From contig NZ_KK037166.1 in assembly GCF_000568255.1 (NCBI RefSeq), forward strand, positions 11,577,626 through 11,614,241: a stretch of 36,616 bases of DNA. Direction: 5' to 3'. Origin of the DNA: Kutzneria sp. 744. Lineage in GTDB: Bacteria > Actinomycetota > Actinomycetes > Mycobacteriales > Pseudonocardiaceae. This document shows positions 1-36,616 of the stretch, piece by piece (the stretch's first letter is position 1; each line of letters opens with the position of its first letter). A program made the translations under genes and the position numbers. Below the pieces are notes generated by a model, which worked only from the letters and a program-made list of their open reading frames with translations, made no database searches and was not told the DNA's origin.

Positions 1-21
1 CCGACTGCGACTGGTGGTCGC

Positions 22-3021
22 TCATCGACGGCCTTTCGGGTGGGTCTGGCTCAGGGCGGCGGCGCGGGCCAGCCGGTGGGAGATCCGCTCGATCTCCGGC
101 GCGATCCCGGACGTGCGAACGCTGTGCAGGTGCAGCAGCGAGGCCAGCACCGAGTCCGGCGCGGGCGTTCCGGCGCGGGCGAGGGCGGCGCGGTAGGCGG
201 CCAGCGCCGTGCGCCGCGCCGCCCACGCGGCGGCGATCTGCTCGCCGCTGGCCAGGCCACGTACCGTCGCGAGATCGTCGCGCGGGTCGGCCAGGTGCAG
301 CGCCTGGTCGTAGACCGCGCGGTCAGGCGCGGGGACCGGGCCGGTGGTGATGTGGTCGATCAGCCAGGCGTTGCCGGTGGTGTAGTCGCCGCTGAACGCG
401 GCGGCGAGGTCGACCAGGCTTGCGGCGGTCAGCGCCCAGACATCGGCGGCATCGGGGCCAGCGGCGAGGTGTGCGCGTTGGGCGAGCGCGGCGGCGGAGT
501 CGGCGGCGAACACCTCCTCGGCGGCGGCCATCACAGTGCCGTGCCCGAAGCGGCCGGTCTCCGGGAGGTAGGTGTCTAGCTGCATCGTCGCGATCAACCC
601 ATGTTGGCGCAGTCGCGCGACCCATGCGCCAAGGTGGACGGCGACCGTGCCGAAGCAGTCGGGCGTGGCGAGCTGGATGCGCAGCCGCAGGTGATTGTCC
701 GGATCGCGGTAGGGCAGGAACCACCACCGCACCGGTTTGTCCAGTGTGGACAGCAGTTCCGGCAGATGGGTGGTGAGCAGGGCGGTGTGGCGGTCGGGGT
801 GGCCGTAAAGCTTGCAGAACAGCCACTTCCCCGCACCGGGAAGGTGTCCGTCGCTGGCGGTGGTGGCGGTGATCGGCGCGGTGCGGACCGGCAGCGGGGG
901 CCAGATGCGGGCCTGGGTGGAGGCGAGCGGGACGACGATTCGTGGGCGTGGCCGTCGATCCAGCCGAACGCGCCGGCACCGGGGGCTTCCTGCACGGTGG
1001 CGTGCCCGTCACGGTCGAGCTGGGCGCGCAGCAGGTGCAGGTGCGCGGACTCGTCCAGATCCAAGCAGGCGCTGGTCGTTGGCGCCGAGGTAGACCATGG
1101 CGGGCACCATCGCCCGGACCCGCCAGTCGGCCACGGCCACCGTCCATTCCGGCCAGGAGACGTGCTTGCCGGGCAGGTCGGCCGCCGTCAGCGTCCAGCG
1201 CGCCGGCGAGAGGACGGTGCGGCGGTAGGTCAGTCGGGGCAGGAACGGCAGCTGCGAGGCGATGCCCCACGCGAACGGCCCCCACATGGCGGTCCTCGCG
1301 GTGGTCAGCTCGCAGGCCAGCCGCAGCAGCGGGTGGGAGAAGTTGGTGAACTCCACCGCGCTGAACACCTCCGGCTCCACCGGCCGCGCCGTCGAGCGCG
1401 ACCACACGGTGAACCGGTGCGCGTCGCCGACGACCACCAGGTCCTGCGGCATCAGCACCGTGTCGGAGCCGAAGCGGTGTTCGGCGATCGAGAGCAGGTC
1501 GGGCAGGACCTGCGGGTGGCGGGCGACGTTCTCGGTCTCGGTGTAGAGCGGCGGGCAGGACACCTGCACCCGCAGCGCGCCGTCGTTGACGGTCGGCAGC
1601 CTGGCGTACGCGCGGGCCATGCGGTCGCGGTCAGCGTCGTCGAGTAGGTCGAGGAAGCGGCCGGCGGTTGTTCCGGCGGCGCGGAACGCGCCGGCCACGA
1701 CCAGCTGGAACTCGCCCCGGTCGAGCGCGTCCCGGCTGGGCGCGTGCACCCGTACCGCCAGCTCGGTGTGCGCCGGCCACTGCGCCTGTCCGAGGGTGTC
1801 CGTCTCAAGCTCGGTGATCGTCGCGTCGTAGAGCACGACCTCGACGTGCCGGTTCACCGCCGCTGTCTGCGCCAGCCGCAGCAGAGCGGTATCCCGGTCG
1901 CTCACCCTCGCGTTGGGGCGTTCCAGCTGGGAATCCCGGTAGCCGGCGGGGTATCCGAGACCGATGTCGGGGTTGACCAGCTCCACCAGCGGCACGGCCG
2001 CGCCGACGCCGTAGCGCTCCAGGAACCGGGCGTGGTAGTCCCGCCAGACCGGCGTGCCGAACGGTTGCGGGGTGAGCCGGGCCAGCACGCTCGCCGCCCG
2101 CGTGACCTCGGTGGCCACGCTGTGGGGCAGCACGACCTGGGCGTCCGCGCGCAGATCAACCCTGTCCGCCGGCCCGGGGCCAGTGTGGTCGCGTAGTCGG
2201 GCGAGCGTCCCGGCCGCAGCCGGGACATCCTCGGCGCGGACGTCGGCCAGGGCGGCCAGGACATGCCGGAGCGGGTCGGTGACCGTCATCGGCGGGCGCA
2301 GGCCGGTGAGCAGGACGCGCTGCTCGACCAGCTGGATCAGCATCGCGGTGATCACCGGGACTGGCGTGTCGGGGAACGCGACGGCGAGCCGGTCGGCGAG
2401 ATCGCCCAGGCGGATCGGCGTCCGCGCCGCGTGTACGACCAGCTCCACGGGCCGGGTGTGGCGGATGGACACCTCGGCCGGATCGGTGCGGGCTGCGGCC
2501 GGGTTGGGGTGCTGGCGCAAGCCGATGACCAGCCGGCCGTCGCGTACCGTCGCGGTGTTGTTCACCACGACCGGCAACCGCTCAGCCAGACCGTGGCAGC
2601 GCTCCAGCTCGCCCACCAGCCCGGACAGCCACACGGCGTCGGCCCGGCCGGTGACGCGGTGGCCATCGCCGATCCGGACTGTGGTGGCTGGTCCGAACTC
2701 GGCGGGCGCGACGCCGGCGAACAGACCGAACGGGGTGGCCCGGCTGGATGACCGCAACCGGTAGCGCAGCAGCGACACCACTGCGCCGCGCACCTGCCGG
2801 GGCCGCTGCTCGCGGCCGGCGCACACCGCGACCACGCGGCGGGCGAGGTCCGGGCTGGCCGCTCGCACCGCGCCGGCGAACGGCTCGTCCGCCCAGGTCC
2901 GGGCCAGCCAGTCACGCCACTGCGGCACGTGATCGCCGCTCAGATCCGGCCACGTGTGCTCGTCCACATCGGACGGCTGGATCGCCAGCCGGAGCAAGGC
3001 CGCGTCGACGACAGTGAACAC
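22..3021 (-). CDS. lanB: LanB-type lanthipeptide dehydratase (with two compensating indels)
   Basis: Full-length class I lanthipeptide dehydratase of about 999 residues. Family knowledge: LanB activates Ser/Thr of the precursor with glutamyl-tRNA and eliminates glutamate to give Dha/Dhb. The N-terminal two thirds is the glutamylation domain, with the family-like stretch RSSSRATPFGLFAG. The last ~300 residues match the SpaB_C elimination domain (WWFLPYRDPDNHLRLR). The frame is broken twice: at about 1064 an extra G turns RLLDLDE into RLLGSG, and at about 945 one base is missing before IVVPLAS. The two changes cancel, so total length stays a multiple of three. I prefer the GTG at 3021 (MFTVVDAALL) because AAGGGGG lies 9 bases upstream; TTG codons at 3030 and 3027 are too close to it. 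Last gene of the lan operon inside the window. It is either a sequencing artefact or a pseudogene; the coding match on all three segments is strong. Confidence 0.85.
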
Positions 3022-3046
3022 CTGCAACAACCCCCTTCACGCGAAA

Positions 3047-3091
3047 GACGGCCTGGTGGACAAGGCGCTCGCCTCTGCCTACCAGGCCGTC
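3047..3091 (-). terminator. Hairpin between precursor and lanB, likely attenuator
   Basis: A perfect 11-bp inverted repeat (gacggcctggt at 3047-3057, accaggccgtc at 3081-3091) encloses a second small stem (aggcg at 3063-3067, cgcct at 3070-3074). On the transcribed minus strand the stem is followed by CTTTCG, a short U tract. It sits between the stop of the precursor gene (3115) and the lanB start (3021). By analogy with other RiPP operons it probably acts as a partial terminator or RNA-stabilising stem, giving much precursor mRNA and little lanB mRNA. The function is inferred; the structure is seen directly. Confidence 0.75.
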
Positions 3092-3114
3092 ATCGGTCAG
3101 CTCGCCGTGGTGTG

Positions 3115-3279
3115 TCAGCCGCAGGTGCTGTTGGAGCAGGCACTCTGGCAGGTCTGGCCGCAGTTGTCGTCGGTGTTGCGCATCAGGTCGGCCACGACCG
3201 GCCCGGAGGCGACGATCGACACGTCGAGATCGAACTCCATGCCCGCCACTGCGGGCGTCTGCGTGTGCTGCAAGGTCAT
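3115..3279 (-). CDS. lanA: FxLD family lanthipeptide precursor
   Basis: A 54-residue precursor peptide. The leader carries the family signature EFDLDVSIV (F16-D17-L18-D19). The C-terminal core, NTDDNCGQTCQSACSNSTCG, has four Cys (C40, C44, C48, C53) and six Ser/Thr (T36, T43, S46, S49, S51, T52), so up to four (methyl)lanthionines are possible. The ribosome site AAAGGAG lies 7 bases before the ATG. It sits between the FxLD-system methyltransferase and lanB on the same strand, the order expected for this RiPP family. The D37-D38-N39 run at the head of the core is a candidate target for the methyltransferase. No clear GG-type cleavage site is visible; cleavage may fall between the FDLD region and N35. 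The family assignment is confident; ring pattern and product activity are unknown. Confidence 0.92.
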   Translation of the reverse strand: MTLQHTQTPAVAGMEFDLDVSIVASGPVVADLMRNTDDNCGQTCQSACSNSTCG

Positions 3280-3338
3280 AGCGAATCTCCTTTGCAGGGT
3301 TGGTGAATCGTGCGGATGGGACTACTTGGCCGCGGCCG

Positions 3339-4583
3339 TCATGACGAGGCCGGCCAGGAGATCAGGACGCGAGTGTGCTTCTTGTCGATCAGGCGGCCCT
3401 CGCCGATCTCGGCGTCCGGGGTGCCGGCCGGGAAGACCTCGATCCGCGCGCCGGGACCGCCCCGGTGCGCGCGGTCCCACTCGCGGATCACCTCCACGTA
3501 CCGGTCAGCGACCGTCTCGGCGTCTGGGCCGTGGCCGTAGACCATGAACTCGAACGACGTGCGCTCCTCCGAGGTCGCCCGCGAGGCCCGGTAGGCGAAG
3601 CTGCCGCCGACCAGGGTGGTCTTGGCGCCCATGCGGGTGGAGCGTTCCACCAGGCCGGACTCAATCCCGGCGGGCGTGGCCACCAGCAGCCCGAAGTCGT
3701 CCAGCGCCGTGGCCAAGAAAAGGTCCAGCTCGTCGAACGGCTCGAACCCGCCGACCTCCACGCCGGAGGGGCGCACGACGCGCGGCGAGGTCAACGCGGC
3801 GCTCAACGCCTCGCCGTCCGCGGTCTGCCCGCCATCCAGCCGCAGCGCGATGTCCTCGCCACGCAGCAGGACCAGGCGCTCGGCGTTGGCCCCGGAGCCC
3901 TGCATCGAGACGAACCCGCACAGCTGGTAGCCCCGGCTGACCAGGTGCCCGTCTTCGCGGACCAGCGCCACGGACCGGGTGAGCCCGCGCATCCGCAGCG
4001 GGACGACGAGCACGCCGTCCTCGGCGAGCTGCTCGGTCCAGGCGGGCGGGATGTCCGCGGCGCCGGCCGTGACGATGATCCGGTCGAACGGCGCGTGCTC
4101 GGGCACACCGCCCTCGGCGTCAACCAGCAGCACCCGGACCTGCGGATACCCGGCCTCAGCGAGGTAGCGCTCGGCGCGGTCGACCACGAACGGGTCAATG
4201 TCGACGGTGGTGACCTCGCCGTCGGGGCCGACCAGTTCCGCGATGAGCGCGGCGTTGTAGCCGCCGGAGCCGATCTCCAGCACCCGCATCCCGGGCTGGA
4301 TGTCGGCTTGCTCCAGCATCATCGCCTGGATGCGTGGCGCGGACACCGAGCTGAGCGCGAGGCCGTTCTCGTCCCGCTTGGTGATCACGACGTCGTCGCG
4401 GTCGTAGACCTTCTCCAGCGGGGCCTCGGGCGCGAACGCCTCACGTGGCACGGTGGCGAAGGCCCGGATCACGGCGTCGGTCCGCAGCTCTCCCTGGGCG
4501 CGCAGCTGCTCGACCATCGTCGCGCGCAGCGCGGCGGCATCCTGCTGAGTAGCCTTGGTGTCGTTGTCTCGTACGGTGTTCAC
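3339..4583 (-). CDS. FxLD-system methyltransferase (PIMT-like)
   Basis: A 414-residue protein. The N-terminal half is a protein-L-isoaspartate O-methyltransferase-like fold: SSVSAP (about 78-83), SAM motif I VLEIGSGGYNAA (101-112) and motif II VDID (127-130). The C-terminal ~190 residues are an extra domain typical of the FxLD-system methyltransferases found beside FxLD precursors. Family knowledge: PIMT homologues in lanthipeptide clusters methylate an Asp side chain in the modified peptide, which cyclises to aspartimide and can hydrolyse to isoaspartate. Here the likely substrate is the TDDN segment of the adjacent precursor. The start is a GTG (MNTVRDND) preceded by GGAAGAG. It lies 60 bases upstream of the precursor gene, on the same transcript. 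The enzyme class is confident; the modified residue is inferred. Confidence 0.88.
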   Translation of the reverse strand: MNTVRDNDTKATQQDAAALRATMVEQLRAQGELRTDAVIRAFATVPREAFAPEAPLEKVYDRDDVVITKRDENGLALSSVSAPRIQAMMLEQADIQPGMRVLEIGSGGYNAALIAELVGPDGEVTTVDIDPFVVDRAERYLAEAGYPQVRVLLVDAEGGVPEHAPFDRIIVTAGAADIPPAWTEQLAEDGVLVVPLRMRGLTRSVALVREDGHLVSRGYQLCGFVSMQGSGANAERLVLLRGEDIALRLDGGQTADGEALSAALTSPRVVRPSGVEVGGFEPFDELDLFLATALDDFGLLVATPAGIESGLVERSTRMGAKTTLVGGSFAYRASRATSEERTSFEFMVYGHGPDAETVADRYVEVIREWDRAHRGGPGARIEVFPAGTPDAEIGEGRLIDKKHTRVLISWPASS

Positions 4584-4695
4584 TCGGTCACTCTTCCAGT
4601 TGTCGGTGCGGGTTCGGGGCCGTACGCGCCATGGGGCTGAAGATCATCACCGGTCGGGTTGGCACCGGACGGGTCCGTGGTGTCCAGCGGCGGCG

Positions 4696-5009
4696 CTACA
4701 GCCTGCGCAATCCGGCAAGCACGCGCTCCAGCACGACCGGATCGCGCGGGTTGAGCAGGATCGTGGGGTCCTCGCCAACCGCGATCGGCTGCGCTCGTGC
4801 GGGCGCTGGGCCGAACCAGTCGAACGGTTCGACGGCTGCGTCCTGGACCGACACTGGCGCCGTGATCGGCTCGGCGTGGTCGTCACCGACGGGCTGTGCG
4901 GGGACGAACTCGATGGGGGGGTGTCTCCCAGCGACGGCAGGAACAGCGTCTGCTCGGCACGGTCAGGGGCCGCCGCTGGTGTCGGTTCGCCCCACAGCAT
5001 CGTCTGCAT
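4696..5009 (-). pseudogene. Small operon protein with poly-C frameshift
   Basis: The start ATG (MQTMLWGEPTP) has GGGGGAG upstream and overlaps the end of the Nudix gene by 47 bases. The frame reads well to GDTPP. It then slips at a run of seven C on the coding strand (G run 4915-4921 on the plus strand) and resumes in another frame as IEFVPAQPVGDDHAEP...DPTILLNPRDPVVLERVLAGLRRL, ending at the TAG at 4696-4698. Adding one base restores a protein of about 104 residues. It is acidic and proline-rich, with no recognisable domain, and ends in a short helical LERVLAGLRRL. No function can be given beyond membership of the lan operon. The run-length change is the kind of error sequencing makes, but homopolymer slippage as a real mutation is also possible. 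Confidence 0.6.
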
Positions 5010-5499
5010 CGCGTGCTCCCCCTGAGTCGATGTGCTGATAGTGCTGCGGTTGTTCGAGGTAGCTGGCGGGGGCCGGGTTTGTGAGCGCCCAGGTCAGTCG
5101 ACGGGCTTCGTCGGGATGCAGCAGCCGGACCGCGTCGGCGTGGGTGACCCACTGCCAGGCCGCAACGCCCTCGCCGGGCCAGAGCTCGTCCTCGATCGCG
5201 GCCGCGTCGTGCTCGCCGCAGTCGAACAGCAGGACCAGCTCGGGCTGCTCGCCGACCGCGGTCGCGCGCCGATAGGCGGTCAGGTAAAGGCCGCGGACGG
5301 GGACCTGGATGCCGAGCTGCTGGTAGACCACGTGCCGCAGGGACTCCGCCGGGCTGGCCGCGTGGCCCAGATCGCCGCCGGGCAACCACCACACCTGCGC
5401 CGCTTCGGACTGGCCGACCGACGGGTGGATGATCAGCAGTCGCCCGTCCCGGCCGGTGATCAGCCCGGTGACGGTCACCAGGTGGACCGGTGCGGTCAT
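4963..5499 (-). CDS. Nudix-fold protein with degenerate catalytic box
   Basis: A 178-residue protein with a Nudix fold: a TVTGLITGRDGRLLIIHPS opening strand pair and the WWLPGGDLG entry. Aligned on G-x5-E-x7-REUxEExGU, the box reads GDLGHA-A-...-HVVYQQLGI. The first Glu is Ala, Arg is His, and the three metal-binding Glu positions are Val, Gln and Gln. Hydrolase chemistry is therefore unlikely; a binding or recognition role, or an inactive remnant, is more plausible. AAAGGGG lies 9 bases before the ATG. It is the first gene of the lan operon, directly downstream of the AT-rich control region. The hydrophilic tail (HIDSGGARDADD...) overlaps the next gene and may itself be lengthened by an indel. 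Confidence 0.75.
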   Translation of the reverse strand: MTAPVHLVTVTGLITGRDGRLLIIHPSVGQSEAAQVWWLPGGDLGHAASPAESLRHVVYQQLGIQVPVRGLYLTAYRRATAVGEQPELVLLFDCGEHDAAAIEDELWPGEGVAAWQWVTHADAVRLLHPDEARRLTWALTNPAPASYLEQPQHYQHIDSGGARDADDAVGRTDTSGGP

Positions 5500-5795
5500 G
5501 ATCGCGTACCCCTTTGATCAACCGGCCAGCTTGGCGCTGCTTACAAATGTGCGAACGTATGACACCTTATACGTAACAAAAGAACACGCTCCTAACATGG
5601 AAACCTTATGTTATTGTCCTTAACTATCGCGTGACATCATCTACACCTCAGGCTCCCCTTGCCCATTTTATATGTATACTGGATCTCGTCCACCCAAGAG
5701 CAAGTGGTCGGGAACTAAAGTTGACGTCCTGGACTTATAGGGAATCGCACAGCTATCTGGGAGCATGCCGCCGTGGAAACTGCGCCGCGTCCCCG
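5500..5795 (-). promoter_or_regulatory. AT-rich control region of the lan operon
   Basis: About 300 bases without a gene between the small-gene operon and the Nudix start. It is visibly AT-rich (for example 5575-5620 and 5660-5690, with tataa/tatac runs), unlike its GC-rich neighbours, as expected for the promoter region of a regulated or acquired cluster. No -35/-10 pair is clear enough to name. It holds the dyad listed separately. Confidence 0.5.
5555..5574. promoter_or_regulatory. Dyad ACGTAT-N8-ATACGT, possible operator
   Basis: A perfect 6+6 inverted repeat with an 8-base spacer (acgtat gacacctt atacgt), centred 65 bases upstream of the Nudix start. The size and symmetry suit a dimeric repressor or activator. 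The cognate regulator is unknown; no TetR/GntR gene is seen next to the operon. The dyad is seen; its role is inferred. Confidence 0.4.
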
Positions 5796-6140
5796 TCAGA
5801 CCGTGGGGACCTCGCCGGCCGCCGGGTCGAACTCGCTGGGCAGCGCGCTGGTGTCCAGGTCGCCGCCGTAGAGCCGCTTGGTGGCCTCCGCCGCCCAGCG
5901 CCAGCGGATCGTCCATTCCGGGGGCGCGGCCCTGGTGTGCCAGCGCAGCACCTCGTCATGGGTGTGCTCGGCCAGCGTGCAGGCAACGATGCGCTTGGCA
6001 CGCTCAAGACTCATGTCCGCGCAGGACAGAGGATTTCCCCAGCCGGCCAGCACACAACCGATGATCATCGCTTCGGACGGGCCGATGCTGCCGGCCCTGC
6101 TCGCGGCGGGCGTGCCGTCGGTGCCGATGACGCTGGTCAT
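5796..6140 (-). CDS. Unknown 114-residue protein, third of a three-gene set
   Basis: The start is the ATG at 6140 (MTSVIGTDGTPAA), overlapping the preceding stop as ATGA, so translational coupling is likely. The protein has two Cys (AMIIGCVLAGWG..SCADM, then IVACTLAEHTHDEVLRW) and a Trp/Arg-rich stretch PPEWTIRWRWAAEATKRLYGG. It looks soluble and mostly helical. I do not recognise the family. It sits downstream of two other small unknown genes and upstream of the lan control region, on the lan strand. Confidence 0.6.
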   Translation of the reverse strand: MTSVIGTDGTPAASRAGSIGPSEAMIIGCVLAGWGNPLSCADMSLERAKRIVACTLAEHTHDEVLRWHTRAAPPEWTIRWRWAAEATKRLYGGDLDTSALPSEFDPAAGEVPTV

Positions 6141-6394
6141 CGCAGTCCACCGCCAACCGTGTCGAGATCGGCGAGATGGTCGACGACCTGGCGCCGCAGG
6201 CCGTGTACCTCGGTGCGCTTGGCGATGATCTCGGTGATCCACTCGGCTGCCTCGGGCATGCGTGTGGCCATCTCGTAGTCCGCGTTCAGCTCGCGGATCT
6301 CTTCGTCCAGCATGCCCAGGTCCCGACGCAGCAGATCGGCGCTTCCGGCGCGGTCGGGCTCAACGACGGGCGGACGGTCCAGCGCTGCGGCCAT
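6137..6394 (-). CDS. Unknown 85-residue helical protein
   Basis: The ATG at 6394 overlaps the previous stop (TGATG) and has GAGGAG upstream. The sequence from LLRRDLGMLDEEIREL to HGLRRQVVDHLADLD is heptad-like and probably forms a coiled coil or long helical hairpin. No catalytic motif is seen. The middle position of three stop-start-overlapping genes suggests the products work together. Confidence 0.6.
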   Translation of the reverse strand: MAAALDRPPVVEPDRAGSADLLRRDLGMLDEEIRELNADYEMATRMPEAAEWITEIIAKRTEVHGLRRQVVDHLADLDTVGGGLR

Positions 6395-6708
6395 CAGGGC
6401 TCCTCGGTCCCGTCGGTGACGGACGCGATCTCGCTGGCCAGGACTGTGCTCAGACCGCGGCGAGGTCGGTCCGGGTGCTGCTGGCCGCCTATGGCGCGCA
6501 GGTCGCGCAACCCCCCAATCAGCACGGCGATCAGTTCCTCGGCGCCGGCTTCGGTGGCCGCCAGCAGCACCGGTTGGGCGCGCGTGGGCAGCTTGACGCA
6601 CACCCGCTCGCCGCTCTGATCGAGATAGGAGGTCATAACGGTGGTGGCGCAGACCTCCAGGACGATCGCGGGCGGTCCCAGTGCGTTCTGCTTGTCGTGC
6701 GTGGTCAA
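6394..6708 (-). CDS. Unknown 104-residue protein, first of a three-gene set
   Basis: The start is assigned to TTG at 6708 (LTTHDKQNALGPP) because AAGGAG lies 6 bases upstream; longer in-frame extensions have no coding look. The sequence alternates strands and helices (AIVLEVCATTVMTSYLD, RVCVKLPTRAQPVLLAATEAGAEELIAVLIGGLRDLRAI) and resembles a small alpha/beta domain. The family is not recognised. Confidence 0.55.
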   Translation of the reverse strand: MTTHDKQNALGPPAIVLEVCATTVMTSYLDQSGERVCVKLPTRAQPVLLAATEAGAEELIAVLIGGLRDLRAIGGQQHPDRPRRGLSTVLASEIASVTDGTEEP

Positions 6709-7053
6709 CAGAGACTCCTTGATGCGGCGGAGGGGTGGTGACAATGACGAGGTCGTCGGCGATTCCGGGTGTGACCAAGCCGAGCGCGGACCGGGACGCA
6801 CGGCGCGAAGCGGCTGGCGACGGACAGCAGGATGCGTTGTTGCCGACGAGAAGTAGCGGCGGCTGGGGCGGCGAGGTGTGGTCGTACTGACCGGGAATCG
6901 ACTTGCTCGGCCGCGATTGAGGAGGTCAGCTTTCACGTCCGATACGGCAGCCCTAGGTGGTTAGTGCCCGCCTCGGCATCACGCTGAGCCCGCCCACCTC
7001 TCCCTGCTAGGCGGCTGTGGCTGAACCAGCAAGCAGGACTGGGCCGGGCCGGT
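6709..7053. other. Gene-free stretch
   Basis: About 345 bases between the small-gene operon and the CxxC-protein gene. It presumably carries the promoter of the three small minus-strand genes. Reading all six frames gives only shadow translations. No convincing repeat or terminator was seen. Confidence 0.4.
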
Positions 7054-7449
7054 CTAGGCGGACCGAATGTCGGTCGTCGGTGGCCAAACCAACGTGTGCA
7101 GATCTCGCGGCACCATGTCCATCAGTTGGACACCTGCCCCGTGGATCTGCCGCGCTGCTTGCGCCCATCGAGGACATGGCCAGGGATGCGAGCACAGCGG
7201 ACAGGTCGTCTGATCCGTGACGTGCGGCGGGACGTGCGAAGCGAGGTCGTCGACTGAGAGGGCGACACGGCCGAGCGGGCTGTCCTTCGGCACGACCAGG
7301 GAAACGACATCGCGAAGGTGGTCGGCCGGAGCTGAGCTGGGAACGGTCACCTTGTTGGCGTCGATCGCAGTGGTCACGGCGTTGTCCTCCAGCGTGGTCG
7401 AGCGAACGACGTCCTCGTCATCCGCACCTATCCAGCCTGGCCCGATCAT
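7054..7449 (-). CDS. Unknown protein with CxxC...C cluster
   Basis: The ATG at 7449 (MIGPGWIGADDED) has GGGAGG about 10 bases upstream and gives 131 residues. The C-terminal third contains CPLCSHPWPCPRWAQAAR, a CxxC plus a third Cys and a His, likely a small zinc site. The middle part (DVVSLVVPKDSPLGRVALSVDDLASHVPPHV) looks beta-rich. It is transcribed divergently from the XRE-TPR regulator across about 190 bases, so the regulator may control it. No family name can be given. Confidence 0.6.
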   Translation of the reverse strand: MIGPGWIGADDEDVVRSTTLEDNAVTTAIDANKVTVPSSAPADHLRDVVSLVVPKDSPLGRVALSVDDLASHVPPHVTDQTTCPLCSHPWPCPRWAQAARQIHGAGVQLMDMVPRDLHTLVWPPTTDIRSA

Positions 7450-7638
7450 GGCCGAATGACCTCCCGTGGGGCCGGGAACATTTCCTCGCCCACCTCGGTG
7501 GCGCTGAACTGCGAAAACAGCGCTAATGGGGGTGAAAACTTCCAGCAATTGCGGCAGATCGCGTCGCCGCACGGGGCTCTTGGGAGCTACCGTTCGTCGC
7601 GGACACCGCAGGCGTCGTGCACACGGGAGGTTGGTCGG
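7450..7638. promoter_or_regulatory. Divergent promoter region
   Basis: A 189-base interval between the divergent starts at 7449 (minus) and 7639 (plus). The plus-strand frame is open upstream of 7639, but that extension lacks coding character, whereas GGGAGG lies 8 bases before the ATG at 7639. No operator is obvious. Confidence 0.35.
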
Positions 7639-9222
7639 ATGCCCAGGAGAGTCGGGGCCTCGGACAAGGCCAATCGCGATACGTTGCGCGACCAGATGCG
7701 CGGCCTCGGATGCTCCGTCGCCCAGATCGTGGCCGAGATGTCCCGCCGGTTCAACCTGCGGCCCCGTGCCGCCTGGCGGCACGCCCTCGGACTGTCGCAA
7801 TGGCAACTAGCACAGAGATACAACGCCGATCATCCCGCTGCCGGGCTCCGTGACAACCGCGTCAGCGAGTACGAGAGCTGGCCACACGGCGGGATGGCAC
7901 CGCCCGTGCGCTATCTAGCGAATCTGGCCGTGACGTACGGGCACGGATGCACCCCGTCCCAACTCGTCGACGCCGACGACATGCAACATCTCAGCCCGTC
8001 AGACCGGCTTCTGTTCGCTCCGTCAGCCGACGGGTTCTCCCGTCCAGTAAGGATCCCGTACACGCCGAACCCCCTAGCAGTTGAGGCGGCCTCGTATGCG
8101 GATGTCTCATGTACCACTGAGTTCCCGGCCCGCCGGAACCCCGAGGACGGCGGCAGCCGGAGCCGTCGGCGCATCGTGCGGTGCGACGCAGCCGGTCTGC
8201 CGACCCGTGAGGAGGTAGCCATGGCCGCTGAGGAATCTGCGCGATTTCGACGCTTCAGCGCCACCACGAACATCGACGACGACGTCCTGGAGCAGTTGGA
8301 CGCCGACGTCGCTGACATCGCTTCGTGCTACCTGACCGATCCTCCGGCCACAGTGTTCGCGCGCCTGATCGGCGGCCGTGATGACGTTTTCGCCTTGATC
8401 GAGGGCCGCCAGTCGCCCCGACACGCAATGCACCTGCACAAAATCGGTGGGCAGATGTGCGCGCTGCTGGCCCACGCCTCCGCTGACCTGGGCCACGCGC
8501 ATGCCGCGAACACCCACGCCCGGACCGCACTGCACTGTGCGGAGGTGGCCGGATACGGCCCTCTCCACGTGTACACCCGCTGGGTCCAAAGCAATGTCGC
8601 CTACTGGGCGGGCCGGTACAAGGAGGCGGCGGCATTGGTCGAGGCGGCGCTTCCGTTCGCTACGACCGGCACGAGCCTGCTGCGGCTGTCGAGCCAACAG
8701 GCGCGGATCAGCGCCGCTCGAACTGAGTCCTCGGAGATGAATCGCGCGCTTGCGGTGGCAGGGTCCGCGCCCATCGAGCCCAGCGCTGACGAGCCGGGTG
8801 TGTTCGCGTTTCCGACAGGCAAGGCCGCTTACTACGCCAGCGAGGCCTATCGCGGGCTTGGCGGTCTCAACCACCTTGACGCCGCGGTGACCTGGGCGCA
8901 GACAGCGGTCCAGGAATTCGCTGGTGAACGGGAGCCCAACGTGCAGTTCGTCGCCGCCGCGCGGATCGACCTTGCCGGCGCTCACCTGGCTCGTGGTGAT
9001 CTCGACGCCGTTGGCGAGCACCTCGCGAAAGCATTGAGCTCCACCGTTGTCGGGCATCGCACCGTGCCGGTGATCAGTCGCGCGCGAGCGCTGAACACGA
9101 CGTTGACGGCGCTGCCCACTGCGGACCCATCGAAGGTGGCAGCCCTGCGGAGCGGACTTGACGAATTCTGCGCCACCCCGGCGGCCGTTCCGGCTGGGCT
9201 CGACAACTCCGACACGAACTGA
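7639..9222 (+). CDS. XRE-family regulator with C-terminal TPR domain
   Basis: A 527-residue protein. The N-terminal HTH region (LRPRAAWRHALGLSQWQLAQRYN ... NRVSEYESWPHGG, about residues 35-90) is the form common in actinobacterial XRE regulators. The remaining ~400 residues are helical, TPR-like pairs (for example HAHAANTHARTALHCAEVAGYGPLH, RYKEAAALVEAALPFA), usually a ligand- or protein-sensing module. A 32-base gap separates it from the SLOG gene, so the two are probably one operon. It is a plausible local regulator of the divergent CxxC gene. The target is unknown. Confidence 0.8.
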   Translation: MPRRVGASDKANRDTLRDQMRGLGCSVAQIVAEMSRRFNLRPRAAWRHALGLSQWQLAQRYNADHPAAGLRDNRVSEYESWPHGGMAPPVRYLANLAVTYGHGCTPSQLVDADDMQHLSPSDRLLFAPSADGFSRPVRIPYTPNPLAVEAASYADVSCTTEFPARRNPEDGGSRSRRRIVRCDAAGLPTREEVAMAAEESARFRRFSATTNIDDDVLEQLDADVADIASCYLTDPPATVFARLIGGRDDVFALIEGRQSPRHAMHLHKIGGQMCALLAHASADLGHAHAANTHARTALHCAEVAGYGPLHVYTRWVQSNVAYWAGRYKEAAALVEAALPFATTGTSLLRLSSQQARISAARTESSEMNRALAVAGSAPIEPSADEPGVFAFPTGKAAYYASEAYRGLGGLNHLDAAVTWAQTAVQEFAGEREPNVQFVAAARIDLAGAHLARGDLDAVGEHLAKALSSTVVGHRTVPVISRARALNTTLTALPTADPSKVAALRSGLDEFCATPAAVPAGLDNSDTN

Positions 9223-9254
9223 CAGACCACATACTGATCAGGAAGGTACCGCCC

Positions 9255-9743
9255 GTGCCGATACAGGTGGCCGTCTGCGGCCCGCGCCACTGCACCGAGC
9301 AGGACGAGGCCAATGCCCTCGAGGTGGGCCGCCTTCTGGCGCAGGCCGGCGCCATCGTGATTTGCGGTGGCGGCATCGGCGTGATGGCCGCAGTGGCCGC
9401 GGGCGCGCGATCTGAAGGCGGACTGGTCATCGGCGTACGGCCGGGTGACTCGTCCGAGGACGCCAGCCCTGACCTGTCCGCCGTGCTCGTGACCAACATG
9501 GGAGAGGCGCGCAACGCGATCATTGTCTGGTCCGGCGACGCCGTGATCGCGGTGGGCTGCTCCTGGGGGACCTTGTCCGAGATCGCACTGGCGAAACGAC
9601 GCGGCGGCGTCCCTGTCATCACGCTGGGCGGGTGGGAGATCCGCAACCACGACGGTACTGAGCTCGCCGATCCGGTGACCACTGCCGCGACCCCGCAGGA
9701 GGCGGTGGATCTCGCTCTGACCTTCGCCAGTGCCGCTCGATGA
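9255..9743 (+). CDS. SLOG/LOG-like Rossmann protein (TIGR00725 type)
   Basis: A 162-residue protein with GTG start (MPIQVAVCGPRHC) and AGGAAGG upstream. The glycine loop CGGGIGVMAAVAAGA (about 37-51) and the later GCSWGTLSEIALAKRRGGVPVI (about 101-122) match the nucleotide-binding loops of the LOG/SLOG superfamily. The classical LOG PGGxGTxxE is here GCSWGTLSE. Relatives include cytokinin-activating LOG phosphoribohydrolases and nucleotide sensors of defence systems. Whether this one is enzyme or sensor cannot be told. Its partnership with an XRE-TPR regulator suggests a ligand-dependent regulatory pair. Confidence 0.75.
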   Translation: MPIQVAVCGPRHCTEQDEANALEVGRLLAQAGAIVICGGGIGVMAAVAAGARSEGGLVIGVRPGDSSEDASPDLSAVLVTNMGEARNAIIVWSGDAVIAVGCSWGTLSEIALAKRRGGVPVITLGGWEIRNHDGTELADPVTTAATPQEAVDLALTFASAAR

Positions 9744-9744
9744 C

Positions 9745-10003
9745 CTCGCGGTGTACCCGGACGCCGGAACCGTCGTAGAACGCCGGCGGGTACCGGGTAG
9801 TAGCTGAGGTGCGTGACCGAATCCACCGCGACCACGTTCGCGCCGTCGGCGACGTGGTCCGAGCCAACCACGGTGAGCTTCCAAGTGATGAGCTCACCGA
9901 TGCAGGCCTGACCCAGCAGGCGCTTTTGCCCGACGAAGTCCCGTCGACCACTTCGATTTCGGCGAGGGCCCTGCCTACGAGAGCCTCCGCGACGACCGAT
10001 TCT
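9745..10003 (-). pseudogene. Frameshifted remnant of a small protein gene
   Basis: Three minus-strand segments in successive frames join into one protein-like sequence: SVVAEALVGRALAEIEVVDG, then VGQKRLLGQACIGELITWKL...DSVTHLSYYPVPA, then FYDGSGVRVHREVIERHW. The shifts fall near 9945 and 9785. No start codon is convincing, and the 3' end runs into the SLOG gene. A continuous 69-residue plus-strand frame also exists here but looks less like protein. It is best read as a decayed or mis-sequenced gene; the family is unknown. Confidence 0.35.
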
Positions 10004-10010
10004 GACCGTT

Positions 10011-10048
10011 CTGGCTAGCGCCCGCCATACTGGGCGGGCGCTAGCCAG
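10011..10048. terminator. Bidirectional terminator, 16-bp perfect stem
   Basis: ctggctagcgcccgcc (10011-10026), loop atactg, then ggcgggcgctagccag (10033-10048). There is no U tract on either side, as is common for actinobacterial terminators. It ends the SLOG operon (plus strand) and overlaps the TAG stop (10041-10043) of the convergent TIGR02391-like gene. Confidence 0.85.
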
Positions 10049-10927
10049 CCGCTGGCGTGCCGTCCTCACGCTGCGCAGCCTCGAGGAGGTCGCAGTCGTC
10101 GAGCCAGCGCGCCAACAGGCTTAGCGCGGCCAGCCGCTCGAGCGCGGCCTGCTCATCAAGGTCGATGTTCGCGTGGGCGGCGCTGTTGCGGATCGTCAAC
10201 TGCACGCCGGGGGCGAAGAACCGCAGGCCGGCGTTCATCGTGCTGACGTCCTGGTCGGCCGGGTCACCCGGCCAGCGCAGCCGCGACTTGCCCGGCTGCG
10301 GCGGTTTCTCGGAGAAGACCTCCTGCCACAGCCCGGTCGCGGGCACGTTGTTGCGCCCGGTGCGGGCCCGCACCACCGCGACCACGGCCTCGCACGCGCC
10401 GGCCACCGCCTCCCGGAAGTGCCCGTCACGCCACAACCGGCCCGCCGCGCCCCACATGACCGGGTGCATCGCTTCGGCACCGATCGCCGGTGGCCGCTCG
10501 GCCTCGGCCCGCACGACCATCCCTTCGAGGCGTCCGAGGGCCTGATCGCAGGCGTCGAGGACGTCAGAGGCTTCCAACAGGGGCTTGGGGCGGGTGATGG
10601 TCTGCCACGCGGTGATCGGGTCGATGGTGCCGACGCCCTGCACGCCGATCGAGATGCCGGTCAGTGGCACTGCGGCGGAAGCGCGGCCGGCCAGCTGGGA
10701 CACTTTCTTCCGTCGTCGTGCGATCTCGTCGGGGTCAGCGTCGTCGCGGGGGAACACCGCCGGGGCGATCCCGCGCGCCACGCCACCCCAGCCGCCGGGC
10801 CTTCGTTGGGTACGTGCAGCTCGAGGAAGTCGACCAGCGCGGCGCGGAACTGCTCGACCGCCGCGGCGACCGCGGCCAGGTACTCGGGGTTCTTGCTCAG
10901 CTGCATCTGGCAAGCCTGCCACGTCAC
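10041..10927 (-). pseudogene. TIGR02391 (Ymh-like) protein, one frameshift
   Basis: The C-terminal ~120 residues match the TIGR02391/Ymh domain: LWRDGHFREAVAGACEAVVAVVR, LWQEVFSE, and GLRFFAPGVQLTIRNSAAHANIDLDEQAALERLAALSLLARWLD. This domain occurs in prophages and abortive-infection-like loci. The N-terminal part begins at GTG 10927 (GGGGGAA upstream) and reads QACQMQLSKNPEYLAAVAAAVEQF... LELHVPNEGP. It slips near 10760-10800 into the frame ARGIAPAVFPRDDADPDEIARRRKK. One missing base explains it; the repaired product would be about 295 residues. The stop lies inside the terminator stem. Confidence 0.7.
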
Positions 10928-11021
10928 CGCGCGTTCCCCCGACGTGTTTGTCGCCCCCTGCAGGCACCGGGCGGTGGGGCAAGCCGTTCCCCGGCAACCC
11001 GCGGTCGGGAGGGTCGTGCGT

Positions 11022-11141
11022 GTGTTGCTGCGTTGGATCCTCATCGTCGGCCGTGCCATCACCGAGGCTGTGCGCCCCGCTGACGCCGCCCGTGAGATCG
11101 TCTCCCTCGTCCACCGACACCCTCGACACCCCGGAAGGTGA
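11022..11141 (+). CDS. Possible 39-residue small protein
   Basis: The GTG at 11022 has GGAGG 9 bases upstream and encodes VLLRWILIVGRAITEAVR..., a short hydrophobic/amphipathic helix, ending 9 bases before the GNAT start. The ribosome site and spacing are good, but there is no family match, and the region is antisense to nothing recognised. It may be a small membrane peptide or just a leader reading frame for the GNAT gene. Confidence 0.35.
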   Translation: MLLRWILIVGRAITEAVRPADAAREIVSLVHRHPRHPGR

Positions 11142-11150
11142 GGAAACCTC

Positions 11151-11627
11151 GTGATCATCAAGCCGCTCCACCAGGACATGATCGGCGAGGTCATCGACCT
11201 CCTCAGCCAAGGCTCGCCCTACATCTGGCCGAGAACCGCCTCCGACTATTGGCTGTACTCCGCCCTGTTCTCCTCAACCTGCCCCGTCGCACCACACGAG
11301 GACACGATCACCGGCGTTGTCATCGCCATCCGCAGCCAGGACCACCCCGACGACATCTACATCCAAGACGTCATGACCCACGCCCACCACCGGCGCCAAG
11401 GCATCGCCAAGGCGCTGATCAACAGCGTGTGTGCTCAGGGCGAGGCCTGGGGGTGTGGCCGTTTGTACCTCACCTCCGAACCCGAGAACACCAGCGCGCA
11501 CCACGCCTGGGGCGCGCTGGGCTTCGTCAACGTCCCGGGGGACCACCGCGTCAACGGCGTCGAGGTGATCACCGACTTCAAAGGGCCGGGCAAGACCCGC
11601 GCGGTGTACGAGCTGCACCTCCGCTAG
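11151..11627 (+). CDS. GNAT-family N-acetyltransferase
   Basis: A 158-residue protein starting at GTG (MIIKPLHQDM) after GGTGAGG. The acetyl-CoA motif A is IQDVMTHAHHRRQGIAKALINSV (R-R-Q-G-I-A-K-A), followed by the GNAT beta5-alpha4 segment RLYLTSEPENTSAHHAWGALGFV. The substrate is unknown. It is convergent with the large Avs-like gene, whose stop lies 32 bases beyond. Confidence 0.85.
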   Translation: MIIKPLHQDMIGEVIDLLSQGSPYIWPRTASDYWLYSALFSSTCPVAPHEDTITGVVIAIRSQDHPDDIYIQDVMTHAHHRRQGIAKALINSVCAQGEAWGCGRLYLTSEPENTSAHHAWGALGFVNVPGDHRVNGVEVITDFKGPGKTRAVYELHLR

Positions 11628-11658
11628 ACAGCCACCCGTTGTGCTATGTCGATCTGAA

Positions 11659-14600
11659 TCATTCGGAGCGATGCGTGAATGATCTCGTCGATAGGGTGCC
11701 GTCGTGGCGGCGAATATGTGCGCTGGTGCGGGTGAGAGTCCCCGGGTACGTCGCACACCCCAGGGGATCTTTCATTATCGCCTTTCGCTGTACGACAAAC
11801 TGGACCAGCGCAAGTCGATTTCTCTTAAGCGCCACCGACAGGGTGGCGCTATCAATCAGTAAAGCCGGGGGTAGAGGTGTGCCGGAAGAAGGGTCTGCGG
11901 CGACAATTCGGTTGGTTTCACTGCGGGCGATGCCGTCGATGCAAATAAGGTCCGTCAGGCCGAGTGCGGAAATCGATCTACTGGACAGTAGTGCAACGCT
12001 CGTGGAAGCGATAAGCGAGTGGTCGACACCGGCGGTGGAAGTCGCCGAATCGGGCTCAACCTTCCAGTGATAGTAGTCGACGAGTGGTATTCTCGGAATG
12101 GGGAGGTTTGCGGGTCGCTCATGTGGCCGCAAGGGCGAGCAGTCGCACTTGTTGTAATTCTGCTGCGCATGGTTAGTGCATTCCGGACTGGCGGGCCATT
12201 CGGTGAGAAACATGTTCGCAGTGAGAAGGTTCGCTGAGATGGGTACGGTGCCGAGTCCGCTGAGCGGTGTTTCTATGAGTGTTACGGCATCCGCCTCGTT
12301 AATGAGTACTGAGGACAAGGAGACTGTGAGCTGTCGGTGCGGGGAGGCCTCCTGTTGCCCGGCGCGGGTTATTGGGTGCCCGTCGGCTGACCAGTCAGTT
12401 GAATGACGTGCATGTAGTACGACATAGTTTCTGTCATTTGTTGCCGGTGGCGCTTGCGTGCGATTGTGGGTCCAGGTGTCCAGATCGGCGGTGACTGTCA
12501 AGAGAGGTGTGGGGTCAATGAGGTCATCGTCCTGGTTGACCCATTCTGCTTGTTCGTGTGTCCACGCAACCGCGAGTTCTGCTGTACTCGGCAATGCGCG
12601 TCGGGTTGAGTGTATCGTGGGAGTAACCGGAAACCACCATGGTCCCTGCGGCCAACGAAGTTCATGCTCTGGGAGATCCCGCCCTAGCCACGTTCGGCTG
12701 GTCATACGATCCGTCTCGGTGGTGAAAGTGGCTCTCGCGGCGGATGTGTGCGATGCCCTCACGATGGTGGCGAGCATCGGCCCGGCCAGGAGGTGATCGG
12801 GATAGTCGGGGTATTCGTGGCAGATCTCGGCTGGTATGTAGGGGAACCGCGGATGCATCTGCACTGTAAGCCAGTCGAGACAATGGGTCGGATCGAAGTC
12901 ACGCGCACCGATTTGCCATGCGCCGCGGTAGGTGCGTTCCTGGCCTGGGTCATCCTGGCGTCGCAGTCGATGAGTGTCGGATAGACGTGCGGTGGTTTCA
13001 TGCCACGCGATCCACTGGTATTTCATCCCAAACCGTTCCGGCTTGCCAGGTGACCGAGCGCTGTTGTGCTCCTGGGCCAGTGCGGCGTCGATCTGTCCGA
13101 AGTGTTCGGGGCGCCACCCCAAGTCGAGCACTCGGGTAAACACCCAGGGAAGCAGTGCAGAGGTATCGACGGGAGTGACGTAGCCGTTATCGGGTTCAGA
13201 GAGTCGTTGTGCTGCCCAAGGGGTTGATGTGCGGTTGACGAATTTCATCACATGGTGACCGAAGTGCCCGTTGGTCAGAGACGAGATGATGGTGGCGTAG
13301 CTGTTAGCTGTGGGAGGCAGCGTGTGTGCTGGATCTGTGTTCGTGCCCAGGGAAGCTTCCCTGCGTGCTGCTGCGAAGCGGTGGTGTAGGTCTCCGAGGT
13401 CGTTGCGGCCAAGGAAGGCCGACCAGGCAGTGTCGTAGGGAGGGCAGGATTTGCCCAACATGGACTGGTCGAGGGTGCCGTGCGCGTGAAGATGTTGAGC
13501 GGCGCAGGCCAGGTAGTCCCGGGCAAGTACGTGGGTGGGAATTCCGAGGCGGTGCACGAAGGTGCGCAGAGTATCGGCATAGCCGGCCAACCGGATCGGA
13601 TCGCGCGTTCGTGTGGTGGCGCCGCAGAGTACCGCCAGTGCACGTTCGACGATGTAGGGGTCATCGACGTTGGACACCAGGGTGACAAGGTCGGTGGCCA
13701 CACGAGGGTCGTGATCGCTCAAAGCCACGAGGGTCCGCGTCGTGTCGTCGCGGAGGCATCGGTCAGGACTTGCCAGAGCCCACATCAGAGCGGCGACGGC
13801 CTCAGTGCTGGTTGCCGTCGGCCGCTGCGGGCTACTGCCGGACGCGGCTGGTCGGGCAGCCCAGTCGCGCAGCCAATTCAGGAGAGGCTGGTACGGACTG
13901 TAGTCCTTGCGCCACCGGCCCGCGCTCAGCCCCGCTGTGAAACAGCGGTCTCGCTCCGGCATGGGCAACGGGGCCAGGATCTCGTGCAACCACAGCGGGC
14001 CGAGCGGCACCGCCGGGTGCATTGCCAAGGTCAGTGCGACGGCGATGGTGTCACGTCGGGACTCGGAAGGGGGCCACGTCGGGGCTTCCGACGGTTCGAC
14101 AATCGCGCGGCGCAGCCGGTCTCGCGCCGTCGCGGTGACGCTCCGGGGGGCCCGCAGCAGCAGGCTGTCGAGCCAGGTGTCGTGCTCCCAGTCAGTGTCA
14201 GGGAGTTCTGTGAGTTGACCGTCTTCGGCGAGCGCGCAGAAGAGAGTTGCGAGTTCGACGCCGACGCGTTCGGGGAGCAGCACTGCGAGGGCTGCCAGCA
14301 CGCCGCGCGCCGTGGGGCTGTTGGCTAACACGCGGATCGACTCTGACGTCCGCAGGCGTTCGAGCGTCCAGGTCGCTTCCTCGTCTGCGTTCGTGCCAGC
14401 GGCAGGTGTGAGGGAGGCCAGTTCTTCGTCGAGGATTGCTGTCGCTATCAGGTGATCGCCAAGGCGCTCGAAGGCAAATCGCACCACCTGCTGCGTGGCG
14501 CCGCGTTCGTCGGCCAGGGCGTCCTCTGCGAGCACACCCTCGTGGATCAGCGCGAAGAGCAGGGACGTTGAATAGCCGGACGAGACGTGTAGAGGTGTCA

Positions 14601-16416
14601 GCAGTTCGGTTGCTTCCGCGCGGGACAGCCAGTTTCGGCCGCGGGCTCGGAGTGACCGCGCGAGCTGGCTGCAGGCACGCTGGGCGAGTTGCGCGTGGTG
14701 GTCGGCGTCGATCGTGGTCGACACGTGCTGGTTTGCGGCGTCCAATGCGGCCTCGATTACCGCGTTGAATCCCGGCGCGGGGGAGTCGAGCAGGTGTGGT
14801 GCTGAGCCGGCGGCCGTGCAGTACAGCCTCAGAAAAAGTGGATTGGTGAACTCTGGTAGCAGCCCCAGCGGCGCAGTAGGCAGCGGTAGTCGGTAGTGGG
14901 CGAAGTAGGTCGCGATTGCGTTGAATTCGACGTTGATGAACCCGTCGTGGGCGACGCGGAGCAGGATTTTGCTGTCGAGGTGGTCGCTGACAATGCTGCT
15001 TGCGAATGTGTCGCGAACACTGAGAATGACGCCAATCCAGGGATACTGGCGCGCGGTGGCCAAGAACCCTGCAAGGGTGTTGCGCCACAGAACAGGCCCG
15101 TTGTTCTCGTTGAGTGCATCGATTATCAGCAACGCTCGCTGACCGCATGCTTCCGCGCGTGCGGACAGCGACTGAAGGAATTCTTCCGTAGAACCGGTGA
15201 AATCGAGTGCGGAAAGAATCTGTTGCCATGGATGATGCGGGCCGAGTTGTTGCCCGAGCACTAGTATGCTGGGCTGTCCGCGATCCAGGGCGATTCGAGT
15301 CATGTCACACAAGAGATGCGTCTTGCCGCTACCCGCTTTTCCGGTGATCAACAGGGCTGGTGACTCGTAGGCTTTAGCGTGAACCGTCAACAGGTGCTCG
15401 GCGCGTTCGGACTGCGACAGAATGCCTCCCGCTATATCCCCACCTGCTAATTGTTTTTCCTGAGATAGATGTGCCGCTGGGGTATCTCTCGGTGTCTCCT
15501 GGCACAGCCAGAGGAGGTGGCCTCCACCATTCTTTACGTCGTCCCATGCTTGCGCCCAGTCGTCGAACGGCGGAACATCGACGGCCTCGAGGCGTATTCT
15601 GGCGTCGACGTTATGTCCGGCCGTCAGTGAGCTCGTCAGGTCCGAATACAGTGGTTGTGGCAGCTCTTGGCATGCGGATTCGAGTTCGCTAATGACGCCT
15701 TCGGGAATGCCGCGACGGCGAAGGCGTGTTGGCGCAGTGACAACATCGTCACGCAAGAGCTGAAGTTCCCTGAGCAAGCGCGGAGAACGAGAAAACGCTT
15801 CCAACGTTTCGCCGATCGGTACAGCAATGTGTAACTGCGGGTTGTAGCGGGGGCCGGCATTCGCGCGCGCCTGTGCCCATCGGTTAGCTAGCCAATCGTC
15901 GGAAATAAAACTGCGATTGAACCACCACTGGTATCGGCCGACATGTTCGGCTCGTGTCAGCTCTGTGAGCAGTTCCGACTTGCCGAAAAACTCAAACTCC
16001 ACCGACATTCCGCGTCTTTTTGCAAGGGTGGTCCAGCGTGTAACGTGCTCATTCCATTCATCCATGAACCACTGTTCACCCTGGCGTCGAGGGTCGGCGC
16101 GGTCGACGGGAAGTGCAATCTCAAGTTGTATCAGCCGTGGATGTGTTGACAGTGCGCGCTCGATACTCGCGGTGAGTTCGCGCCATTGTCCGGGTGTAGG
16201 CTTGCCGAGGAAGAATTTTGCCTGAAGCGCGCGTTCGTTGCCGGCAGTGTCGGAGGCGTACCCCTCGATGCCTCCATCGGGTGTTCCAAGTCTCACGAAC
16301 CGATCGCCGCGGCCGTCAGCTCGTGCCCGGGCGATCTGGCAGCACAACTCCTCAAATCCGCCAGCCTGACTGCCACCCCATGGCCGCAATGAACTGAAGT
16401 CGACATCAACACGCAC
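11659..16416 (-). CDS. Avs-like STAND NTPase with N-terminal nuclease domain
   Basis: A single uninterrupted 1585-residue frame. Residues ~20-150 form a restriction-endonuclease-like domain: F21-E22-E23, D47-GGIE51 and Q65-A-K67, the E...D/E...QxK pattern of Cap4/Mrr-type PD-(D/E)XK nucleases. The STAND NTPase core has Walker A LLITGKAGSGKTHLL (~355-367), Walker B RALLIIDALNEN (~430-441) and the sensor-like VILSVRDTF. About 1000 C-terminal residues are helical, with HEAT-like pairs near 865-940, the usual place of the target sensor. Nuclease + STAND + long sensor is the architecture of Avs (AVAST) antiphage proteins, which tetramerise on binding a phage terminase or portal and then degrade DNA. 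Which Avs class, and which phage protein, cannot be told here. The GTG start has no ribosome site; see the promoter entry. Confidence 0.8.
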   Translation of the reverse strand: MRVDVDFSSLRPWGGSQAGGFEELCCQIARARADGRGDRFVRLGTPDGGIEGYASDTAGNERALQAKFFLGKPTPGQWRELTASIERALSTHPRLIQLEIALPVDRADPRRQGEQWFMDEWNEHVTRWTTLAKRRGMSVEFEFFGKSELLTELTRAEHVGRYQWWFNRSFISDDWLANRWAQARANAGPRYNPQLHIAVPIGETLEAFSRSPRLLRELQLLRDDVVTAPTRLRRRGIPEGVISELESACQELPQPLYSDLTSSLTAGHNVDARIRLEAVDVPPFDDWAQAWDDVKNGGGHLLWLCQETPRDTPAAHLSQEKQLAGGDIAGGILSQSERAEHLLTVHAKAYESPALLITGKAGSGKTHLLCDMTRIALDRGQPSILVLGQQLGPHHPWQQILSALDFTGSTEEFLQSLSARAEACGQRALLIIDALNENNGPVLWRNTLAGFLATARQYPWIGVILSVRDTFASSIVSDHLDSKILLRVAHDGFINVEFNAIATYFAHYRLPLPTAPLGLLPEFTNPLFLRLYCTAAGSAPHLLDSPAPGFNAVIEAALDAANQHVSTTIDADHHAQLAQRACSQLARSLRARGRNWLSRAEATELLTPLHVSSGYSTSLLFALIHEGVLAEDALADERGATQQVVRFAFERLGDHLIATAILDEELASLTPAAGTNADEEATWTLERLRTSESIRVLANSPTARGVLAALAVLLPERVGVELATLFCALAEDGQLTELPDTDWEHDTWLDSLLLRAPRSVTATARDRLRRAIVEPSEAPTWPPSESRRDTIAVALTLAMHPAVPLGPLWLHEILAPLPMPERDRCFTAGLSAGRWRKDYSPYQPLLNWLRDWAARPAASGSSPQRPTATSTEAVAALMWALASPDRCLRDDTTRTLVALSDHDPRVATDLVTLVSNVDDPYIVERALAVLCGATTRTRDPIRLAGYADTLRTFVHRLGIPTHVLARDYLACAAQHLHAHGTLDQSMLGKSCPPYDTAWSAFLGRNDLGDLHHRFAAARREASLGTNTDPAHTLPPTANSYATIISSLTNGHFGHHVMKFVNRTSTPWAAQRLSEPDNGYVTPVDTSALLPWVFTRVLDLGWRPEHFGQIDAALAQEHNSARSPGKPERFGMKYQWIAWHETTARLSDTHRLRRQDDPGQERTYRGAWQIGARDFDPTHCLDWLTVQMHPRFPYIPAEICHEYPDYPDHLLAGPMLATIVRASHTSAARATFTTETDRMTSRTWLGRDLPEHELRWPQGPWWFPVTPTIHSTRRALPSTAELAVAWTHEQAEWVNQDDDLIDPTPLLTVTADLDTWTHNRTQAPPATNDRNYVVLHARHSTDWSADGHPITRAGQQEASPHRQLTVSLSSVLINEADAVTLIETPLSGLGTVPISANLLTANMFLTEWPASPECTNHAQQNYNKCDCSPLRPHERPANLPIPRIPLVDYYHWKVEPDSATSTAGVDHSLIASTSVALLSSRSISALGLTDLICIDGIARSETNRIVAADPSSGTPLPPALLIDSATLSVALKRNRLALVQFVVQRKAIMKDPLGCATYPGTLTRTSAHIRRHDGTLSTRSFTHRSE

Positions 16417-16422
16417 TGAAGT

Positions 16423-16428
16423 AGCATA
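16423..16428 (-). promoter_or_regulatory. -10 element giving a probable leaderless Avs-like mRNA
   Basis: On the minus strand TATGCT ends 6 bases before the GTG start of the Avs-like gene, with no Shine-Dalgarno between. In actinobacteria a -10 box at this distance usually means transcription starts at the start codon itself. No good -35 hexamer is visible. The spacing is observed; leaderless expression is inferred. Confidence 0.45.
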
Positions 16429-16731
16429 GTGTCCAGGACCTATCCTGAGCCGCGGGCAGGCACCTGGTTTCCGGCCGCCCAGTCGCGACGAGAGCGGACT
16501 GTTGTCGTGGTGGTCGTGGTCGTGGAGGGGCGCCGCCGAGTGCGGTCTCTATCGTCAGGAGGCCAGCAATGCGGTGCCGGTCGCGCCGCAACACGAAGCC
16601 AGCGAGGAGCGCGTGTCGATGGCGATGGTCCGTTCAAGGGCAGCGGGCCGTCCGGCTTGCTGGGCGACGTTACCCGATCGGCGTAATGGCGAGCGGGTGC
16701 GTTCGGTGCGATATCCGACGGGATGGGTCGA
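16429..16731. other. Intergenic stretch with no clear gene
   Basis: It holds a short gtggtc-like low-complexity run (about 16501-16525) and GC-rich shadow frames only. No structured RNA or complete gene was recognised. Confidence 0.35.
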
Positions 16732-16955
16732 ATGAGTGGAGGGGAGCCCGAACGCCGTCTCGATGTCGACAACGTCGTCAGCGGGACCGTTGTCGGCAAT
16801 GTCGTGCAGGTCGGGTCTGCGGGCAGTGTTCACGTGGGCCGGCTGGATCAGCGTGGAGCCGCTACCGGGAGCAGGTCGAGGCGATCGCTCCCGACCGGCT
16901 CGTCGGCCGGCAGGACGAACTTGCACTTCTGACAGCGTTTTGCCTGGCACCGACG
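16732..16955 (+). pseudogene. N-terminal fragment of a second STAND/NTPase-type protein
   Basis: MSGGEPERRLDVDNVVSG followed by TVVGNVVQVGSAGSVHVG is the glycine/valine-rich N-terminal motif found in many actinobacterial STAND and WD40-linked ATPases. After a one-base slip near 16850 it continues as RYREQVEAIAPDRLVGRQDELALLTAFCLAP, the segment that normally precedes the P-loop domain. The P-loop part is missing: after FCLAPTS the sequence changes to unrelated coding fragments. A truncated gene left by rearrangement is the best reading. Confidence 0.5.
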
Positions 16956-16968
16956 TCATCACGATCGC

Positions 16969-17235
16969 ATGGCGAACCTGCTGCGCATCGCGTGGCGGTA
17001 CCGGGACATCGCCGGGTTCGACGCCGAGGGATGGGCGACGTACGCCGACGACGCCCCTGAGCCGGGTGGCCTGTTGGCCGTAGACGATCGGCTGGGGAGG
17101 ATCTGGTCGAAGCCCGAGGGCGAGTCGGGCGCGGAGTGGGCGCTGAACACGAACCCGTCGCAGCGGCGAGCCTGGACGCAGTTGCCGGCCGAGTACGGGC
17201 CGGTGAAGCCACGGGCATGCAGCGGCCAGCCCTGA
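16969..17235 (+). pseudogene. Unknown 88-residue frame, probably a gene fragment
   Basis: An open frame MANLLRIAWRYRDIAGFDAEGW ... GGLLAVDDRLGRIWSKPEGESGAEWALNTNPSQRRAWTQLPAEYGPVKP. The composition (W, acidic/basic mix) looks like real protein, but the ATG has no ribosome site and the frame is abutted by other fragments. The family is not recognised. Confidence 0.4.
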
Positions 17236-17316
17236 GATGCACGAGGCACTGTAGATGCTGCCCGCGCGCCCCCAGGCGGCTGCGCCGGCACTTCGAACGC
17301 GTCACCTTGACGGCGG

Positions 17317-17332
17317 GCATTGGGATTCCCCT
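17317..17332. repeat. Intergenic 16-mer GCATTGGGATTCCCCT, copy 1
   Basis: An identical 16-mer (18 with two flanking g) recurs at 18149-18164. Both copies have TTCGAA 17-20 bases to the left. Both are outside convincing genes and flank the secreted-protein gene. Confidence 0.6.
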
Positions 17333-17402
17333 GGACCTGGCCATCGCCACGAGGTAGCCCAGACCGCGCCGTGCTGGTCACTACCGGCTGCAGCCGGTAG
17401 TG

Positions 17403-17552
17403 ATGCCAGTGTCGGAGGTCATTCTGGTCGACCACGACACGTTCGCCGACGGCGGTCTGACCTGGGACGAGAACACGGTTCGCTGGGTTCGACTCGGGGT
17501 GACGTCGTGCCGGCGGCGGCGCGCGACCGGCTGCGGGCCGCACGACCGGTAG
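17403..17552 (+). pseudogene. Short coding-like fragment
   Basis: MPVSEVILVDHDTFADGGLTWDENTVRWVRLGV then an Arg-rich tail to TAG. The first ~33 residues look like a protein start with beta-strand character, and the rest looks out of frame. It has no ribosome site and lies in the fragment-rich stretch 16.7-17.6 kb. The remainder of 17236-17664 shows nothing else apart from the 16-mer repeat. Confidence 0.3.
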
Positions 17553-17664
17553 TTCGCGGGCTCACGAGGGTGAATGCTGTCGCCTGGTCGGGTTGACGCT
17601 AGGGACGGGTCTCCCGCCTGGGTGCAGGGGCGGAACATCCTGGAGGTACGGCGAGGACACAGCA

Positions 17665-18061
17665 GTGGCTGGGGCGGATCGGGGTCGGGCTCGCGGGTCT
17701 GGTGATGGCGGTGGCGGTGGTGCCGGCGGCCTACGCGGCCGGCGGGACGGCCTTTGCCTACAAGGGCAAGCTGGCCAGTAACGGGAGTCTGGTCGTGACC
17801 GGGAACCTGCGTTGTTCCCAGCCCCAGACGGTCTCCCTGGAAGTGGTTGCCGCCCAGACCGTCCAACAGGAAGGAGACACCGTTCCCCGCGGCAAGGTCA
17901 CGAAGTCGGGGCTGTCGTGCACCGCGAAGATCACCGACTGGACCCTGACGGTGCCAGCCACCGACGTGAAAGACCCGTTCCGCCACGGAACAGTCGCTGT
18001 CGTGATGTCCGCGACCAACGGATCCGAACTCAGCAATAAGGGCGAGTTCCTTACCGTGTAG
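17665..18061 (+). CDS. Secreted protein of unknown function (start frame uncertain)
   Basis: The mature part, from AAGGTAFAYKGKLASNGSLVVTG to NGSELSNKGEFLTV, is an all-beta-looking domain of about 110 residues with two Cys (RCSQ, LSCTAK) that could form a disulphide. It is preceded in frame by a classic signal sequence, RIGVGLAGLVMAVAVVPAAYAAG. That frame has no ATG/GTG/TTG before 17699, which would cut the signal in half. A GTG at 17665 with GAGG 8 bases upstream would give MAGRIGVGLAGLV... if one G of the run at 17671-17674 is extra. I therefore give 17665 as the likely true start with a one-base indel. Exported by Sec; role unknown. Confidence 0.6.
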
Positions 18062-18412
18062 GGCCGCACCGACAACACTATCCTGGCGACGTTCACCGGT
18101 TCGATGGCTGACCTGCGGCCTAGGTGTTCGAAACCACGGGCGACGGGGGCATTGGGATTCCCCTCTGCGCAGGTCAGACGGCAGTACGGCACACATAAGC
18201 GAGCGGCGCGTGAGGTGGGGGAGTGGGTGTGACGGCCATCGGTGAGACGGGTGGTCAAGGGGGCACCGGCGACACCTCCTTCGGGCCGGGACAAAACGGC
18301 CATGGAGGCTAGGTCGTGATTCGCTGGTGGCTTGAAGGATTCCACGACATCGTGGGACGCGTTCACCGGCACGGTGGTGGTGGCGCCGCGCGCTTTGCGT
18401 TACGCAGGAGCA
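18062..18412. other. Gene-free stretch
   Basis: About 350 bases between the secreted-protein gene and the EF-hand gene. It contains copy 2 of the 16-mer repeat. No convincing gene is present on either strand. Confidence 0.4.
18149..18164. repeat. Intergenic 16-mer GCATTGGGATTCCCCT, copy 2
   Basis: Identical to 17317-17332 in the same orientation, with TTCGAA at 18127-18132 on its left. It may be a dispersed genomic element or a shared regulatory site. Confidence 0.6.
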
Positions 18413-18979
18413 ATGAGCGACTCGGAGATCCTCACCGCGAAGATCAACCATGGTTTTGATCACCTCGACGCCGACGGCGATGGCCAGCTCACAGAACACG
18501 ATCACGTGCTGATGGGCCAGCGTGTCGCCGCCGCGTTGGGCCACGCGCCCGGCTCCGACTCCGAGGGCCGCATTGTTGAGGCCTACGTGCGGATCTGGCG
18601 GGAGCTGCACCTGCCGCACATCCCCGGCGGGGGCACGACCATCGTCAAGAAGCAGTTCCTGCGCTCAACCCTGACACTGGCCTCCGATCCCGCAGCCGCG
18701 CAGGCCACGGTCGGCGCGTTGGCCGAGGCGTTCCTGGCCATCACCGACACCGATCAGAACGGCCAGGTCAGTCCGTCGGAGTTCCGGGCCTTCGTCGCCG
18801 GGCATTTCCCGGGATTGAGTGAGGCCGAGGTCGAGCAGGCGTTCACCCACTTGGACACCGACGGCGACGGACGCCTGTCCGCCGGGGAGTTCGTGCGAGC
18901 CACCATCGACTACTGGACGAGCAGCGACTCGGACGCGCCGGGCAACTGGATCATGGGCACGCCAGTCTACCTTCGCTGA
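18413..18979 (+). CDS. EF-hand calcium-binding protein (calerythrin/calsymin-like)
   Basis: 188 residues, ATG (MSDSEILTAK) with AGGAG just upstream. Three canonical EF loops are present: DADGDGQLTEHD (first ~quarter), DTDQNGQVSPSE and DTDGDGRLSAGE. A degenerate second site makes the usual four-EF sarcoplasmic-type arrangement. Family knowledge: actinomycete calerythrins are cytosolic calcium buffers or sensors. No signal peptide is seen. Neighbours give no functional hint. Confidence 0.88.
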   Translation: MSDSEILTAKINHGFDHLDADGDGQLTEHDHVLMGQRVAAALGHAPGSDSEGRIVEAYVRIWRELHLPHIPGGGTTIVKKQFLRSTLTLASDPAAAQATVGALAEAFLAITDTDQNGQVSPSEFRAFVAGHFPGLSEAEVEQAFTHLDTDGDGRLSAGEFVRATIDYWTSSDSDAPGNWIMGTPVYLR

Positions 18980-19127
18980 CCCCGGCCACGAACTGCGCCG
19001 TTGGCCCTGGAGTACGTCGCTCCGGCGGAGGTGAAGGCGTTGAGTCGCCGATGCGGATCTTCGATGAGGCGTCGGCGGCTGAAGTCGGCAAGATCACTCA
19101 TGAGGGTGATCGCGCGAAGTCCTGCGA

Positions 19128-19709
19128 TCACCAGCTCCGGGAACGCGGCACTGTCGCTGTCCACTCCGCACCGCCGAAGTTCCAGGAGAACATCCGCCGG
19201 TCGGCAAGACCGGCAGCACTCGGTGCTGGGCGCGCCGGCGACGTGTCCAGGGTCGCGAAACGGGGCAGGCCACGGCCGTCCCGAACCGCGCGGGCAGCCA
19301 CGAACAAGGCGAACTCGTAGACCTTGACCACGACAGCGGCGCGGTCACTCTCGTCGTAGCAGTCCAGTGCCTGACGCGTCAGCTCCACGACCCGCTGGCG
19401 GTCACCGGACTGCTGGGCAGCCACCGCCCGCGCGAGAACGCGGACGCCCACATCCGCTGAGTCGGTTGCGTCCTCCTCGGTGTTCCCATCGTCATCGAAG
19501 CTGCGCACCCGAATCGGCCTGTTGTCCGGATGCTCAGCGCGCAGTGCGGTAACCGAGGTCTCGATCAACGCGGTAAGCAGAATGTCCCACTTTCCCGCGG
19601 AGGAGTGCTCGGCGGTCGTCGCGATCGCGGCCTCCAGACCGCCCTCGACGCCAGCCCGCAGCACGTCCCGAATCACCCGGCGCATGCGAGCCGCCGCAAC
19701 CTCGTGCAC
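19128..19709 (-). CDS. Unknown 193-residue protein
   Basis: The frame reads MRRVIRDVLRAGVEGGLEAAIA ... DVGVRVLARAVAAQQSGDRQRVVELTRQALDCYDESDRAAVVVKVYEFALFVAARAV, strongly helical with a TPR-like pair, then a less protein-like tail (RPAPSAAGLADRRM...). A GTG at 19709 with GGGGG 8 bases upstream is a reasonable start; a GTG further upstream (VIVSSTVDTCD) is also in frame. It could be the C-terminal portion of a regulator. It is divergent from the toxin gene. The tail may reflect another indel. Confidence 0.5.
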   Translation of the reverse strand: MHEVAAARMRRVIRDVLRAGVEGGLEAAIATTAEHSSAGKWDILLTALIETSVTALRAEHPDNRPIRVRSFDDDGNTEEDATDSADVGVRVLARAVAAQQSGDRQRVVELTRQALDCYDESDRAAVVVKVYEFALFVAARAVRDGRGLPRFATLDTSPARPAPSAAGLADRRMFSWNFGGAEWTATVPRSRSW

Positions 19710-19915
19710 CTGCGCTACCCCCGTGTTGTCGCAGGTGTCGACCGTAGACGAGACGATCACATACCGCCGCCGATTTGCGATAAGGCGACCTCTGTGTGGC
19801 TGGCCTCGATCGCTCGTCCAGCCAGAACGGCGTGTGATCAGGCTGGAGGCGATCAGCGTGCTGACCTGCACAGTCCGCTCGACGGCCACGGCCCCATACC
19901 CCTACGGTCGGTGGA

Positions 19916-20719
19916 ATGTCCATGCAGGAGGTGATCACGGCTCTCCACACCACGTTGGCGCACCTCGAACGCGCACGTGAACGCCTCGCCGAGGGCCGGC
20001 GTGAGTGGGCCGGTGCCGCCCAGCTCTACGTGGACACCCTGCACGACTCGACGCAAGCAGAACCCGTCGCGGTGCGGCAGATCGCCAAAGATCTGGACCA
20101 GACGATGTTTCCGCGGCTCTACGTCATCTTGTTCAACGCTCAGGCGGCCATCAAGAAGATGCTGCGTCTGTACGGCGCCGAACCACCGCCCCGCACCCCA
20201 CCCGCGCCACCGCGCCAGCCTCCGCCCGGCGGACGACCAGCGCCCGGACAGGCACCGCCGAGCGGGCCGGCGGCGGTCACTAACCGGCACGGCGATCGCT
20301 ACCCATCCGAGGCCGCCGGACTGGTGGAGAATCTGCCGCCTCGTGTCGTCTCGGGCGCGGGAGATCGGACCGTCGGCGTGCCGCGTGTGGGCGGGCGGGC
20401 CGCTGCGCCGATCGAGTCCGGCTACGACCCCGAGCTGAGCGAGGCGATCTCCGCCCGGCTCGCCGAACTGGGTGTCCGGGATACGTACCTGCGGTTTCAC
20501 GCCGAGCTGAAGGTCGCTCAGATGATGGTCCAAACCGGACACCTGGAGGTGGAGCTGGCGATCAACAACGTGCCCTGTGGGATCGAGACGCAGCGCAACT
20601 GGGCCGATACCTGCGACAAGGTCCTGGACCGGTACCTGCCGGCGGGCTCCCGATTGACCGTGTACGGCACGACCCGGGACAATCGTCCCTGGCGCAGAAT
20701 CTACGGATCCAGGAGGTGA
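19916..20719 (+). CDS. DddA/SCP1.201-like deaminase toxin
   Basis: A 267-residue polymorphic toxin. Residues 1-90 form a helical N-terminal domain (MSMQEVITALHTTLAHLERARE... MFPRLYVILFNAQAAIKKML) resembling the WXG100/DUF6244-like trafficking modules of actinobacterial toxins. A Pro-rich linker follows (~90-165). The C-terminal deaminase has H195-A-E197 (RFHAELKVAQMM), NNVPCG with C221, a second Cys C233 (DTCDKVL), and the typical end LPAGSRLTVYG. HAE plus PC...C is the zinc site of the cytidine deaminase fold. The 11-residue gap between the Cys is longer than the classic PCxxC, so substrate (DNA, RNA or nucleotide) is open. The next gene is Imm1-like and overlaps it, which supports a toxin role. 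Confidence 0.82.
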   Translation: MSMQEVITALHTTLAHLERARERLAEGRREWAGAAQLYVDTLHDSTQAEPVAVRQIAKDLDQTMFPRLYVILFNAQAAIKKMLRLYGAEPPPRTPPAPPRQPPPGGRPAPGQAPPSGPAAVTNRHGDRYPSEAAGLVENLPPRVVSGAGDRTVGVPRVGGRAAAPIESGYDPELSEAISARLAELGVRDTYLRFHAELKVAQMMVQTGHLEVELAINNVPCGIETQRNWADTCDKVLDRYLPAGSRLTVYGTTRDNRPWRRIYGSRR

Positions 20720-21135
20720 GCAGCCTGACCACGATGGCCCTGCTCGACCTGGTCGACGACGGCGGTGCCGACATCAGCGACGTCGACGACAGCCAGACCG
20801 CCCTCGAACTGTTGCGCGCGGCCGCCGCGGCGGGCCCCAACCAGACCTGGACCCTGTTCTCCGGCGCGGTCAGCGAGCGGGAGACCCCGAGCCTGGGCGT
20901 GGGGTTGAGCGAGGACGGCACTCACGGATGGCTGTCGTGGTGGGACGGCGCGCACAGCTTCACGCCGGCCTCGACCTCCCGCACCGGCCGCTGGGTGGAC
21001 TACTGGTGCGCAGGCCAGCACATGCAGGTCGACGAAGGCCGGCAACTGCCCACCGACACGGTGCTGAACGCGGTCCAGGAGTACCTGACCACCCACCAGC
21101 GCCCGACCAGCGTCGCGTGGAAGCGCGAGGACTAG
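20716..21135 (+). CDS. Imm1-family immunity protein
   Basis: About 133-139 residues. Imm1-like features are TWTLFSGAVSERETPSLGVGLSEDG..GWLSWWDG, then WVDYWCAGQHMQVDEGRQLPTDTVLNAVQEYLTTHQRPTSVAWKRED. The ending (alpha-helix then RPTSVAW) is typical. Imm1 proteins neutralise deaminase and other polymorphic toxins by binding them. The GTG at 20716 overlaps the toxin stop (GTGA), but AGGAGG is directly on it; CTG 20725 or ATG 20734 may be used. Coupling to the toxin guarantees co-expression. Its TAG shares CTAG with the stop of the convergent gene. Confidence 0.82.
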   Translation: MSSLTTMALLDLVDDGGADISDVDDSQTALELLRAAAAAGPNQTWTLFSGAVSERETPSLGVGLSEDGTHGWLSWWDGAHSFTPASTSRTGRWVDYWCAGQHMQVDEGRQLPTDTVLNAVQEYLTTHQRPTSVAWKRED

Positions 21136-21626
21136 CTGCCCGAATTGTCCGGCCAGGGGGATTCCAGGCCCGCATCGATCGCGCGGTACACCAGCCGTAG
21201 GTTGTGCGCCGTCGTGTTGACCAGTTCCAGCATCACCGGATAGTCCTCGGGTCGACAGCGGCGCATCGCTCGGTCAGCGCGCCTGCTCAGGACCCTACGC
21301 CGACGGGTCGCCCACCAGTTCCCGCCTACGGGGATGCGCTCCAGCTCGACGATCAGCAGGCCAGCCCTTCGCGCCGCTCGCTCACGCAGCACGTAGGCCG
21401 CTGGCCGCTCCGGGTCGTCGAGATCGACCAGCGACAGCAGCCGTCCCTCACGAAGCCGGCCAGCCCCGGATGTACGACGAACTGGTACTGGCCGGAGCCA
21501 CGGTAACGGTGGACCCCACGCGGCGCTGGGTGCTCGGCAGTGACGTCTTCGTCGACCTGCTGGTCTGCGCCGCCGCCGGTGAGGTGCGGGTCCGTACCAG
21601 CGGCGGCGATCAGTCAGCGACTTCAC
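21132..21626 (-). CDS. Unknown protein, 5' part frameshifted or misassigned
   Basis: The C-terminal ~100 residues are protein-like: LLSLVDLDDPERPAAYVLRERAARRAGLLIVELERIPVGGNWWATRRRRVLSRRADRAMRRCRPEDYPVMLELVNTTAHNLRLVYRAIDAG. Upstream of about 21455 a neighbouring frame reads better (VDEDVTAEHPAPRGVHRYRGSGQYQFVVHPGLAGF), implying one indel. The GTG at 21626 opens the uncorrected frame but encodes only Arg-rich shadow sequence. A competing plus-strand frame (21470-21706) covers the same 5' part. The family is not recognised. It is convergent with imm1, sharing the stop tetramer. Confidence 0.45.
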   Translation of the reverse strand: MKSLTDRRRWYGPAPHRRRRRPAGRRRRHCRAPSAAWGPPLPWLRPVPVRRTSGAGRLREGRLLSLVDLDDPERPAAYVLRERAARRAGLLIVELERIPVGGNWWATRRRRVLSRRADRAMRRCRPEDYPVMLELVNTTAHNLRLVYRAIDAGLESPWPDNSGS

Positions 21627-21850
21627 CCCACGTAACCGCCGTGGTGATCAACTTCTATCGGCGCAGAATCGAGGAATGCGATCGACGTCGGCCCGACGAC
21701 GAGTAGACCCTCACCGCGCTCGGCAGCGACGTTGGCGGGCCCGTCGTTTAGCGGGCGAGGCACCTAACCTCCCGCGCCCCCTGGGGCGTCCTCGCCCGCG
21801 CTGCGACGTGGTGCCGCTGTTGGCGGGCCTCTTCGTGGGAGCATCGTCCG

Positions 21851-22645
21851 ATGTTGGTCTCCCCGCTGCGGGGCGTCGACCCGTCCGACCTTGCGAACTT
21901 GCTGCGGACCCTGAAGTCCGAGGTGGACAACCTGCACTCCGTTGGAGGGGGTGCAGATCGCGGTTCGTTCCGACGCATGTGGGAGTACCTGGAATGGGTG
22001 GACTACGCCGTCCGTCGGCTTGGTCAGAAGGTCAGTACGACCACCGCGGATCGTCTGGTGCGCACCCGCAGATACGAGCTACTGCTCGCCAACTCGGTCG
22101 CGATGAGCGCCACCCCTGTGGTGGACGTCTACCAGGAGCGGCTGCTCAACACCATGGTCACCAACGAGCTGACCGCCCGCTCAGACGCATTGGAGCGGGC
22201 AATCACCGAGCTTGACGGCGCGAAGCGGTGGCGGAGCTGGAGCTGGCTGGTGGTGCTGGACACCAACGTGTACCTGGAACACGAACGCAAGCTTGAGGAC
22301 CTGGACTTCGGCGACATGATCGGCGCCGGCGACCAGTCGGTGCAGCTGCTGGTGCCGATCGCGGTGGTGGATGAACTCGACAGGGCCAAGCGCAACGACA
22401 GGACCAGGTGGCGGGGGGCCTACTCGTTGGCGCACATCATCAGGACCGTGAACGAGAACGACGGCGTGCTGCGCGACACAGATCCCAGCTCCGCACGCGA
22501 CCAGCCGCGACACGGCCGGGTCACCGTCGAGATCGTCTCCGACCCACCAGGCCACCGCCGTCTGCCCGACCCGGACGACGAGATCGTGGACCGCGCTCTG
22601 GACATCCAACTCCGGGCCGGCGCAGCGGTCACGATGGTCACCTAG
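21851..22645 (+). CDS. PIN-domain protein, interrupted near its C-terminus
   Basis: 264 residues. The N-terminal half is helical (EYLEWVDYAVRRLGQKV...); the C-terminal half is a PIN ribonuclease: SWLVVLDTNVYLEH (first Asp), LLVPIAVVDELDRAKR (Glu) and PDPDDEIVDRALDIQLRAGAAVTMVT (Asp). The reading frame stops just where the last motif should follow. One missing base at the TAG (22643-22645) would continue as LDTGMSWRASSAGLTVIALDLDPG, supplying the fourth acidic residue. A further slip near 22725 leads to ALVADDIPSREPRVPILEVNQLG. Without repair the enzyme lacks its last metal ligand. GGGAG lies 10 bases before the ATG. No antitoxin is seen. Confidence 0.75.
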   Translation: MLVSPLRGVDPSDLANLLRTLKSEVDNLHSVGGGADRGSFRRMWEYLEWVDYAVRRLGQKVSTTTADRLVRTRRYELLLANSVAMSATPVVDVYQERLLNTMVTNELTARSDALERAITELDGAKRWRSWSWLVVLDTNVYLEHERKLEDLDFGDMIGAGDQSVQLLVPIAVVDELDRAKRNDRTRWRGAYSLAHIIRTVNENDGVLRDTDPSSARDQPRHGRVTVEIVSDPPGHRRLPDPDDEIVDRALDIQLRAGAAVTMVT

Positions 22646-22857
22646 ACACCGGCATGTCCTGGCGCGCGAGTAGCGCCGGTCTCACCGTGATCGCGCTCGA
22701 CCTCGATCCCGGCCCGGAGCCCCCGCCCTCGTCGCGGACGACATCCCGTCGCGCGAGCCGCGCGTCCCGATCCTCGAAGTGAACCAGCTGGGGCGGGCGG
22801 TGGAACGGTCGGCTGCCATTGGTGGCATGGAGGCGGCAGCCGGCCGGACCTGGTGGA

Positions 22858-23103
22858 TCAGGGAGCGTTGTGCAGCCGGACGTCGTTGTCGTCGCCAAGC
22901 GCGACGGCCGCCTCGATGGCCTGGTGATGGAACCACGCGAAGCGCTCGATCAACAGCTTGACGCTCTTGCGATTGTCATCGGTGTCGAGATGTGGGTTCT
23001 TCAGGCAGCTGCGTACCCACACCAGCAGCGCGGCGAGGCCCATGACCTCCTTGACGACGAAGCGTTGCCAGGCATGGATGTTGCGAGGAAGGCCGTCGTC
23101 CGT
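22858..23103 (-). pseudogene. Orphan C-terminal protein fragment
   Basis: An open frame, TDDGLPRNIHAWQRFVVKEV followed by MGLAALLVWVRSCLKNPHLDTDDNRKS and KLLIERFAWFHHQAIEAAVALGDDNDVRLHNAP. It follows directly, in the same frame, after the TAG of the intron-interrupted gene. Its only ATG (23043) lies inside a conserved-looking helix. It is either the rest of that gene beyond a nonsense codon or a separate remnant. The family is not recognised. Confidence 0.5.
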
Positions 23104-23775
23104 CTACGGCGGGCGGATGTAGCTGCGGAGGTCCAGGGCGGTCTCGATGAATCCCGTGCCGCCGCCGGCCTTATCCCAGGGCTTCCGCGCGACCAGCAAA
23201 CTGGAGGTGGCCTGGTGTAGGTGATCTCTGGTTGTCAGCTCGTCGTCGCTTGCCGGTGTGAGTCCGGTCCGGGTAGTTGCCAGGAAGCCCGGTAGCAGAC
23301 TGGCGGCTCGGCGGGGAAACCTGTCGGGTCGAAGCCCAGTGTCAAATGCCCTTCAAGGGGGAGCAACTGAGCGGTCCGTAGCATCACGCGAAGCCTGCGG
23401 CGTCGTTAGAGGTCCCGCCCGTGGGTGGGGTGCAGGGAGTGCCGAGCCGCCGAAAACACGGTGAAGGCCATGGAAGACGCTGAAGACCTGGAAGTGCAGG
23501 CGTCGAAGGACTCCCCGGCGTATGGGGCTCGGAACGTTCAGACAGTGGCGGCGGGAACTGGTGAGACCCTCCCCGGCCCGGCAACCTGCGGACAGGTGTT
23601 GCCGGAGCGCGGCGCTCTATAACCGATGACCTCGGGAAGTGAGCTGCCAGCTGGAAGGGAGTCGGAGGCGGCAGTAGTACCGCTTGAGCCGACCGGACAA
23701 CATAACCGGCGGTGAGGGAAGGGCCGCTACTTCGTCGACGCGTCTGTTCGTCAAGGAAGGGCTCGGTGAGTGCCG

Positions 23776-25149
23776 ATGTCGGCTAGTCCCACCGCTGCGG
23801 GACGTTCTCCCGCGGATCCGGTTCGTGCCTTGCAACATGCGCTGTACCGGACGGCCAAGGCCGATCCCGGACGACGGTTCCATGCGCTGCGGGACAAGGT
23901 TTTCCGCAGAGACGTCCTGTGGCGCGCATGGGTCGCGGTGCACCGTAACGGCGGTGCGCCGGGCATCGACCACACCACCCTGGCCGCCGTGCAGGAGTAC
24001 GGGGTGACCCGGCTGTTGGACGAGGTGGCCGTTGAGTTGCGGGAGGGCCGGTACCGGCCGTTGCCGACGCGTCGGGTGTTGATCCCGAAGCCGGGCAACA
24101 AGGCCGAGTTGCGGCCGTTGTCGATTCCCGCTGTTCGAGACCGTATCGTGCAGTCAGCTTGCAAGATCGTGCTCGAGCCGATCTTCGAGGCCGACATGCT
24201 GCCGTGTTCGTTCGGATTCCGACCGAAGCGCAGCCCGCACGATGCCTTGCAGGTCCTCGTGGATGAGGCGTGGCGGGGCAGACGGTGGGTGGTTGAGACG
24301 GATATCGCCAACTGCTTTTCGGCGATTCCGCACGAGAAGTTGATGCAGGCGGTCGAGGAACGCGTCTGCGACCAGGCCGTGCTCAAGCTGCTGCGCGCGA
24401 TGCTGCGCTCGGGGGTGATGAGCGACGGGGTGGTGCGGCGTGAGGTGACCGGGACCCCGCAAGGTGGCCCGATCAGTCCCTTGCTCTGCAACGTGTACCT
24501 GCACCGGCTCGACCGGGCATGGGACGTTCGCGAGCATGGGGTGCTGGTCAGGTTCGCCGACGATGCCGTGGTGATGTGCCACTCTCGGCGGCAGGTGGAG
24601 GCCGCGCTGGCGCGGCTGACGGAGTTGCTGTCCGAACTGGGCTTGGAGCCGAAGGCGGCCAAGACCAGGATCACGCACCTGACCGAGGATGGCCCAGGCG
24701 TGGATTTCCTGGGGTTTCACCATCGGTGGGTGCGTGCCGAGGGACGCACCGGCGGTAAGGGGGTTGCCTTTCTCGCTCGCTGGCCTGCGGACAAGGCGAT
24801 GCAGCGTGCCCGTGACCGGATCCGTGAGTTGACGGACCGGCGCAGGATGTTGCTGCGTGTTGAGGTGATCGTGGAGGATGTCAATCGCTTCCTCCGTGGC
24901 TGGGCCGGGTATTTCCGTTATGGGAACTCGGCTTTGCGCTTCGAGAAGATCAGGAGCTATGCGGTGATGCGGCTGGCGGGTTTCGTGGCCAAGAAGCATC
25001 GCCGCACCCGAGCGTTCGGTCGCTGGGTGATCGCCTTCGCGTCCGACAACCAGCTCGGCCTGATCCGCCTTGATGGAACCGTTGTTGCACCCAGGCCGTT
25101 TCGGGCCTGGCGGGTGGTGTCGAATGCCGGCGGTGAACGGCGTCGGTAA
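23776..25149 (+). CDS. ltrA: Group II intron reverse transcriptase/maturase
   Basis: 457 residues from ATG 23776 (MSASPTAAG; a GTG lies two codons upstream). RT motifs are in order: NGGAPGIDH, RPLSIPAVRDRIVQ, CSFGFRPKRSPHDAL, WVVETDIANCFSAIPHEKL, GTPQGGPISPLLCNVYLH, and the active site VRFADDAVVM (~residue 260, FADD in place of YADD). Then LGLEPKAAKTRITH and FLGFHHRWV. Domain X (maturase) is FLRGWAGYFRYGNSALRFEKI. The protein ends soon after, with no HNH domain, so target cleavage by a DNA endonuclease is not expected. It binds its own intron RNA to splice and reverse-splice it. Confidence 0.93.
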   Translation: MSASPTAAGRSPADPVRALQHALYRTAKADPGRRFHALRDKVFRRDVLWRAWVAVHRNGGAPGIDHTTLAAVQEYGVTRLLDEVAVELREGRYRPLPTRRVLIPKPGNKAELRPLSIPAVRDRIVQSACKIVLEPIFEADMLPCSFGFRPKRSPHDALQVLVDEAWRGRRWVVETDIANCFSAIPHEKLMQAVEERVCDQAVLKLLRAMLRSGVMSDGVVRREVTGTPQGGPISPLLCNVYLHRLDRAWDVREHGVLVRFADDAVVMCHSRRQVEAALARLTELLSELGLEPKAAKTRITHLTEDGPGVDFLGFHHRWVRAEGRTGGKGVAFLARWPADKAMQRARDRIRELTDRRRMLLRVEVIVEDVNRFLRGWAGYFRYGNSALRFEKIRSYAVMRLAGFVAKKHRRTRAFGRWVIAFASDNQLGLIRLDGTVVAPRPFRAWRVVSNAGGERRR

Positions 25150-25180
25150 GCCGTGTGCGGGAGAACCGCATGCACGGATT
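25148..25180 (+). ncRNA. Group II intron domain V
   Basis: AGCCGTGTGCGG, GAGAA loop, CCGCATGCACGG: a hairpin whose lower stem (CCGTG/CACGG) and upper stem (TGCGG/CCGCA) surround a two-base bulge, headed by the catalytic AGC triad. It starts at the RT stop codon. The 3' strand reads CACGGATT, slightly off the common CACGGTTC. Confidence 0.75.
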
Positions 25181-25272
25181 GACGGGCGGGAGCTGGAAAC
25201 GGAGCGCCCTGGCTATGGACACGGAGAAGAACAGCCCGGCGGGAAACCGTTGGGCCCCAACGGCTCCGGGAC

Positions 25273-25491
25273 CTACTGTCGGGATACGCCACCGCGCCAG
25301 CTCTCGACCCTCCATTCTTCCGGATACGAGCCGGTGAAGTCGGCGTTGTGTCGGACGTTGAGCAGCCATTCGCGGTAGGCAGGTCGCCACGGTTCGCCAG
25401 GGTCGCGGTCGCCGTCGTCGGGCACGTAGTGGCGTAGAACTTCGCAGATCGCGATGCCGAGCAGGTCGAAGCTGTCCGCGGTGATATTCAT
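25273..25491 (-). CDS. Unknown 72-residue acidic protein
   Basis: MNITADSFDLLGIAICEVLR, HYVPDDGDRDPGEPWRPAYR, EWLLNVRHNADFTGSYPEEW, RVESWRGGVSRQ. It is a compact helical-looking sequence with three Trp. Its start lies 9 bases past the stop of the 44-residue gene, and its end overlaps the start of the intron-split gene by 20 bases. The three are probably one small operon disrupted by the intron. No ribosome site is clear. Family unknown. Confidence 0.5.
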   Translation of the reverse strand: MNITADSFDLLGIAICEVLRHYVPDDGDRDPGEPWRPAYREWLLNVRHNADFTGSYPEEWRVESWRGGVSRQ

Positions 25492-25500
25492 GAGGAATGC

Positions 25501-25635
25501 TCATTCTTCGGTGATCGAGTGGGAGTCGTCGCACATCTGCTTGGTGTCGCCCAGCCACCGCTCGACCTGGACGCGCAGTGTCGCGTTCCTCGACCCACAG
25601 CCGGAGTCCTGGAAGGTCTCACGTAGCGGAGGCAT
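25501..25635 (-). CDS. Unknown 44-residue protein
   Basis: MPPLRETFQDSGCGSRNATL, RVQVERWLGDTKQMCDDSHS, ITEE. It is a short, hydrophilic, mostly helical peptide with two Cys. It is the first gene of the minus-strand trio that the group II intron interrupts. The ribosome site is weak (GGGA). It could also be the 3' end of a longer decayed gene. Confidence 0.35.
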   Translation of the reverse strand: MPPLRETFQDSGCGSRNATLRVQVERWLGDTKQMCDDSHSITEE

Positions 25636-25685
25636 AGGGATCCCATCTGAAGGCGATACCAGCCCCGCGCCGCAGGGAAATCTGA

Positions 25686-26066
25686 GTTGGGATACTACCG
25701 CCGGACGAGTCACCGCCAGGTTCGCTTGCAGGGACCTATGTACGGGCGTTCGGCGCCGACAACCCGTACACCCTGACGGCGCAACACAATCTCGCCTCGT
25801 GGCTCGATGAGGCGGGGGACGCGGCGGGTGCGGTGCGGGCTCTGGAAGCCGTTGTCGCCAATGACCGCCGCGTATTGGGCGCCGACCATCCTGACACTCT
25901 TCTGGCGCGTAACAACTTGGCGTTTTGGCGTGGCGAGGGCGGGGACACGGCGGGTGCAGTGGCTGAACTGGAGGCCGTTCTCCCCGACCGTCTACGTGTT
26001 CTGGGCCCTAACCATCCCGACACCGTCGTGACGCGCAGCAATCTTGCTCGCTGGCGCTCTCAATGA
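25686..26066 (+). pseudogene. C-terminal remnant of a 42-residue-repeat TPR protein
   Basis: It encodes repeats of the NB-ARC/TPR type: FGADNPYTLTAQHNLASWLDEAGDAAGAVRALE, then LGADHPDTLLARNNLAFWRGEGGDTAGAVAELE, then LGPNHPDTVVTRSNLA. The (L/F)G(A/P)(D/N)xPxT...NLA spacing is 42 residues. No start codon or N-terminal domain is present; the frame opens just after a stop at 25683. It is the tail of a deleted sensor or regulator, left in a region with other gene fragments. Confidence 0.65.
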
Positions 26067-26235
26067 CGCGACCGTCACTCGTTCTGCGGTATGTCAGCCG
26101 GCCGACAACTTGCCGGTTGAGTTTTGTCACCTCGACAAGCAAGTCAGGCACCTCAAGGCCGCAGGTGTCCGCCATGGACTGCAACGCCCTGGCGTGTTGC
26201 GGCAACACGAGAGTATGACCGTCTACACGCGACAT
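26008..26235 (-). CDS. Possible small protein, 75 residues
   Basis: MSRVDGHTLVLPQHARALQS then MADTCGLEVPDLLVEVTKLN and RQVVGRLTYRRTSDGRVIES. The composition is protein-like, with two helices, but the 3' end overlaps the TPR remnant by 59 bases and no ribosome site is clear. Family unknown; existence uncertain. Confidence 0.35.
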   Translation of the reverse strand: MSRVDGHTLVLPQHARALQSMADTCGLEVPDLLVEVTKLNRQVVGRLTYRRTSDGRVIESASEQDCCASRRCRDG

Positions 26236-26640
26236 TCGGGCTCGACTCGGCGGCCGTCACGGTGGGCACGGTGCTGAGTCCGGATTACTCGCACCACATC
26301 GGTTCTGCCCGTTCGTGCTCACACCGCCGCCGCGCACGAACCGACCGACACCGCAGCCGGCTGTCCCCACCGTAGACGCCGCTCACCGCCGCGCGGCTCC
26401 TCATACAGAACGCCGCCCAACAACCCTTGCCCCAGCAATCTCGGTATCCGCTCCGCGTCGACGGCATGTCATGTGGACTTGACGGCAATCGGTTCGGCCT
26501 GGTTCTGCTGAGTTTGCGCAGGCAGACCGCCTCGTTGGTGACGGGTGGTGGTGCTACGACCGCAGTGCGAGATCGTTGGCTACGTGGTGTGGTGTCCCGC
26601 TCCTGGGCTTGACAGTGGCCGCTCCTCTGGCTCATTGTGC
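26236..26640. other. Gene-free stretch upstream of the mutasome
   Basis: About 400 bases with only overlapping shadow frames on both strands. No motif, repeat or RNA was recognised. Confidence 0.35.
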
Positions 26641-26654
26641 CGAACAGGTGTTCG
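26641..26654. promoter_or_regulatory. LexA/SOS box upstream of imuA'
   Basis: CGAACAGGTGTTCG contains GAAC-N4-GTTC, a perfect match to the actinobacterial SOS box core. It lies 92 bases upstream of the imuA' start. Known imuA'/imuB/dnaE2 cassettes are LexA-regulated, so the assignment is well supported. Confidence 0.85.
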
Positions 26655-26716
26655 ATGACGGTTCTGGGTTCGTCCGCGGCTTCCTCACGCGGCTGTCTCC
26701 GGTGCGGGTTCGTGGT

Positions 26717-26744
26717 GCTGGAGGTGGAGTGCTGGAGGTGGAGT
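26717..26744 (+). repeat. Tandem 14-bp duplication covering the ribosome site
   Basis: GCTGGAGGTGGAGT is present twice head to tail (26717-26730, 26731-26744). Each copy contains GGAGG. The second copy places GGAGG 7 bases before GTG 26746. Confidence 0.7.
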
Positions 26745-26745
26745 G

Positions 26746-27452
26746 GTGGCGGTGCCCAAGGCTCTGGCGGGCTTGGCCGCAATCCCCGGGGTGCGGACAG
26801 CGGCGCAGCTGCACCCCGAGACGACAGCATCCACTGAGTCACTGATGGTCTTGCCCGCATTGACCCGCCTGTTCCCGGCGGGTGGGTTACGGCGTGGGTG
26901 CACGATCTCCGTCGCCGGGTCGACCTCGTTGGTCTTGGCGCTGCTGGCGGCCGCCACCACGTCTGGTTCCTGGGCGGCGGTGACCGGTCTGCCCGAGCTC
27001 GGGTTCGCCGCGGCGGCCGAACTCGGGGTCGACCTGGACCGGCTCGCGCTCGTGCCTCGCCCCGCCGCTGACCTGGTGACCGTGCTCTCTGCACTGGTCG
27101 ACGGGTTCGATCTCGTCGTGGTCGGCCCGGTCATCACGCGCGGCATGCAGCCGCAGGTCGCGCGGCGGATGTCCGGACGGGTCCGCAGCCGCGGCGGTGT
27201 GGTGATCACGGTCGGCGCTTGGCCGGGCGCGGACCTGCAGTTGCGGGTCTCGGGACGGCGCTGGCGCGGTGTCACCGCTGACGGTTACGGGTATCTGCGG
27301 TCCTGCGAGGTGGTCGCGACCAGCCGTGGCCGCGGTGGTGCGGCCCGCCCGGTGTCGGTCTCGCTGCAGCTGCCGGGGCCTGATGGTGTCCTGGCCGTGG
27401 CTGAGTCAGTCGGCGCCCGGGTCGGTGGGGGCCATGTCGAGGTGCTGGGTGA
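26746..27452 (+). CDS. imuA': ImuA'-like mutasome protein (RecA-related)
   Basis: About 235 residues. The start is GTG 26746 (MAVPKALAGLAAIPGVRT), 7 bases after GGAGG. It resembles actinobacterial ImuA': LFPAGGLRRGCTISVAGSTSLVLALLAAAT, FAAAAELGVDLDRLALVPRP, LVDGFDLVVVGP and VVITVGAWPGADLQLRV. The Walker A position (VAGSTSLVL) is degenerate, normal for this family. It links RecA with ImuB in the damage-induced mutasome. A stop fused to the imuB start (GTGA, 27449-27452) would be the natural end. As written, the frame reads through to 27729, so one base is probably missing near the 3' end. Confidence 0.78.
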
Positions 27453-29075
27453 GTGGTGTCTCGGGGCCGCGGCTGCTGGTGGTTTGGTGTTCCGGGACTG
27501 GCCGGTCGTGGCGGCCGGGCGTTCGCAGCGGGGGACAACTTCGAACGGCCCCCGGCCGCGGGTTTTCTTCGGCGAAACCGGGGTCGTTGGCGTGTTTCGG
27601 CGGCGGGCGCGGCCGCCGGCGGGGGTACGGCGTAGGATTGCGGCCGCCCCGAAGGCCCAAGTCGCGGTGGTCCCGGGGCTGGGTGGTGCATTCAGCATGA
27701 TCCTGATCGGGATGCGGCGGTTGTTTTGAGCCGGGTCGCCGCCCGTTCGTGGAACGGCAGGCCGTGGGGCGTGGAAGGTGGTGCGCCCCGGGATTCGTCG
27801 CGGTTCCCCCTTCGCTGGCGCGGCGGGTTATTTTCGGAGGTGGAGGACGCGCTGGTCGAGTTGCTGCTGGACGAAGTGGCGGCACGCACGGGTGTGGAGT
27901 GTCAGATCGGGATTGCCGACGGGTTGTTCGCCGCGGTCCTGGCCGCTCGCCGGTCGGCGGTGGTGGAACCCGGTGGCGCTGCTGGGTTTCTGGCGCCGTT
28001 GTCGATCACCGAGCTGGATCAGCCGGGGGATGATCGAGGCGAGCTGGTCGGCGTGCTCCAGCGGCTGGGACTGCGCACTCTCGGGGCGTTCGCCGCCCTG
28101 GCCGAGCGGGATGTGGCTGGCCGGTTCCCGCAGGACGCGATCCTCGCGCACCGGCTGGCGCGTGGGTTGTCCCAGCGGCCACCGCTGCGGCGCCGCCTGC
28201 CCCCGGAGCTGACGGTGACCGAGGAATTCGAGACACCGCTGGAGCGCATCGATGAGGCTGCGTTCGTGGCGAAGACGCTCGGGGAGCGATTCGTGACCGG
28301 CCTGGCGCGCCACGGAGTGGCGTGCACGCGACTGTCGATCGTGGCGGTGACCGAGGCGGGCCAGCAGCGGGTGCGGGTGTGGCGCAGCGCGGAACCGTTG
28401 ACCGCCCGCGCCACTGCGGACCGCGTCCGATGGCAGTGCGAAGGCTGGCTGACCGCCCGCGACAGCCCGACCGCGGGAATCGTCCGGCTACGCCTAGAGC
28501 CCGAGGAGGTCGTCGGGGGGCAGGCGCTGCAACTGCAGCTCGGTGCGATGGGCCGCGACGCCGACGCCGCGGACCGCGCGCGCCGCGCCGTGGTGCGGAT
28601 CCAGGGCGTGCTCGGCCCGGACGCCGTGCTCCGTCCGCTGCTGGATGGAGGCCGTGGCCCTGCTGAGCGGGTCCGACTCATCCCCTGGGATGAACCCCGT
28701 GCTGCCACTGCGATCGACGCGCCCTGGCCTGGCGGATTGCCCGCCCCGTCACCCGCGACAGTCCCGCAGCGTCGCGTGCCCGCGGTCGTGCGCGACCACG
28801 GCGGCAACGTCGTGGGCTGCACGCAGCGCGGCGACCTCAGCGCACCGCCCGCCGTGGTGGCGATCGAGAGCGAGTCGCCACGGACAGTGCTGGGCTGGGC
28901 AGGTCCCTGGCTGCACACCCCGCCACTGCCACCCTCAGATGAGCGCCGGACCGTAGCGCGATTGCAGGTGGTGCTCGCCGCCGGGCAGGACGACGAGGAA
29001 GGTGAGCGGGCGCTGCTGCTCACGGTGACGGTCGGCCCAGAACCACAGTGGACTGTGGAAGGCGTGTACGACTGA
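27449..29075 (+). pseudogene. imuB: ImuB, Y-family-like mutasome protein; 5' fifth riddled with insertions
   Basis: From ~27850 on, the frame is clean and typical: VECQIGIADGLFAAVLAAR, GAFAALAERDVAGRFPQDAILAHRLARGL, ERLDEAAFV-like ERIDEAAFVAKTL, then the C-terminal RVPAVVRDHGGNVVGCTQRG. The start region is GTG 27449, MSGVSGPRLLVVWC. Between 27490 and 27845 the expected ImuB sequence can be recovered only by removing about twenty single bases. Recoverable blocks include DWPVVAAG, ANRVVACSAAARAAGVRRG, EPVAARVERQAVGVEVVRPG and YFGGEDALVE. ImuB is catalytically inactive and bridges ImuA', DnaE2 and the sliding clamp. As written, only the part after 27726 is a long open frame. Confidence 0.78.
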
Positions 29076-29224
29076 CCGGGACGACCGCTCACAGGCGCAG
29101 TGAATCACGCCATCCGAAGGGCTCCGGTGCCGCACGGAGGCGTGCTGGGTCGTTGACCAGCGGTTACGGGCGTCGGGCCGGGTTGACAGGAGCGGTTTCC
29201 TCCCTCAGGATCAGCACTGTCGAT

Positions 29225-29238
29225 CGTACTGGTGTTCG
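29225..29238. promoter_or_regulatory. LexA/SOS-like box upstream of dnaE2
   Basis: CGTACTGGTGTTCG contains GTAC-N4-GTTC, one base off GAAC-N4-GTTC. It is 52 bases before the dnaE2 start, and TATAAG (29241-29246), a possible -10, follows at once. It gives dnaE2 its own damage-inducible promoter. Confidence 0.65.
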
Positions 29239-29289
29239 AATATAAGTCGCTGGCTTCCCCACAGCGCGCCTGGTGTGGTGGGAGCTGGA

Positions 29290-32200
29290 GTGGCGTTCAA
29301 CAACCCCAACGTGCCGTGGTCGGAGGTCGAGCGGGTCGCCTCCGGCCGCCCGCCGGTGCTCGGCGATGGCAACGACTCCCCGGCCTGGAGCGGTAAACGC
29401 GAGGGCTACCGCGCACCGCACGATCTGGATGGCCCTCGCCGCCCCCGCGACGACGGCGGGGCGCGGGTGCCGTACGCGGAGCTGCACGTCCACTCGAACT
29501 TCAGTTTCCTCGACGGCGCATCCCACCCCGAGACCCTGGTGGAGCAGGCCGCTCGGCTGAAGCTGGACGCGATCGTGCTGACCGATCACGACGGACTGTA
29601 TGGGGCGGTGCGGATCCACGAGGCCGCCCGCGAACTCGGGGTCCGGGTCGGGTTCGGCGCTGAGCTCTCCCTCGGCCTGCCCAGCCCGCAGGCCGGACAG
29701 CCCGATCCGGCCGGGACGCATCTGCTGGTGATCGCCCGCGGGCAGGCGGGCTACCACCGGCTGTGCCGGGTCATCTCCCACGCCCAGCTCGCCGGAGGCG
29801 AGAAGGGCCGCCCCGTCTACGACCACACCGAGCTGGTCGACGAGCTGGCGGGGCATGTGCTGGTGCTGACCGGGTGCCGCAAAGGCGCCGTCCGTCAATC
29901 CCTGGCCGAGGGCGGACCGGGCGCTGCCCTGGGCGAGTTGCGGGCGTTGGTCGACCGGTTCGGTCGCGACCACGTCGCGGTCGAGCTCTACGACCACCGG
30001 CTGCCCCTGGACTCCACCCACAACGATCACCTGACCGCGCTCGCGAACGAGCTCGGGCTGCCGACGGTGGTGTCGAACAATGTGCACTACGCGCGCCCCC
30101 GGGACGCCGTTGTCGCCGACATGCTCGCCGCGGTCCGTGCCCGCCGCGCCGCCGAGGACCTCGAGGGCTGGCGCCCGCCGGGTGGGCAGGCGTTCCTGCG
30201 CTCCGGCGCGGAACAACACGCTCGGTTCGAGCGCCGCTACCCCGGTGCGGTGGGTCGCGCCGCGCTGCTCGGCGGGGAGGTCGCGTTCAATCTGAACCTG
30301 ATCGCGCCGGACCTGCCGCCGTTCCCGGTGCCCGACGGACGCGACGAGATGGCGTATCTGCGGGACCTCACGTGGCGCGGCGCCGCCACCCGCTACGGCC
30401 ACCGCGACGACAACCCGACCGCGTACGCCCAGCTCGACCACGAACTCGACATCATCGACAAGCTGGGCTTCCCGGGCTATTTCTTGGTGGTCTGGGACAT
30501 CGTCAGGTTCTGTCGCGAATCCGGCATCCTCTGCCAGGGCCGCGGCTCCGCCGCCAACAGCGCGGTCTGCTACGCCCTGGGCATTTGCCATGCCGATCCG
30601 GTCCGCTGGGGCTTGTTGTTCGAGCGATTTTTGGCGCCGGAGAGGGACGGGCCGCCGGACATCGACGTCGACATCGAGTCCGACCGCCGTGAAGAAGCGA
30701 TCCAGTACGTCTACCAACGCCACGGCAGGCTGCACGCGGCGCAGGTCGCCAACGTCATCACCTACAGGGCCCCGTCCGCCATCCGCGACGCCGCCAAAGC
30801 GCTGGGCCACAGCCCCGGCCAACAGGACGCCTACAGCAAGACCATCGACCGGTGGGGCGGCGTCGCCGCCACCGCCGCCCAACCCGAGCACGGCATCCCC
30901 ACCGACATCCTCGATCTGGCCGCGCGGATCGAGGGCTTCCCGCGCCACCTGGGCATCCATTCCGGTGGCATGGTCATCTCAGACCGGCCGGTTTCCGAGA
31001 TCGTCCCGGTCGAGTGGGGGCGGATGCAGGACCGCAGTGTTCTGCAGTGGGACAAGGACGACTGTGCCAGCATCGGTTTGGTCAAGTTCGATCTGCTCGG
31101 TCTGGGCATGCTTTCGGCGCTGCACTACATGATCGACCTCGTGGCCGAGCACGACCAGACCACTGTGGACATCGGCACGCTCGATCTGGCCGATCCGAAG
31201 GTGTACGAGATGCTGTGCGCCGCGGATGCGGTCGGGGTGTTCCAGGTCGAGTCCCGCGCGCAGTTGGCGACGCTGCCCCGGCTGCGGCCGCGGAAGTTCT
31301 ACGACCTGGTCGTGGAGGTCGCGCTGATCCGGCCCGGCCCGATCCAGGGCGGCTCGGTGCACCCCTATATTCGGCGTCGCCGTGGCGACGAGCAGTGGGA
31401 GCACGCGCATCCGCTGCTGGCGTCCAGTTTGGACCGCACGCTCGGGGTGCCCCTGTTTCAGGAGCAGGTGATGCAGATGGCCGTCGCCGTCGCCTCCTTC
31501 ACCCCCGCCGAAGCCGACCAGCTCCGCCGCGCCATGGGCGCCAAACGCTCCGGCGCCAAAATGCGTGCCCTGCGGGCACGTTTCTTCGACGGCTGCGCCG
31601 CCAACGGCCTCGACGAGCCGTTGGCGGCCCGGATTTTTGAGCAGATCCACGCATTCAGCGGCTACGGCTTTCCTGAGGCACACTCAATGAGTTTCGCTTT
31701 GCTCGTCTACGCCTCCGCGTGGTTCAAGCGGTACTACCCGGCCGCGTTCTGCGCGGGGCTGCTGCGCGCCCAACCGATGGGGTTCTACAGCCCACAGTCC
31801 CTGGTCGCCGACGCCCGACGCCACGGCGTGCACGTCCACGAACCCGACATCAACACCAGCCTCACCCACGCCACCCTGGAACCCGACCACGACAGCATCG
31901 GCGGCCAGGCGGTCCGCCTCGGCCTCGCGGGCGTCCGCCACCTCGGCGTCACCGCAGCCGATGCGATAGTCGCCGACCGCGACGGGCGCGGCGTATTCGC
32001 CGGAATCGGCGACCTCACCGAACGGGTGCAGCTGACCAAAGCCACTCTCGAAGCCCTGGCTACGGCGGGCGCCTTCGCATGCTTCGGGACGGACCGCCGC
32101 CAAGCTCTGTGGGCGGCCGGCGCCGCCGCGACCACCCGGACCGGGCACCTGCCCGGGCTCGCCCCAGGACTCGACGCCCCCGCGCTGCCCGGCATGACCC

Positions 32201-32610
32201 GGCTCGAGATCACCGCCGCCGACCTGTGGGCGACCAGCATCTCGCCGGGCAGCCACCCAATGCAGTACCTACGCGACCTGCTGACCCAGCGAGGCGCGAT
32301 CACCACCGCCGACCTCACCCGCGCAGAGAACGGCACCCGGGTCTGGGTCGGCGGCGCCGTCACCCACCGGCAGCGCCCCGCCACCGCCGGCGGCATCACG
32401 TTCCTCAACCTCGAGGACGAGACCGGGATGGCCAACGTGCTCGTCTCACCCGGACTGTGGACCCGTCAACGCGTCCTCGCCCGCGCCAGCGCCGCGCTGC
32501 TCATCCGCGGCCAGGTGCAAGCCGTCGAAGGCGTCGTAACCCTGGTTGCAGACCACCTGGAACCTCTCGACCTGACCATGGCCACCGGCCCCTCCCGCGA
32601 TTTCCGCTAA
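29290..32610 (+). CDS. dnaE2: Error-prone DNA polymerase III alpha subunit DnaE2
   Basis: 1106 residues from GTG 29290 (MAFNNPNVPWSEVERVASG), chosen because it matches the family N-terminus and follows GGGAG by 5 bases. The PHP domain starts at ~63 (YAELHVHSNFSFLDGASHPE, IVLTDHDGLYG). The palm catalytic region has GRGSAANSAVCYALGI and PDIDVDIESDRREEAI (~456). The helix-hairpin-helix part has YGFPEAHSMSFALLVYASAWFKRYYPAAFCAG. The OB fold is at ~1017 (RVWVGGAVTHRQRPATAGGITFLNLEDETGMANVLV). Length and motifs are normal and the frame is intact. With ImuA' and ImuB it performs translesion, mutagenic synthesis after DNA damage. It has its own SOS-like box. Confidence 0.95.
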   Translation: MAFNNPNVPWSEVERVASGRPPVLGDGNDSPAWSGKREGYRAPHDLDGPRRPRDDGGARVPYAELHVHSNFSFLDGASHPETLVEQAARLKLDAIVLTDHDGLYGAVRIHEAARELGVRVGFGAELSLGLPSPQAGQPDPAGTHLLVIARGQAGYHRLCRVISHAQLAGGEKGRPVYDHTELVDELAGHVLVLTGCRKGAVRQSLAEGGPGAALGELRALVDRFGRDHVAVELYDHRLPLDSTHNDHLTALANELGLPTVVSNNVHYARPRDAVVADMLAAVRARRAAEDLEGWRPPGGQAFLRSGAEQHARFERRYPGAVGRAALLGGEVAFNLNLIAPDLPPFPVPDGRDEMAYLRDLTWRGAATRYGHRDDNPTAYAQLDHELDIIDKLGFPGYFLVVWDIVRFCRESGILCQGRGSAANSAVCYALGICHADPVRWGLLFERFLAPERDGPPDIDVDIESDRREEAIQYVYQRHGRLHAAQVANVITYRAPSAIRDAAKALGHSPGQQDAYSKTIDRWGGVAATAAQPEHGIPTDILDLAARIEGFPRHLGIHSGGMVISDRPVSEIVPVEWGRMQDRSVLQWDKDDCASIGLVKFDLLGLGMLSALHYMIDLVAEHDQTTVDIGTLDLADPKVYEMLCAADAVGVFQVESRAQLATLPRLRPRKFYDLVVEVALIRPGPIQGGSVHPYIRRRRGDEQWEHAHPLLASSLDRTLGVPLFQEQVMQMAVAVASFTPAEADQLRRAMGAKRSGAKMRALRARFFDGCAANGLDEPLAARIFEQIHAFSGYGFPEAHSMSFALLVYASAWFKRYYPAAFCAGLLRAQPMGFYSPQSLVADARRHGVHVHEPDINTSLTHATLEPDHDSIGGQAVRLGLAGVRHLGVTAADAIVADRDGRGVFAGIGDLTERVQLTKATLEALATAGAFACFGTDRRQALWAAGAAATTRTGHLPGLAPGLDAPALPGMTRLEITAADLWATSISPGSHPMQYLRDLLTQRGAITTADLTRAENGTRVWVGGAVTHRQRPATAGGITFLNLEDETGMANVLVSPGLWTRQRVLARASAALLIRGQVQAVEGVVTLVADHLEPLDLTMATGPSRDFR

Positions 32611-32622
32611 CGGGCCTGCGCG

Positions 32623-33255
32623 ATGACCGACCCCACCAGCATCGTCGGCGGACCACCCTCGGGAGCCCGCGGCGAATACGGCGACCTCATCCCCATACGC
32701 CCCACCATCCCCGGGAGACCCATGGCATGCCTGCGCGGCCACCGTCTCGAACTCGGCGGGATGACCGCCACCTACAACCACCGATACCGGCTGCACGCCA
32801 CCCTGTGCGAAACCTGCCGCACTCTGGAAGCGTGCACCCCCACAGCACGCCGCCGCGCCGAATGGGCTCACCTCGATGTCGCGCGCCAGCACGCCGCTGA
32901 CGCCGCGCCGACCGGAGGCTTGGTCTTGATCGCACTCCCGCCTGCCACGGGTGCGATGACCGGACACATCGAACTTCGACTCGACGGCGCGACGGTGGGC
33001 GCCGCGACCCTGACCTGCTGCCTGTCGTGCCACACCGGCACCCTTGACGACGTCCACGTCACACCCGACCACCGTCGCCTCGGATACGGCCGCACCCTGG
33101 TTGCCGCCGCCTTCGCCCGCGCACCCGCCTACACCTGGACCGCCCCCATTCCGGGCAGCGCGGTCGGTCTGGCCTTCCGTACTCGGATCGAGGTTCCTCG
33201 CTCTGGCGTGGTGTGCGTGCATCGGGTGCCTGAGCCTCCTTGGCTATGCGACTGA
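32623..33255 (+). CDS. GNAT-like acetyltransferase with N-terminal Cys cluster
   Basis: 210 residues, starting 12 bases after dnaE2. ATG 32722 (MACLRGHRLELGG), with GGGAGA close upstream, is a possible internal start giving 177 residues. The N-terminal part has LHATLCETCRTLEACTP, a possible zinc-binding CxxC. The C-terminal part is a GNAT fold: LRLDGATVGAATLTCC, then LDDVHVTPDHRRLGYGRTLVAAAFARAP (motif A, R-R-L-G-Y-G-R). The substrate is unknown. It is possibly co-transcribed with dnaE2 and so damage-inducible. Confidence 0.65.
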   Translation: MTDPTSIVGGPPSGARGEYGDLIPIRPTIPGRPMACLRGHRLELGGMTATYNHRYRLHATLCETCRTLEACTPTARRRAEWAHLDVARQHAADAAPTGGLVLIALPPATGAMTGHIELRLDGATVGAATLTCCLSCHTGTLDDVHVTPDHRRLGYGRTLVAAAFARAPAYTWTAPIPGSAVGLAFRTRIEVPRSGVVCVHRVPEPPWLCD

Positions 33256-33672
33256 TGCTCACCACTGGCCGTAGCCACAGGGTTGGAGGGTAATGGGGTC
33301 GACGGGATCGTCGAGGTGGTGCCCGAAAAGCACGTCGCACCGAATGTGGTTCTTGAGGCGACGTCCGCTTCGGCTGCAGACGGTGAGCCTAGACCGTATG
33401 GTGCATGACCGTGGACGCGGCCGGGCGTCATAACATCGCATTGTGGACGGATGGTGCAGGAAATTCGCCTGGTAACACAGTCGATGGACGTCCTGGCGTT
33501 CAGCACCATCGAGTTGTTGACGCTTGCCTGTCAGGAACGGCGGCTTGACGACAAAATGTGGGCCCGGATTGTCCAGCGCTCGTCCGCGACTGCGTCGTCG
33601 ACCTCCCGCACTATACCGACGTCCAACCGTCGACGGTCTGATGGTCGGCCGGGTGCGGTACGTGACGATCAA
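33256..33672. other. Stretch without a supported gene, at the array's distal end
   Basis: About 417 bases. A minus-strand frame ends in RCDVLFGHHLDDPVDPITLQPCGYGQW, which looks mildly protein-like but has no credible start. The plus-strand MVQEIRLVTQSMDVLAF frame (33451) runs into the first CRISPR repeat. I support neither. Confidence 0.35.
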
Positions 33673-33864
33673 GTTTCTTTACGCCCTTCGGCGTGAGGTC
33701 CGACTGAACGGTGGAAATGACGACAGAGCGAGCCAGGGGGACAACTCCCGTTTCTATACGCCCTTCGGCGTGAGGTCCGACTGAACTCGAGCTCACGCTC
33801 AGGAAGCCGCACGCGGACAAGCACTGGGTTTCTATACGCCCTTCGGCGTGAGGTCCGACTGAAC
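33673..33864 (-). CRISPR. Three-repeat CRISPR array, type III-B associated
   Basis: Three 37-base repeats (33673-33709, 33750-33786, 33828-33864) are separated by spacers of 40 and 41 bases. Repeats 2 and 3 are identical; repeat 1 differs at 33679 (t for a). Each holds the stem acgcc-cttc-ggcgt. Read on the minus strand, the repeat ends in ATAGAAAC, the usual form of an 8-base crRNA 5' handle, so transcription is probably leftward. The variant repeat is then the distal one, and the leader is the region between array and cas10. The spacers are not recognisable by eye. Confidence 0.93.
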
Positions 33865-34741
33865 CCCTTCATAACTACCAGGGCTCCGACCAGGGACGAT
33901 ACAGCGGTGCTGCACGCGAGGCCAGACCGACAGTCCCCGCTGATCGTCTTCTTCCACCAGAAGGCGCAAAGTGGCTGGTCCTGGCGTCGCACGCGAGAAC
34001 GGTATTCGATCTCCACGCCACCCTCCCCGAATGGAGTACACCTCAGAACACAGACCAGCACGGTTTGTTCGGTTCGCGATCAGCCTCGCCGAGCGCCATA
34101 GCCCGGGCCGGAATGTGGTGCACGCTAGCAGGACGTGCATCGGATCGATAGAAGGCTCAATCATTGCCGCAGGATGATCGGTCACCGTGGTCCGTTCAAC
34201 GGACGCTAGTGGGCCACGCTGCGCTGCATGCGTGAAGCGCGGTGCTCGGACGTTCAACGGACGCGATCTCAACCTGACCGTGGATGCAACCCCCGGGGGC
34301 GTGACCTCGCCTTCCATCGGGTCCGCTACGTCAACGAGGTCATACCGGGACAGCTGTTTCTGCAGGTCCTCTGGCGTGACCTCGCCAGCTTCCCTTGCGC
34401 TTATGTGCCGCCGTTGGGCTGCGGTGTCGTGCGCGCGGTGTGTCTGGCCGCGGGCACATGACGCCGTCGCGGCGCACGTGGAGGACCCGTTACGCCGTTC
34501 GAGGCATCTGTGTGGGCCTGGGATGGATCAGCTATGGCGAATCCCCTTGATGGAGTAGTAACGCGCGGAGTCGCCGTGGCAATGTGCGGAGGGCACACGG
34601 TGTGGCACGCATGGCGTGCTACACGTGCAGATACAAGGCGGCGGCCGCGCGTGTCAATTAGATCTACCACGTAACGACGACCATCAGGGTCGCGATACTC
34701 CGGGCGCTCGCCACGGACAAAACCTGAAAAGAGGCGGCGCG
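33865..34741. promoter_or_regulatory. Putative CRISPR leader and cas operon promoter region
   Basis: About 877 bases between array and cas10 with no convincing gene on either strand. If the array is read leftward and cas genes rightward, both promoters lie here. It contains the paired dyads at 34191 and 34252. No additional repeat copies were found. Confidence 0.45.
34191..34264. repeat. Direct pair of dyads, GTTCAACGGACGC
   Basis: GTTCAACGGACGC occurs at 34194-34206 and 34252-34264, 58 bases apart. The first is part of the palindrome TCCGTT-C-AACGGA (34191-34203); the second contains CGTT-C-AACG. Two palindromic sites in the promoter interval suit a dimeric regulator of the CRISPR-cas locus, but this is inference. 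Confidence 0.45.
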
Positions 34742-36520
34742 GTGCGGGACGGTGCCCCGATGGATTTGGTACTTATCGCGATCGGTGGTGTGCAGAAATT
34801 TATCGCCGAGTCGCGATCCACCGCTGACGTCGCAGGTGCCAGCCTGACAGTGCAGGAACTGGCCCGGACCGTGGCCCGAACAGTCGAATCAGCGCTGGGA
34901 GACCAGCCCTCGCCCGCGGGTCTGGTCGTCCCCGAGCCCACGGCCATCGGCACCGACGGCGTGACCAGCCGGATCGTGTTCGTCGCCGAACACCAACAGG
35001 GACCGCCGATCGCTATGCAGGCCGCGGATGCAGTCGCGGACGCCTGGCGGAACAGACTGGCCCGGGTCTTCCGAGGCGCCGTCGAGGCGCCGACTACACC
35101 CGGTTTTCCCGACGTCTGCTGGGTCTGCGTGTCGGGGCCGCTGGACACCGATGCGGACTACCGCCAGTTGTGGGACGCCGGCCGGGCGGCGCTGCTTCAA
35201 CGCCGCCGCAGCCGGATCTTCACCCACACGACGGTCCGCAACCAGACGTTGTGCCCGCAGTCGCCGCAGTTCGCCGCCGTCAGCACGCCCCCCGTGGACG
35301 CCCGATCACACGAGAAGGACCGCGGCGAGATGTTGTCCGCCGCCAGTTGGCTCAAACGGCTTGCGGCGCGAACGCAGACCCAGGACGGGTTTCCGTCGAC
35401 TGCGGCGATCGCATCGGCCTCCTATCGACGCGCCCTGATCACCACCACGGGGATCCAAGCGGACCTCGCCGTGCCAGTGCGAGAGCTGGCCCGTGCCGCG
35501 GCCGCCACCGGTGGCGCTGTGAACGAGCCGGAACTGGCGCAGACTGAGGTCCCCGACACACTCCGGCCGTTGGCCGCCGGATTGGGTGCGTGGGTGCACC
35601 CCGACGCGTGGGACCTGCACACCCTGCGCCGCGAGAACCCCCGCGTGTCCGCCCAGACCGTCACCGCCGGGTACCAGGCCGCGACCCGGATCCACGCACT
35701 GGCAGTCGCCGCGGGTGCCCCGGCGCTGACCAGCTACTACGCGATCGTCGTGCAGGACATGGACAAGCTGGGCACCGCGCTGGGCCGGCTCGGTCGCGAC
35801 GAGCAGCAGGCCGCCTCCCGCGCCCTGCTGGAACTAGGACACGCCGAACGCGCCACCGTACAAGGACGCGACGGGTTCACCGTCTACGCCGGCGGCGATG
35901 ACCTGCTGGCGTTCTGCCCCGCCGCGCAGGCACTCGCCCTGGCCGAGGACCTGCGCCGGCTGATCGCCCACACGCTGCCCAGGACCCCGCTGGCCGCGCG
36001 CGGACCCGGTGGCGCCGAGGTGACCGCGTCGACCGCGGTGGTGTACGCGCACATGTCCAGCCCTCTCGGCGAGGCGATGGCCACCGCACGCGAAGCCATC
36101 GAGCAGGCCAAACACAGCGGCCGTGACGCGGTCGCGGTCGTGGCGCGCCGGCGAGGCGGTGAACGCGCTCGCACCGTCCAGCCCTGGCACATCGACCGCA
36201 GTGGCCGTGAGGGCGACGGCAACGCCGCCCAGCTGCTGCGTGCGATCACGCCGTCCGCCGAAGAGTTCTCCCCGGGCTTCGCCTCCGATCTGGAACGGGA
36301 CCGGCGCGGCCTGGTCGAGCTTGCCGAACACGCGCCTGCTGTGCTGCTCAAGGAATTGACCCGACTCATCGCGCGTCACGGCACACCCAACGAGCGCGCC
36401 GGTCAGCGGGCGCGGGCGATGCACTGGCTGGCGATCCGGGAACGACACCGCGCCACAGCGGGCTTTGATCCGCTGCCCTCGGCGCTGCTGGCACGGTTTC
36501 TCGCCCAGGAGTGCCGATGA
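34742..36520 (+). CDS. cmr2: Cas10/Cmr2, type III-B CRISPR large subunit (HD-less)
   Basis: 592 residues from GTG 34742 (GAGG 7 bases upstream); ATG 34760 is an alternative. The protein opens directly with the Cmr2 N-terminal motif MDLVLIAIGGVQKFIAESRSTADVAGAS, with no room for the N-terminal HD nuclease of many Cas10 proteins. The first palm-like domain is degenerate. The second has YYAIVVQDMDKLGTALGRLG and the active site TVYAGGDDLLAFCP (GGDD at about 384-387), so cyclic oligoadenylate synthesis is predicted. An alpha-helical D4-like end follows. The stop overlaps the cmr3 start (ATGA). Expected activity is cOA signalling to an ancillary nuclease not present in this window. Confidence 0.93.
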   Translation: MRDGAPMDLVLIAIGGVQKFIAESRSTADVAGASLTVQELARTVARTVESALGDQPSPAGLVVPEPTAIGTDGVTSRIVFVAEHQQGPPIAMQAADAVADAWRNRLARVFRGAVEAPTTPGFPDVCWVCVSGPLDTDADYRQLWDAGRAALLQRRRSRIFTHTTVRNQTLCPQSPQFAAVSTPPVDARSHEKDRGEMLSAASWLKRLAARTQTQDGFPSTAAIASASYRRALITTTGIQADLAVPVRELARAAAATGGAVNEPELAQTEVPDTLRPLAAGLGAWVHPDAWDLHTLRRENPRVSAQTVTAGYQAATRIHALAVAAGAPALTSYYAIVVQDMDKLGTALGRLGRDEQQAASRALLELGHAERATVQGRDGFTVYAGGDDLLAFCPAAQALALAEDLRRLIAHTLPRTPLAARGPGGAEVTASTAVVYAHMSSPLGEAMATAREAIEQAKHSGRDAVAVVARRRGGERARTVQPWHIDRSGREGDGNAAQLLRAITPSAEEFSPGFASDLERDRRGLVELAEHAPAVLLKELTRLIARHGTPNERAGQRARAMHWLAIRERHRATAGFDPLPSALLARFLAQECR

Positions 36521-36616
36521 CCACGACCTGGTTGCGATTTCGGCCGCTGGACACCGTCATGGTGCGCGACGGCCGTGCGTTCGACGCGGGCCTCAACGCC
36601 CGCGCGGCCGCGACCG
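36517..36616 (+). CDS. cmr3: Cmr3, type III-B Cas5-group protein (partial)
   Basis: Only the first 33 codons are in the window: MTTTWLRFRPLDTVMVRDGR then AFDAGLNARAAAT. W-x-x-F-x-P-L-D-T...RDGRxFDAG is the standard Cmr3 opening. GGAG lies just upstream, and the ATG overlaps the Cas10 stop. Cmr3 caps the crRNA 5' handle end of the Cmr complex. The operon clearly continues beyond the window. Confidence 0.85.
   Translation, partial: MTTTWLRFRPLDTVMVRDGRAFDAGLNARAAAT

Follow-up and report, generated by a model that had tools for sequence, protein, structure and literature searches.

Avs proteins are the closest described relatives of the gene analyzed here. According to published summaries, Avs1 to Avs4 carry nuclease effectors that cut both phage and host DNA when a phage packaging protein is sensed (PMC12931631). 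The large terminase is the reported trigger of Avs1 to Avs3 and the portal that of Avs4, and an Avs2 from Klebsiella also appeared to bind Ksap1, a second phage protein; the characterised Avs2 proteins named in that account come from E. coli and Klebsiella (PMC12724215).

The stretch of DNA that we analyzed (the window, 36,616 nt) covers positions 11577626-11614241 of the single-contig, 11.65 Mb genome of Kutzneria sp. 744. In the ORF listing, a single unbroken minus-strand frame of 1585 codons fills 11659-16416; the contig ends about 52 kb away. The frame aligns with relatives over its length, which indicates that it is a real gene. The large 1585-residue protein of the original prediction is thus confirmed as an intact frame; its strand, minus, had not been stated. 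The features discussed below are the following:

11659..16416, minus strand: avs2-like gene, 1585 codons plus stop, GTG start at 16416, matched by PADLOC Avs2 models and by the solved Avs2 9o4e
16423..16428, minus strand: -10-like sequence TATGCT (TANNNT), 6 nt before the GTG
15907..16416, minus strand: predicted PD-(D/E)XK-type nuclease effector, residues 1-170 (E22, D47, E51, Q65xK67), from motif conservation and a weak profile match to Avs4 8dgf
15382..15906, minus strand: poorly conserved helical linker, residues 171-345, from the AlphaFold model and the alignment
14347..15381, minus strand: STAND P-loop NTPase and the helical region that follows, residues 346-690, with Walker A at 359-367 and Walker B with D433
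12967..14346, minus strand: helical-repeat part of the sensor, residues 691-1150, from the AlphaFold model and the Foldseek match of the whole C-terminal model to 8dgc
12652..12870, minus strand: insertion, residues 1183-1255, pLDDT below 50 throughout
11662..12651, minus strand: C-terminal mixed alpha/beta part of the sensor, residues 1256-1585, from the AlphaFold model and the 9o4e profile match

The PADLOC search revealed that six Avs2 models match the protein. The best of them scored 862.7 bits (E 1.6e-259; best stretch, protein residues 2-1075), and the best non-Avs2 model reached only E 0.0013, so that Avs2 models match strongly and above other defence families. The PDB sequence search found 9o4e_A ("AVAST type 2 anti-phage system protein Avs2"; E 3e-85, residues 170-1002 and 1090-1180), and no other distinct PDB sequence reached E 1. 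When a profile built from the sensor half was searched, it matched this chain with 889.4 bits over chain residues 628-1482 of 1484, and a Rhodothermus plasmid gene annotated avs2 aligned with residues 3 to 1180 at 29.6% identity. The score against the NCBIfam Avs2 equivalog NF041813 was 559.8 bits, below the cut-off of 1000 bits. Six relatives were tested against the same cut-off: five passed (L058, L078, L015, L039, and L020) and L005 failed with 710.5 bits. Since the NCBI naming score was missed, we call the protein a divergent member; judged from its sequence, it is an intact Avs2-type STAND protein, with a putative role against phage, and it lies outside NCBI's equivalog.

It had been proposed that the protein has the Avs layout of nuclease, STAND module, and sensor. 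The PADLOC and 9o4e matches, together with the Foldseek matches and the conserved residues described below, support this layout and sharpen it to the Avs2 type. In the comparison with Avs families the best profiles were those of Avs2, and not those of non-defence NACHT/STAND proteins. Large actinobacterial chromosomes encode many STAND proteins, and Pfam found weak generic AAA/NACHT matches alone in the whole protein, all below the cut-offs; both points would fit a STAND/NACHT protein with a role outside defence, such as signalling or developmental regulation. However, no regulator-type model ranked above Avs2 in the three libraries searched, and the lengthwise kinship to Avs2 and the conserved nuclease active site rule against a non-defence NACHT protein, which we rejected as highly improbable.

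When the genome collection was scanned by pattern and tblastn, 288 stretches came up, 252 of which are relatives of the avs2-like protein. The best 80 of the 252 share 25-33% identity in their best segment and come from many bacterial phyla and from archaea. Six of 100 genomes related to that of the window carry a match, as do 3 of 148 genomes of the class (own genome included in both counts), a patchy distribution of the kind expected for a defence gene. Matches also occurred in 72 of 72,556 plasmid records, and distant partial relatives in one viral contig and two phage records.

The alignment of 75 rows contains the avs2-like protein and 74 relatives. It omits eight of the 80 genome-contig loci, which are short, broken, or cut by a contig end (L054, L056, L062, L066, L076, L083, L088, and L094), as well as the low-scoring L002, L006, L007, and L095 and the partial L003 and L008-L014. 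L091 and L044 were kept although they start at or near a contig end, and no alignment includes L115 or L116. Of the 74 relatives, 65 and 68 were used for the models, and a tree of the N-terminal part was built from 28 of the 75 rows.

Six actinobacterial relatives (L049, L065, L080, L074, L004, and L005) formed a clade supported at 100/100. The avs2-like protein joined this clade in the 75-row tree (SH-aLRT 82), but fell outside it at a non-starred fork (94/83) in the N-terminal tree, where a common clade was not rejected (AU p 0.229). It has the longest end branch of the 75-row tree (1.59), which makes its place unsure.

The PD-(D/E)XK nuclease of the original prediction (D47, E51, Q65xK67) is supported by the alignment: D47, E51, and Q65 are each kept in 74 of the 75 rows, the remaining row being a gap, and K67 is kept in 73. 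A nuclease profile built from 24 members matched the N-terminus of Avs4 (8dgf) weakly, with E 0.0038 and with the catalytic positions aligned. Pfam gave no match at E up to 0.01 in the nuclease domain of the 24 members; support for the nuclease call therefore comes from motif conservation, the structure model, and the weak Avs4 match. A profile search matched 9o4e from its residue 164 on and did not reach residues 1-163, and the nuclease-only profile search did not return 9o4e at E up to 10. Because a match to 9o4e residues 1-163 is missing, the effector of the solved Avs2 may be of another kind than the one found here.

The complete STAND P-loop ATPase that had been predicted is likewise supported. 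Walker A reads GKAGSGKTH (359-367) and Walker B reads IIDALNE; K365 of the first and D433 of the second are present in 75 of 75 rows. The protein has, then, intact Walker A and B motifs, an N-terminal effector with an intact active site, and a large C-terminal sensor related to one that binds a phage protein, as Avs proteins of the STAND class do. AlphaFold gave a confident model for residues 1-700 (mean pLDDT 88.8, pTM 0.89). In Foldseek, 53 matches to this model reached E 0.001, including many general AAA+ proteins: the portal-bound Avs4 8dgf held ranks 1-2, archaeal Cdc6 came next, and NLRP7, NRC4, NLRC4 and, lower down, NOD2 were also found. The matches to Avs3 and Avs4 have low TM-scores (0.25-0.35, normalised by query length).

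The ORF list opens each frame at the first ATG, GTG, or TTG past a stop, and hence there is none upstream in the frame of GTG 16416. The N-terminal motif conserved in the relatives begins at about residue 3 of the avs2-like protein, which makes this GTG the most plausible start codon. The -10 box that had been predicted 6 bases from the GTG is there (TATGCT, 16428..16423), and by eye no Shine-Dalgarno-like sequence lies between the two. The TANNNT sequence stands about 6 nt before a purine, the G of GTG, as expected of a leaderless actinobacterial mRNA. On the minus strand of the window, 2 of 1005 ATG or GTG triplets have TANNNT at exactly 6 nt and 7 of 1005 have it at spacings of 5-8, this site included in both counts; on the other strand, 2 of 1246 have it at the same 6-nt spacing. 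A sigma-70 scan of 16350-16800 found a sole -35/-10 pair, on the strand opposite to the gene. By eye, TANNNT is absent at the 6-nt spacing from the likely starts of the six relatives of the actinobacterial clade, and those of L049 and L065 have purine-rich Shine-Dalgarno-like stretches instead; these genes thus do not share leaderlessness.

Leaderless mRNAs are reported to make up 17% of the primary transcripts of Streptomyces lividans, where the -10 TAnnnT lies on average 6.3 nt away from the start of transcription (PMC8079986), and over 20% of actinobacterial genes are given as predicted leaderless (PMC3160421). With these published frequencies and the geometry of the -10 sequence, a leaderless avs2-like mRNA is plausible and would be unremarkable in actinobacteria. 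Of the proposed constitutive leaderless expression, the leaderless part fits the spacing of TATGCT and the published geometry, whereas the constitutive part found no support.

The third-position G+C of the gene is 0.67, compared with 0.80-0.95 in the 14 listed ORFs of the window with a Pfam hit, which suggests that the gene was acquired from elsewhere. In the empty-site search within the genus, the flanking DNA on the right and on the left was not conserved as a block in seven genomes (own included), and for this reason no insertion border can be drawn. The low third-position G+C and the longest end branch are also what a decaying foreign avs2 gene that has lost its function would show. Against this stand 1585 codons without a stop, the catalytic and Walker residues that are all kept, and the confident fold of the N-terminal half; we regard decay as very doubtful.

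Further defence and conflict genes surround the avs2-like gene. A second, more distant Avs2-like gene (L002; L112:5037-9047) occurs about 60 kb away on the same chromosome arm, at about 11525000-11529050, with a PADLOC Avs2 score of 361.5 bits. It belongs with L006 and L007 to a group whose N-terminal motif is different (NQPGVEF...CKW/CRW), and an ORF beside it weakly matches prokaryotic viperin (E 1.2e-14). A type III-B CRISPR locus runs from the right edge of the window (34616-36520, continued in L113), with matches to Cas10/Cmr2 and then Cmr4, Cmr6, Cmr1, and Cas6; it also encodes a reverse transcriptase-Cas1 fusion, a CARF-RelE-like protein, and a membrane protein (PADLOC Mem_01 model). 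At 19916-21135, a gene with a DddA-like DNA deaminase toxin domain adjoins a gene with an Imm1 immunity domain. The SLOG cluster 4 protein at 9255-9743, which has a weak PADLOC PsyrA match (E 2.4e-7), and the Hypoth_Ymh protein at 10041-11210, near the avs2-like gene, are possible further defence genes.

Other elements of the window include N- and C-terminal parts of a lanthipeptide dehydratase with a PCMT-type methyltransferase (22-4583) and a group II intron (23250-25149), in which Rfam group-II-D1D4-4 lies at 23250-23386 and a reverse transcriptase/maturase at 23770-25149. At 26743-32610, two ORFs without a Pfam hit precede one for a DNA polymerase III alpha-type protein, a gene order that we take to resemble ImuA-ImuB-DnaE2 mutasome operons. 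Upstream of the avs2-like gene, across almost 1 kb (16440-17380), only a single ORF (88 aa) passes the codon-composition filter. An 18-nt exact repeat occurs at 17315 and 18147; the search for repeats and RNA families found none tied to the avs2-like gene.

The AlphaFold model of residues 640-1585 has a mean pLDDT of 79.6 and is good overall, the main exception being the insertion 1183-1255. This insertion is about 70 residues long, and alignment occupancy among the 74 relatives is 0.0 at residues 1201-1240. A HEAT-like sensor of about 1000 residues had been predicted. A helical repeat is indeed present, but it extends over about 460 residues (691-1150), and the rest consists of the low-confidence insertion and a mixed alpha/beta part (about 1275-1585). 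Foldseek gave two matches to the C-terminal model at E up to 0.001, both of them chains of the terminase-bound Avs3 structure 8dgc (E 1.9e-5). Comparison of the C-terminus with terminase- and portal-binding Avs structures therefore yields a sole significant match, to the terminase-bound one.

Identity to the other 74 rows was compared part by part. By median identity, the avs2-like protein is the 12th lowest of 75 in the nuclease, the 8th in the linker, and the 15th in the STAND module, and it is the lowest of all in both parts of the sensor: 0.272 against a median of rows of 0.352 in the helical part, and 0.189 against 0.258 in the C-terminal part. When the best identity to any row is taken instead, it is the 5th lowest in the nuclease, the 11th in the linker, the 7th in the STAND module, and again the lowest in both sensor parts; this best identity is lowered by the absence of a close relative from the set. 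An alignment led by the avs2-like protein was used to gather the relatives, and this should understate its divergence rather than exaggerate it. Of 63 near-invariant sensor columns it deviates at 14, more than any other row, and of 67 such columns in the N-terminal half at 5; the median of rows is 2 in each case. In these comparisons, the divergence of the protein is greatest in the sensor and less extreme in the nuclease and the ATPase.

Since the sensor half is the most divergent of the 75, the trigger may differ from the large terminase subunit (TerL). The same machine could have a sensor tuned to another phage protein, such as the portal, an unknown protein like Ksap1, or another structural protein, and a redirected Avs2-type sensor carrying the insertion of about 70 residues could recognise an actinophage protein other than, or besides, terminase. 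The low identity of residues 691-1150 and 1256-1585 relative to the nuclease and STAND module, the 14 sensor departures, the insertion that the 74 aligned relatives lack, and the second phage protein that a published Avs2 appeared to bind (PMC12724215) all point in this direction. On the other hand, the sensor still aligns lengthwise with the Avs2 family, its best fold match is to a terminase-bound Avs3, and the absence of a close relative explains part of the low best identity. L004, L065, L005, and L080 also depart much (8-11 of 62-63 columns; L049, of the same clade, departs from only 5), which would fit adaptation to actinophage terminases, and non-actinobacterial rows do so too (L046, 12; L075, 9; L043, 8). 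On balance we consider a redirected sensor unlikely.

An actinophage terminase is a simpler guess for the trigger than the new phage protein that had been proposed, because Avs1 to Avs3 are reported to sense the large terminase. The search of the window's genome for terminase family PF03354, the single family sought, gave no match; the control was positive in 3 of 14 genomes. We think it likely that the protein is a divergent Avs2-type machine that works alone by sensing a packaging protein, oligomerising, and cutting DNA. In this mechanism, the C-terminal half would bind a phage packaging protein made in infection, most likely TerL, and the NTPase module would then bind ATP and oligomerise. 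Oligomerisation would bring together the N-terminal PD-(D/E)XK domains, which would cut double-stranded DNA of phage and host alike, and the infected cell would die before phage release. The protein probably acts without a partner, and by analogy with characterised Avs proteins it would protect against phage.

The kind of protein is already known (Avs2), and what is unusual is the distance of its sensor half from its relatives. An actinobacterial Avs2 with a sensor that has diverged beyond its effector would be a useful test of how a receptor family tracks very different phages, and of whether terminase recognition holds across phyla; it is also a concrete candidate for a trigger screen.

Compared with the known systems, the portal-bound Avs4 (8dgf) is the top fold match of the N-terminal half and shares the aligned nuclease motifs, but its sensor has no sequence match to the avs2-like sensor at E up to 0.1. 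The terminase-bound Avs3 (8dgc) is the sole significant fold match of the sensor half, although PDB searches gave no sequence match to it and its target chains have 2004 and 2028 residues. The Avs2-type genes of Arthrobacter (L049), Dietzia (L065), Microbacterium (L080), and Enteractinococcus (L074) have the same layout and nuclease motifs; the avs2-like protein is not firmly inside or outside their clade. It differs from Avs2 (9o4e, PADLOC Avs2, NF041813) in its score below the NCBI naming cut-off, in the insertion 1183-1255, and in a nuclease whose family profile does not match the N-terminus of 9o4e, but it is of similar size to the 9o4e chain (1484 residues), and its STAND module and sensor align with Avs2 lengthwise.
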